NCBI GenBank assembly: GCA_029891345.1
Contig: CM057000.1
Span: 128,005,338-128,069,337, forward strand
Length of the DNA: 64,000 bases
Direction: 5' to 3'
Source of the DNA: Dryococelus australis
Lineage: Eukaryota; Arthropoda; Insecta; Phasmatodea; Phasmatidae
Numbering within the stretch: position 1 is the stretch's first letter; the number at the start of each line of letters is the position of its first letter. Below the pieces are notes generated by a model, which was given only the letters and a program-made list of their open reading frames with translations, was not told the origin of the DNA and did no database searches. Below, in pieces: positions 1 through 64,000 of the stretch. The translations under genes and the position numbers were made by a program.

Positions 1-42
1 ATGTAGTCTAGGTCAGCAGTTGGAATACTTTCTTTACGTCTT

Positions 43-291
43 GGGGCCATGGTGGCTGAGCGGTTTAGGCTGCTCACCTCCCACCAAGGTTCAATTCCCG
101 GCCGGAGTCACTCCGGATTTTCGCACGTGGGAATTGTGCCGGACTATGCCGTTGGTCGGCGCGTCTTCTCGGGGATCTCCCGTTTTCCCGCTCTTTCATT
201 CCGGTGCCGCTCCATACTCACCTCAAACAGCCTCATCGGCTTTCAGGACCTCAATATTAAGAGCCGTCCAAATCTCTTTAACTCACTCCAC
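43..291 (+). mobile_element. SINE1 copy a (tRNA-derived SINE)
   Basis: About 250 bp and one of seven related copies in the window. The head is tRNA-like: an A-box-like TGGCTGAGCGG near 51-61 and a B-box-like GGTTCAATTCCCGG near 88-101. A conserved non-tRNA body follows and ends in a TCTTTAACTCACTC-type tail rather than poly(A). The copy is nearly full length. I could not see a clear target-site duplication, so its exact ends are approximate. SINEs are non-coding and are moved by LINE machinery; the partner LINE is not visible here. Confidence 0.85.
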
Positions 292-2847
292 TAATCTTCT
301 CTGTAGGCAATTGATGTACAAACAGTGGTATTGCTGTAGGTTATGAATGATTCTTATCTATACAGGCGAGCACAAAACTTACAGCTCCTTGTCTGTGATA
401 ACGGAACATGTGCTATGCTGGCGTAAAGTACAGCACGCAACATAAAATTTCTTATTTGCAGCATCTGAAACCATGTGTTTGTTATTCGTGTCTGCAAGTG
501 TTAAACGGCACTATTAACAGACTGCAACTTAGCATTTTCGGAGGTGAATAAAACGCGGTGTCGTATTAATGGTCTGTTTTTTTTTTTCTCCCAAACCAAT
601 TGTAAAAATTCAACTCCAATATTCGCACACGACCTTTTGGTGATTAATATTCCACGCTTCAAACTGCGATGTAATTTTTTTTTTAAGTCGAAAACACAAA
701 AGCCAGAGATGAAATGAAATAACGGGAGCAGGAAATAGCAGACGGTAGCTACGTCTGCTAACTATCGTGGGCGACATTATCTCGTGTTTGTAAGCGCGAG
801 GTGATAACGAGGTGTTTTTGCTAATCCGTAATTGTCCAACTGTATTACTGGTGCTTACGCATGTAGCCTATTGGAACAAAAAATAAACTCCAACTTTTTC
901 TCTGCACATCATCTCCCACGTTATGTGACAGTTGAACCTTTACTACGAACGTAGAATTTTTCCAAATGTCAGTTTGTATTTATTGCAACTTCAGGATAAA
1001 CATTTCTGTATTCACATTTCCGTCGCCAAAGAGTGTTCTCGTTTAGATTATTAATTTTAATTTTGCATATGACAGGGAACATTTCTGGGAAAAAAAATTA
1101 GTTACGTAGATAATTATTACTTTCGAAAAGAATTATGTACAGTTTGTGACAAAAAAAACCGGAAAATATATCAATTATGCAACTAACTTATTAATTTTCA
1201 CTTGATTGTAACGACAGTGACAAAGCAATTTTTTTTTATAAAGTAGCAACATTAGCCACATGCTTTGGGACTATTACTTTTATCACAATTACGATCGTAC
1301 AGTGTAGATAATAGACGGTCTGAACATTGGGCATAAATGCTTAACTTACAGAAATTACGCAATCGGATCACACGTGTTAAGCTTGGCTCACAGCCGTCCG
1401 TCAGTCAGCCATCCATCGAATTTTTTCGTCCGTCAACTGAAAGCGACTCACAACATTCCCGTCGTCCGTTTATCAGTCGGGTCGGAAAATTTCCAGGGTC
1501 ACGTACCTAACAACTCGAACTTTCTCACACAGAGACAAATGGTTTCGGATGAATGTAATAAATGCATTCTCTTTCCCTAACATAATTATTCAGCATTTCC
1601 TCTGAAAACCTACAAGTCATCTTCAAACTTAGAAACGTAAACTACTTCGCTGCCTTGTGTATTTAAAAAGAAAAATATTCAGACAAAAACAAGTGACCGT
1701 TTTCTGACAGCCATGTTCAAGGATTGGTTGAAGATCACGTGACCGTCTGTCTTGGAACAAACATTATATCCATCATACTCTTCCCAAACCCCCAATAGAA
1801 AATAAAATTACTCAGGATGTTCATTTTGTTTAGTATCTGAAATTTTCACTGTGCAGTTCAACTTACAGCTTACAAATTTTACACAGAAGCTCGTCCCAAA
1901 ATCTTCAAAATGAAGTCTTAGTTATTTGACAAAATTTAAAGGCGTTGGTCACTGAAAAATGTGTTATTTTTAATTTGTACCATAATATTGAGCACATAAT
2001 TTTCGCATAAATACATGCAAAAATTACAATCTTGCTGTTTCAGAAATGTACAAGTAATGGAAAAAAAAGTTAAACGTACTAGTCCAAGAAGTCTATAAAT
2101 TGCACAAGGCAATGTTTTGTTTTGCAGTTAAAAAGAAATCCTGAAATAAGGAAATTCTTGAATAGCTTTTATTTGTAGGTGTCCCTAAACTCACGGAAAA
2201 TAAATTTTGCGAAACACACCTTAAAATGAATTAAGACAAGTTTTTTCAGTTGCCCTTTTTAAATTTTCTACACATAGTTAGGTTCGCTTTATTTTTGCAT
2301 TACGGAAACCGTGAAATTTTGACTTCGACATGCCATTTTGCAGAAATCGTGTGATTTAAAATAATTTTGTACGAGGAAAAGGTAGCCACGGATAACATTT
2401 AGCCTACAAATCGAGCAATATATAATACGAATATGAAAATAACAAACTCTTTCGTGCCAACGCCCTTAAAACAGCGAGTTTCGATGATGGCAGTTTTTAA
2501 TTTTGCATCGCTCTATACTGACTTCATTGCTCCTTAAATACGCTTTCTTTGTGTTAACTGTTAGATCTACAATTTTTTATTGCGTCCTTCATCACCCAGT
2601 TTTCATTGTTTATTTTTACCTTTACTCATCGCACTGCCCGCTTTCCCTTTACGTCAATCATGTGTCATTGTAAAGTAATTCCACCTGCGTTCTCTATGCA
2701 TTGCATGAGCCAGAACCTCATGGCAAAATCCATTTTCTGCCGAGTATTCCACCCGTCCTTTCCACCCGTCCTTTCCAACAGGACTTCTACTCTAGCCGCC
2801 CTTAATTTTTACGTACTCACGTACTCATGAGCGATTCCCTGACCGCC
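292..2847. other. AT-rich DNA without recognised genes
   Basis: Many stops in all frames and no coding homology. Around 2160-2340 there is a weak resemblance (GGTGTCC-TAAACTC-ACGG and TTTTGCG motifs) to the TIR element at 27.7-28.6 kb, so this could be an old diverged copy. A 14-bp direct duplication (CCACCCGTCCTTTC) lies near 2748-2775. Nothing else can be supported. Confidence 0.4.
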
Positions 2848-3623
2848 AAGCCATTCATACACGATACCCAATTTCCGCTACCTTCTGTTATACCCGTGGT
2901 TACAACAGAAGGCATAAAAGTTTCTGCAGCAGAAGAGAACAAAGAACCCGTCAGTTCATACCCACACGTTACCTAAAGTGCTAACGGAAAATTACAAATG
3001 GCAGTCAAACACAACTCGCAAATGGCAGACATTCCGCAGTTGGTAGGGCTACAAATTCAATCTAATATTATATGTAGTTGCTTTGTGGTACATTCCAAAA
3101 GTACGAAGATTTTTCCTTCCTGAAGATTTCATTTATTTAGGTTTCTGCGTACAACACTAGACTTAGACTATTAATATATAGAAAATGATATTAGTAAACG
3201 GCACTGCTTATGTATAAAAAACAAGATACTGTATTAACATTTATCTACAACGGACGTTGGTGCAACTAATTAAAACATTATTTAAATATTTAAATGATTA
3301 CCATCAACAGGCGTAATAATCAATATTGTGCTTTCCGTAGATAAACATGCTTATGCGATGAGGATACTAAAAGAACGCAAAAATATCACAATACTAGACA
3401 GAGAGTTTGGCACAGCAGGGAGGTTGAATTCAGCTTCTCTCGGGTGGGACACTAACACCATCTATCTCAGTGTCCCCCTATATAATCCGTGGGACCCTTG
3501 ACGAGGCCCCAACGCACCCTAATAACGTTAATAAATCTTTTGTGTATATGCGTGTGGGCAACATCACTCATGGAACATTAATCAAATTGTTATTTTAAAC
3601 CTCTAGTTTATAAGTTGTGTGTG

Positions 3624-3803
3624 CAGCTTAGTGGTTCGGTGCGTTGGTTTTGCAGCGTGTAATTTTTGGTTTTACAGTTCAAATCTCCGCCGTATTACGA
3701 ATATTTTTTTCTTTATTTTATGTGACATATTACTGTTGTTTTTATCACGTATGTTTTTGTTAGTAAACGTTTATTTCTGGAATTGGATTTGTATGAAAAC
3801 AAT
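3624..3803 (+). repeat. tRNA-like segment of X left arm, copy 1
   Basis: An A-box-like AGCTTAGTGG at 3625-3634 and a B-box-like AGTTCAAATCT at 3675-3685 are followed by CCGCC, an A/T-rich run, and TTATGTGACATATTA. The same block occurs inverted at about 10436-10600, and again in both arms of the second X copy. Alone it would be read as a diverged tRNA-derived SINE. Its fixed position in all four X arms suggests that it belongs to X. Confidence 0.55.
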
Positions 3804-5031
3804 TGCAACATGTGGTGCGGTACAGATAACGCATACGCAATGGAGCCACGTTGGGCTAACCACGTTGGGATAACCACGTTATTCCGTGAAGTGCAGCGTG
3901 GTGCGCGGCAATTCATGCACTCTGGAGTAAACACAATATCATAACAGCCCATATGCTGGAGTGACCACTGTTTATTCTGAAAATGTGCAAAACAATAACC
4001 TATACCAACTCAGTGAAATATCCCGGATTTTAATTTATGCACCACATGACATGATATTAAATTATGTGTGTTGCATTACAAATAAAAAGTACGTAACAAA
4101 TAATCACGGATTTAAAAACGATTCCACATGTCCAATAATATGCATGTCGCCAGAAGTACCAACTAATTTCCGATACAACCAAATCTGATCACCAACTTCC
4201 ATCTTCATCTTCTTACATGAATACATAGACGCATTACCAAACACACGAATTACAGCAGTATTGTCCATTTTGCCCTCATGTTAAATATACGGAGTGATAT
4301 AAATACACGTCGAGGACTTCACACTTGTTTGCACTTGTGTGTGTGTTGCATGTAACAGGATGTTGTTATCAGTAATGTAATAAATCTGTTTGTGCTCGGC
4401 TGTGCTCAGTTTAGAACCCAGAATGAAAGATGCGTGGAAACTCACCTCAGACAACACCACCTTCGTTGCAGGCAAACGATTATTTACCCCACCCACAGCT
4501 GTGAAACTTAATGCACTAAACTACCCGCATATGTTTAATTATTTGCAACTGAACATGTGTACAGGAGCGATAGGATGAAACGTGCATATTCAGAATAAGT
4601 GACAGACGTGTCAAATACAGCTTAAAACTGATTTATTCAAAATGTGCCAATTCAAAATATCTGTTTCAAATTGAGCTGGAAAAATAAATAAATAAATAAA
4701 TAAAAAATCCCTTAATGGCAATGAGCAAGAAAAGAAACTGTGAACTAAACTGCCGTTAGGAAGTGGTCATGGGTAACGGTCATAATCAGAATCATCACGT
4801 GACACTTAATGAACAGTCTGACTAAATGCACTTGAAATTAACATAGCTCTCTCAAAAATGAAATGTCTTGAAAATAGTTCAGAAAAATGCTACTGTCTCA
4901 AACGATGAAACACTTGACTTCTCTCTCAGGTTAACTATTGCAAGCTGTTAGAAACTAGAACACCCTAACTCTAATTAAAATTCCTCTGCTGCGTTCAAAC
5001 TGTAGAACGAGCATCCTAGCCTTACGTCTAG
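3804..5031. repeat. Direct repeat A1 (candidate LTR)
   Basis: Closely matches 9066-10435 in the same orientation. Both copies begin TG(C/T)AACATG. Similarity runs to the shared ACGTCTAG. Near the start is a 14-bp minisatellite (CCACGTTGGGCTAA type) with about two and a half units here and three in A2. The pair brackets minus-strand gag-like and integrase-like remnants, which is the layout of an LTR retrotransposon. No clean CA end, primer-binding site or 5-bp target duplication is visible, so LTR is a hypothesis. A1 holds roughly 200 bp near 4080-4370 that A2 lacks. Confidence 0.5.
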
Positions 5032-7411
5032 CGTAGTTGAAGGTTGGTGGCATAGAGAGCGAATTTTCAAACGGCCCGCTCATCCTAACCGTATGCTGAG
5101 CTCTCCAGCCAATCGAAGTACAGAATTTGAACCTGTTAGCCAATCGCAAGGCTTCCTGACTACCGATCTAAAATGACACACTCCAAACGGCCTAGATTCC
5201 TATTCCATAGAGTTACGGGTCTCGTAGAAGTTAATTTAAAATGTATAAGAAAATTAACATTAACATAAAAAAAAATTGAGGCATAAAATTAAGCAAAATA
5301 TTAAGTTATTAATTAAAAATACAAACGAAATAAATCTAGTTATATATTTCAATTAAACATTAATTATTTCCGTTCGTACATTTAAGTTTAAATATTATAC
5401 CCATATGAAAAAATTATGAAAAAATAAAAATAATAAAAAAATTTAAAAATCAAATATATGTGAAACATAGGTAAAATTACAAGAATTAAGCATGATGGTG
5501 TTCAATATGTGAAACAAATATAAATTATTACAAGCAGGTACAGATAGTGAGAATGTTGTGTTATAGACAGCACCTCCTGGATAGAAATATCTCCTTTATG
5601 AGATGTCTAGACATAAAAACAAAACAATGGAACAATGCATTCTGAATGTGTCTGCGTATGTGCTCATATCCAATAGTTTGTTGCAGCAGGAATCAAAAAT
5701 CGCATTTAGTTACACTAATCATAAGAAACTGAAAAAGAAAAACACACAATATGGTACAAATTATATAGCAACGCATTGGGTAAGGAATCATTCATTGTTG
5801 AAAATCTGAAAATAAAAATACCCAAGTTCTTTTAGGTGGTAACTGGCTACTGTCTCTGTTACTTTTTTTATTCACGTTTTAGCATATATTTTTAACCAGT
5901 CTGCAGCTGCGTGTTGTCTGCTCCGGTAAGATGATTCGCAGAGCAGTTCGGGCGTCCTCGCCAAACTGTCGAAGTAACACGAGCCTTGCCCCGCGCAAAA
6001 AAATAAAAAATTGCGCCAAACTATCTCCAGTCTAGAGGCGCGCATACAGTAGACAGGAGTCGTGCGTCGATCTCTCTGAAGAACTCGTCTCGTGATTCGG
6101 CGACTTACTGGATCAGGTACAGGTCCCACCTGTACAAACAGTCCTGCACCTCCTCGGACAACACATCGCCTCAACTCGTACTGAAGATCGTCGCACAAAA
6201 AATCGCTCGTGTCGAGTCTCGACAGTCTCTAGCAAAATACGTGTGTTTACGTGTGTTTACATTCACTGGCGTGTGTACTGATGTGCGTGCCCGTGGTTCA
6301 CACCAAGTATCTGAAGTTGCAGCACCATCAATCTTTGGTGATAAACAGTTCACTAGCGACACTTGCTCGCACTCACTTCGTGAATTCTTTACGTTGCACT
6401 TAAATGTTTACTAGGGTATTCACATGACCACTACCTAAAAAGTTAGCTTACCTAACTACTACGTAGGCAGTATAACACAGAATACACAACACTAGAAGGG
6501 TAATATATGCATGAAGAACATAAAAATTGCATCAATAGGAAGCCACGCCAGAAAACTGTAGGCATTTGAATTGTAATAACGACATCTCATGTTGCCAAGA
6601 CCATACAGCAACGTATAAACAAAACAACGAAGAATAGATGACACAGTATAGCTCTCAACACGAACTTATTCTACTATGTACAAACATCACAACGTTCAAA
6701 AACTCCAGCCGCACAAAGCAAAGCCAAGAAAAAATATTATCAGCACAACAAAACATCGCTACTTTAACCTTGGATATCTGAGAAGACTTCTATACCAATT
6801 GGGTTACTTTGAGTCACCAGCAACGTAGAATAAACCACGATATGTACAAATCAGTACTATACTGTTTACGTGTGTTTTGTCTGAGCACAGTTGCTTTATT
6901 TGTCCTCAAAAGACCCTTGGGTCCGTCTGTTTGTTTTCAGTTACGTCAGATCGAGTAGCGTTCGAGACAACGAGGCAGGAGTCTACTTAGCGATTTTCGC
7001 AATTGAAGCAGCTTAATGTCTCTTCTAGGCAGCTTAGATCGTCTTCTCACTGTTTAGGATCCCTAGTAACTAGGCAGCAAGCATCACTTGTGTGTCGAGC
7101 AGATTTCTCCTCTCTCAGACGTGTCATAAAAGCTCTGGCACGGCGATAAGCACTGTTTACATTTATTTCTCTCTCAGTATTCCTCGAAGAAACGCGGTGC
7201 GGGGCTCTAAAAACAATCTTGGGAGGTAACTAATTAACTTTCATGGTTCATCGAGGTGTACCAGACACACTAGACGCGCACTCTTTACGTAGCTTCATGT
7301 AAACAAATCCTCTTACCGAGTACTCACTACTTATAAATCATAATAATGCCTTCCGCTGACCTACATTCTACAAGGCGGCAACTCTCTTCGCCTTAATACT
7401 TTTGTTTAAAT
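5032..7411. other. Unassigned interior of X copy 1
   Basis: Very AT-rich at 5230-5560, then of mixed composition. No domain is recognisable in either strand, including a 108-residue minus-strand frame at 5872-6198. If A1 and A2 are LTRs, this is the 3' part of the retroelement, where remaining pol or an extra frame would lie, but nothing supports that directly. Confidence 0.35.
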
Positions 7412-7597
7412 TCAAGCACGCGCTAGACGGTCCTGTTCACGAGATCGATAAACTCGTAACTTGCTCAGATTTTGCCTGCCAACTACTTCATTAGTGCCTG
7501 GGATAACTAACCCGTAACTGTTGTGAAATACTTCTCTCTGTACCTCCAGTGGTCCAGAATATAATGGCATAAGCTTTCCCATTAAATAATCGACCAT
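7412..7597 (-). pseudogene. Integrase C-terminus-like fragment (Gypsy type)
   Basis: A 61-residue minus-strand frame resembles the far C-terminus of Gypsy-type pol: a GPxxV-like core (SGPLEV), a tract with an aromatic residue, then a basic LRVYR-like end, as in the GPY/F module after the integrase core. No reverse transcriptase, RNase H or integrase catalytic core is visible upstream, so most of pol is deleted or unrecognisably decayed. It lies downstream of the gag-like remnant on the same strand. Function would be DNA integration in an intact element; this fragment is dead. Family assignment rests on a short stretch and is moderate. Confidence 0.5.
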
Positions 7598-7858
7598 AAT
7601 TGACCATAGTCAAAACAAGCTGACATGGCTGCAGTTTATTTATCTTCGACTTCTTTGCGTTTCTGGCTTTGTCTCTCAGCTGCTAAATGCAATATACGTC
7701 TTGCCAGTAGCATAATTTCTTCTGTTAACTTCTATGACTGTTCATCGCAGTGTGCAATCCTCGGAAGTTGTGGCAGCTTACTAGGGTCGAAAATAACTGA
7801 TCGTTGGCCTGTCAATGTTTCCCAAGGGGTAAAATAGGTGCTCTCATGAATAGTGTGA

Positions 7859-8881
7859 TCAAAAACTTACATCGTAAATATCTCCGTGCGGAACAATTCT
7901 TGCATTACTTTTGCGATCTGCGATGCGAAAATATTGACAAATTTTTTTTTGTCTTCCTGTTTTCCACGTAGGACAGCGTTTCTTGACGTAATGTTTGCAG
8001 TCACATGTGCGGCGACTGCGAAAAACTTTAGGCTTGTTCCGGCGCTTCACGCCGCAATTTCTGCTCTCTTTGCTCACGTGATCACGTGTGTGACACACGT
8101 GGCAAAACTTGCGTTTTCTCCTGAGCCACTGGGAGCGATCTCTACTCGTCTCATTTCTTTTCATCTTGCTTCACATCTCAGCTCGTGTTCTACGGCGGCC
8201 TCTGTCCGTCTCTTCTTTCTCCATGGATATTTCTGTTTGAGTATCCTGCAGTGAAATATAGTGATACATTTTCGCATCGTAGCTTCGTTCACGCAGCTGG
8301 TCACGGAGTGGATTTTTCTGCATGGTGTTCAGTTCAGCAATTACTGTGCTATTCCTAAGCTCAGTACTAGTAATTAGAGGCTGCACCTCCCCACGGACAA
8401 GTTCATGCATACCACTTACTTTGTCTGGCCTCGAAATTGTAGCAACATTTAACTCAGTGCTTTCTTACTCGCTTTTCACCGCATCGTTTCCTTTTCCTGA
8501 TAGCTGCGCATGCATAGGCAGTCCTTTCTCTTTGGGGATTGTAAGACCTGTATCTAGCGGCGAAACTGCGGCACATTCAGACATAGGAATATGTTTTTTC
8601 CTTTGCACTGACTCTTTATGTGCGGGATTTTCATCAACGTCAATTTGTACTACTACATAATCCGGCCGTGTTTCCGGTAAAGAATGTTCCTTTGGTGGTA
8701 TGTAAACAGGACATGACATATTTAGCTTCAAGGTCTGTTCCATCTCTTTTCCAAAATCATGTATTATTTCATTCATCTGGGATTTAAACTCAGTAAACTG
8801 CGTTATTATAAACTCTGAGATTTGTTGAAACAGTAAGGGTGTTAAATCTGCTGTTTCTGCTGTCTCGTCCTTTTCAAACAC
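7859..8881 (-). pseudogene. Retrotransposon gag-like remnant, interrupted
   Basis: Three minus-strand frames follow each other: 8881-8465 (acidic, coiled-coil-like N-terminal part), 8410-8171 (charged) and 8164-7859 (very basic). The last holds a CxxC-x4-H-x7-C cluster (CHVC...H...C), like a nucleocapsid zinc knuckle but with abnormal final spacing. Acidic part, basic part and Cys/His cluster in this order fit a Gag protein. Stops and frame changes separate the pieces. The first frame begins about 185 bp from repeat A2, consistent with gag lying just inside a 5' LTR. The weak point is that no capsid domain can be identified by eye. Confidence 0.45.
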
Positions 8882-9065
8882 AGTGGACTCTACGTTTCTG
8901 TAATTAATAGGTGTTCGTTTCTCTCAGTCGGTAGGGAGTACACTCGCTTTTGCATAACTGGTGAGGTGTTTTTGGCACTTCTACGCATTTACTGATTTAA
9001 CATCGCTTACTGTAGATTCAGCGTGTCGTAAGCCCTTACATTGTGTGCCACTTTTAAATTTATTA

Positions 9066-10435
9066 TGTAACATGCGGTGCGTTACAGATAACGAATACAC
9101 ACGTTGGGCTAACCACGTTGGGCTAACCACGTTGGGCTAGCCACTCTATTCCGTGAAGTGCAGCGTGGTGCGCGGCAATTCGTGCACTCTGGAGTAAACA
9201 CAATATCATAACAGCCCATATGTTGGAGTGACCATTTTTTATTCTGAAAATGTGCAATACATAAACTAGGCCAACTCAGTGTAATAACCAGAACTTTAAT
9301 TTATGCATCACATGACAGAATATTAAATTATGTGTGTTGGCAATACTTGTGATTCAGTAAGCGGATAAAAAGAAATAAATACTGTTCCAAATAAATCTGT
9401 CTGTGATTGGCTGTGCTCAGTTTAGAACCCAGTATGTAAGATGCGTGGAAACTCACCTCAGATAACGAACCCCCTTCATTGCAGGCAAACGATTATTTGC
9501 CACACCCACAGCTGTGAAACTTAATGTATAAAACTACACACATACTAATTCACTTGTATAATTATTTGCAACTGAAAATGTGAAGGAGGGGGGGGGGGGG
9601 GATAGGATGAAACGTGCATATTCAGAAGAAGTGTCAGACATGTCAAATATAGCTTGAAACTTATTTACTCAAATTTATTCAAAATGTGCAAATTAGAAAT
9701 ATCTGTTTCAAATTGAGCTGGATAATTTATATTTAAAAAAAATAAAAAATCCCTGCATGGCAATGAGCAAGAAAACAAAATAGTGTTCAACTAATCTGCC
9801 GTTAGGAAGTGGTCATGGGTAACGGTCATAATTTAAAATCCTCACGTGACACTTATTGAACAGTCTGACTAAATGCACTTGAAAATAATGCAACTCTCTA
9901 AAAAACAAAATGTCTTGAAAATAGTTCAGAAAAATGTAACCGTCTCAAACGGTGAAACACTTGACTTCTCTCTCAAGTTAAATTATGGTTAAAGATTGCT
10001 GAAGCTAATTTAGGCGCCTTGCCAACATGGCGTCCGTAGAATGTTCTACGCCCATGGAGTAACGTAACAAATTCCAAAATTAAATAAAATTAAAACTTGG
10101 TGAAAAAAACAGTTTTGTAATTAAATACGAGATTATAGATGAAGGCAGGGCGGTGACTTATAGAAGAAAGCGGAGGTCGGAAATATATGCTGATCAGGGG
10201 TACAGTAGTTCTTTATGTAGCTCAACGGCTCATGGACGTTATAGATCTAGCTAACCACCTATGCTCCTAAACAGCTGCTTAAATAAAATAATTCGGAGAG
10301 CTAAACTTTCTCAAACTCGAAGTAAAACACATATTATAACTATTGCAAGCTGTTAGAAACTAGAACACCCTAACTGTAATTAAATTTCCTCCTCTGCGTC
10401 CAGCTGTAGTACGAGCATCCTACCCTTACGTCTAG
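9066..10435. repeat. Direct repeat A2 (candidate LTR)
   Basis: Partner of A1 in the same orientation, starting TGTAACATG and ending in the shared ACGTCTAG. It carries about 355 extra bases (about 9980-10337) between two blocks that are contiguous in A1 near 4930, evidently an insertion, though I see no convincing terminal repeats on it. A 14-base G run lies at 9588-9601, where A1 has none. If the enclosed gag remnant belongs with these repeats, A2 is the 5' LTR of a minus-strand retrotransposon. Confidence 0.5.
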
Positions 10436-10600
10436 AAGTTCTAGAAATATGCCTTTTCTGGCAATAACTTAGATTACAAAACTCACTAATGTGTCACATA
10501 AAATAACTAAAAATATTTCGTTACGCGGCGGAAATTTGAACACTAAAACCTAAGACTATCCTACGCGAGCCAGCGCAACAACCCACTGCGCTAAAAACAC
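10436..10600 (-). repeat. tRNA-like segment of X right arm, copy 1
   Basis: Reverse complement of the block at 3624-3803. On the minus strand an A-box-like TAGCGCAGTGG (10583-10593) precedes a B-box-like GTGTTCAAATTTCC (10529-10543), then CGCCGCGTAACG and TTATGTGACACATTA. It is the best preserved of the four copies. Confidence 0.55.
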
Positions 10601-11016
10601 GACTGACTAAATGTGCTATGCTAACAGATATATATATACGATAAGAGTCCATAGTTACTACTTGTTTTTTAAGTTGTGATTATTGTTTTATTATGATCGT
10701 GGGTGTTTCAAACGTTTCCCATCACTTACACGTACATTAAGTTTCATTTCGTACATAAATACGGTTTACAGAACCCGTATTTTTTTCGTAAACGGATATA
10801 TACGTCTCGAGGTGTTACTCGAGAGTCCGCCATATTGTCTGTTGCAGCTCCGTGGGTATAGCAGGAATTTAGAACACGTTCTATTACCGTTTCGGGTATA
10901 CCCATGGGTACGATAACTGGTACACGGGAGCAGAAACGCTAGCAGAAAATGGGTATCAAAACTGCTATGGAAATGGGTATCGTGTAGGGCCGACTTTCGG
11001 GACCTGGCTTGTTATA

Positions 11017-11303
11017 GGCTGTTCACTGTAAAGTGACCACTTTTGAGGCACTAGTTCCTTTTTTTTTTTTCCTATCAGACATTATTTATCCTCCCTCTGC
11101 TTTTTAAAATCAATATTGTAGAGTAAATAATAAATATATATATATGTATATATACACATATATAGGCACACACATATATATATATTTTTTTTTTCTTCAC
11201 CGGACTCAAAAGTTAACGCCTAAGGCCACAATACAATACATTTATTGAATATTATTTCAAATGAGAGGGCTAAAAAAAGTGTTCATTTTACGGTGAATGG
11301 ACC
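11017..11303. mobile_element. TIR MITE M1, family GGCTGTTCAC, subfamily I
   Basis: Left end GGCTGTTCACTGTAAAGTG, preceded by TA; right end, read inverted, GGTCCATTCACCGTAAAATG, followed by ATA. The interior contains a TTAACGCCTAAGG block and an A/T dinucleotide microsatellite (11130-11185). It is one of eight full or partial copies. TA flanks suggest a Tc1/mariner-type non-autonomous element. It starts about 20 bp outside the right end of X copy 1. Confidence 0.75.
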
Positions 11304-12775
11304 ATAATTGGCACTCTATTTAATTCGCCCTTATTTTAGTTATCCTACCGCAGTCGTTTGGGGAATATCAACAAGATGTACGATTTTTTTTTGTCCTGAA
11401 ATACACTGTTAAGAGTGTGATTTTGCAATACTGCTTACATTACGGGTTCGTGCAACTTCTCTCAAATTGTGCGAACAGTAGAACTGAAATACAGAGCCAG
11501 GTGAACAATGTTTACGCCGATGCACACGCCAAGTATGGTAATAGCAACAACAAATTGTTAGCGAATTACAGCCAAATGTGTGCTGTGGTCCAGAAACACA
11601 ATCACAGATGTGGAGTGTGCAAAAAAACACAATCACAGATGTGGAGTGTGCAAAACTACACAAACTTGGATTATTATACCTGGGGTAGTGAAAAATACAT
11701 TTGTTTAATTTTCCCGCGCCCATAATAATTTTATTCAGTTTTAAGTGGGGAAAAAAAAGAGAACATGGCTTTCGGTCGGTTAAATTAGTTAATAAACAAT
11801 CAGCCCATTTCTGGTTTTAAACTATGCTTTATGAGTTTTATTTATATATTTGTTTCTGTAGACGATATTATCGATGCTTGCTTTTTTGTAAATTTTAAAA
11901 TTGCCTGTAATATATTTCAGTTACTTTGCTTTTACAGTAAGCCTATCATTCCAATATAATTGCGGTAATGGGTGTAAACTACTCAAATTTTTTAAAAAGT
12001 AAATACTTCTGAATCTTAATTTGAGTAACAATTTCCAGTGACAGAGTAGAACTAGCTTATAATGAATGGAGTTTTACAGCTAAGTGCTTTTAGGGAACTC
12101 AATCTATTGCAAACTTTGTGTTTCAATTTTTGTATGCTATTACATCAAAGTTGGAGACAGACATGAACTTCCTTCGTTCTCCTGGAGAAACTCAATAGGG
12201 GAGTCTGTCTGACAGAGGGCAAGTAGTGAAGGAATCACACAAGGCAGGGTAAAGGATAGAGTTTGCTCAAGTTATTCAGCGGCGTCCACTGTGAATAAGC
12301 AAGGAAGTGAGAGATGTATCTTAACGGGGTTACTGACCTGTCTTCATTTTGCTTCTGGTGGTTGAAACGGCACTTGTCATTAACGTTCTGTATTATATTA
12401 TTAACTTCGTTCAAACACTACAAAAATTTATCATTCGCGAATTTTATACGAATATTATGTATTACTCGAAATATGAAAATTGATGCTGAAGTAAAACTGT
12501 GCCTGTGATAAGTGGATTTTCATAAAAATGCCAGAGTTAGGTGTTCAGCTATCGTTGGTTAGTACGCTTAGCATTTGAGAGGTCTCCGATTCCGCAAGCC
12601 AGCCAATTATATTAAAACAGTTTTCGGGAATTCTCCTCGCGCTACGAGCACAGAAAAACGCTTACTACGGAGTCTGGTTCCTACGGCCACCAGAGTTTCG
12701 GAACTAAGTCGTATATATACTTGTGGAAATACCTTCAAGAACACTTGGTAGGCATACACGTGTATCAGCCCCAAA
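11304..12775. other. No recognised gene; short tandem duplication
   Basis: A 31-bp unit is duplicated at about 11596-11657 (ACACAATCACAGATGTGG start). The rest is AT-rich with no coding homology. Confidence 0.4.
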
Positions 12776-12950
12776 GTGAGTGAAGGGTGAAATATTTTTT
12801 GGACGGCTCTTAATATCTAGGTCTTGAGAGCCGATGAGGGTGATTGAGGTGAGTATGGAGCTGCGCGGGAATGAAGGGGTGGGGGAAACGGGAGATCCTC
12901 GAGAAAACCCGTCGACCAACGTCATCGTACATGCGAAAATCCGAGGCCCC
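12776..12950 (-). mobile_element. SINE1 copy b, truncated
   Basis: Minus-strand copy carrying the conserved body (TCTTGAGAGCC and CGAGAAAACCCG blocks) but without the tRNA-like head, so it is 5'-truncated near 12950. Confidence 0.8.
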
Positions 12951-13231
12951 AAAGGTGGTACACAAGAAGGTGGTATGTGGGATTGATCAAAACATGAAGT
13001 CCGTGGGGGAATCCAGAGCATTAAATGCAACATACAAAGTAGACGCCTTAATAAGGGGTGAAACAACCCCGAACGACCACACATGTAACACTTCTGGCAT
13101 GTAACTTTTCGTGCAATTGCAGAATGTCTCTCTGTGGTACGGTATAACATGCTCGTACTTCTTAGCGTAGCTAGTCGATGGTCATTGCCGTCCATTATAT
13201 CTCTCACATGCTCTGAGAGAAAATCGAACAA

Positions 13232-13884
13232 AGTATTTGTTTGTATAGGGCCATATGTTTTATATATATATATATATATTACCTACCAAAATATATTGTT
13301 GAGCAAACAAAACTTGAAAAGCAACAAAATTTCTTTTGTTCGTCTAACAAAATATGTTTGAATAAACACTATCTCTGTGTTGGCCAAAAATAATTAGACT
13401 GTTAACTAAATATTTGGTTGAATCATGTGCATATATTTGTTTGGCCATTCGACTGCCTTAGTTCGAAAATAAAGCTGTTGTGTTTGTATTTTTTGAGACA
13501 ATTAGGTTAGTAACCGTGTTGATTAGTGAATTTATTTATTGATGCTTAACAATTGTATAAACACATTAACAAAACAACGCAACGAGAGACTGGCAAGTAA
13601 CACTGTAAAACTTGAAATATTTGTTTGCACACATTGCCCAATATTTACAGTATATCTATTTAAAAGCTTTGGGCGTCATCATTTGTCACATTAGCTGGGA
13701 TTACTAAGGCGTAGCGCTTGGACGCGGTGATCTAGGTTCGAAACTTGTAAATTTTTTAAATCGTCCCAAACTGTTTAATGTACGCATAGTCAAACAAATC
13801 TTTAGTTGCACCAAACAAACCTTACAGTTTGGGGCAACCAAATGATGAGCAAAGTTTTTCTTTTCCCCTATACAAACAAATAAT
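13232..13884. mobile_element. Possible foldback/MITE element
   Basis: TATTTGTTTGTATAGGG at about 13233-13249 recurs inverted as CCCTATACAAACAAATA at about 13866-13882. The span contains many short TTTGTTTGG/CCAAACAAA motifs and a tRNA-like stretch near 13695-13745 (GTAGCGCTTGG, then GGTTCGAAAC). The right side continues with further CCAAAC motifs, so true ends may lie further out. No second copy is visible. Confidence 0.35.
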
Positions 13885-13899
13885 TTGGTAGCACCAAAC

Positions 13900-14700
13900 A
13901 AATATGGTTTGGTTCAACAAAATCTTTTTCTCACTGTGTTCGATAGTGTTGTGGTCCAGAGATCTGGCACGCTAGGGCAGCATGCGTACATTGTATACAT
14001 CACGTCGTGTTTCCCTAGTGACATGTGACGCGCGTCATCGTACTAGAAAATTGATTCGTGCAGTGCGTCGTGTTATGGTCGGGGGTCAGGATTGACGACG
14101 TCACTGATGTATGACGCACTCGTCGTGATCCGCTGAACGAAAGCCAGAGCCCATCGGGATATGTAGCTTATGGCGCCCGAAACAATAATCCCAGGTATGG
14201 GTCCTGCATGGCTAGTGAAAATACGCGACGATTGTTCCGCTCACTCTCGCATCTTCTAAAGCTGGAGTCACAACACCTCGACGAATCCGACACGACGTGA
14301 CGCCACTGTGACGCCAACCCGACAAAATTGGGGCCCCGACAGCCCAAAAATAGTAGGTTCTATTCCTACTTTCCGTCGTGTCGGGCTCGTCGAAGCGCGC
14401 AATAAATGTAAATACAACATTATAAAACAAAATTTCGTGAACATTTCCCTACTGCAGTAAATAGTAAACTAACTTGCCGCCAAAATAAAGTTCCTGCTTG
14501 TTTTTAAATACATTCTTTTCTTGTGTACATTCAGAAATTTCAAAATCCAAATAATAAATCGCTTTATCGTGAGCTTTAAAAAGTAAATATTGGATATTAA
14601 TAGAATAACTTGCCGTTTTAGGATTTTCCAACAGCCGACTAACTCACTTGTCGGGAAGATTTCGTCGTGGTATTGTGAACACTGAAACAATATAATGTGA
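13900..14700. repeat. CGTCGTGTCGG-rich region with inverted motifs
   Basis: Relatively GC-rich. CGTCGTGTCGG-type motifs occur near 14289 (minus), 14375 (plus) and 14718 (plus). A longer block (CGTCGTGTCGG ... GTGACTCCAGCTT) on the minus strand at about 14240-14300 recurs on the plus strand at 14718-14770. This may be an inverted repeat pair abutting the Tc1 remnant. No coding homology. Confidence 0.3.
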
Positions 14701-14734
14701 AATTCCGTCGAGCTCTGACGTCGTGTCGGTGTGT

Positions 14735-15480
14735 CGTATCGTGTTCGTTGGGATATTGCGACTCCAGCTTAACGCTAACACGGCCATCACTTCGTCCAAG
14801 GCAGAGACGACTCGTATCACTGACTACCCCTGCTCTCCATTCACCTGGGTAACACAGTCTCCCGACGCCACCACAGGCGTTCACGACGATGAGCACGTGT
14901 CAGGTGTAAACGAGCCAGAGGAACACGAGAACGTACACCATCCCTACAACAATCGATTGTTTATTGTTCGCGCAGACAGATGGAGGCACGGTCGCTCTGC
15001 GATTGCTGTTCCGCCAGTCAAGGTGGCCCGCACGATCGTTGTCAGGCGCCCAAGAGTACAGCGAGGTGGCGCTGGTGGGGGCAACGAGGGTGTGGGAACC
15101 CTCCTTCACGTATCTTCCCCTCCATCGATGGGCAACTGACACGTCGTGCCCCAGGTGAGTGGCGACTCTACACTAAGTCCAGCCACCCTCTCGAAGTCCA
15201 ACTTTATGGCTACACTCAGTCACTTAACTGTTCTGTTGGCGCTTGATGCCGTCTTCCAGGCATTGCATGCAAACTCTGTGATATACATGAAATGGAATTG
15301 CGCAGACAACTGCACTCGTCGTGTTATCAGACGACACTTTGTGTAGGCTTGTGGTGATCTCCCACATACGATAAGAGTGCCTGGTACATACGAACTGTTT
15401 GTGGTGTAAAACCCGTTTGGATTGGACGATGTTTGCCATGCGTTCCTCAATGTATTTACACCAGTTTATTATTTTGCCCT
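14735..15480 (-). pseudogene. Tc1-like transposase remnant, copy A
   Basis: Minus-strand remnant in three parts. About 15215-15480 is a leader segment that matches 30318-30600. About 14960-15210 is the N-terminal DNA-binding part, with a GLREGGW helix-turn-helix signature, then a segment typical of Tc1 HTH domains. About 14735-14896 holds the first catalytic block, with SDTSRLCLGRSDGRV in the place of the usual SDE-RF...GR-DGRV. The rest of the DDE domain and the middle linker are missing, and frames are broken. An intact protein would cut and paste DNA at TA sites. Shared decay of the leader and HTH with copy B shows they derive from one family. Confidence 0.65.
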
Positions 15481-15489
15481 CGGTCTTAC

Positions 15490-18400
15490 GAGTAACCGAC
15501 ATTGAACTAGCGAAGCAGTCTCGGATCTTGTATGGTTGCTGGGATTACTTTAAGTTTACTAAAACTCACACACGGTGAGTATATAACCCGAGTGAGAGAA
15601 ACCATCTGAGAGTCGAATGCAATCCCTCGGCTCAGAATGGCTTTTAGCAATAGTTCACGGGCATGAGAAAATATATTTTGAGAGACTCGTGTTAGTCCCA
15701 CACTAATCACAGTTCTGATGAGTAGGCTACGTAAAGTGCAAAGCAATAAAAATAAGTAAAACTTTCGGGCTTTGTTTAATACTCTCTCTAACTGCAACGC
15801 ATTGATGTAACATGTGGGTGTAAAATTATGCGAATGTGAAAGGAGTCTCACAAAATAATGTTCGGAACACAGGCTTTCTGTGTATTCTATCTCGTTCATG
15901 AGCCAAATATTAAGCGATTATATTATATTTTTAATTGATTTAATTTAATAGTTAAAAGTGTTACAATCAGAATTAGTGGTAGTGTATTATTATCCATGGC
16001 ATAATTTGAATAGTTTTATGGCGATTTCTCCAGAATTTCAAGCAATCTAACCACTCCTAAATATCGGTATTCAGTTTTTTTTTTTCGACTGACTTACCAC
16101 CACTCTGAGAGATGTGACACAGTGGGGTTAGTGTGTCTGGTTTTAATGTTCAAAAACCAGTAATTCCAAGTTATCAAGGGCAGTGATAGTATATTTTGCA
16201 CAGCAATAACATTTTTTAAAAAATCTGCACATAAATGTAGAAATTTTACTATATTATTATTTATGGTTTTCATTGTTAACAAATTCGCATAACTCAAACA
16301 ATTGCGAAATATTAAGAACCAAATTTGGAAGCAATTATGTTGTCAGAATAATTTAAAAAAAAACTTCCTATACTTATGTAAATTAGTCATAGTCAACCAT
16401 TTATATAGAATTATTATGGATAAACATTGTGGACAGTTGAAAAGTTACAAGCTCTGCCAGATCTGAAATTGTTAAAAATAATTATGCAAAGCAGATACAG
16501 TACTAAGTTAAATAAAGCAGAGACCTACTAATTAAAAGAAAATATATGTGTATTGTTAAAGATAAATCCGCATTTGTTGAGTTCTTGTTTAAAAAATCAC
16601 CAACATTTTACTATTCAGTGAATTTTTTTTTTTGTATTCGTGTAGAAAGTAAGTAAATTTTGTAAGATTTACTTACATTCACCAACATACAAAGTTTGCA
16701 CAACAGAAAGGTACCGCAGGTTTGAAACGAATCTTTCTACGTGTGAAAATACAGGTCAAAGATGTGAATGCAATATAGTTGTATGAAGATAACCTTCAAC
16801 CGACCAAAATTCAGAAGAATGGATCGCATCGCACTTTGATATACGCGTCAATGCGATCGAGTATGAAATTTAACAAATGTTACATTTTATCTTCCTGCCG
16901 ATTTAGTCACCGGTGCTGCAAATTGTGATCCAATTCATAAACGTTCCATCTGATACTGCAGATGTTTGATGGGCGACAATCATGTGACAGGATAAGCCCC
17001 AGGGGGTGTTGAAATGTCACGTTAACAGCGCCAGGAAACGAGATATGCAAGCGAGAGATATCTTGATGTAAACTGGTTCCCGATTAATCAGCAAGGAACG
17101 GCGGCAGCACAAAGGACAGCAGGATTTACTAACTCAAAGCTGCGCACTTAGTTACTCTCGTATCATCGCCATGTTTGGGATAAAATTAGTTACTGTTACC
17201 AAATATACTTGAAGCGTATATTTGTTTACGTTGAACAATCTTGTTCATACAAAAAAAACTCTAATTGATCCTAATATTTTAAATACGTTTCCTAGAACCA
17301 AACGATGTAATTAAAAATGGCGTGTCAGGCCGGAAACCTATTTGGTTGTTCCTACATCAGCACGTATATTTAGTACACAAAATGCTTTCACGAAATCGTG
17401 ACCAACTATTCATAGGGTTTTCGAATAGATCATTAGATTCAGGTCACTAGTGTCTTTAAAATTAAGGCAGTAATTATCTGGCTGGAATAAACTAAATTTT
17501 TTAATACTACCAATTTAGTAAATAGCTGAATAAAATAGATCCACTGTGGGCTTTTATTTGTTAAGCTGCCCTCTACTATTATCAAGTTATTTGTGAATCT
17601 TTGTTCGAAAATACGCCTCGGGTATTCGTATACAATTTATGTCATAGGTAGTAAATCTGAAGTGTCTTTCTATATGGTTGTTGAAACGTAATGTTGGTAT
17701 TAACAATCTCGAGGACATCATTTCTCATGAAAACGATATGTGTGTACACGTGTTAGAAGTTTACTGCTAGTTGGAAATATATTAATTGAATATTAACGTG
17801 GTATTAGTAGGTTCATTAGAAATTATTAGACTTCCAACATAAAGCTCCGAATTTTAATTTCGGTTGTAACGTAGACACATTGTAATATTTTCTAATTGCA
17901 TACTGTGACTCAAAATAATGCTAAACATAACTGAAATTATTATTTTACATAAAGACTATGAAAAAAAAATAGTCAAGCAGTCCTTTCTTTGCAAAAAATT
18001 GATAGTCTCGAGCAAACAAATTGCTTTCGTTTGTGTGAAACCACAGAGTACGCATACGCAATTACACATATTATTAAAAAATATATCAATGGGTAATATC
18101 AGCAACATTATTATTTGGTACTATTTAAAATACAACAGTATTTTGTTCGCAGGAACAAATATTGTCCGTCCCAAGCATTTCGTTCTTGTAGTACAGTGGT
18201 GAACGAGGTTCGTATGCGACAGTTTGCAGGACATCGCCCTTGAAGCAACAAACGTGTGCTACTACTAACTGACACAGGGACTAACGTTGCTCGTCCCCGG
18301 TCCTCCATAAACACTGGCACGGTGGTGGCAGTCATCCGTGCATCAAATAAAGCCGTGGCTAGTAGAGGACTGCAGAATTCGCGTTATTATTTGGAGACAC

Positions 18401-18770
18401 GTTAAACACGTGTACCTACGTTTGTCATTGGAGCATGATGTACCTGACACGTCCCTGGGTAAAGAGATGGACACTTCACAAGTGTGCGCCCCAATCACGT
18501 GCAAATTCAGTCAGAAATGACGCCGGCTCCATTGAAGACCCTTCTGCGAAGTTTAGCCTGATGCCGAATAGTAACGCGAATCTAGCATGTCTCTTGGTGA
18601 TTAGTCGCCTGTCTGCGGCATTTCACTGCTGTCGCCGGTGAACGAAGGCGACGATGTTGACGTGTCAACGACAAAACACTGAAAGTTCTCAGGGATCTTG
18701 TTTTTGTCTGTAGTGGTGTCTTCAAGTCTTGTGGTGTAGTGAAATCTCAGTTTCTTCGGACGTTTTAAAA
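15490..18770. other. AT-rich DNA, nothing recognised
   Basis: No homology in either strand. A 130-residue minus frame (15507-15899) and a 94-residue plus frame (17918-18202) look like chance frames without domain signals. The segment 16900-17130 is less AT-rich but not interpretable by eye. Confidence 0.4.
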
Positions 18771-19175
18771 CAAACCTTGGAAAAATCTCCTCATGTATTA
18801 CGTATTTAGTTATTTCCTCAATATGCCGTGTATCAAGCGTTTTATATCTCTGTAAACACAGACGTATCTTATTTTTCGTTAAATTGAAGTGTTACCTATA
18901 TTTTATTTGTACATTATAATATTTATTTTATAATAAACACGAATAAAAACAGTGAGAAAAAATCTGGGTTGGTAGCGCCTAGTAATAAATAGTTCTCATG
19001 CAAAATAATATTACAACTGGGTGCGCAGGAAAGTGGGGCGTTGTCCTATGGTGCAATTTTCCAGACTTAGTTAAGCTTAGTTTGCACGAGGCGGAGGAAT
19101 ATCCTGGAAGTAGAACCTTAGCAATGCTTCAAGAAAAGTGCGAAGTAACCGTGAATGGATTAAAGAGGTTACGGT
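18771..19175 (+). repeat. Dispersed repeat R5, copy a
   Basis: First of two tandem copies 664 bp apart. Shared landmarks are CGTTAAATTGAAGTGTTAC, GCCTAGTAATAAATAGTTCT (18977) and GGAATATCCTGGAAGTAGAAC. A 113-residue frame across it (18998-19339) is not conserved in the other copies, so I do not treat it as coding. Element class unknown. Confidence 0.6.
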
Positions 19176-19433
19176 GCTCTAATGACAATTGCCACTTCCG
19201 CTCGATGTTAGGCAAGGAAATCGCTAGGTCCCTTAGAGCATATGTTAGAAATAATTTGTCCTTCCTTCTGGCGGCCTGTCGAGGTCTTTCATTATTGCTC
19301 TGCTTTTCAAGGGTACCTTTAGATGTCCCCTACTTTTAGCACAAATATGAAGTGCGACCGGAGCAAGTAACATGCGAATGGGCACGCTATCCTTCGTATA
19401 GACTTTTCGAAGTTTGTTCACACTTTGTTGGAT

Positions 19434-19835
19434 CAAACCTTTGAAAAATCACCCCACGTATGACGTGTTGGATTATTTTCTAAATATATCACGCATCACA
19501 AACATTTTGTACTTCTGTTATCATTAAAGTATCATAAGTTCGGTTAAACTGAACTTTTACTTACAATTTTTCAATAAATTAAAAAACTACAGTTTTAATT
19601 AATATGAATATAAACAAAGAGAAAATAGGTGTGTTGGTAATGCCTGATACTAAATAGTTCTTACGTAAAATATTATTACACTGGGTGCGTTCGAATATGG
19701 TCGTTGTCTCTTCGGCGCAATTTTGTAGTCTCGGCTACGCTTAGTCCGCATGACGTGAAGGAATATCCTAAATTAGAACTTTAGTGGGTCTTCAGAAAAG
19801 TTGGAAGTAACTGTGAATGGACTATATCTACCGCG
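19434..19835 (+). repeat. Dispersed repeat R5, copy b
   Basis: Diverged tandem partner of copy a (GCCTGATACTAAATAGTTCT at 19641; GGAATATCCTAAATTAGAAC). The 258 bp between the copies shows only faint resemblance to the sequence upstream of copy a. Confidence 0.6.
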
Positions 19836-19889
19836 ACCTTCCCAAATGCTACGCCAGTCGTTCGTACGGGTGTCTCGTACGCCGTGTCG

Positions 19890-20045
19890 GCGTGCGTGAT
19901 AAGACTATCAAAATAATGGGAATATTATCTCACAAATGTAAGGTAATATTCGCAAGCTTGCGTGGTAAACATAATTTTGCTCACAGGTAAGGTAAAATGA
20001 CCGCGCTCTGGAGTAAAATTCACGTACGTGGTAGCGGAATATCCG
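19890..20045 (+). repeat. Repeat R7, copy a
   Basis: Matches 31935-32070 in the same orientation (GTAAGGTAATATTCGCAAG; CTCTGGAGTAAAATTCACG). The CTCTGGAGTAAA core is also present in A1 (about 3919) and A2 (about 9187). Confidence 0.6.
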
Positions 20046-23000
20046 ACGCACGGAAGGGAAAATCTACCTTACGACGCGTGTATCTCTTCGGCATTGTCTC
20101 GACAGCTAAGTGGAAGGACGGGCGGTAGAAACCACTCTCTAATTCGCTAATATTCTCCGATGCCGTCGCGCTCTCGTCGCGGTGTGATGAATAGCGGATC
20201 GGCCTGTCGTGAGAGAGGGCCATGGTTTGCGCCCAGTTACCAGCAAGCGTCGACGATTTTAGAGTTGAGGTTTCATTTACCATTAGTTAGAGAATTATAC
20301 TTAATAAAAAAATTAACAATACTAATACTCCAGAGTATTTCTTAATACCACTGTGTTATACAATATAGTTAATTTCCCTTACTGGCATGGGATTCCCCCC
20401 CCCCCCCCGCCCCCCCATCCAGATTTGCCAAGTACTTTTTCCGTACGATTAGGGAATAGTACTATGCTTGTTATGTATATTTACTCTACATTTAAGAGGT
20501 AATTTTACCTTACATGTAGAGGTACATAGCTGTCCTTACATGTAAGGGGATTTTACACCAAATAATTGCTGCAGCGTACTCATGCCTGCCAGATATCGTG
20601 TCATATTGCACGCGCTTTTCTAAGAACTGTTTACATATGTCACGCAGCTATGTATCGGGCGACATATAACAGTAAGATAATTCACTTCAGGCGTAAAGTA
20701 GTCATAAAAATGGCACTCATGAAATATTACCTTAATTAATGAAATAGGCTTATATTGATAATTACTCAGTGCATTCTTTATTTTGTACATCCCTGTGGAG
20801 CTAATAAATTTGCTATTCCATATACGTTGAATTCAATTTTAACACATGCAAGTTATTTTCGGCGATATTTATATGAAAATCCAAAGCAACGTAAAATAGT
20901 TTGGTTTTACAGAATCAAGCTTGTGGCTCAAACAAAATGTCAGATTATAGATTAAGTTGATTGCCATTAAATAACGCATTAAATTCTTTACTTAAATTCT
21001 TTAGAACTTTCATTGCGTCGCAAATTGTTCAAGTTTAATTCATGTACGAATACGAAAGCTAAATTAATTTACAGCGATGTCTACAAACAAATGCCCTGCA
21101 AAAGCTCTTTTACAAGGCCTGCATGATTTGACAGAACTAACACTGTTGACCTTTGACAGTACAAATACGTATATTTTATTTACGTGACAAGTTCACAAAG
21201 GACAGACACACAAGCTGTATTTGAAGGACAGCACTCAGATTTCTCATTTTGTGTCATGATTTATCCACGAAGTTTTGATGTAGAAAAATGTATAATATTT
21301 GCTTCTGAAGTTTCTTATCTTGAATATTTCATGATTCCATGAACATATTGAGTTCAGTACTAGCACATCTTTCGTTCTTCCTTCATCCACGCATGCGTGT
21401 AATTTTGATGTCCACTTTTGGCATATTCGATCTAGCATATCATTTCCCAGGGAAGAGTTCTGAGGACTCGTTTAAATACTGTGACTCAGATCAAACCTCT
21501 TTCAGTTGATCTTCTTCATTATTCTTGTTTATATGTCTGGAAAATGTGTTTTTTGGTTATTTGAAACATGTTGGACACTATTTGTGGTATTTGGCATTAT
21601 AATTTATTAATATATGGAGAAAGTTTTCAATTTTTATATGATGCAAGGTGCTACTCGTCTAAGCAGAGTAGTGTAAATTTTTTTTTGAGGATACTTCTTC
21701 TTTTTCTTTGTGAGTAACTGGTAAGATGTCTACTTACATGTTGGCAAGTAACATATTAGCCGTACTTCATTCCTGATTTCATAAAGCTTTTACCAAGTTG
21801 TTTGATTTTGACGCAATTGAAAGCTTATTTTATATTTTTTCTAAAATAAATAGATACAAATAACGATAAATATTCTGTTCATAAAATAACATGAAATAGC
21901 AGAAGACTGCCATTTCATAAATAAGTAAAATAAAAAATAAAAAAACATGAAAAAGGCATGGCAATACGTGATAGTGGACGGGATACGGAATATGAACATT
22001 AAAAATCTACCAAAATATAATGTTTTATAAAGTTTTTTCCCCACCGTTCAAACATAATCCATATATTGATGTCCAGCAATACAACTTCCTAGTAAATATT
22101 AAATTAAAATGAATAAATACACAGCAAAGATTTTTTTCAAAAAATTATTTTTATTGTTGATTAAAAATATTTATATTTTAATTATAAAATTACCTTTACC
22201 AACAGAATGAAAAACTAAATCTACTGAGTAAGTAGAAAACTATTTTCCGCGGCTAAAAATATATTTAGGTGCAGAAAGAAACAGCTGACACATAACTTCC
22301 GTCTGCGACAGACATTTGTATGCAAAGTCAATTAAATCAACACTACACGAACTATCACAACCGACAAAAGTCGTGCTGTTTCATCATTTGCTTACAAATA
22401 AGTCGTGCACGCATTTTAAAATCCGTTTTCGTATAAAAATAGGTTTAAAAATTATATGAAAATTATTGGCAATAAATTTCTGAGCTCTTCACACAAATAC
22501 CACTGCAGCTGTCACACATAAATTAAAAGCGTATAATATTTTGAGTGGCATTTGATACACTTAAAATTACATACGAGATTTGAAATTATCATTAAATCTA
22601 AGATTAGTAAGAAATGTGGTACTAAAAATAGCGTTTTGGGGCTGTCAATTTTGATGAAAGACACAGCAAAATTTAAGTCCAGAAAAAGTGTTTCTCGGTG
22701 AATGTCAACGATCATTATTAATGTATACTAAACACAAAATTTCAAACGAGTATTTGGAAGTGGAAGTTATGCATTTTCATTGGGTAACAAGAACAGTGAT
22801 GATAACTTCCTCGACCGACCCAAGTGTACGCAAAATATCACGACATTTTAGTCGTTTATGTATCATCCGTCAATGTGTCTATTTGTCACACATTACGGGT
22901 ACATGGTTATACAAGGCGGGGAATTTTTCGCAGCGGTATAGACAAATATTTATGATTAAATTGCTTGCTCAGATTTATACGAGTATGCTATTATTTGCAT

Positions 23001-23160
23001 CAGATTTTTGTGTGAGTATCCGTAAGCATATGGTGATGTACGTTGGTATTTCGTACACCATTCTTTATTCTTTCAAAACTAAGGTCATATCATAAAAATA
23101 TCCAGAGAATAAAGAATTATCCACAACAGACGAATGTAGTTATGAAAGACCGCCACAGGC
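20046..23160. other. AT-rich DNA; poly-C tract
   Basis: A C14 run at 20395-20408 is followed by G and C7. Around 20480-20560, TAAGGTAAAATT-like motifs echo R7. A 135-residue plus frame at 22688-23095 has no recognisable domain and is not called. The rest shows nothing. Confidence 0.35.
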
Positions 23161-23170
23161 AATATTACAA

Positions 23171-23420
23171 GTGAGTGAAGAGATTTGGGAGGCTCTTAGC
23201 AGCGAGGTCTTGAGAGCCGGTGGGGGTGATTGACGTGAGTATGGAGCGGCGCCGGAATGAAAGGGCGGAGGAACGGGATATCCCCGAGAAAACCCGCTAA
23301 CCAACGGTATCGTCCGGCACGATTGCCACATGCGAAAATCCGGTGTCCCGCAGGGGGGGGGGGGGGATTGAAACCGGTTCGCCTTGGTGGCAGGCTAACC
23401 GCTTAGTCACCGTGGCCCCT
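23171..23420 (-). mobile_element. SINE1 copy c with target-site duplication
   Basis: Near full-length minus-strand copy. AATATTACAAGTGA occurs at 23161-23174 and again at 23424-23437, a 14-bp target-site duplication (partly overlapping the SINE 3' end GTGAGTGAA). This shows LINE-type integration. A G14 run at 23353-23366 lies between the body and the tRNA head. Confidence 0.9.
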
Positions 23421-23437
23421 GGTAATATTACAAGTGA

Positions 23438-23984
23438 CTTCATTTTGACTGGCTAAGCCATGTAGAACTATCACCCGAGCGTGCAACACCGTTAAATACA
23501 TGTTAAGATGAACGGCCATAGGCCGATGCTCTATGCAGAGTAGTATGTGTAGGTGTAGATTGTAGAGTGCGTGGCATGCATCGTCAACACATCTAACATA
23601 GGTACAAACAGTTGACAGAGATTGAGAGAGGGCGACTCGCTGGATTACGTCAGGCAAGGAGGTCGTTCTGTCGGGTAGTCACCTGAATCGTCGGGACCGA
23701 ACGACAGAACCCATAACTATACAGAGACGAAACAGTTCCTCGCAGCGCGAACTCCAGTCGTACTCGCCACCAGAACAGTGCTACTATCCAGCGACGTGTC
23801 GGGACGACGTTTGCCTTGTGACTTACTCGCCAGGAGGTAGCCTACCCAAAAGGGAATCTTCCTCAGAACGCAGTAGCCAATCAGAAACAAGGCCCGAACC
23901 TAGATACTCGCGTGACCAGCCAGTGATTCTATACGGCAACATCAAAGCAACCGTCACGCCATTTTGTATCTATAAATATACATT
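23438..23984. other. No recognised gene
   Basis: Mixed composition. The frame at 23818-24060 runs into R5 and is not conserved with its other copies. Confidence 0.3.
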
Positions 23985-24560
23985 CAGGGTTACTTCAGCC
24001 TTTCCTGAAGCCCTGCTAAAGTTCTACTTCCAGGATATTCCTTCGCCTCGTGCAAACTAAGCTGAACGAAGTCTAGAAAATCACACCAAAGGATAACGCA
24101 CTGAATTCGTGCTCACTCGGTTCTAATTTTATTTCGCATGAGAAATATTTCTCACTAGGCGCTACCAACACACATATTTTCTCACTCTTTTTGTTCATGG
24201 GGCCGCGGTGGCTGAGCGATTAGCACGCTCGCCTCCTACCGTGGTGAACCGGACTCAATCCCCGGCCGGGTCACCGGATTTTCGCAAGTAGGAATCGTGC
24301 CGGACAATGCCGTTGGTCGGCGGGTTTTCTCGGGGATCTCCCGTTTCCCCCGTCCCATATTCACTTCAATCGCCCACGTCGGCTCTCAAGATCTCGCTGT
24401 TAAGAGCCGTCCAAATCTATTCATTCACTCACACTCTTTTTGTTCATATTTATTATAAATGTAATATTATAATATATGAATTAAATTAATGTGAAACTTC
24501 AATTTAACGAAAAATAAGTTACTTCTATGTGAAGAGAGGTATAAAGCTAGGAAAATGTGT
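23985..24560 (-). repeat. Repeat R5, copy c, split by SINE1
   Basis: Minus-strand R5: 23985-24198 corresponds to the 3' half of copy a, and 24448-24560 continues with the adjoining 5' part (CGTTAAATTGAA in reverse complement). SINE1 copy d sits exactly between them, so R5 was present before that SINE inserted. Confidence 0.65.
24199..24431 (+). mobile_element. SINE1 copy d with 16-bp duplication
   Basis: CACTCTTTTTGTTCAT at 24183-24198 is repeated exactly at 24432-24447. The head is GGGGCCGCGGTGGCTGAGCG and the B-box-like part is GGACTCAATCCCCGG. It inserted into R5 copy c. Confidence 0.92.
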
Positions 24561-24689
24561 TGGGAGAATTGGGAGCATGAGGGAACACAGACATGCCAGG
24601 AGGGCTTCAGGCGATAGCCATCAGAGGATCGGAACTTTTCATTGTTCGACAGGCACAAACTGAATCAACGGTGTCTCTTTCTGACTAAA

Positions 24690-25099
24690 GGCTGTCCGCG
24701 ATAAAGTGAGCACTTTTGAAACAAGAAAAGTCACTGCCCCTGCCTGAGTATATTTTAACGGGCTCACTGAGTGACACGCGCCCAGTAAAGTTAATAACGA
24801 TGAATGACAAGTTGTTCCATACAATAACGTCGAATAAAAAGTATTAGGTAACCATTTGTAATAAATAAATTTCAATTTCTTTCGCTTTCTGTTTTTTAAT
24901 GCGTCGAAGTGTAAAAATGAGAAGATTTGTTAAATATTTACTTTTCTAATAATTTCACAGTTTCACTTGACCGACGCATGCTTAAAGTGAAGAGGCCCAC
25001 GGCGATGTTAATTTTACGTAAGACGGAAGAATACACAACGTGCATACAAGTAAATCTCAAGCAGGGCTTCCGAAAGTGCTCACTTTACAGCGAACAGCC
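24690..25099. mobile_element. TIR MITE M2, subfamily II
   Basis: Ends GGCTGTCCGCGATAAAGTG and, inverted, GGCTGTTCGCTGTAAAGTG. The interior, shared with M3 and M4, includes CCCAGTAAAGTT and GCATCGAAGTGTAAAAATGA-type blocks. About 410 bp. Confidence 0.8.
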
Positions 25100-27696
25100 T
25101 TTAGCTTGGATTCCTGGCTGGAGCCGCGTCTTCGTGGCAGCAGAAAAATCAATGTTCTCCCGCAAATGTCTGTAGACATTTTCAGTCTACTACGACGTAT
25201 AGTAAAAGCTGTTTACTACGAATACGCATCTATAGCCCGGAAAGCAAGATAGTCATCCAGACACGATGGCGAAAGCCTGCAATCTTCTAGTGTCTCTTTC
25301 TACCATCCAGAGACATGGTTGCAGCATCACTATGGACTCATCTTTCTACTCGCGCCATTGCGATGAGACTTGGAGAATAAGCCCTGCGATCTCGACGTCC
25401 CTCAAACTGTCTTCCATTATCACCCCGACAACGGCTACTTTCTTTGCAGTTTTGGCATAATAGGCTGGTATTCAATGGGGGTGTATCTTCTTTAGTGACT
25501 AATGCGTGATTTGTCTGGTCGTGGATGAGAAACTGGCACTGGCCAACATGGACATCTATCTGGACTTCATTTTTCAGTGACATGCCTCCTGAACTCGTAG
25601 CGTCATGGCGAGGAGAACAATCTAATATGATTAACGATTCGTCTTGATGATAAACAAGGAACATCGATAGCACTGTGCCAAGGTAAGGATGCTTTGCGGG
25701 CACATGTGCTCTCGTCACGTTACGGCCTTGACAGAGGCTGTTTTCCATCATAATAATTGCCGTTCACATTCAGCACGAGTTTCCCAGGACGGTTTTTATG
25801 CTGTCGACACACTTCCAACGCCAAAACTCTCTTCAAATTTGTCGGCTGTAGAATACGTGTGAACCAGCTGGGATGGAAGTTTCAGCTACCACAAATTCTG
25901 CAATATCTGGAGCAGCAGTTGTAAAAATTGGCGAATGATCTTTCACAGGATAGCATTAGACGTCTCTACTACAAGTCCGGTCGTATCACCGCATTAATAG
26001 TGTACTAAAATTATTTCAACTGCACACTTTTTTCCGGAAGCGCATTACACAAGTTGTATTTTGATTATACTTTCATGACATCGTTTCAATTGGCTATTTT
26101 GAGTTTATTCCCTGTACTACATACATCACTAGGTGCAGTAATTTTTATGCTAGTGAGTGTAACACTTTATGTACAAAACTTTAGACATATATATATATAT
26201 TGACTTACAAATATGATAAATGCTAATATGATTCATCTGTATGTGATCTATACATCAGTAATGTCTTTCTTCAGTTAAGTAGCATACTTATGCTAACTTA
26301 CAAAAAATCATAATAATCGAATCCCAAAAATCAAATTTTTACGGAAAATCATTTTGTAGAGTTTACTATAATTTATGATTCCAATTGAATAGGTATGTAT
26401 ATAATGTCTTTAGAGGATAATACGCATATATATTTACAGTCTATCCTCTATTATAAAGCATATAAAATTTGTAACATTTATGTTGGATTATTTGGTATTT
26501 TAAGCGGATATGTCATCAATAATATGCATTCATTGGCAATATTTACACGAATTTATGATTTAAGTTTTAGTTTGGCATTTCTTATTCTTCTGGATATTGA
26601 CGAAAATATATTTCGTGATAGTGTCATTATATAACTTCAACGAGAGTAAGTTTTATAAAAGCTTTAAGATACTATCCTCTTAAAGCGGTCGATTTAGATT
26701 AAACATTTTTGAAGTGGCATCGGTTTATAGAATCGGATACAGCAGAAGCACAAGAAATGTGCTTTTTTTTGCTAATACCACGTAAGCGATATATTATACA
26801 CAATCTTTATAATTACCCCCGAAATGTATTTAACGATGAAGCCTTTAACGGAGAAAAAATTATGTACTGTGTTTGCACAAATTAGCCAAATCAGCTCTTT
26901 AATTTTTTTTTAATTATAAATTTACTTACAGTCACAATAACTTTTAGAATGAAATTGAAAATAGTTTTGCTTAACAGCGATATTACACTTTTTTTTTTCA
27001 TATTCAAACAATTGTTTTGATATTTAGTATACTTGTTATAAAATATATGTATTAAAATTTGTTACTTGTTATCTAAATCATTATATTTTGGCTACTCATT
27101 ATCGATAAAAAAATTCTAATGTTTTGGCTTCTCCTATTAGAATAATTTAAAATGTAATAAAATAAACATTAATTCTAAACATTTTGTTTGGCTTAAAATA
27201 TTCCGTTATTTTTATAGTCGCTTGTTAATATGACAGAAATTTCACGCGCTGCACCAGTGACTCGCATCACACTTGATCTAATATCTCACAGACGATCACA
27301 CTACATTTACATAAACGTAGCATCGAGAAATCGTAACGAGAACTTGAGCTCATGAAATGATACCCCGAATATACTCGCTCATTAATGCCATGCTACGGAA
27401 TAGATTTAATGTTAACTGACGGTGGAAACATTCAGAAACCCGCATCAATGCGAACTTAGAATTTCTAAATGAATTGCTGTTGGATGCTGCTGATATAAAA
27501 GAGTCTTGTACTTGTTTGCTGTATGTAGAGCTGGTCAAATAAAACGGTTACGTGATCTCTTGACTTGATATTTTATTACAAATTTTCAGACCAAAATTAA
27601 TTTTCGGTTGCAGCAGTTCAAATGAAACATAGCATTGCAAAAAAAAAAAAAAAAAAAAAAACTGTTCGGGGTCGATGTATTTTGTTCCGCTAGCAC
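25100..27696. other. Unassigned; one 137-residue frame
   Basis: The minus-strand frame 25338-25751 (137 residues) is one of the longer ones in the window. It has no motif I can name, and neighbouring sequence (25755-25980) reads as an interrupted continuation of unknown coding-like DNA. The rest (26000-27696) is strongly AT-rich, with a poly(A) run at about 27637-27660. Confidence 0.3.
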
Positions 27697-28557
27697 ACAG
27701 TAAAAAAATTTCCCTTAATTTTTACGGAAAAGTGCTGGTAAAAATTTATCCAGAGGTGTCCGTAAACTCTCCTTAAATAACGGACACATTGATTTTCAAA
27801 AACGGATTTTCTGTAAATTTTGCGGAACCTTTCCGTTATTTCACAATTAGTTTTATGTACTTCCAATTTAAAATCAATAGGTAATGAAAAATTCTTTAAT
27901 TTATGTTACATGGGTGAAAAAAAAAATTTAAAAGTTAAAATATTTAATACTTAATCAATATTTGAACCCGAGTCAAGAAGTCCACGACTCCAACCACAAT
28001 TTTTTTTTCTCGTTTTCTTTCATTTGACGTTGTTGTGCCATTTAGCGTGGACACTGGAGTCTCTCCAGTGTGACAAACTAAGTGAAGGTCTGCCGCATCG
28101 GAGGCGCTGGGGTGCTAACCCGTGACCCTCCGACTACAGGTCGGCCACCCTACCCCTGAGCTATGAGAGCAGGACTCGGCTCAAGCCCAACTCTCGCACA
28201 ATATCAGCGGTATAACTTGTGTATTTCTACTGCTGTCACAGAAGCATTTTTTCAGTTTCTGTTAAAGTTGGTGTATTTAAGTGTTGCTAAATGTTACAGA
28301 CGCCTGAAGCTAATTTTTAATGTTTGAAGCGTGAATAACCTTACCTGCCGCAGAAACGATAATTTTCTGGCTACGGTGGCGAAAAAAAACTTCGTGTGGG
28401 TTCGGCATTGTTTGTCCCAGAAACCCTAAGCTATAGCAAATAAGGCAACCTTCCGTGTTTTGTATTTACGGAGTTAGTACCATTTCTCATCATTACGGAT
28501 TACGTTTCCGTACATTCGCTCTACATTTCCGTGAACATACGGGAATTTTGCACAGTG
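27697..28557. mobile_element. TIR element (ACAGT...TTTCCC...ACGGA ends)
   Basis: Left end ACAGTAAAAAAATTTCCCTT followed by TTTTTACGGA. The right end read inverted is ACTGTGCAAAATTCCCGTAT followed by GTTCACGGA. The interior has several ACGGA/TCCGT motifs. It encloses a SINE3 copy (28004-28185). No transposase is present. Confidence 0.5.
28004..28185 (-). mobile_element. SINE3 copy a
   Basis: On the minus strand a tRNA-like head (A box CATAGCTCAGGGGTAGGG, B-box region GGGTCACGGGTTAGCACCCC) is followed by a short body and an A-rich tail (the T run at 28000-28008). It shares head and body with copies at 44957 and 47875. Confidence 0.7.
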
Positions 28558-28991
28558 TACGCGAACTCTGGTTGATTAAATTGCTCTCGTTTCCTGAGTC
28601 GCAAGCGCGTGTGCGTGTTCCAGTTCACCGCGCTGCTATTCGTCACGACACCAGGCGGTATTCCAAGCTACGGCGCCCTCACCTGGGTGTGAAATGCACC
28701 ATCACAGTTGGAATTCCCTAACATAGTTCAGCGCCTTCTGCTTGGCTGAAACTGCCGAGCTTTAGCTGCAGTTCTGTGGTTCGCCCTCTACCACTGCCAG
28801 CCACCCCGGAAATTCATTTTTCCATTTGATTTTTCTGTACCGATTTAGAATGTCCTTGTACAGCGGTACGGTTTTTTTATTTTTTTAAATTTTTTAAATA
28901 ATTATGAAAGCATTTGAGTAAATATTATTGGCTGTAAATTTTTGTTTCCCAGTAAACTCCCATAACTATGGAAGTTAATTAGGCCTATACA

Positions 28992-29285
28992 TAGGAACAG
29001 GTGTTTTCCACGAAAATTTTTACCGACATGCTACACTTCTATATCCTACGTCCACGACCACAACTTCCTATGGTTATTGGCCGCACGTGTACGTGAGAAG
29101 ACATGTTCCTATTTGACTGGGCCAATCGTAATAAAGTACTCCGATACTGAACTTCCACGATTCACAGGCAGACACTTGAGACACGTGACAATTAAAAATC
29201 ATCCAACCACGAGAGTGCATACGAATAAACGTGTTTTGTAGTACAACTGATCTTGCAAGCTTTTCGCGAATAACACCTGTCCCGA
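28992..29285. mobile_element. hAT-type MITE with 8-bp duplication
   Basis: Inverted ends TAGGAACAGGTGTTTTCC and TCGGGACAGGTGTTATTC, flanked by CCTATACA (28984-28991) and CCTATAGA (29286-29293), a 7-of-8 target duplication. An 8-bp duplication with a TAGGG-like end fits the hAT superfamily. Its right two-thirds match 55530-55715. Non-coding, 294 bp. Confidence 0.7.
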
Positions 29286-29293
29286 CCTATAGA

Positions 29294-30317
29294 TAGCATA
29301 GAAAATTTACCATACATCAAACTGCAAATACGGGAATGTTGAGCATTGCTGCTATAGAGATTTGGGAACTAGAATTCACGTTCTACTGTTTTACTAAGTT
29401 AATGTAGGGAGGTTATCATGGATGTGTGAAAAAAAAATTACCTTCCGTGTTTTTTCACTATGTTTATACACTGATATGGTAAACTGGTGAACTATTTTGA
29501 GTGTGTCGGTTATAACTTACTAAATTTTGCATTATTTCTTCAATTTACAATAGCATTGCCTTTCACAGCAATATCCTTACAGTTTTAAATAGCTTTGAGG
29601 CTAACTGTTATCCACAATTTCATCGTCTTGTCATAGAAGAAACCCTAGCCTTTCTGAGTTACTGAATCTTATTGGTTGAGGATTTGTGTGAAACATGCTA
29701 TTTGGATTTTCTCTACTTTTTATTTTGCCAATCGTAACTGGGTTTCATCACTTTACATAATTGTCTACATTATTCTGGTATTTGTTAATTTAAGTATGTA
29801 CTAATCCATGCATAAATATGACAATAAACAAAACTATTGCGTGAATTATTTACAGAGCATTTAAAGTGCAAACGAAACTACTGATACCAATTATACGACA
29901 AATCATACAATCAAAATAATAAAAAACAACAAAATTAGCACATTAAATTTTCCATAAATTTTAATTGTAGGTTGCCAAGACTAGTTTCCAATATATATTC
30001 TACCAATAAATACTTACAACGATGAAATAAAATATTATACCATTACATTTGTATATAACGTTTGTGTATATTTTCAAAACTATCAAGTAGTTTACGTAAA
30101 TCACCTTATGATAAAAACTTACTTAATGACGGAAATTTCCAGCGCATCAAAAGTTGATTAAACTCATTCGGAAGCTTCATATTCTCATTCAGATTTGAGA
30201 CTGAGAAGTCATTACGTTGTTCTCTGAAATACGTTTTGCACGGTTGTAATAATGTGTTCCACGCAGATGTTTTATTCTGGCCCTCATATTTAACTATGAT
30301 ACCAAATTAACGGAAAT
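29294..30317. other. AT-rich DNA, nothing recognised
   Basis: No coding homology or repeat relation seen. Confidence 0.35.
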
Positions 30318-31785
30318 GTATTGAGGAACACCTAGTCAGCATTGTTCAGTCCAAATGGGCTTTACTATAAACATTGTTCGTGTATATTGGGCATTCGGAT
30401 CATAAGTGGAAGGGAGCCATTCTCCTGCACCAGTCTGCAGCCATTTGACCAATAGTCTTATCGCATGTCGCCTGGATACCCGACGAATGCCTTTAGCTGT
30501 GTAATTCCATTGCGCTTGTATCACGCAGTGTATCTGTAATACCTGGAAGACGACAGCAACCACCAATTGAACAGTAAGGTGACTTTAAAATTGACCGTAT
30601 ATTGGGACTCCGAGAAGGTGGCTGGATATTTGGCAAAACTGTCACTCACATGGCGCGTGACGAGTCAGTGGTCCACATGTGGTGGAGAAAATGGGTAACA
30701 GAGGATTCCCACAGCTGCCTGGCCCCACCAGTGCCCCTTCACTACATTGAAGAGCGCCTTGACAGAAAGACTGTTCGGGCCTCCCTGACTGATACAACAA
30801 CAAGCGCACGTGTAATCAGATCCACTGTGGCGCCCATATGTATGCACGAACAATAAACAATCGATTATTTTAGGTAGATTAATGTTCTAGTGTTCCTCTG
30901 GCACACTAAACCTAAACCTGTTCATCGTATAGAATGTCCCTTGTGGTGTCGGGAGAGACTGTGTTATAGATACGGATAGGAAAATTTCGCGAGTTCAACG
31001 ACCTGTAGGCTAGACTCCTCGGTCCTCTGCATACTGGAGCCTCAGCTGTGTGTTCATTGGCTGTCGCCCTACACCTGGCAGTTATGGGATTCGCAAGGTG
31101 TTTCCTTGCAAGTCTGCTGTTGACTCAGTGGCGTGCACGGTGGGTCTTATAAAATGGTATCCAATTGCGAAGGTGATTTCACTATAAATGTATTTGACGT
31201 CTATCTTGTCCCGAAATGAATTCGCGAAATTTCCCTATCCCTAATTATAGAGGCGAATGTGAAGAACAGTAGTGTCCAGTGATGAGATTCGTTTCTGTTG
31301 TGGACAAAGAGATGGCCGTGTTCGCGTTCGTATGTATGGGCTCTAGCGAAAAAGTCCTTGGTTTATTCGCATTCGGCATACCGGACTCCCACCTGGGATT
31401 ACGCCATTCGAGCTGTAAGCTACACATCCCGATCCCCTCTGGTATTCATTCAGGGGGAGTATATTGAGTGCGTCGTATATCCGCGACCTTTGTCAAACCT
31501 GCCCTTCGACCATAACTCGGCACACTGCGGAGACCAATCTTCCAGCACGATGACGCACGTCCCTATGCCGCTACGGCAACACATAGAGCCTACACAGTAT
31601 GTGCACGATACCCTGGGACATGGGACGACGTCTCATATCCAGCCCAGCCTCGGCAATGACCATTACCAACTACTTCAATAAGTACAGCGAGTATGTCATG
31701 CCATACCTCAGAGAGACATTCAGCATTTGAACGACACGTTGCTGCATGTGGTACAGTCACGGGTAGCTACACTCCTTATCAAGGT
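30318..31785 (+). pseudogene. Tc1-like transposase remnant, copy B, split
   Basis: 30318-30600 is a leader matching copy A. About 30600-30850 is the N-terminal HTH part (GLREGGW). About 31270-31785 is the catalytic part: an SDEIRF block with the first aspartate, then a damaged second block (FDHNSAHC in place of a DNARPH-type motif), then IEPTQYVHD, matching the IEH-WD block with the third acidic residue. A hAT-type MITE sits between the halves. Stops and shifts make it inactive. Tc1/mariner transposases act in the nucleus on terminal repeats and insert at TA. Neither end of the element could be placed. Confidence 0.75.
30971..31243. mobile_element. hAT-type MITE inside Tc1 copy B
   Basis: Inverted ends TACGGATAGGAAAATTTCGC and TAGGGATAGGGAAATTTCGC, flanked by GTTATAGA (30963-30970) and ATTATAGA (31244-31251), a 7-of-8 duplication. 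273 bp, non-coding. It explains the gap between the two halves of the transposase. Confidence 0.8.
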
Positions 31786-31934
31786 GCCTGATGTATGTGT
31801 TTTAAATTTAATATTCCGGATGTCCCGTGGACTTGATGTTTTGATCAGTTTCACATACCACCTTCTTGTGTACCACCTTTGGGGCAGATACGGATATTCA
31901 TACGGGGTGTACTTAAATGCATTTTCACTAGTGT

Positions 31935-32070
31935 ATTTCACTGTTAAAATAATGGGAAAATTGTCTGACAAGTGTAAGGTAATATTCGCAAGATTGTGGG
32001 GGAAACATAGTTTTCTTTACAGGTAAAGTAAAATTACCGCACTCTGGAGTAAAATTCACGTACATGGTAA
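31935..32070 (+). repeat. Repeat R7, copy b
   Basis: Direct match to 19890-20045 (GTAAGGTAATATTCGCAAG, CTCTGGAGTAAAATTCACG). It starts about 150 bp after the recognisable end of Tc1 copy B. Confidence 0.6.
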
Positions 32071-32099
32071 AAGTAGTATTATGGGGACTTGGGGACAAG

Positions 32100-32400
32100 G
32101 GCATGGGCATCGGAGCCGGAGCTACCCGGCCGCCATATTTTTCCCTTTTTTCCCTCGAAATTTCCCTTTTCCCCTCAATATGGACCAGAACACCCTAAAA
32201 ATTTCCCTTTTATTTAAAAATTTCCCTTTGTTCTTTAAAAAAATATAAGCCCTCAAATACGGGGCAAGCCTTTTTCACTTAAAAATTTCCCTTATTTCTT
32301 TAAAAGATAGAAGCCCTCAAATACGGCGCAAGCCCTCAAATACGGTAGAAGCTCCCCTCATTCAAAAACAAGCCCCTGAAATCCAATTTTCGTCAATTAA
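32100..32400. repeat. Interspersed short repeats
   Basis: AAAAATTTCCCTTT-type motifs recur about five times, and AGCCCTCAAATACGG three times (about 32250, 32310 and 32330). A local, irregular low-complexity array, otherwise unexplained. Confidence 0.55.
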
Positions 32401-32814
32401 ATTAATTTGGGAGGCTTCCTTTGGACCTACAGAGCAGTGGCGGCCATATTGGTTTTTATATGCATACTTATGTCCTACCTTTGTGCGACAACCCGATTAT
32501 GCCACCTGATATAGGCCTGTAGCGAATGGTGACATTGACCAGTCCTGCAAAGTACTTGAATTTATTTATTATTTTTTATTCTTATATATAAAGCGGGAAA
32601 GGTTTTTTGAAATAAAACACAGCATATCTTTTCCACATAAAATGTATTGTATACGTAATAAAATACACAAGTTTATTAATCTTCTTCGACGTTCACCGCT
32701 CGATATCCACCTCGACGACCCAGGAATTGTAGCGGGCAGGGAAACCCCACCACTTGAAGCTGGCGATGCTCGAAGACGAGTATACAGTTACGGTGTGTGA
32801 TCAGTCAGCTGTGC

Positions 32815-33990
32815 TCATGACAGTATTTTGACTGTACTGTCTCGGCAATTATAAGATTCAAGCCGGTCGTGAAGTATCAGGCAAAATGTGTACGTGTTGG
32901 TAGGAATATTTCCATGTGTAGTGAATTCGATGCTGCAATCGATCACAGTGGAGGTAATATGCTCGTCCTGTTTACTCAAGTCGAATACCATGAGCGGTGT
33001 CAAACTCTTGAATGTATCAGGGCTCAACATCGGGGATTGGGTGCCCCCATAATATGCAGTTTGGAATTAAGCATACATCTGATATGCCAGCAGGCACTGG
33101 CCATTTAAAAAGTTCGTGTTCATGTCTATGTAGGGTAGCTTTCACTATTCAAAAATATTTTGACATTTTCTATTTGGCATGTGTTAAAATGTGAATGGCT
33201 CACTCTTACCTTGTGCTGTCTTCCAGTCTGTAGCCCAAATATGATGTACCTCGATTTCTCAGACGCAAAGCTGGTCTTTACCATCCAGTTAATGTGCTGG
33301 CTTGCTGGCAATCCCGGATATGTCTCCAGATTCCACGACCTGAGAGCTACATCGATGTTTTTACCATCTTCCACATTCTGCAACATGTGTAGGCATTCTG
33401 CAGTTCTCAACTGCACATGCTGCAGTATCCTTTCGATAGACTGTATGTTTAGGTCCACTGCTTCCAGGTTTTCTCCTGTACCCACTATGGTATTCAAATG
33501 TGTATTGGTGAGCATTATCACCAACGCCTGCTTCGAATTGAAGATAATTAGTTTGTTATCTTCGGCAAATCCCAATAGCTTGGAGAGCAGAACACATACT
33601 TCGAACCTTCCTCCCCACCCTGCCATCCTGGCTGCAGGCAGCTCATTCGGTGTTAGCGAAAGGTAATTTTTGATCGTTGAGGTTATGCCCACATCTTGCT
33701 ACTAGTCCAACTCGGCACCATTAAGAAAGTAGGTGATGCTATCGATCAGGTGTAGAATTCCATTGTTAATTATTTTCTTCGATGCTGGATTGGTCCCATC
33801 TTATTTCTTCAGAGTCCCCCCGATTCGCAGGAAAGACTGACAAGGAAGAGTGCAGATATCTTGGTGTTGGACTGCGATCCGAACCTCCGATGGAAGTGTG
33901 TATGGACCGATCAGGAACGGCTGGTATGCATGAAGTTCCACCTTCCTTATACTGTCTTCAAAAATGCTCTCTTCACGACGACCGAAATCT
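32815..33990 (-). pseudogene. Polinton/Maverick major capsid-like remnant
   Basis: Minus-strand remnant with homology in successive frames. The N-terminal part is near 33780-33990, the main 188-residue frame is 33692-33126 and the C-terminal part is 33030-32815. It resembles the double-jelly-roll major capsid protein encoded by Polinton (Maverick) elements in many animal genomes; recognition rests on the overall pattern of conserved blocks such as GITSTIKNYLSL and CLILHDR. At least two frame breaks and internal stops separate the pieces, so it is not functional. It lies directly downstream of the minor-capsid remnant on the same strand. No Polinton polymerase, integrase, protease or packaging ATPase is seen nearby, and no terminal repeats. 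Confident as to family, less so as to the exact start. Confidence 0.65.
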
Positions 33991-34556
33991 AAATGATGCT
34001 TTGCGGTGCCACGACCAGTTTATAACCTGGAGTGACCATAGGCGAAAATTCGTGCAGTGTATTGTTCGGCCTGCCGTTGAGGTATGTGCCACTTGCCAAA
34101 TTACAGGTTATTTGTATCACATTGACTGGGAAAACATCTTCAGGCTGCGACGACACGTGTGTTTTATCAGCTTCGTAGATACATGGCTCTAACCCCAGCA
34201 TCGGTCCAATGGTATCCGTTTTCGTAAAGTCGATATCTTCGTTATATCTGATAACACTCTTCAGAGTATTGGGATTCTCACGAAGTTCGAATTCAGTGTC
34301 GGGGAGCAGCGAATTTTCAGTGTACCTTGCAATATAGTCTATTTCATAAGAGCCAATGGACAGCGAAAATTCATGGGAAACATTACCACTTTTTACGAGG
34401 TACAGCTTGCAGTTTTTTTCATAAATGTTCCGTATCGCATTGTAAGTTTTATAATCGAAAAGGCCTATGCTCCATTCCCCCTCCAGGTCGAGTGGCGGAA
34501 AATGATACCGCACGCTGCTCGGAGCTACGACCAGTCGAGGTAAGCGTTATAGACAT
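33989..34556 (-). pseudogene. Polinton/Maverick minor capsid-like remnant
   Basis: A 174-residue minus-strand frame (34513-33989). A possible ATG at 34556 lies one frame away, so there is a shift near the start. The blocks resemble the single-jelly-roll minor capsid (penton-like) protein of Polintons: a WSIGLFDYKTYNAI-like segment near the N-terminus and a segment around YLNGRPNNTLHEFSP near the C-terminus. The frame stops before the usual C-terminal part. Adjacent minor and major capsid genes on one strand match Polinton organisation. Confidence 0.6.
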
Positions 34557-35454
34557 GACTGATGGTTTCCTTGCGGTGTATAGCCTTTTTATACAATTAC
34601 TTGTACGAGCGAACCAGGAAGTGAAGGCACAAATGTCCGCAGTTCCACGTGTTAGGCAGCTGCTCCGTTTCGTAATTATAAGTTAGATAACAATTTTTCA
34701 GGGACTTTCGCAATTCGGGTGGAGGAAACAAATTCCCAAAACTCTCATAATAGTCTGCATGTTTACCCTTTTTTATGTACGCTCCAAACTCATCTAGCCT
34801 CCATCAAGGTTGTTTTTGTTCGGCTGTCCTCCCTTAAACGTTCCACTCGCTTTCTTCTTCAACAGCCGTCACATTCAAAAGTTTTTTTTTTTTTTTTTTT
34901 TTTTTTTTCAGCTCTTGTTTCACGGAAGTTTAACACATAGATGAAGTTGTAATAAAACTTTTCCATAGTTTTGAAACGACAAACTTATTCAGAACTACCG
35001 TTACCACCTGGGGTGCATATATGAATCTGTATCTCATGCGAATCAACGATTATAAATGCATAAAATGGCGTGCATGATCATAGCTTTGAATGTCAGCAAG
35101 CATATGTAACATTTCATAACTTTACAACTTCAACTTACAGAGACAAAATTATTTTACCATAAAGAAACTGCCCTTTTCGCCATTGCATGTACATTAATTT
35201 ACCTGCTTCATTCCGGTTATAATATGTATAAGCAAGGACGTTCATATTTTAACTATAGCCCATCCTCTTTTAGGCTTAAATTTTCACGATGGACTTACGC
35301 AATTCTTCCTGAACAATCTCATTTTACGTGCATCATTGCCATTCCTGAATCGTTTAACATCGTCTGTTCTATAGAAATCCTAGAAATATCATACTACATA
35401 CACATTCACTCAGACATGACTTGCTGATTATCTTTCATGCCACAACCCTGTTAG
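34557..35454. other. No recognised gene; poly-T tract
   Basis: A T run of about 30 at 34880-34909. Sequence upstream of the capsid remnant has no identifiable Polinton gene. Confidence 0.35.
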
Positions 35455-35465
35455 AAAGTGTCCTT

Positions 35466-35712
35466 GGGGCCGGGGTGGTTAGACTGCTCGCCTCTCACCC
35501 AGGCTAACCGAGTTACAATCCCCGGCCGGGTCACTACCGGATTTTCGCAAGTTGCAACCATGCCGGAGGATGCCCTTGGTCAGCGGGTTCCCTCGAGGAT
35601 CTGCCGTTTCCCCTGCCCTTGTATTCCGGCGCTGCTCCATTCTCACTTCATTTTCACCCTCATCGTATCTCAAGACTTCGTTGATAAGAGACCCCTAAAT
35701 CTCTCTCGCAAC
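35466..35712 (+). mobile_element. SINE1 copy e with 11-bp duplication
   Basis: AAAGTGTCCTT at 35455-35465 and again at 35713-35723. Full head and body, diverged (GGGGCCGGGGTGG head). Confidence 0.88.
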
Positions 35713-35723
35713 AAAGTGTCCTT

Positions 35724-36316
35724 TTTATGCAAGCTTTTCTCGATGCGTCACTTAGTTCTGCGGGCTCAAGTACTGTGGTACTGGAAGCAACTGCGGCGCT
35801 GAAAATAAATTATGCATATCTCATTCCCCATTTCGGGGAGTGGTGGTTGAGACTGTTGAAGTGCTTAGATTTTAGGAGGAAACATCTTGAAAAAAATAAT
35901 CGTAGTTCTTTAAAAGCTGGTTCCTATAAAACACGCTGCTGTCAAAGCAGACTCTTCTTCAGTGAAGCGTATATTGAATGCTGGCTTCTAGATACTATGG
36001 TAGAAGGAAGCGGCTTCTAAACGCGAGTGCGTCTCATTGGAAGATCAAACGCGGATATATCTAAGGTGCTTTTAACGCCACCGTGTCATACATTCACACA
36101 TCTTGCAATGCGGTGAGTTTATATACGCTCAGAGAGTCTTCTGCGGGATGCTCTACTGATTCACTGACGCCGTTAATAGAAGTGTTGCCGGAAACAAATG
36201 TCCCTGTAGGAAAGGCGATCGTCCGAGATAACTTTTGATTCCGCGTAACGTCTGGCTGTTGAGGTGTATGCAATACTGTGCCCTACATGCTATCACGTTG
36301 TGAACATGTATTTAAA
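35724..36316. other. No recognised gene
   Basis: A head-like stretch GGGGAGTGGTGGTTGAGAC near 35837 recalls SINE1, but no body follows. Nothing else is supported. Confidence 0.3.
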
Positions 36317-36708
36317 GGCTGTTCACGATATAGTGAGCACTTTTGAAATCAACCTCAGAAAAAAGTTACTGCTCCTATACCTGCATATTATTTAACGGGC
36401 GTCTAGAATGACACAATCCCAGTAAAGTTGGTAATGACGGATGGAAAGTAGTTGCGAATCTTAACGTCGAATAAGAAGGGTTAGGTAACAATTTCTCATA
36501 ATTTTAATTATTTCTTTCGCTTTTTTTTTTTTTTTTTTTTAATGCATCGAAGTGTAAAAATGAGCAGATTTGTAAAATATTTACACCTGAATAAAGCGAT
36601 GAGGTCCATGACAATGTTAATATTACATAAAGCGGAAGAATACACATCGTGCATACAAGTAGATCTTAAGCAGGGCGTTCAAAAGTGATCATTTTACCGT
36701 GAATAGCT
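36317..36708. mobile_element. TIR MITE M3, subfamily II
   Basis: GGCTGTTCACGATATAGTG at the left; inverted AGCTATTCACGGTAAAATG at the right. Interior as in M2 and M4. A T run near 36522-36540. Confidence 0.8.
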
Positions 36709-37898
36709 TATAGCAATTTAAAAAAAATTGATTCTTAGTTTTTTTACGGCATGTTAATGAAGAATGTTTGAAATTTTTTCACTTCTATAACGATTTTCGT
36801 TACAGATTATTGAAATTTTACTTGCAGTCTTTGATATTAATTAACCCGAAAATTTTTGAGCGGAAATCGTTTAGGTACAGTATCCCAGTGTTTTTGTATA
36901 AAAATTGAGGCTTTGTTCCTTTGTAAATGATAGATTAGATCACTTCACTGTCCCAGTGTTTCTTTCTTGTTTATAAATGGCTCCAGTTTCAACTATAAAT
37001 GTTATATAAAGTATTTGTAAGGCGTTAACTTGTAAACCCATTTGATCGCATGCATGCAGTGAGGGGAGTAATACGGCGTACGAGTGCGCGTGTGGATTAC
37101 CGCTTCTTGTTTCTGTAGCCACACAACAATCCGTCAGTAAAAAAGACACAGCATCAATGAAATCGGCGTAAACTATAAAACAGTTGGTCACACATAATTC
37201 CGTAACAAATAGAGTAGGGCCTGGTGGGAATTTCTGGCAGCATCTCAAGGACAGGAGACTGCGATTTGAAGCTGGCGGTTTTCAGTATTGTCAATTTAGC
37301 AACTTTTACACGTCAATCATTTGTTTTAAAATAATTGTCAGTTGTCGCTATATTTGTACTTATAATCAGTTCAGTTTACTGGGGAAAAAAAAAAAAAAAA
37401 AAAAAACCCCCAAATAGTGTGCATCGCTGAAGATGAGCGGTGCTCAGTGTCATTTTCTTGAAATTAGCTACATGATCTCAGATGACTCTCGTAGCCAAGC
37501 TGCAGTTTGTTTATCGTACATGCACAACGCCCAAGGCTGCTCGGTCCACTGAAGGCACAAAACCTTTATGATAGAATATGTCTTGGTGCAAAGTGTATGG
37601 CAAGTGTACGCCACTAGTGTATCTTTTATCCCAAACAATTATCTACATATTTTTGGAATATTATTGCTGTTTAGAGAGAAGAAAATCATCGAAGTACATA
37701 ATTAAAAAAAAAAAAAAAACACCAAAGAAGACTTAGTTTCACAGGTATAATTTTGCACGAAATGTTAAGCCTGTAAATGAGAATTTTTGATCAATTTTAA
37801 TTTTAATAGTATATTTTACAATAAAATAATCTGTTTCTGCTGTTGATAAAGTTTGATATGATGATCAAATGTGTTATTAATAGGCATGTATGCTTAAA
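36709..37898. other. AT-rich DNA with poly(A) runs
   Basis: A runs at 37384-37405 and 37704-37719. No coding homology. Confidence 0.35.
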
Positions 37899-38326
37899 GG
37901 CTGTTCACGATAAAATGAGCACTTTTGAAATCAACCTTAGAAAAAAGTCACTGCTCCTGCATGGTATATATTTTAACGGGCGCACTGAGTGAAATGCGCC
38001 CAGTAAAATTGGTAACGATGAATGGAAATTAGTTCCATGTCGTAAAGTCTAATAAAATATATATTGGTAACCATCTGTGATAATTTTAATTATTTCTCTC
38101 GCTATCTAGTTTTTTTTAATACATCTAAGTGTAAAATGAGTAGATTTGTAAAATATATATATGTTTTTTTTTTTTAAATAATTCCACAGTTTTAGTTGAC
38201 CGACGCAGGAATAGTGATGAGACCCCTGGCAATGTTAATTTTACATAGGGCGGAAGAATACACAACGTGCGTACAGGTAGATTTTAAGCAGGGCTTTCAA
38301 AAGTGCTCATTTTACCGTGAACAGCC
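37899..38326. mobile_element. TIR MITE M4, subfamily II
   Basis: The best preserved terminal pair: GGCTGTTCACGATAAAATG and, inverted, GGCTGTTCACGGTAAAATG. 428 bp, with the M2/M3 interior. Confidence 0.85.
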
Positions 38327-38439
38327 TATAATTATTATCATTGTATAATTCTGTTGGCGATAATTGGGGATTTATGCTCTTAGGGAAACCACAATAATTA
38401 CTGACACTTAAATTACCCGAGACAGAAACATACACGCAG

Positions 38440-39560
38440 ATATCGTAAGAAATCGCCAACTGACTCCTGGGAAACATCGGCAAAGTCTGCTCTTTCCGCG
38501 AGCAGGAATTTCGCCGTAGCTGGCGAGGGAAACAATCCTTTGTTTTTCTCTTCTACCTGGCTGCTCTAGTTTCCCGCTCCGTTTGTTCTGCGACGTGGAC
38601 GCACGTGTCAACCAGGCATAAGCGTGCGAGTTCCAGATGTCAAGCGAGAAGGGAACAACCAGACACCGCGCGTCGCCAGCTCCAAGAGATCTATTGTCTA
38701 CCGGCCGACCGCGTTTCTTGCCCGGCCCGGGAGCACTCACAAAAATACTCGCCTACCCTCCACGACGTCCTACACACACACACACACACACACACCTACT
38801 CACCCACGCTCTCCTGTTTTACACCGCCCCCTCCAGCCGAGCTGGCTCGCGAGGAGATTTATACCACCTCCGCAGCAGCCCTGGCGAAGTGGTTTGGAAA
38901 GAGTGCTTTATCGCGAGTTTCTACCAACCCCCAACACCCTCCATCCACGCGATTCCAGTCGCTTCGGGAAGAATAAGGGGTGGCAGAAGGGAAAGAGCGA
39001 CTTCGGGGAGGGGGTGAAGTGGTTCCCCTCTCAACTCTTTCCTCTGTTGACCCACTTTGTGTCTCGCCCCACCATCTCCTTTTGTCTTCCTTCAACAATG
39101 GCGCCAACTTCTCTGCCTCCGTACCCCAACCCTCAACACCCACCCCTATCCACCATACCGAGCCCTTTACACCCTCCAGGTCCGGGTATTTACCTTGAGA
39201 GATATTACAGTCGAGTGTTTTGCATTTATGTAAATAAGGGTTTGCGGCAAGGGGAGGTGGAGGAATTGGACGAAAGTTATTGCTTGGGCAGGCCCGGTGT
39301 TCCGAATCAAGGGGCCACCTTTATTTTACTCCCACCCCGCCCCCTCCCCCCCCCCCCCCCCAACGCAGTGCCATTACTTTTCCCTCCCACCCCATGACGG
39401 CCGCTGGCTACCACAAACAAGACCCGCAGCAGAGGGACACGCGAACTCCCGATAATTGCAGCTCCGCTGCGGTCGTGGTGGCTGGGAAAAGACCGCCGGT
39501 AATTAAATAACACGATTAGAGAAATAAAAAACGGAGCCATGCTCGTTCCTAGTCGGGGCT
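38440..39560. other. GC-rich, CpG-containing island
   Basis: Sharply more GC-rich than its surroundings, with a (CA)n run at 38771-38796 and a C16 run at 39346-39361. It contains the longest open frame in the window (38624-39397, 257 residues), but that product is low-complexity (Thr-His and Pro runs from the repeats) and three frames are open at once over part of it, as expected of GC-rich DNA. It could be a promoter-proximal CpG-rich region or an undetected exon. Confidence 0.4.
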
Positions 39561-39947
39561 TAAACTTCGCGCGGTCGAAATGTTCTCCCGTTGTCGAACC
39601 TGAAGGGGAAATTTTCACACGTACAGAGTGAACGTTACAGAGCTACATGTCAAAGAAACTGTCGATGTCAGAGCACATATTGTTACTGTCTTTAAAAGCG
39701 CGTGGTTTTAATGTGGGAAATTATTATATATTAAACGTACATGTTGGGGTAATGCTTACTCAGTGAAGAACTCAAATATATCCAGTTCCATCTGTGTATT
39801 TAAATCACTATCAAATTACATCTCTCGACAGTATGTTTTACAACACGTTACAGGTTGTTAGATACTCGTTAAATCGGAGGATCTCTCGTTATGTTTACTC
39901 GGTGACATTGTGTTAGATGCTAATGCAACGCGTTATTAAATCACTTG

Positions 39948-39960
39948 TCTATATAAAAGG
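39948..39960 (+). promoter_or_regulatory. Candidate TATA box
   Basis: TCTATATAAAAGG, a near-perfect TATA box, about 20 bp before a GC-rich stretch (39975-40200) that ends at a strong splice-donor-like sequence. A start site would fall near 39980. No initiator element is clear. AT-rich DNA yields chance TATA matches, but this one has matching downstream context. Confidence 0.3.
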
Positions 39961-39979
39961 ACTCTCCGACTAGTCTGCT

Positions 39980-40216
39980 GTGGTCCGACTAGACGCATGT
40001 CGGCGGACGGCGCGCCCCCATCTATGGATGGCGCAGTATCACGACGTCAAAGACCTCGTCCGCCGGGTTTCCATCCGTAATATAATCGGCGCACTCGGCC
40101 CGCCCGGCGGGGTTTGTTTAGAACCGCTCAAGGCTTCGCTCCACTTCTTCGCAATATGCCTGTGCTGCCGCAATCAGGCAAACAAGGCCTGTAGCTGCAC
40201 GTTACAATACGTAAGT
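39980..40216 (+). other. Candidate first exon with GTAAGT donor
   Basis: GC-rich, frame open in the plus direction from 39980 to 40273, with ATAC|GTAAGT at the 40210/40211 boundary. I do not recognise the peptide. If real, this is the 5' exon of a host gene continuing outside the window or into unrecognised DNA. The foldback element at 40229 begins immediately after it, so an intron would start with that element. Confidence 0.2.
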
Positions 40217-40228
40217 ACCGTTCGCATA

Positions 40229-40636
40229 TTAAAGGCACTTCCTACCGGCTGGCAGGTTGCAAATTTCGAATAGGAAATACCATGTTAAGGGAATTTCATC
40301 TCAAACCATTAATTTTAAAGATAGGCGTTTCAAACGAAATGTATTCTTCACAATTTTTTTTTTTTTTAGTAGAAGTTCCCTACAGTAGAGATGTTTCAAT
40401 ATCACGTACAGCCTGATTCCAAGGAAATTGTAAAATTTCGTTAACACATACAAGTATATACTCTCTTTCTGTATTAAAAATATACGCTCGTAGGGATATT
40501 ATTCAAATATATTCGCGAATATTGCATTTGGTTTGAAACGCCTGCCTTTTTAAATTAATTACTAAGGTGAAATTTCCTCAACATGGAATTTCCTGTTCAA
40601 ATCTTGGAGCTGCCATCTGGCAGGCACTGCCCTTAA
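40229..40636. mobile_element. Foldback element with long arms, TTAA-bounded
   Basis: About 120-bp arms in inverted orientation: 40229-40350 against 40505-40636. Landmarks are GGCGTTTCAAAC (left) with its inverse GTTTGAAACGCC, and GGAAATACCATGTT with its inverse AACATGGAATTTCC. TTAA flanks both ends (40229-40232; 40633-40636), followed by AGGCACTTCC and GGGCAGTGCC. TTAA duplication is typical of piggyBac-like elements; class remains an inference. No coding capacity. Confidence 0.7.
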
Positions 40637-40864
40637 TACTATAACTTACAGGAAAAAATCACTAATAAAATTATGGACCCGAAAAAATTAACCAGATATT
40701 TCGCAGCAGTAGGGAATTTGTTAAAAAAAATATTGTCCAGCTCTTATTTCGTGGTCCAATGTTTGTGTAAAATGCAATTTTTACGAAAACAACCGAACAC
40801 TTTTTTTTTTTTCGGTGTACTGTGACAACGTTGAAAATTACTGTAGATAAACTATTCTGTCTGT

Positions 40865-40890
40865 CTCTCTCTCTCTCTCTCTCACTCACT
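40865..40890. repeat. (CT)n microsatellite
   Basis: About ten CT dinucleotides, then CACTCACTG. Confidence 0.9.
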
Positions 40891-41048
40891 GTGTATATGT
40901 ATGCATGTGTGTGTACTACAAGAGCGTTATCGCATTGAGCAGGGCTTTATGAAAGGGAGGGGCGAACAAAGGCACATTTTCCCCCTCCCCCTTCTTCCCA
41001 CAAGTTCCACTAGGAGTCACCCAAGACTTTACAATGATACACTACAAG

Positions 41049-41284
41049 TGAGTGAAGAGATTTGGGCTGCTTGTAACAGCGAGGTCTTGAGAGCCGATGA
41101 GGGTAATTGAGGTGGGCATGGAGTAATGCCGGAATGAAGGGGCGGGGGAAATTGGAGACCCCCGAGAAAACCCGCCGACCAGCGGCATCGTCCGGCACAC
41201 TTGCGAAAATCCGGAGTGACCCGGCCGGGTATTGAACCCGGATCGCCTTGGTGGCAGGCTAACAGCTCAGTCACCGCAACCCTG
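41049..41284 (-). mobile_element. SINE1 copy f
   Basis: Full-length minus-strand copy; B-box region CCGGGTATTGAACCCGG near 41222-41240. No clear target duplication. Confidence 0.85.
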
Positions 41285-42370
41285 ACAATACGAGTAAATG
41301 GTAATATTTATGCTGATATAAGTATCTGGTGTCAAACTATCTGAATAGGAAACAAAATATATGCGTGTAAATAAAGGCATATTTGATTTCAAAATATAAT
41401 TTTGGTGATCGGCTTATTTTGCAGCCCCAGGGGTGTAAAATTCTTTACAAGATCTGGCCACCCCTCCCCAACCCCCTGGCTAAATCTTAAACGAAAATGT
41501 TTCCAACGTCACTGACCAAATCTACGGTTTCCATTGACGTCATAAGAACTGGTGGTGATTATTTTGAATGCAATATTAGTACGGCAATGAGACGAAACCA
41601 GTGTTGGTTTGAATTCCAGCAATGCACGACTTAGTTCACCAACAGGACCCCAATGTGGATGGCTAATTCAGCTGTTATGCTTGTATTCTTAATGATGTGT
41701 ATTTATTTGTACTGTCTATACATGATGTATCATATCTGAAACTTTACAGTGCATAATTTACTGCCTTCGGAACTATCGTGACAGCTGTTGTGTTACGCAA
41801 CACACGATCAAATGATAGATTCATGGCGCCTCTGAGATCAAACTGTTGGTCACTATTAAAAAAAAAAAACCCTTACATATTCGACTCAGTTTTTACTTAT
41901 CTGCGCGACCCTGGAGCTTGAATCCGACGATTCTTCTGAACGGTGCTTATATGCAAACTGCGTAATATCTTTCTGTCAACAGGTGATTTAATGGAAAGTA
42001 GGCTATAGGGGCTGCGATTCTGATTTCGCATAAAGATTCAATAGTAGAAATTTTTATTGATTTTACGATAGCAGATTTTTAATCAACACTTCGAATTAAC
42101 AATAAATTTTTAAAACACAAGTAAGAAGTTTTTTTTTTTTTTTTAATTTATACTCCGAAGCCTCGAAAATGTTTTGTTAATTTGAACGTGTTGATTAATA
42201 ATCTGTGATTGGAAAATCAATAAACCTTCTGCTTTCTGAAGTATTTTTATAAACTTTAAGTCGCGGCCCTTTTTTTTTTTCGCGAAATAATCTGTTGGAA
42301 AAGACAGACGTTAACACTGTTTGCAGATCTCTGTTCATATACACATTATCCAGGGAGTTCTTTGTTCCGT
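41285..42370. other. No recognised gene
   Basis: AT-rich with short poly(A)/poly(T) runs; nothing supported. Confidence 0.35.
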
Positions 42371-42575
42371 TGTGAATAGGAGAGCGAGAGAGGGGGGCAT
42401 GAGAGAGAGAGAGAAACGGTGAAGAGGGGGATAAGAGAGAGGGAAAGAGGGCGAGAAATAATGGGGAGGGGGAATGAGAGAGAGAGAGAGAAAGAGAAAG
42501 AGAGAAATGAGAGAGAGTTGAAATGAGAGAGGACATGGGATAGAGAGGGAAAGAAAGAGAGATAGAGTCGGAGAC
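42371..42575. repeat. Long purine-rich (GA)n-like tract
   Basis: About 200 bases of almost only A and G on the plus strand, from degenerate GA, GGGA and GAAA units. The Ser/Leu-rich minus-strand frames across it are products of the repeat. Confidence 0.85.
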
Positions 42576-43157
42576 ATACTTAGGTAGGTTTTTGCAAAAC
42601 TTGATGTACGATTCCGGTGCAAAATCTAAAAATGCGGAAGCTTTTTACTTTTTAATAAAAAATTATCTATTAAATAATTAAATGATAAAAATATATAGTA
42701 TAAAAAACGACGGATTAATTTTTACTCCGCCGTTTCCTACATAGGTAATGTTATTGTAAAAAAATTTCACCCTGCTGTTACATTATTTTTAAAATATTGT
42801 TTTTATATACCACATAAGCTTAGTCAGTAAAATGTCTACACCAAATACGATTTACGTGTATGCACTCCTCAGAATATTTATTTCTCTAAATTCTGTTGAT
42901 AATAAATTCGGATTTCAGATTTGGCATATACTATTTCTGTGTAAGTAATTTGGCCGCCGGCTCCCCAGAAACAGACGTATATGCTTGAAGGGTTAATAAA
43001 TTACATCGTCCACTCTAGCCTATATACACACGACTATCCCGAAAGCCAAATTTTTCCAGTCTGTGTTTCGCCACATCAAAGTTACAACAGAAATACGCCT
43101 ACTTCTGTAGAACTTTCATTTTCGTAATTTCCAATCTGGAAAACAACTCTGTTTATA
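42576..43157. other. AT-rich DNA, nothing recognised
   Basis: No homology or repeat seen. Confidence 0.3.
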
Positions 43158-43490
43158 TGCTGTTCGCGGTAAAGTGAGCATTTTTGAGGTGGTAGTTAAA
43201 CTCTCCTTTCAGTTATTTTGTATCCTTTAACCACCTTCTCAAATAAATATTGTCATGTAAGTTTTAAACACAGGGTGTATAGTCAACCAAACTCGAAAGT
43301 TACCGTCTAAGGTTAAAATAAAATATATTTACTTACTCTATCCCAAAAGTGAGGGCTTTCAAAAGTGCTCACTTCACAGTGACTAGACTATACAAAAATT
43401 GAGGGCTTTCGAAAGTGCTCACTTCACAGTGAATAGCCTATACCAAAAGTGAGGGCTTTCAAAATTGCTCACTTCACAGTGAACAGCCTA
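43158..43490. mobile_element. TIR MITE M5 with triplicated 3' end
   Basis: Left end TGCTGTTCGCGGTAAAGTG after TATA. The right terminal segment GAGGGCTTTCAAAAGTGCTC...CACAGTGA-TAG-C-TATA occurs three times at exact 50-bp spacing (starts 43351, 43401, 43451), each including the end and adjoining TATAC/TATAA bases. The interior is subfamily I (CTCGAAAGTTACCGTCTAAGG). Confidence 0.85.
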
Positions 43491-43771
43491 TACCAAAATT
43501 TCTGCTAAGTACCCGAATTTGTCAATGTTTACGTGAAGCATCATAGCAGAGCACACGAAAATATGACATGTTACGTACGCCAGAATGAGTACAAGCTCTT
43601 TACGGTTAATTCATAACTTCTGAATCCCTGCTTATTAACTGCGTTCCTTCATATGTTCTATCCTTCCACAACATGTAAAATTTACAACTTCCTGGGCCTA
43701 GTGACTTCATGCATGCACCAGTCCCGTTAAAATGTTAAACAGTTACGGACAGTGATTTTTTTTTCTCCAAA

Positions 43772-43812
43772 GTTTGATTTTAAAAGTGCTAATTTTTACC
43801 GCGAATAGCTTG
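43772..43812. mobile_element. Solitary MITE terminus M6
   Basis: TTAAAAGTGCTAATTTTTACCGCGAATAGC-type right end of the same MITE family without a left partner. Confidence 0.6.
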
Positions 43813-43846
43813 TAACGTGGTTCGTTACAGGGGCGTAACAAAAAAA

Positions 43847-43857
43847 GGGGGGGGGGG
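43847..43857. repeat. G11 tract
   Basis: One of about a dozen long G or C runs in the window. Confidence 0.95.
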
Positions 43858-43996
43858 ATATTGGGATATAATCCCCCAACCTCTCCGAAATTAAAATAAA
43901 ATGTTCAAAATTAAAATTGAAATATAAATAACAAATTCCATTTTTTTTTAACTTTATAACTGAAATAATTTTTTAACAAAACGTAAGGAAACTGAT

Positions 43997-44236
43997 TAAT
44001 TTTTTCACATATGATAAATTTGCAATCCTCTATGAACACGAAGGAGGTTCCTGTATACTACTCCATTAATTGTAATTAATTTTTTCACATATGATAAATT
44101 TGCAATCCTCTATTAACACGGAGGTTCCTGTATACTACTCCATTAATTGTAATTAATTTTTTCACATATGATAAATTTGCAATCCTCTATTAACACGAAG
44201 GAGGTTCCTGTATACTACTCCATTAATTGTAATTAA
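43997..44236 (+). repeat. 80-bp tandem repeat, three copies
   Basis: Units start at 43997, 44077 and 44154 (periods 80, 77, 80), each beginning TAATTTTTTCACATATGATA and ending in CTCCATTAATTGTAAT. The copies are nearly identical, so the expansion looks recent. The second unit lacks three bases (GAAG/GGAGG region). Confidence 0.92.
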
Positions 44237-44956
44237 TTTTTTGAGCTAACAAACTTCCCTCCCCCTCGTTCGCCGTACGTAGTAAATTCTTGTATGCTCT
44301 ACGTAGTAAATTCCTGGCGCGTTACGTGTAAAGCGAAGTCATTGAGAAATGATATACTCAATGGTGAAGTCATTATACTCCCAGCCTTAGTGAGAGAGAG
44401 AGGCAGAGAACGTAGCACAGCGGTTGTTCCTTAAGCCGTCCCTGCACGACAACCATACGCACAACCGAAGACATAAAAGTTTCTATGGCAGAAAAGAAGA
44501 ACGGCTGCATAAGTTCATATCTACGCGTTACCTGAAGTGCTAAAAGAAAATTGTAAATGGCAGGCAACAACAACTCGCAAATGGCAGATATTCCGCAGTT
44601 GGCACGGGTACAAATGCGATCAGATGTTATATGTAGGGGCTTTGTGGTACATACAGAAAGTATGAAGATACTTTTTTTGTTCCCTGAAGACTGCATTTAC
44701 TGTATTTAGGTTTCTGAGTACACGTGCTAGACTATTAATGTAGGTGTAAAATGATGTTAGCAACTTAGTTACTTATGTACGGAACACTAAGTACTGTTTT
44801 CACATTTATGTAAAAGGGGACATTTTTACGCGACTAATTAAAAACCTTTTTTTTTGGATTATTTAAGCATTTATCCTTAACGATCATAATTATCAATCTT
44901 GTGCTTTACGTAATTAAACAAGCTTATAAGGTTAGAATACGAAAAGATGGCTCCGT

Positions 44957-45146
44957 GAGTGCCCTTTCCCCATAGCTCGGTGGTAAGGCGCCCGCCCATC
45001 CTGTGTAGTCGAGAGCCCGTGGGCCCACGCCCCGGATCTCCTTCGGCGGATCTTCAGCTCGCCTGTCGCACTGGAAGTTGGTCTAACTTAAGCTCGTCAA
45101 CATCATTTCGATACAACAACAGCAACAAAATACGAGAAAAAAAAAA
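44957..45146 (+). mobile_element. SINE3 copy b, in X left arm
   Basis: tRNA-like head (CCCCATAGCTCGGTGGTAAG A-box region), body with GGATCTTCAGCTCGCCTGTC and CTCGTCAACATCATTTCGA, ending in A10, then G15 (45147-45161). X sequence resumes right after at about 45162. Confidence 0.75.
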
Positions 45147-45161
45147 GGGGGGGGGGGGGGG

Positions 45162-45330
45162 TCGGTGCGCGGTGTTTGCGCCACTTTTTTTTTTTTTTTT
45201 TTTTTTTTTTATATCAAATCTCCGGCGGGTAACGAAATTTTAAATTTATTTAATCTGATACATCATTGGTGTTTATAATTGATGTATGGTTAAAGACGTT
45301 CATTTCTATAATATATTTGTCAAAATGCAT
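45162..45330 (+). repeat. tRNA-like segment of X left arm, copy 2
   Basis: TCGGTGCG and ATCAAATCTCCGGCGGGTAACG align with the block at 3624-3803, interrupted by a T run at 45186-45210. Confidence 0.45.
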
Positions 45331-46269
45331 TAATACGCAAGTAACTGCACAGTCAATCGACTGCATGTAGTGTTTTAATTTAGCTTTGGCGTGTATTATT
45401 GCTGTTAGACAAAGATATTCTAGAAATAAGCGTTTTCTTGAAATCTACAATAATACAATAAAGAGGTGAAATTTGTGACTTTGTTAGAACTGGAACTACT
45501 TATCCGATTACAAAAATTCTTTCCCAGGTAAGTAGTCCGGGCCTTGTGGATGAACATGACGTTATGACACCAGAGGGAAATTTTAAATACAAAAAATTTA
45601 AATAAACATAAAACCATTTAATTACTATTTTTGTATGTACTGTACATTCATACTCAAAAGAAATGCTACGAAATGCATGTTCGAATCAATTCATTAAAAA
45701 TAACGTTTACATTAATTTTCTTACTTTAACTTACAATTACGGCGAAATAATTATATGCACGTAAAATTTTTGTAGAGAATTTAATTAGCTACTAAATTAT
45801 ATTTTTGCCATACCTGTATTAGTTTAGCAAGGAATGTTAATATTTTACACTTAATTTTAATTGTAAATTTGAAATATTGTAATAAAAATTATCTTAAAAA
45901 TAATACATGGATGCACAGTAATTGATTTTGTTCACGATTTTGTTATTATTTAGAGTTTATTTTGCAAACAAGTGATCTTATAGTTTTTTTAGCATTAGTT
46001 TAACCATTAACAGTTATTAAGACATACTAAATAACATTGTTAATATATATTTTTTGAAAATGCTAGCCGACAACCGTAATTTAATTTACGAATTTTTTAT
46101 TTATTTGTCTATATTACAAATTAATTATTTTACTTTTTATTTGATTATTTACCATAGATTATACCAATGTTGATTTAGTCAAATAGCCAATTAAAAAATA
46201 TATTTACCACTAACAGCTACGACTAACAGTATATTTGGAGTAAAATTCAGTATGTTGCATACGTAAAAA

Positions 46270-47392
46270 TCGACCTCTTGGCAAATTGTTACAAGATGCA
46301 TCGTTAATTATGTGGGATTAATGTACTATGTGCCATAGAGCTCATATTGAAACAGTCAACCGGACGTTCCAAGATCTCAGAAGCTCAAATATACTCATGG
46401 GTGGTGTCACTTTTGTTTTTGCTTGTGATTTTCGCCAAACACTACCTGTCATAGCAAATGGAACACGTGTATACATTTGCAAAAGCATGACTAAAATCAT
46501 CTCCGTTATGAGGTTCAGTTCAAACACTTAGTTTGCGCACTAGTATGAGAGTCCATTTAAGCGAAAACAATGATAACAGGTTTCCACAAGAATTGCTAAA
46601 GCTTGGAGAAGGAAGATTCCCTTTTCCGAGAGCAAAAGGTGGTACCGTAGCGCTGAAATCAAACTTGGTGCTGCATTGGGTCGCAAAGTCCACGAATTAG
46701 CACATCTTATAGAAGCAATATATCCCGATCTAGGAAAATTTATTGAAAAGATACCATCATCGGCTCTGTTTAAGGGCAATAGTAGCTGCCAGAAACGATG
46801 CAGTAAATGAAATAACTTCAATGATATTACAAGAAGTTCCCTGCGAAGTTAAACATTACAAAACCATAAATACCATAGCCGACATCGAGGACAGTGTTCA
46901 CTACTGTCAAGAATATTTAAATTAATTAAATCCTTCTGGCCTGCCGCCACACGACCTCAAATTAAAGATTGGTATCCCAGTAATGCTACTACACAGATTA
47001 AACCCACCTAATATGTCTAATGGCACGAGAGTATTGATAAAAATTTTTTTTGCACAACCACATCATCGAAGCAATAAATTTAACTGTGCCTGGCGCCGGA
47101 CAGCTAGCTCATGTTCAACGTATCACTATGATCCCAGGAGATCTGCATATTTCTTTCAAGCGGTTGCAGTTTCCGGTGAAGGTGTAATTTGCTCTCACAA
47201 TAAACACGTCCCAGGGACAAACTTTCAAATGTGTGGGAATAAATTTGAGCAAGAGATGTTTTTGTCATGGCCAATTATATGTCGGGTTATCTATAGCCGA
47301 AACTACAGAAAACCAATATATTTTGCTACCAGAAAATTATAAAACAAGAAACATATTATGCAGAGAATCTATAACAAGTTAATGTAAATTTA
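46270..47392 (+). pseudogene. Helitron Pif1-type helicase C-terminal remnant
   Basis: Plus-strand homology to the SF1 (Pif1-like) helicase domain of Helitron Rep/Hel proteins, from motif II to the C-terminus. A Walker B-like LIMWD is followed by a stop (TAA, 46319-46321) where the catalytic Glu is expected. FACDFRQTLPV near 46420-46450 matches motif III (usual Gly replaced by Cys). SQGQTF (47209-47226) and HGQLYVGLS (47266-47292) match motifs V and VI. At least three frame changes and several stops intervene. Walker A, the HUH endonuclease and both Helitron ends are absent. The intact protein unwinds DNA during rolling-circle transposition. Family identification is firm; activity is excluded. 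Confidence 0.85.
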
Positions 47393-47754
47393 ATAAAACG
47401 TATGTAAAAAAAAATGCTGTGAAATAAGAGGGTTATATTTCCTATTTACGAAAAAACGAAGTTAATTTGAGGATTATGCTTCCCTGTACTGTTAACGTAA
47501 ATTTAATAAAACCTATGAAAAAATAAGGAACTAGACGGCTGCGATTTAAAATATGTTAAAATTAATTTTTCTTACTTTAAGTTGTAATTGTGGAGAAAAT
47601 ATTATAATTACTTTTAAAATGTAAATTTGAAATTGTGTAATAAGAAATAATAATAATAAAATATATTAATGCTATTATTGATTATATATATAGAATCATA
47701 AATAGATGTCCAGCGATTCGCGCGCAGGTAATGCTAGTAACTTATACTATAAAC
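47393..47754. other. AT-rich tail of helicase remnant
   Basis: A GTAAATTTAATAAAAC block occurs at about 47384 and again at about 47501, both followed by TATG and poly(A)-like sequence: a direct duplication of the 3' flank of the helicase frame. No Helitron CTRR end with hairpin was convincing. Confidence 0.4.
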
Positions 47755-47870
47755 AGCAATAATGTATCACATAAAATAGCTTAAAAAATGTTGTTACAAG
47801 GCGGAGATGGGAACTTTAAAACCTAAAATTACGCCATGCGATTTCGAGCACTAACCCATTTTTTTTTCTG
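47755..47870 (-). repeat. tRNA-like segment of X right arm, copy 2
   Basis: Reverse complement of the X arm block: ATGTATCACATAAAATAGC, then GGCGGAGATGGGAACTTTAA. It ends in a T run where a SINE3 begins. Confidence 0.5.
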
Positions 47871-48120
47871 TTCGGTTGCTGCGTAGCTGCTTGCGGCTTT
47901 CACCGTAGTTGTATGTGTCGTTTGAAATTGTGACGTTGACGAACTCGAGTGAGACCTACTTGCTGACAAGTTCCCAGTCCACGTGCACGCGACAAGCGAA
48001 CTGAAGATCTGCCGTGGGTGGGCCGGGGGGGCTAACCCACGACTCCTCGCCTACAAGTCGGCCACCCTACCCCTTAGCTATGGCGGCAGAGCACCCCCTG
48101 AGCCACACGCACAACTTTCA
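47871..48120 (-). mobile_element. SINE3 copy c, in X right arm
   Basis: Minus strand: head with CCATAGCTAAGGGGTAGGG, B-box-like GAGTCGTGGGTTAGCCCC, body GCAGATCTTCAGTTCGCTTG, poly(A) tail (T run at 47861-47869). X sequence resumes at AAATGTGCT. Confidence 0.75.
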
Positions 48121-48238
48121 AATGTGCTGTGTAAAAGGTTATACAAGAGGTGAGAGTCCAGAGTTATCACATATTTGTTAAGTTGTGGTTATTGTTTTAT
48201 TATGACGGTGGGAGTAAATTGAAACTATTCCCGTTGTA

Positions 48239-48460
48239 GGCTGTTCGCGGTAAAGTAAGCACTTTTTAAGACCCTCAAAACAGACATTAACCCCTAATAA
48301 ATATATTTTATTACAGTCTCAGGCGTTAACTTTTCAGAGAGATGAAATGTATACGCTGTGTTTATTAGTTACATTGCAATGTTTACACTAAAACGCTGTG
48401 GAAAGGTAGAAATTAAGTGAAAGGGAAAACTTAGCAGAGCCTTAAAAAGTGCTCACTTTG
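48239..48460. mobile_element. TIR MITE M7, inside X, one end clipped
   Basis: Left end GGCTGTTCGCGGTAAAGTAAG preceded by TA. The right end reads AAAAGTGCTCACTTT and then passes directly into X (GTATATAAATACG), so the outer 15 or so bases are missing. The interior block (GGCGTTAACTTTTCAGAG) is subfamily I but inverted relative to M1, M5 and M8. Confidence 0.7.
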
Positions 48461-48736
48461 TATATAAATACGTTTAACAGACCCTCTTATCTTTTCGTAA
48501 ACGGGCATATGCGGCTTGAGTTTGTTATTCGGGTGTCGGCCATCTTGTCTGTCGCGGCTCCATGGATATAGCAGATATTTAGAACACGTTCTATTACCTT
48601 TCTGGGTGTGCCCATGGGTACGAAAACTGTTATTCCCCTGGAGGGGGCTGGAATGTAACCCACACGGGAGCAGAAACGCTAGCTGAAGATGGGTTTGAAA
48701 ACTGCTGGGGAAATGCGTACCGTGTGAGGCCGGCTT

Positions 48737-49430
48737 TAGCGCCAGCATGACGGCTGGCATTGGCGAGCACGAGATAATGCCTCCGACGACGGCACCAGCG
48801 CGCACAGACCGCAGACGGCATATCTCACGGGCGCGACCCGGGGGCCACGCATTAATATTCCTTTCGGAGCGCCGTTTTCAATATCCGCACGGGGAAACCA
48901 CTTTGGCGGAGAACGTGTTTCCATCTCGGGGCTCGAAGCCCGGGGCCGCGGCGCGCTAAGGGTGCAAATCGCAGCGACGCAGCCAGGACTCATTTCGCTC
49001 GCCCGTTTGTCAGGGGACGGCGAGGTGGTCTGCGTCAGAGTTGCCAACTTTCTCGAGAGAAAGTCTCTAGATCGATATACGGAAAGCAACGGGAAAATTT
49101 TACTATATGGAAATTTTTGTCTCTTTCAAATTATAGTTACAGAAAATATAAAATGTATATTTGTTTTATCAGTATAAAATGTGATTTATATTGCTCGTCG
49201 CATTGCCATGCGTTAATAATTATATGTATATGTTATATAAGTTATGTTCATTTCACATTCAGTAAATTATATAACTAACAAGACCTCTTCAACTCAATAT
49301 TTGTCACAAAAAATTTAACCTACATATAAGAATTCATTTTCCGTGTAAAAAATAAAAAATTTATTGGATATTACAACAAATTTTTTTCGAAGCCACAAAA
49401 AAAAACTTACCACCAAAAGTTATTAATTAT
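48737..49430. other. GC-rich stretch, then AT-rich DNA
   Basis: 48737-49060 is GC-rich and CpG-containing, immediately outside X; overlapping open frames on both strands reflect composition. 49060-49430 is AT-rich. No homology. Confidence 0.35.
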
Positions 49431-49439
49431 TGCAGTTAA

Positions 49440-49806
49440 CCTATCTGAAAAATTACTGTGTAACATGTTATGAAGCGCAATACCTAAGGACGAATGAGCG
49501 TAGTTGTACTATACCATGCCTATCTGAAAAATTACTGTGTAACATGTTATGAAGATCAATACCTAAGGACGAATGAGCGTAGTTGTACTATACCTTGCCT
49601 ATCTGAAAAATTACTGTGTAACATGTTATTAATGATTGCAGTTAACCTATCTGAAAAATTACTGTGTAACATGTTATGAAGCGCAATACCTTAGGACGAA
49701 TGAGCGTAGTTGTACTATACCTTGCCTATCTGAAAAATTACTGTGTAACATGTTATGAAGCGCAATACCGAAGGACGAATGAGCGTAGTTGTACTATATC
49801 TTGCCT
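49440..49806 (+). repeat. 79-bp tandem array, five units, one shortened
   Basis: Units start at 49440, 49519, 49598, 49646 and 49725; the last boundary is 49804. Spacings are 79, 79, 48, 79 and 79. Each starts CCTATCTGAAAAATTACTGT. The short third unit ends TTATTAATGATTGCAGTTAA, which resembles the sequence just before unit 1, so the array seems to have been duplicated together with its left flank. Confidence 0.93.
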
Positions 49807-49893
49807 ATTGAAGTAAATTTTATCGCTATCAATTGTAAAATAGTTATGCATCTTACCTTTTTAACATATTTTTAAAAATATTTCTTACCTATA

Positions 49894-50126
49894 GGCTGTT
49901 CACGGTAAAGTGAGCACTTTTGAAACCATTGTTACTTGTTTTCCTACCAGCTATTATTTATCTTCCACCACTTTTTAAAAATAAATATTGCCATGTAAGG
50001 GATAAACACAGTGTTTATATTTCACTGGACTCGAAAGTTAACGTCTAAGGATATGATAAAATATATTTATTGTCGATTATTCCAAATGGGAGGGTTTCAA
50101 AACGTGCTCAATTTGCCGTGACTAGC
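49894..50126. mobile_element. TIR MITE M8, subfamily I
   Basis: GGCTGTTCACGGTAAAGTG after TATA; right end inverted TGCTAGTCACGGCAAATTG. Interior CTCGAAAGTTAACGTCTAAGG. 233 bp. Confidence 0.82.
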
Positions 50127-51328
50127 ATTTATACTTAATACGATTTTGTAAATGTATATTGTCCTGTTACGTTATAATACGGTTTAAAATAATACTGTCT
50201 TTTAGTTCCAACCAGATGCTTATTAACTTTTTCTCGATCATTATAATAACATTTATACGAACCTTATTCATCCAAATTATCAGGCCAAATCTGAATTAAA
50301 TTTAAAAAAAACAGGCAAAAGCAGCCATTTTCATATACTTCGCTGCCATATTATATATATATACCGGATGAGACTAAAATATGTAGAAAGTTAGGTGGCT
50401 TTAGTACCTTTTAGGCTTATATTAATTTTAGCCTCAATCCGTAACATAATTATGTATAGTATATAATAAAACATTTAAAGTTAAAGAAAACCCCATCGAA
50501 ATATTTTAAATTACGTATTATTTAGATTTGCGAAGAACTACACAGTGCGTGCTCTCAAACTATATAAACGGATACTTTGAATACATTTCCAGTGTAAAGG
50601 TTCATAAAATTTATTTTATGTGTCGACCAAACCGTATCGTTATTCCCGCAATATACAGCCCACACACACGACTTCCTATAAAAGATAATCACATGTAACG
50701 AAAGATTTAATATGAGTGACGAGCTATCCCCATGTACTATCGAGGTGTAGGTACGTATTCCGGTGAAATGAACAATCCTCGAGACACAAAAGTGCGATAC
50801 TCTCAAAATGCGAAAAAAATCCAGTTTTCCATCTGCCATCTGCCACCAGAATAATTTTTTTAAATAACAAACTTTTCCACATCTCACAAATATGAAATCT
50901 GACCGCCAGGACATAACTGAAATCGCCACATCTGGGGGTAAAATTCCCAAGTTGGCAACTCTTCTGTGCGGGAAAAGGACCACTCGGTTGAAAAATAGGG
51001 GAAGGGGGGGGGAGGTTGTTGTAGCGGATTGGCTTGCAATATCCTACCCCATCTGCCGAAGTGCGAACGTATATGGGCGAAAAGGATTGAGGAAGGGCGT
51101 GATCGAGGGAGGATTACTTGACACCATCCCTGCCAGCGAAGCACGCCCGGGAATTGAAAATGCTGCCATCATCGCCTCCCAAATGAAGCAAGTTCTACGA
51201 ACTTTATGGCTCAGTATATCCGTTGATGCGCTGCCTTGATAACTTGCTCGGCGCCCTTTTTCGTTCGCTAGCCGGTTTTGAGAGGATCGTAGTTGTCGGT
51301 AAGAAGGAGGCAGTTGCCACCCACTTGG
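50127..51328. other. Unassigned DNA before the satellite
   Basis: AT-rich to 50890, then moderately GC-rich, with overlapping frames on both strands (50892-51239 plus, 51144-50884 minus). None has a recognisable domain. Confidence 0.3.
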
Positions 51329-52982
51329 TATACCCTCGACACAGTAGAGTATTTAAGTACCCTCGACACAGTTCTTAAGTACCCTCGACACAGCAGAGTA
51401 TTTAAGTACCCTCGACACAGCAGAGTATTTAAGTACCTCGACACAGATTAGTTAAGTGCCCTCGACCCAGAGTAGTTAAGTACCCTCGACACAGTTCTTA
51501 AGTACCCTCGACACAGCAGAGTATTTAAGTACCCTCGACACAGATTAGTTAAGTGCCCTCGACCCAGAGTAGTTACGTAACCCTCGACACAATTCTTAAG
51601 TACCCTCGACACAGCAGAGTATTTAAGTACCCTCGACACAGATTAGTTAAGTGCCCTCGAACAAGAGTATTTAAGTACCCTCGACACAGTTCTTAAGTAC
51701 CCTCGACACAGAGTAGTTAAGTACCCTTGACACAGTATTTAAGTACCCTCGACACAGAGTAGTTAAGTACCCTCGACACAGAGTTCTTAAGTACCCTCGA
51801 CTTAGTTTAGTTAAGTGCCCTCGACCCAGAGTATTTAAGTACCCTCGACACAGAGTAGTTAAGTACCCTTGACACAGTATTTAAGTACCCTCGACACAGA
51901 GTAGTTAAGTACCCTCGACACAGAGTTCTTAAGTACCCTCGACTTAGTTTAGTTAAGTGCCCTCGACCCAGAGTATTTAAGTACCCTCGACACAGAGTAG
52001 GTAAGTACCCTCGACCCAGAGTAGTTAAGTACCCTCGACACAGATTAGTTAAGTGCCCTCGACCCAGAGTATTTAAGTACCCTCGACACATTAGTTAAGT
52101 ACCCTCGACGCAGAGTAGTTAAGTGCCTCGACCCAGAGTATTTAAGTACCCTTGACCCAGAGCAGTTAAGTACCCTCGACACAGAGTAGTTAAGTACCTT
52201 CGACACAGATTAGTTAAGTGCCCTCGACCCAGAGTATTTAAGTACCCTCGACACATTAGTTAAGTACCCTCGACGCAGAGTAGTTAAGTGCCTCGACCCA
52301 GAGTATTTAAGTACCCTTGACCCAGAGCAGTTAAGTACCCTCGACACAGAGTAGTTAAGTACCTTCGACACAGATTAGTTAAGTGCCCTCGACCCAGAGT
52401 ATTTAAGTACCCTCGACACATTAGTTAAGTACCCTCGACGCAGAGTAGTTAAGTGCCTCGACCCAGAGTATTTAAGTACCCTTGACCCAGAGCAGTTAAG
52501 TACCCTCGACACAGAGTAGTTAAGTACCTTCGACACAGATTAGTTAAGTGCCCTCGACCCAGAGTATTTAAGTACCCTCGACACAGAGTAGTTAATTACC
52601 CTCGACACAGAGTAGTTAAGTGCCCTCGACACATATTTCTTAAGTACCCTCGACACAGATTAGTTAAGTGCCCTCGACCCAGAGTAGTTAAGTACACGTG
52701 ACGCTGTATTTAAGTACCCTCGACACAGAGTATTTAAGTACTCTCGACACAGAGTAGTTAAGTACCCTCGACCCAGAGTTTCTAAGTACCCTCGACACAA
52801 AGTGTTTAAGTACTCTCGGCACAGAGTAGTTAAGTAACCTCAACCAAGAGTATTTAAGTACTCTCAACCCACAGTATATGTGTCCTCGGCACAGAGTAGT
52901 TAAGTACGCTCGACACAGAATAGTTAAGTGCCCTCGACCCAGAGTAGTTAAGTACCCACGACACAGACTAGTTAAGTACCCA
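51329..52982. repeat. Minisatellite array, about 24-bp unit, 1.65 kb
   Basis: About 70 units of the type TTAAGTACCCTCGACACAGA with GTAG, varying by small indels. Higher-order periods are superimposed: 165 bp (three near-identical blocks; CCTCGACACATT at 52081, 52246, 52411) and 142 bp (CTTAGTTTAG at 51801 and 51943). No gene. Minus-strand frames of repeated CRGYLNTLGRG type are translations of the repeat. Confidence 0.97.
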
Positions 52983-53084
52983 AAGATGAAATGGCTTAGC
53001 GGTTCCTCTTATGTCGACATATCCCTTCTCTGATTGGCTGTGGGCGGCTCTGGAACGAGCCTTGTGTCTGACTAGCTATATTCC

Positions 53085-53262
53085 ATTCATGGTTACTTCC
53101 AACTTTTCGGAAGCCCAGGTAATGTTCTATTTCCATATTCATCCGCTTCGTTCAAACAAAGCTTAGCTAGTCTAGAAAATTAGACCAAAGGGACTACGCA
53201 CCGTATTCGTGCGCACTCGGTTTAATAATATTTTGGATAAGCGCAAACCGCTAGACGCAAAA
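53085..53262 (-). repeat. Repeat R5, copy d (partial)
   Basis: Minus-strand match to the 3' half of R5 (TCTAGAAAATTAGACCAAAG; GTGCGCACTCGGTTTAATAA). Begins about 100 bp after the minisatellite. Confidence 0.6.
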
Positions 53263-53439
53263 GCGTGACCATTTAGAGATGGCTTCTCCTTAGAAAAATT
53301 TTGGTTTAAATTTGTTTTAATGGTTCATGAGATATGACATATCACCCTAAAATCAAAACTGACTACCTGTTTGAAAGTAAGTGCATGGTGGGATCTAAAC
53401 TATAAAATTCAGATATCCGTACCAAGTACTGTTCGTGTA

Positions 53440-53600
53440 CCGAGTTTGGCGAACTTTGGTTCACGCGTTCAAAATATTTTAGAGGAAAACAAGAAGGCGG
53501 GGGGGGGGGGGGACAAACATACACACAAACACACAGGCAGGAAAGTGATCTCATAAGTCTTTTTTTCCTTCATAAGGTAATCTATAAATATGTGCCTGAG
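53440..53600 (+). repeat. Repeat R8, copy a
   Basis: Matches 55735-55805 joined to 56064-56145 (TTCACGCGTTCAAAA; GCAGGAAAGTGATCTCA). It represents the site without the MITE found in copy b. Contains a G14 run (53499-53512). Confidence 0.55.
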
Positions 53601-54777
53601 ACATATATGAAACATATAAGTTTACTTGGCCAACCGTAACCATACGTGCATGTGAAATTTGTTGGGAATCGTTAGATTGGTTCTCGAGATACGGCATAAA
53701 ACCTCCATATTTTCATGTTTCTATCTTCATAAATGGCGCACAAAAATTTGAGGTAGTAGCACATTTCGTGATTTTCATATATACTGCCAGTGTATATAAA
53801 GGTCGTTTGAAATTGTTTCGGGCAAGTGGCTTACTCAGCAAAAATATTAACATGGCTTTTATTTAGAAAATATGTGATTAACACCATAAATCATGAAAAT
53901 GTAGATGGACATCAAACGAATAACTTTTTCACGTGAATTTGTTGTGAATTATAATGTTGTTTCCTCAGGATAGGACATAAAAGCTTAAGTTTACATGTGG
54001 TGCTATCTCCTCAACCGGCAGATAAGAATACTTATGTATAAGCTTATTTGCATAGATACCTACTGTCATTAAAATAGCTATCGGTATTTGAAATTGTTTT
54101 TGTAGTTTCGTGGTATAGCATTTTAACGTAAAAGGCTTATATACCCGCCATTCTGGAAAAATGCGCCTGATCATCTTAAAACACACCCATTTACATCACC
54201 TGCCGTATTACTAACTGTAAGAACAATTTGGAAGGAATCAATAGATTGTTTACCGAATAATGGCATAAAAACATTATTACTTTATAAGTTGCTATCTTAC
54301 ACAATAGTCTGCAAAAGTGGTTTTGTGATGACGTATATTATGCTTACAGTAGGTACTTTCAGTTTACAAAGTCGTATTTAAATTGGTCAATTGGCATGGT
54401 ATATATATCAAATGAACATAAAATATTTGCATGGCTCCCATTTGGAAAATAAGTTCCTTATCCATTTAATTATCATACGTTTACATGATATACTCTAGTA
54501 TCAATTACGCGACATATTCGGCGAGAGTTGGTGGTATAGTTTTAGAGGTAAAATGTAAAGTTTTTATTTATTCATGTTGCGTTACCTTCCAAAATGGTGG
54601 GCCAACAACGATATTCACCTGTAAATTCATTGCTTACATCATACCCTTTCAACGAGTAAAATTTCGATTAAAACAGTTAAATGGTTCCCGAAATTAGGCA
54701 TCAAATTACATTTTAATGACCGCCAAGTAAACAAGTCGGATGTACTTACTATAGTATATTCACGGTTTATAGTTGTG
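53601..54777. other. AT-rich DNA, nothing recognised
   Basis: No coding homology. Confidence 0.3.
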
Positions 54778-55032
54778 TTAACGTAAAAGTGCCTAATTCG
54801 TTGTTAAATTGAAATTTTATTTACAGTTTATGTATAAATTATAAAATTATAATTGATATAAAAATAAAAACAATGGGACCACACGTGTGTTTGTATTGCC
54901 TAGTAAGAAATATATATTATGCAAAATTGTATTAAACTGAGTGCGCTGTCCTTTTTGTGTAATTTTCTAAACTTGGTTAAGCTTTGTTTGCATGAGGCGG
55001 AGGAATATCCAGGAAGTATAACTTTAGCCCAT
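54778..55032 (+). repeat. Repeat R5, copy e
   Basis: Plus-strand partial copy (TTGCCTAGTAAGAAATATA; GAGGCGGAGGAATATCCAGGAAGTA); similarity stops at 55032. Confidence 0.6.
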
Positions 55033-55529
55033 TCAGCCCACTTCAGCTCATTTTGACACAAGGGAACATAGAACAGTGTACAACGTAGATCTCTGCTGTA
55101 GCAACAGTGCGTCCAGAATCGAGCTTGAAGACCTGGATCACAAGGTACCACCAGCTTACCATGAACCAGTACAGTAATTGCTGGGTGGACGACGTGACAT
55201 GTTTGCAGCTGGCGATCCGCTACGACGTACCAGCATCGCGGAACATTGATGTGGTGCGTTTGGTCCAGGGCCGGAGATGTTGAGATCTGCCCCCCCCCCT
55301 TTTTTTTTAACCCTGTTTCTGCAGGCAAGGGACAGAGCTGATGAAAATTGCCCGGCGCCAAAGCTCAGTGGAGCTAGTGATGAGGGTCGCTGGTCGACGG
55401 CCCAGAGGAGCCGCTTCAGAAAAGTGTATCGTAACAGAAAAGATCTACGCAGAGACTAGACTTCAATATCTTACGCGCACACTTGCAGTCTTTATTTCAC
55501 TATTGGATGCTTGTTTTTGTGTGAAGACA
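55033..55529. other. Unassigned, moderately GC-rich
   Basis: A 153-residue minus frame (55361-54900) extends into R5 and has no recognisable motif. C10 and T9 runs lie near 55290-55308. Confidence 0.3.
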
Positions 55530-55715
55530 GTCTGTCACGTGTGTGAGCCAATCCGAATTAAGTTTCTCCGATACTGACCGTCCGTGATCCGTGAGTAGAC
55601 ATATAAGACGCGTAACAAACTAAATGATCCAATCACGAAAGTGGTTCTGAACTAAAATGCGTTGAAACACAATTTGTCCTGAAATCTCTTCGCGAAAAAC
55701 AGGCGCCCCTAACTA
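55530..55715. mobile_element. hAT-type MITE fragment
   Basis: Aligns with 29090-29285 (CTCCGATACTGA; right end TTCGCGAAAAACAGGCGCCCC). The left end is not identifiable. Confidence 0.5.
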
Positions 55716-55734
55716 TAAGTAATATATGGGTTCC

Positions 55735-56145
55735 GATTGTGGTGAAATTATGTTCACGCATTCAAAAGTTTTTTTTTTGGGAGGGGGGAGGACACATACG
55801 TACACATCTACACTCTAAGAAATTATTTAGAAATTTGCCATACCAGTGTACACGCTTAGTGAGAAAGCAGGAATGGTAATGTTTTCCCCTATACATTCAT
55901 GCAGTCAAATGCTTAGGGAAGTCCCCAAACTTTATATAGTAGCGCTGCTAAACATTCCTATATCTGCAGCTGGATGTGTGATGGCATTACCATACAGTGC
56001 ATAGGTTAAAAATTTCCATTACAGTTGAGGAAGTTGACCAGAATTTTTTTTTTTACAGAGTGCACGCCTACGCACACAGCCACAGAAGCAGGAAAGTGAT
56101 CTCAAAAGCCTGTGTTCCTTCGGAAAGTAAGCTAAAAAGACGTGT
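55735..56145 (+). repeat. Repeat R8, copy b, split by a MITE
   Basis: Same repeat as 53440-53600 but interrupted at 55808-56063. Confidence 0.5.
55808..56063. mobile_element. MITE with CACTCT ends
   Basis: Starts TACACTCTAAGAAATTATTT; inverted right end GCACTCTGTAAAAAAAAAA. The uninterrupted sister sequence at 53440-53600 supports an insertion here. Its ends resemble those of the element at 57431. Confidence 0.55.
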
Positions 56146-57430
56146 GCTTGCATTGCAAACTGGGAACGTATCCTCAGCGCATACCTGCCCTTGCACATTT
56201 ACATCTCCAAATGATGTTTAAACCGTTAGAATGTTGGTCAGCAACGCAAAATATTCGATATCGCGATGTTCATGACCTTGAAGATTTTCCTACAGGTGGT
56301 ATCACACAAAAATTGCCCCGAAAAATCTTATGTCAGTCTTGTGATAGATACACTAATGAAATAAGTTTGGATGAAATACAGTATGTTCAAAATATGGTGG
56401 ATATATAGAACGAACACAGAATATTCTTAAAAGTGGGATGGACCCCCCGTTTTTTGTGAAATGGTTGTTTGCTCGAATACGCGTATCTCGGCAAATAAAT
56501 GTTCTACAAATAATACTTTTAGTCAGAAAATATTTAAAAAAACCATTATCTATGTCCTTTTTTTTTTTTTTTTTTTTTTTGGTCATATTAAGGAGAATCC
56601 TTGGAGAAAAAAATCGTGAAAGTGGTCAAATATCGCAATTTTTAAAGTTTGAATACGCAGTTTCCTTAAGCGGCAAGATAAAAGCACAAAGATAAGAGCA
56701 TAGTTTAATCTGTGATCTTTCATCGCGTGTAATAAAACCCCACTGGTACAGATCTAGTTTACACAGTACAGCGTCACGACGGAAAACACTGCACGCCTTG
56801 CGCGTAGGAGCGATCAGGCTCTAGGAGTGCGTGTTAATGTCGCCCTTATCGCTTCTTCGCTTCCAGACATTGGTCGGCGTTGATTTTGGCGGGGGGGGGG
56901 GGGGAGGAATGGGCTTCCACCCCGCTCTTAAGGTCGTAATTTATAAATAAGCGAATTGTCACCTAACATATAGTATGTTTAGGTGTTCAAACAGGTTAAG
57001 TAGTTCTAAGATGTATTACCATAAGAGCTTCGATTTTATTTATTTTTTTCAGGTAGCACTATTTCGAAAATGCAAACAAATCTAGATGTCATTGATTTCA
57101 GTATTCACTTTGTGGACTACCGACATTTTAGATTGGGTCATAGCAGGTGTTCTTGCTGCGTAATATAACCACCAACAATTTAAAATTGCGTCTGTTTTGA
57201 AAACACGTGCGTTTCTCATTCGAAAACTTTAACAGGTGGGCATCGTACCATGTGTTATAGACAACGCTCGTTACTATGGTTTCACAGAATCATAGCCTCG
57301 TGTCTCCACAGCAACATGGAAACATTCCAAAATATTTTAGTGCTAAGCTGCATTCATCCTCTGGTGATTTGAATTATATTCAATCATACACAGAGTTGCG
57401 TAACTCAGCAATGTTTATATGTCACAAAAT
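56146..57430. other. No recognised gene; G14 tract
   Basis: T run at about 56558-56580 and G14 at 56891-56904. The 88-residue frame 56142-56408 has no domain I recognise. Confidence 0.3.
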
Positions 57431-58377
57431 ATTACACTCTAAATCTGAATCAACGGGAATTTCACTGTTTCAATCAGTTAAACGTATCTGACTGGTTCAA
57501 TAGTCACTTCAGTGAATTTAACTAATGAATCAATGAAAAAATTCCAGATTTCCTTCACTTATTGATTCAGTGACATTTTCCACTGATTCCTGTCATTTTT
57601 TTTTCGCTGTTTTCTCAGTGGTTTATTTTTGACTGATGGATCAGTTAAACAGCATGTAAAAATGGCCTTTTAACAACGTTCAAAAATGGCCGCTAAACAA
57701 CGTGTATCACGTGAAATAACAACGAATAAACTAATCAAACCAATACAAAATACTTTCTGAGACGTGTTTCCGCTTTCAAAACGTCATTTTTATGGGGTAA
57801 TATGAATACTCAGCCTTTTATTCCATTTTTACCATTTCATTTCCATGTAATCATCTCGGCGCTCTGTTTGAAGGCTTATACTGCATAATGTAGTAAAGAG
57901 GGTGCACTCATATATTCTATTCGTTTGAACAATCCTAACGGTACCAATTAAACCCAAAACGGAAAGTAAGAGCAGACAATTTAAATATTCAGGATTTTGT
58001 TACTAACTATAAGACACATTTTTCGTAGCTTAGTCTCATACCGTAGATGGCAAAGTAACGGCCAAGAATCGATGGAAAGAGGGCGAGTGAGTTCAATCCC
58101 GGCCACCCGCAGTTTTTTTAATTACGGTAGATTGCACAAATAAATAGTAAAATACCGTAAATATGTTTGTTTCACGTAATTATTTGGTTACCTTCAATAC
58201 AAACAATACTTATTTCGCCACTGTGGTTCGGGGGTCACTAAGTCAATCAGTGAAATCTTTTCACTGAAACGATCAGTGGTTTTCCACTGATTGTAAGTGG
58301 AGCCATTTTCACTGATTCGAGTAGTTAAGTTTCACTACTAATCAGTGGTTTCCAACTGACTCGAATTTAGAGTGTAG
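57431..58377. mobile_element. TIR element (TACACTCTAAATY ends), 0.95 kb
   Basis: Left TACACTCTAAATCTGAATC; inverted right TACACTCTAAATTCGAGTC; TA at both ends. The subterminal parts are rich in CACTGATT/AATCAGTG motifs on both sides. Near 58035-58110 there is a B-box-like GAGTTCAATCCCGGCC. Part of the interior (57540-57840) resembles 60680-60960. No transposase. Confidence 0.65.
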
Positions 58378-58964
58378 TAAATTAAAAAAAGAATAAGTAT
58401 CCCTGATTTCATTTTTACCAGTGTAAAAATTCCAATCAGAATTTATAAGTAATAATATATTATATTTTATAGCCTATAAAAATTCTTCTTTTAATTGGCC
58501 ATTTTTACGTACCGTAAAAAATGTTATGGTTACTACCGTATACCAATAAAAGATAACTATTGCAATATTTCTTCTTGCATCTTCTGACATGTTCGATTTC
58601 AACCCTGGGAGCAATAGAAATACGTGTGGGGGGGGGGGGGTTACTTTTATTGAGTTCCGGATTTTATCCAGGACGCAGTTTACGAACGGCCAGTGATTTA
58701 AGTTTTAAGTTCAGTGCAGGGTGTCGTCTGTAAAAAACCTTTAACTCCATTTTTTTACGAAATTGGTGTAACATAGTTATCTCCGCTTTCGTCTTGGTAA
58801 ACAACTAGGAAACTATTGTTGTATTTTACTTAACGCCAACACAATCAAGTTCTATCTGTGCATAAACATCTCAGTTAACTTTTAGCGTACCGAAAAAAAA
58901 ATATCATATTTAAATGCCATGGTATAAGCATTGCAAATATCAGTGTAATATGTAACATAGGCAT

Positions 58965-59385
58965 GTATAAACCTTCCTACTCGATAGCTTAAATTTATGT
59001 GAGATTTACTCCCCACAAATATTTATTTATCTCTTAGATGTCCCCTGACCACCCACGGTACAAGTTTCTTATTTCGTACGTACCACTCTTTTTTACAACT
59101 TTTAAATATGCCAAGAATGTATCCCCCCCCCCTTCACCCCGGTTCCTGCGACTATTTAATAACATTTTTTTAAAGTACCGGAGTATTTAATCTGTGTAGT
59201 TTTTTTTTCGGATTCTACCCCACTTACCCTTATTAATTTTATAATCGTTATATCTAGCACAAACTTCCCTGCGACTTCGAGTTATGTAGGCCACTCATTT
59301 AAGCCTTCCTCAACATGCCTTTAATTGTGACATTTATTGAGATAGAATTACTACATAATATTTGAATGTATAATTAACTTTTTTT
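58965..59385 (+). repeat. Repeat R6, copy a
   Basis: Direct match over about 400 bp to 61495-61905 (CTTAGATGTCCCCTGACCA; ATCTAGCACAAACTT; ACTACATAATATTTGAAT). Both carry a C10 run at the same place. Confidence 0.75.
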
Positions 59386-59397
59386 TGGGGTAAAATG

Positions 59398-59590
59398 AGA
59401 TGAGTACGGAGCAGCACCGGAGTGAAAGGGCGGGGGAATCGGGAGATCTCCGAGAAATACTCGCCGACCAGCGGCATCGTCCGGGCGCGATCCCCACATG
59501 CGAGACTCCGGGAGTGACCCGGTAGGGGATTGAGCTCGGTTCGCCTCGCTAGAGAGTCTAGCGGGCTAACCGCTCAGCCGCCGCGGCCCC
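59398..59590 (-). mobile_element. SINE1 copy g, 3'-truncated
   Basis: Minus-strand head and body ending GCCGCGGCCCC; the 3' end (low coordinate) is missing beyond GAGATGAGTACGG. Confidence 0.82.
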
Positions 59591-60159
59591 GTATAGCAGT
59601 AGGGATTAACCATGTAACGCGCCACAAAATTGTGTCGGATGACCTGCACACGTCACGTGTTACATGGCGTGCCACGCATGCCGACGCAAGACCAACTGGA
59701 AGATCGCATGGCCGTTTGCGGCGACCTGATAAGTATCGGTGGACGACCATGGACAGTTTCACAACCGGGTCATGGCAGCGGACGAAAAAAACATGCTGTT
59801 TTCTGTGCGTTCTTCAACTGAAGCGACAATCAGCCCCCTTGGAAATCGCCATCATCGTCACGACGGAAATAAATAAATAAATATAAACCGCAATAAGGCC
59901 TTACTGGGTCTTACTGCAAATATCTTTCAGCAGTGTTTACAACAGTTATTCCAACATTCGCAGGCGTACTTAGAGACAAACAATCACTATTTCGAGGAAC
60001 TTTGCGAATCTTTGGACGCCACGGCGCGTGGTACCATTTAACGAACTGATTGACTGTACACGCACACACGCACACACACACACACACGCACACGCACACG
60101 CACACACATATATATACACACAAACACGCACAGTAGTTATTACATCATTCAAATGGTTT
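59591..60159. other. Unassigned; (AAAT)n and (CA)n tracts
   Basis: 59591-59860 is mixed-composition DNA ending in an AAATAAATAAATAAAT run (59866-59882), which could be the microsatellite tail of a non-LTR element, but no coding homology supports this. A (CA)n/(CG)-interrupted tract lies at 60058-60133. Confidence 0.35.
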
Positions 60160-60560
60160 TTTTTTACAAACAGAACTGCTAGACATATAAGATTGCGAAT
60201 CACCCACCGAACTGCCGAAATGAGATGTTATAAGAACGTCAAGTCCGAGGTGTCGCTTTAAACAAGTCTGGAAGTCTGGTAGAATGAGGAGCTCCGTCAT
60301 GACGAATGTAAACTGCCAACAACGTGTAACTAAAGGATTTCCCTCCAGTTCTTCCTGTAATGTACGCTGCAAAAATTTGCTCCGTGTGGTTTCTCTTGGG
60401 ACCATCCTATTGTTGACCATATACTGGGTAAATGTAGCTTTGTCAGTAAATAACAATGTAGTAAGCACTCCAAAATTGCTAATAAACCAGTGACAATTCG
60501 TGGCTAATAACACTATATTGTATGTGATCATGTTGGACTGGCTATGAGTAAAAATGTACA
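60160..60560 (-). pseudogene. DDE transposase remnant (Tc1/mariner superfamily)
   Basis: Minus-strand remnant. LFTDKATF (first catalytic Asp near 60442-60444) matches the LFTDEATF block common in insect Tc1/mariner-superfamily transposases. After a short linker, TLQEELEGNPLVTR resembles the usual helix before the second block. HDGAPHS (Asp codon at 60296-60298, in another frame) matches the QDGAPPH block. The two aspartates are only about 48 codons apart, so part of the core is deleted, and the frame shifts before the second block. It is a different subfamily from the Tc1 copies at 14.7 and 30.3 kb. Non-functional. Confidence 0.6.
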
Positions 60561-61494
60561 AGCCCTCATCATGCTCATAATAAATCTGAATCAGTCAGAA
60601 AATATCTTTTTTTTTTTTTCAATTAGGTATGGATGTCTGGCCGACCGAACAGTTACTTTAGAACACTTATTCTTGAAATTCAGTAAAGATATACTCGTCC
60701 TTCACTTATTGAATACATGACATTTTCCACCGACGTGTTGACGAACTGTTCAACTGGTCCCTCGGTGATATAGTTTTCGGCTGCTCTGTCAATGTTCATA
60801 CGCAATACGTTAGTAAGTAAATAAAGAGATAAGAACGTAAACAACGTATCAGCGAATGACAGCCACGAAACATCCTTTCTTAACTGTGGTTTTCGTTTTC
60901 AAATATATAATTTTACAACGTGACATGAACACACAATCTTTCATTTAGTTTGTATCTAACCAACATGGCACTCGGTTTTGATGTCTACACTGCATGAAAT
61001 GCGGGGAAGTGAGTGATTTTGTGTATATACATAAACAATTCAAGCATTTTATATAAACTATCATAGTGGAACTTATTAAACTAAAAACGTAAATTAATTG
61101 CATAAAGTTTAAATAGGGGCTATGTATACTTTTGGTTGAATAATTGAATGCATATAATTTTCCCTCCTGAGGTTAAGAGTGGTTGCTTGGCTCAGATTGC
61201 AAGATGACAGTTTCGAAACACACTGTTTCCGGTAAAAATCTCTGTCAAGGTAAATTTTATATTTTCATAAATTACGTATCATTGCACAATATCAAAAGTG
61301 ACATACCAAAAAAATGATTATTTCCCATAATGCTTATGCTAAATGCAATAAAGCACTATTTAATTTACTGCCTGCAGTTGGATGTGCATTGGAACAAGTG
61401 GACTAAAGTGATTCCTTCATTACTAACCATATTTCTCTTAACAGACGTGCATTTATTTGTGACTTTGAAAAAAATACACCTAGACGTGTATACC
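60561..61494. other. AT-rich; part duplicates 57.5-57.8 kb
   Basis: 60680-60960 resembles 57540-57840 (CCTTCACTTATTGA; GACATTTTCCAC). Otherwise nothing. Confidence 0.35.
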
Positions 61495-61905
61495 CCTTCA
61501 TAATTTATCATTTGAATTTCTGTGAAACTTACTCCCCAAAAATATTTAATCTCCTCTTAGATGTCCCCTGACCAATCAGGCTACAAGATTCTTAATTTGT
61601 ACGTACCCACACTTTTTAACAGCTTTTAAATATACTAAGACTATGTCCCCCCCCCCACCCCGCCTTGTTTCTCCGACTATTTCATAACAGTCTCGACAAT
61701 GCCGGAGTACTTAATCTATGGTGTTTCTTTTGGTGTCTACCCCACCCTCCCTTATTAATATCACTAGCACTATATCTAGCACAAACTTTCCTGCAACTTA
61801 GAGTTATGTGGGCCACTCATTTAATCCTTCCTCAACATACCATTAATTGTGACATTTGTTGTGTTAGCATTACTACATAATATTTGAATATATAAATAAT
61901 TTTTT
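61495..61905 (+). repeat. Repeat R6, copy b
   Basis: Partner of 58965-59385, without the SINE1 that follows copy a. Confidence 0.75.
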
Positions 61906-62148
61906 ATGTAAATAAAAGTACACTAACTAAAATTAACACAAAATAAATTGTACTAAGGGAACATTGCACTATTAAATGAGAGCTTCGTGTCCAGTACATT
62001 TATCATTGAACTACATATTTACGTTTCTGCATATAATCCTTTGAACGTTTTTCGAAGAAACGATTTCTTCACGGAATAAACCTACAGATACACAGCACAG
62101 GTTCTATTGTTTAATTAAACGTACACTTCAATCAATGAATCTTTATTC

Positions 62149-62184
62149 CGAGGCGGCCCAACAAGCGCTTGTTGGGCCGCCTCG
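62149..62184. repeat. 36-bp perfect palindrome
   Basis: Each 18-base arm, starting CGAGGCGGCCCAAC, is followed immediately by its exact reverse complement, with no spacer. GC-rich within AT-rich DNA, 20 bp outside a MITE. Confidence 0.97.
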
Positions 62185-62203
62185 CCACCTCAACCGACGC
62201 CTT

Positions 62204-62746
62204 ATGCCCGGTTGCACTATCGTGGTTCGAAACTCGATCCGAGATCGCATATAAGATCGACACAGAAAACTGTTACACCATTCGAGTTCAGAACTGGACT
62301 GTAGATCGAGATGAAGTTCATTTCGAACCACCGAAATCGACCATCGTCGACAAATGTAGTTTGAAAATACGCCAACAGATAGAACTACGTTCGATTGTTT
62401 TCGTGGGAAATGAAAACAACATTATATGCACTTGAATATTATCGAGTAAAATTCGTAAAACAATAATTCACTTAAAACAGATAAAACATCGCACATCTAG
62501 TTCTATCTATGGTGAAAAATACGTCTACTTCCATGACGTCATATATTACGAACCAATAGGAAAATTTGTCACATACTTAATTTCGATCTCTCACTTTGGA
62601 ACCAAGATCGAAAAATCGGAGGTTCAGAATCGTGAAATTTCGTTGGTGCAATACGTCTACATTGGAACCAAGATCAAACTGGATCCTGGTTCGCAACTAG
62701 GATAATTTTGTCTCGGATCGAGGAAGATGTTGGTGCAACCGGGCAT
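62204..62746. mobile_element. MITE with ATGCCCGGTTGCAC ends
   Basis: Perfect 14-bp inverted ends (62204-62217 and 62733-62746) plus a shared subterminal CTCGATCCGAGA. The interior has many GATCGA/TCGATC motifs. 543 bp, non-coding. Superfamily not assigned. Confidence 0.75.
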
Positions 62747-62989
62747 CAGAGATGGTTGTCGCCGACACGACGGCCCCAGTGCAGGTTTCCTGAATGCCGC
62801 ATGTTCATATGCCAGTGGACTGCATCTACTTTCGTAGTGGTCTCTGTATATGTATATTCTCCTGTGAAGTTTTCGATTTGGAGTCAAAATACCCTTCTAG
62901 AACATACGTCGTCGTTTTGAAAAGTTAATCTCCGCGAGGCGGAAGTAAGTAGCCATCCGACAGAAAGAGGCTCTTCGTAGGGTAAGTAC

Positions 62990-63560
62990 CATCTTCAACG
63001 CGTCACCATGGCAACGCCAGCCCCCATGCCTTCCTCAAAGAAAGGTCGCTCGGTTTGTGTGTAGAAGAGAAGGGGAGGGGGAAGGGAGGTAGGGGGTTGC
63101 CTTGCAAGCCGCGGCTGACGGACAGCCACGCGAATGGCATCACGCTCTGCGCGAATGGCATCACGCGCGGGCTGCGGTCTCCTGGGACTCTGCTCACGCA
63201 TGCGCGCAAGCGTCTGATCTCCTCGGGGGGTGGAGGTACAACTCACGCGCGACACCTTGTTTCCTTTCCCCACCCCTGGAGACAAGGCGTAACTTTCCCC
63301 CTGCTCTACTTCACAGACACCTTCCTCCTCCTCCTCCTCCTTCTTCTGTCGCTCTTTCCCGCTCTCTTTACTTCCCCGACCATTAAAACTTTCCCGCCGC
63401 GGTCCTAGTTCCTCATGTTACGCGCCGGCGGGCAACATCGAATGGAGTTGAGGATTGGAGACTGCCTGGTGACTGGGCGGGGAAGTGGCGGGTAACAGGC
63501 TGCCATACTTGGCAGTGATTCTTCGGGAGTGTGCGAGTACAAGACGAACTAGGCTACAAT
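62990..63560. other. GC-rich, CpG-containing region
   Basis: Contains a 20-bp tandem duplication (CGAATGGCATCACGC type, about 63130-63168), a CTC/CTT run near 63321-63346 and a GGGCGGGG box near 63475. Overlapping frames on both strands reflect composition. May be a promoter-type CpG-rich segment; no gene recognised. Confidence 0.35.
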
Positions 63561-64000
63561 CGGAACGGTTTATTTTATAATCCATTCACATGTTTGACAA
63601 AGGCAGGGAGCGGATACGAATTTGAAGATGAGTAATAATCTGGATTCCCTTTATTCGTCTAGACGTCATTGTTTTCAATTATATATTCTACTGACGAACG
63701 TAACTACACATGCATAAACCTAATGCACAGGCATGTACACAAACTTGATAACCTACTGTATATAAACTTAGCGACCCGTATGTAACAAGCATACATATGC
63801 CCAGTTTCGTTTTAATTATTTGGTTTTGCAGCAAAGAATTAATTCATATTCGAAGAGAATAATATCGTGAACGTGTTTATTTCCCAAACAAATATTTCGT
63901 TGTAAGCAAAGAGCAAACTTTAATCTCCCATAAAACATTGCTGTACTCAGAAAGTAGTACTAAAATGGAACGAAACTTGGCATGGGCAAGAGTGATGATG
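63561..64000. other. AT-rich end of window
   Basis: Nothing recognised. Confidence 0.3.

Follow-up and report, generated by a model that had tools for sequence, protein, structure and literature searches.

A two-armed repeat of a stick insect genome is a dispersed family, very probably of PIF/Harbinger-type DNA transposons, with an A-box insertion hot spot

Introduction

Two loci within one window (the whole stretch of 64,000 nucleotides analysed here) carry the same pair of arms around entirely different interiors, which raises the question of whether this is one mobile element or two repeats, and whether the interiors are its cargo. The initial annotation treated the arms as an undescribed element, X, with different cargo at each locus and no known family. 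According to the abstract of the host genome paper, most repeats in this genome are unidentifiable from databases, and a word search of its main text did not find the word "Harbinger". We followed X through the Dryococelus australis assembly (3.415 Gb).

Results

The paired arms recur at both loci with order and orientation kept, as annotated (73-78% identity, E values from 1e-14 to 5e-79). The left arm aligns between 2902-3374 and 44461-44947 (73.6% over 493 columns), and the right arm in three pieces, 10465-10553 with 47738-47826 (77.5% over 89), 10581-10720 with 48093-48232 (74% over 143) and 10744-10997 with 48453-48737 (73.0% over 285). The four outer ends are also alike in inverted orientation, each departing from AAGYCGKCCCTACACGATACC at one to about four positions. 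The arms are thus real, but their limits needed correction, the elements proper running from AGCC to GGCT at 2849-10995 (copy 1) and 44434-48735 (copy 2), and they are not continuous units, being interrupted by further small inserts.

Of the X loci that we fetched (62 in all), the left-arm list supplied 39, the right-arm list 21 and facing end patterns two, the lists of places being partial. Both arms were present in the same order and on one strand in 49 of these 62 loci, the left arm alone in eight and the right alone in five, and some of these 13 single-arm loci were possibly cut by the fetch limits. The arms do pair, so the reading of X as two unrelated repeats is rejected and the two-armed element stands as a real entity. 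With up to three mismatches, the left-end 30-mer of X has 646 matches (reversed control, 0), and the right-end 30-mer has 420 (control, 0). The genome, in all likelihood that of the Lord Howe Island stick insect, contains X as a dispersed family of hundreds up to a few thousand copies.

A consensus of 1506 bp was built from 10 of 13 two-ended genome copies, omitting three longer ones, and the intact element is about 1.5 kb. It opens with AGCC and has terminal inverted repeats (TIRs) of 26 bp that are 92% identical in the consensus; a listing of its frames gave short frames only and no long reading frame. Since both window copies align along this consensus in successive segments, the two arms are halves of a single element.

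Copy 1 follows the consensus through 1-544, a 132-bp insert, 546-808, an interior and then 907-1502. Its left arm, with the TIR at 2849, lies at 2849-3396 on the plus strand (consensus 1-544, 91% identity). The 132-bp insert (3397-3528, unstranded) adjoins a CTA repeat and is apparently also present in the X copy at C10:119596177-119597084, the sole other copy that aligned along the whole 956-bp left-arm query. The left tRNA-like unit (3529-3803, plus strand, consensus 546-808) has a degenerate A box, CAGCTTAGTGG, at 3624-3634 and a B box, GTTCAAATC, at 3677-3685. It is followed by a nested LTR-like element (3804-10435, unstranded) with direct repeats at 3804-5031 and 9066-10435; these align as three pieces (83.6, 88 and 91% identity), and the second one holds extra sequence at 9982-10336. 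At its insertion point 98 bp of X (consensus 809-906) are missing, and the best domain match of this interior was a sub-threshold, Tf2-1-like SH3 match on the minus strand (E=0.01). The right tRNA-like unit and right arm (10436-10995, plus strand, consensus 907-1502) end with GACT at 10995, and the flanks, CCA and TTC, retain no target duplication.

Copy 2, which aligns with consensus 47-526, 673-936, 936-1027, 1048-1184 and 1205-1506, is flanked by a TTA target duplication (44431-44433 and 48736-48738, plus strand). Its X segments all lie on the plus strand: the left arm at 44434-44951 (as far as consensus 526), the left tRNA-like unit at 45200-45443 (673-936), resumed X sequence at 47738-47831 (936-1027), a further segment at 48093-48235 (1048-1184) and the right end at 48453-48735 (1205-1502). 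Between the first two, where consensus 527-672 is absent, a SINE-like sequence with homopolymer runs and a tRNA-type head, CCATAGCTCGGTGGTAAGG, occupies 44952-45199 (plus strand), in what appears to be the left A-box site of X; it shares 67% identity across 126 with the right-arm SINE of this copy. The latter (47832-48092, minus strand) sits in the right, mirror A box and is 73% identical over 158 to the SINE of another locus, L051. At 48236-48452 (unstranded) lies a copy of a different short repeat, also nested, whose ends are of the GTAGGCTGTTCGCGGTAAAGT type. The largest guest is a nested Helitron-like unit (45444-47737, plus strand) that begins with TCTACAA, ends with CTAG and sits precisely between an A and a T of the X consensus. 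It includes a PIF1 helicase remnant within 46322-47379 (PIF1, 7.7e-10; Pif1_2B, 8.4e-10), and PIF1 domains alone exceeded the cut-off, in two of the five scanned pieces. One homologue of this unit matches it from TCTACA onward and not before, in a comparison that stops short of the 3' end.

Identical 3-bp flanks were found in 22 of 34 two-ended X copies (12 TAA, nine TTA and one GTA), a sample in which the compound or mis-anchored rows L009, L030 and L040 were retained; the duplication is thus TWA in 21 of the 22, and the flanks differ in the other 12 copies. Shuffled pairings gave a mean of 10.7 identical flanks and never reached 22 in 10,000 shuffles, and a scan of offsets from -3 to +3 and lengths from 2 to 9 found one other setting only with as many as five of 34. 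Position -4 is C in 18 of the 34 copies and position +4 is G in 18. A search of the 34 joined flanks against 295 kb found one empty site, located in the window itself (55903-56051, plus strand) and paralogous to the X copy L010 (C17:69141700-69147000); it has a single TAA in place of TAA-X-TAA and is identical to the joined L010 flanks in 122 of 149 columns, with the junction spanned.

The initial annotation had also raised the possibility of copies sharing an interior with a transposase, and none was found with X ends. An autonomous PIF/Harbinger partner would carry a DDE transposase and a Myb/SANT protein between ends like those of X. Transposases of the PIF/Harbinger type are plentiful in the host genome, which has 4158 candidates for PF13359, and all 150 that were scored were above the cut-off. 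Searches by TIR pattern turned up no element that combines X ends with a transposase, and every end read opens with X sequence. A pattern designed to miss typical X gave 14 exact matches, of which four were X copies already fetched and the remaining 10, when fetched, start with X arm sequence; all 16 further right ends that we fetched also start with X. The pattern match L075 is X-like across only the first 193 bp of 461. In L148, one of the 16 right ends, X is reduced to its terminal 140 bp, and inspection by eye of 3.2 kb revealed neither another X end nor a recognisable transposase frame. These two are the least X-like of the ends read.

Insertions into X are concentrated at one point. Ten of 22 insertions longer than 40 bp fall in consensus 634-646, all of them LINE or SINE, at the A-box site TAGCTC|AGTGGG. 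Two of 24 rows had been dropped from this count (the L019 artefact and a minus-strand duplicate of the window), and two more insertions, the LTR-like element in copy 1 and the SINE in the left arm of copy 2, were left uncounted since each adjoins a gap in X. Pieces of the LINE in the A box of X at locus L046 match Exo_endo_phos (2.1e-8) and RVT_1 (6.2e-22), and two other pieces gave no domain match. Among 3' flanks of the LINE elsewhere, 29 of 36 have a B box that matches 8/9 or better, against 6.7 in shuffled and 10 in reverse-complement controls; three of 39 fetched flanks went unscored (L131 and L138 by end pattern, L134 for lack of an A-tail), and some tails, such as those of L090 and L098, seem mis-set. 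SINE 3' flanks elsewhere have a near-perfect B box in 15 of 17 cases, against 3.1 in the shuffle that was the only control here, with three of 20 unscored (no A-tail) and the tail of L119 seemingly mis-set. The B box was searched 15-80 nt downstream for the SINE and 20-75 nt for the LINE.

Discussion

Nested insertion at a later stage accounts for the interiors of both window copies; their description as cargo is not supported. The interiors interrupt X at different points (consensus about 808-907 in copy 1 and 936 in copy 2) and belong to separate repeat families, the LTR-like repeat (3812-5031) and the Helitron-like unit each having at least 39 further scored genomic places. It is very improbable that X exchanges cargo, its arms mobilising differing captured interiors. 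The contrast between the two window copies lends itself to this reading, which the initial annotation implies, and we rejected it: uninterrupted X copies are cargo-free, the Helitron-like junctions inside X in copy 2 are exact, and the guest families occur without X arms at places compared by eye, none of their listed places lying within 10 kb of a listed X place (by eye; the X lists are partial). Both window copies are instead old X insertions, later opened by other mobile elements. The initial annotation could not match X to a known family. Its 3-bp TWA duplication, palindromic target, short AG-starting TIRs and empty site are features that assign it to PIF/Harbinger (PHIS), elements that are defined, in PMC4482050, by a TWA duplication, a TIR whose first base is usually A or G, and TIRs of which about 93% are shorter than 60 bp. 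It is unlikely that X belongs to another PHIS group, or to a different superfamily whose target is of the TA or TTAA type. Among the former, NuwaII, with a C|TNA|G target according to the same paper, fits almost equally well given the enrichment of C and G beside TWA, but the identical duplications are TWA with a single exception; for the latter, matched TAA/TAA and TTA/TTA pairs are unexplained by a TTAA or TA target, and that candidate was rejected. X is very probably a non-autonomous cut-and-paste DNA transposon of PIF/Harbinger (PHIS) type, about 1.5 kb long. A PIF/Harbinger transposase, supplied in trans, would bind the ends of about 26 bp, and X would have inserted at a palindromic ..GC-TWA-GC.. 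target with duplication of TWA.

At the centre of X, consensus 619-1076 forms a long, imperfect inverted repeat (78% over 470) of two tRNA-like units, which probably derive from a tRNA. In the left unit an A box lies at consensus 635 and a B box at 687, and the right unit has no perfect B box. ARAGORN detected a tRNA neither in the window nor in either consensus unit, and a search of five X loci with Rfam yielded no tRNA hit at E values up to 5; together with the imperfect right unit, these results would suit a centre that is not tRNA-derived, its boxes matching by chance and its hot spot an artefact of weak sequence. We consider this unlikely, given the two boxes of the left unit and the B-box-bearing flanks that the same LINE and SINE precede elsewhere, well above controls. 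It is a good deal more plausible, though we do not favour it, that a separate element, either a fold-back or an inverted pair of SINEs, entered an ancestor of X and became its centre without being a functional part of X. Such an origin would accord with a centre that has its own long inverted repeat with X arms on both sides, and 10 of the best 40 scored unit matches could not be placed by eye in listed X copies. However, about 30 of these 40 lie in X copies or beside listed X ends (by eye, and with an X-biased query taken from the X consensus), and no clean centre-less copy was seen among the fetched X copies.

The puzzling two-locus repeat is thereby resolved as a single transposon family, and the cargo-capture reading is removed. 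The novel part of our findings is the A-box targeting. The A box of the left unit serves as an integration site for the LINE group and the SINE, which appear to insert at TAGCTC|AGTGG-like positions in tRNA-like sequences elsewhere too, and the LINE proteins may mobilise the SINE. It is probable that both integrate at one A-box position in tRNA-derived SINEs, in at least one apparent tRNA gene and in X, and that X, in spreading, provides hundreds to thousands of landing pads, an expandable safe harbour. If true, the pair would be a clear case of retrotransposons using a polymerase III promoter motif as target; this reading spans many tRNA-like hosts and matters more than the identity of X, and one transposon class would supply landing sites to another in a large genome. 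No A-box-targeting LINE or SINE was listed among the open-access papers searched.

Compared with known systems, X shares with PIF/Harbinger elements and Tourist-like MITEs, which are the PIF/Harbinger MITEs, a 3-bp TWA duplication, a palindromic, AT-centred target, a short TIR with A as its first base and a non-autonomous, high-copy nature. In contrast to these MITEs, X carries a central fold-back of about 460 bp made of tRNA-like units; most MITEs are also shorter than X. The C and G next to the duplication are as in NuwaII, whereas the X duplications are almost all TWA and the lone GTA differs at the first base and so misfits TNA as well. Helitrons have a 5' TC and a 3' CTRR, insert between A and T without duplication and encode a RepHel protein. 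The guest of copy 2 is alike in its 5' TC, 3' CTAG, A/T insertion and PIF1 helicase remnant, but this likeness belongs to a nested, decayed guest and not to X. Sequence-specific non-LTR retrotransposons occupy a constant position in a defined target and encode an endonuclease and a reverse transcriptase, and both features are found in the LINE described here. According to PMC3706591, Dada transposons and the tRNA-associated retrotransposons Dewa and TRE5-A land in tRNA genes or their surroundings. For some Dada families a TAGCTC duplication within the A box is putative; Dewa occupies a tRNA-Leu spacer, and TRE5-A inserts close to tRNA genes but outside them. In contrast to these, the inserter here is a LINE with an Exo_endo_phos endonuclease, together with a SINE.

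Paired arms and abundance of X

The repeat family X is represented in the window by copy 1 (2849-10995) and copy 2 (44434-48735), and the recurrence of its arms in the same order at both loci, proposed in the initial annotation, is real: the left arms are 73.6% identical over 493 columns, and the right arms are 73-78% identical in three blocks. The proposed sharing of terminal sequence likewise held, since AAGYCGKCCCTACACGATACC is common to all four outer ends in inverted orientation, each end departing from it at one to about four positions. We searched the host genome as 3,415,067,245 bases with 17 large contigs, the window being C8:128005338-128069337; the consulted part of the genome paper gives a 3.42 Gb assembly with an N50 of 262.27 Mb and 17 major scaffolds, in which mostly unclassified repeats make up 63.29% of the genome, and the word "Harbinger" was absent from its main text in a word search (PMC10268593). 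The arm searches returned 2627 left and 2459 right first-look candidates, the best 40 of each being scored, and 62 X loci were fetched (39 from the left-arm list, 21 from the right-arm list and 2 facing end pairs). Whether the arms belong together had been left as a question, and both were found in order at 49 of the 62 loci (31/39, 17/21 and 1/2, respectively). Eight loci have only the left arm and five only the right, some of them perhaps clipped by the bounds of the fetched stretch. With up to three mismatches, 30-base patterns of the left and right ends matched 646 and 420 genomic places, and their reversed controls none. The X copies sampled average 87.6% identity to the consensus (range 78.8-93.0; n=62) and therefore look old.

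The consensus of 1506 bp, built from ten copies, has a terminal inverted repeat (TIR) of 26 bp (92%), and its longest stop-free frame is 92 residues. Apart from the ends, no long similarity links the left 560 bp with the right 420 bp. An imperfect inverted repeat occupies consensus 619-1076 (78% over 470; 84% over 206 with its arms aligned) and is predicted in silico, without a shuffle control, to fold at -244.7 kcal/mol. A subterminal unit of roughly 89-102 bp has grown into minisatellites in some copies (L011 at about 1378-3100, L147 and L153), and in L149 a short span joins right and left ends and may represent a miniature that arose by fusion or rearrangement. Elsewhere in the window, a 24-bp minisatellite of the CCTCGACACAGAGTAGTTAAGTA type occupies 51313-53029 in dozens of copies. 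A different and abundant short repeat, whose ends resemble TATAGGCTGTTCACGGTAAAGTGAGCACTTTTGA, lies at 11011-11044, 36312, 37894, 38297, 43153-43500, 48236-48452 and 49890, one copy being within copy 2 of X and one adjoining copy 1.

Interiors of the two window copies

The interior of copy 1 (3804-10435) has at its two borders direct repeats of about 1.2 and 1.4 kb, 84-91% identical in pieces, the first of which matches 39 other scored genomic places. That of copy 2 (45444-47737) starts with TCTACAA, ends with CTAG, carries PIF1 helicase remnants and splits consensus ..GGCAA|TAACTT.. between A and T; it also has 39 other scored places (80-85%), and compared with one homologue it is shared from TCTACA on and not upstream. 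None of the 78 interior-homologue places lies within 10 kb of a listed X place, as judged by eye against partial X lists. Both interiors are nested insertions, and therefore the suggestion that X carries different cargo at its two loci falls.

Target site and classification

When X is taken to run AGCC...GGCT, the adjoining 3 bp are identical in 22 of 34 two-ended copies (12 TAA, 9 TTA, 1 GTA) and differ in 12, and shuffled pairings gave a mean of 10.7 identical and never reached 22 in 10,000 shuffles. This target duplication is kept as TTA/TTA at copy 2; there is none at copy 1. When the 34 joined flanks were compared with 295 kb of sequence, one paralogous empty site was found, that of the X copy L010, at window 55903-56051 with a single TAA (122 of 149 columns identical). 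The copies L013 and L046 resemble each other in their flanks on both sides (84-86%); X probably landed in a larger repeat that spread later.

The main alternative for classification is NuwaII, a sister group within the PHIS superfamily with C|TNA|G targets, and the bases around the duplication in X tend towards GC-TWA-GC (position -4 is C, and position +4 is G, each in 18/34). According to the consulted part of PMC4482050, PIF/Harbinger elements have a TWA duplication and TIRs that usually begin with A or G and in about 93% of cases are shorter than 60 bp. X has these defining features, namely a 3-bp TWA-type duplication and a short TIR with A as first base, and because they fit the PIF/Harbinger definition we file X as a putative non-autonomous PIF/Harbinger (PHIS) family. 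The host population of PIF/Harbinger transposases is large (4158 candidates, the best 150 scored). No transposase partner with X ends was present among the 10 plus 16 extra TIR matches read, all of which begin with X sequence. L148, with the least X-like right end, keeps only the terminal 140 bp of X, and the 3.2 kb around it show neither another X end nor a recognisable transposase. In L148 and L157 (C11:43523160-43526400) the X ends turn into non-X sequence after 140 bp, and L075 (C4:65396730-65397190) is X over its first 193 bp only. These are probably truncated copies, and they come closest to a relative with another interior. As a PIF/Harbinger family, X would have been moved by cut-and-paste by such a transposase acting in trans.

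An insertion hot spot in a tRNA-like centre

In 72 loci and the window we found 22 insertions of >40 bp in X, ten of them at consensus 634-646, between TAGCTC and AGTGGG (binomial P about 1e-15, assuming uniform insertion, which need not hold). Of 62 copies, 13 are broken at 630-650 and 37 keep 620-670 intact, with 12 in neither class. Some of the ten inserts are copies, truncated to varying extents, of one LINE or its relatives (95-97% in L011, L028 and L046; 81-83% in L023 and L027), the longest copy of which has endonuclease and reverse-transcriptase domains, and the others end in a tRNA-headed SINE (L021, L032, L051, L063 and L069). At copy 2 the A-box site of the right arm is filled by a SINE and, by reading, so is that of the left arm. 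A further A-box SINE copy lies at window 28062-28177 (80% over 116).

Scored against the A-box and B-box consensus, the left unit of the X centre has a perfect A box, TAGCTCAGTGG, at 635 and a perfect B box, GTTCAAATC, at 687; the mirror unit on the right has an A box and no perfect B box. We describe these units as tRNA-like from their boxes and the LINE and SINE insertions, because ARAGORN and Rfam called no tRNA in X material or the window.

The flanks of the same retroelements elsewhere carry similar signals. The best 40 of 1184 candidates for the LINE 3' end were scored, L011 itself among them; the 39 others, chosen by similarity to the X-borne copy, were fetched and 36 scored, only one of which (L099) is X. 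In 29 of the 36 the stretch 20-75 nt downstream holds a B box matching at least 8/9 positions, compared with 6.7 in shuffled and 10 in reverse-complement controls, and in 11 a perfect 9/9 box, compared with 0.4 and 0. Given the choice of LINE sample and a permissive box search, the exact rates are rough, and the contrast with controls is not. Of the 40 places scored for the SINE we fetched 20 and scored the flanks of 17, with at least 8/9 positions in 15 (3.1 shuffled) and a perfect box in 7 (0.1 shuffled). LINE flanks start with AGTG in 13/36 and ATGG in 5/36, so that the LINE target is a set of A-box-like sites with no single fixed word. At L132 (C3:8854140-8854340) the LINE 3' end is followed by sequence resembling the 3' portion of a tRNA-Pro gene, and the LINE may have landed in a genuine tRNA gene. 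At C2:35623631-35624459 the SINE forms a tandem array with 136-bp spacing, perhaps from repeated insertion in its own A box. The LINE may insert by target priming from a nick placed between the C and the A of the A box, and the SINE may be mobilised by the same LINE or a related one.

As far as checked, X adds a new family, one with an unusual centre, to a known kind of element. The A-box specificity of the LINE and SINE pair was not found in the literature searched, and the nearest of the published cases consulted, in PMC3706591, are the Dada transposons with a putative TAGCTC duplication, Dewa and TRE5-A.
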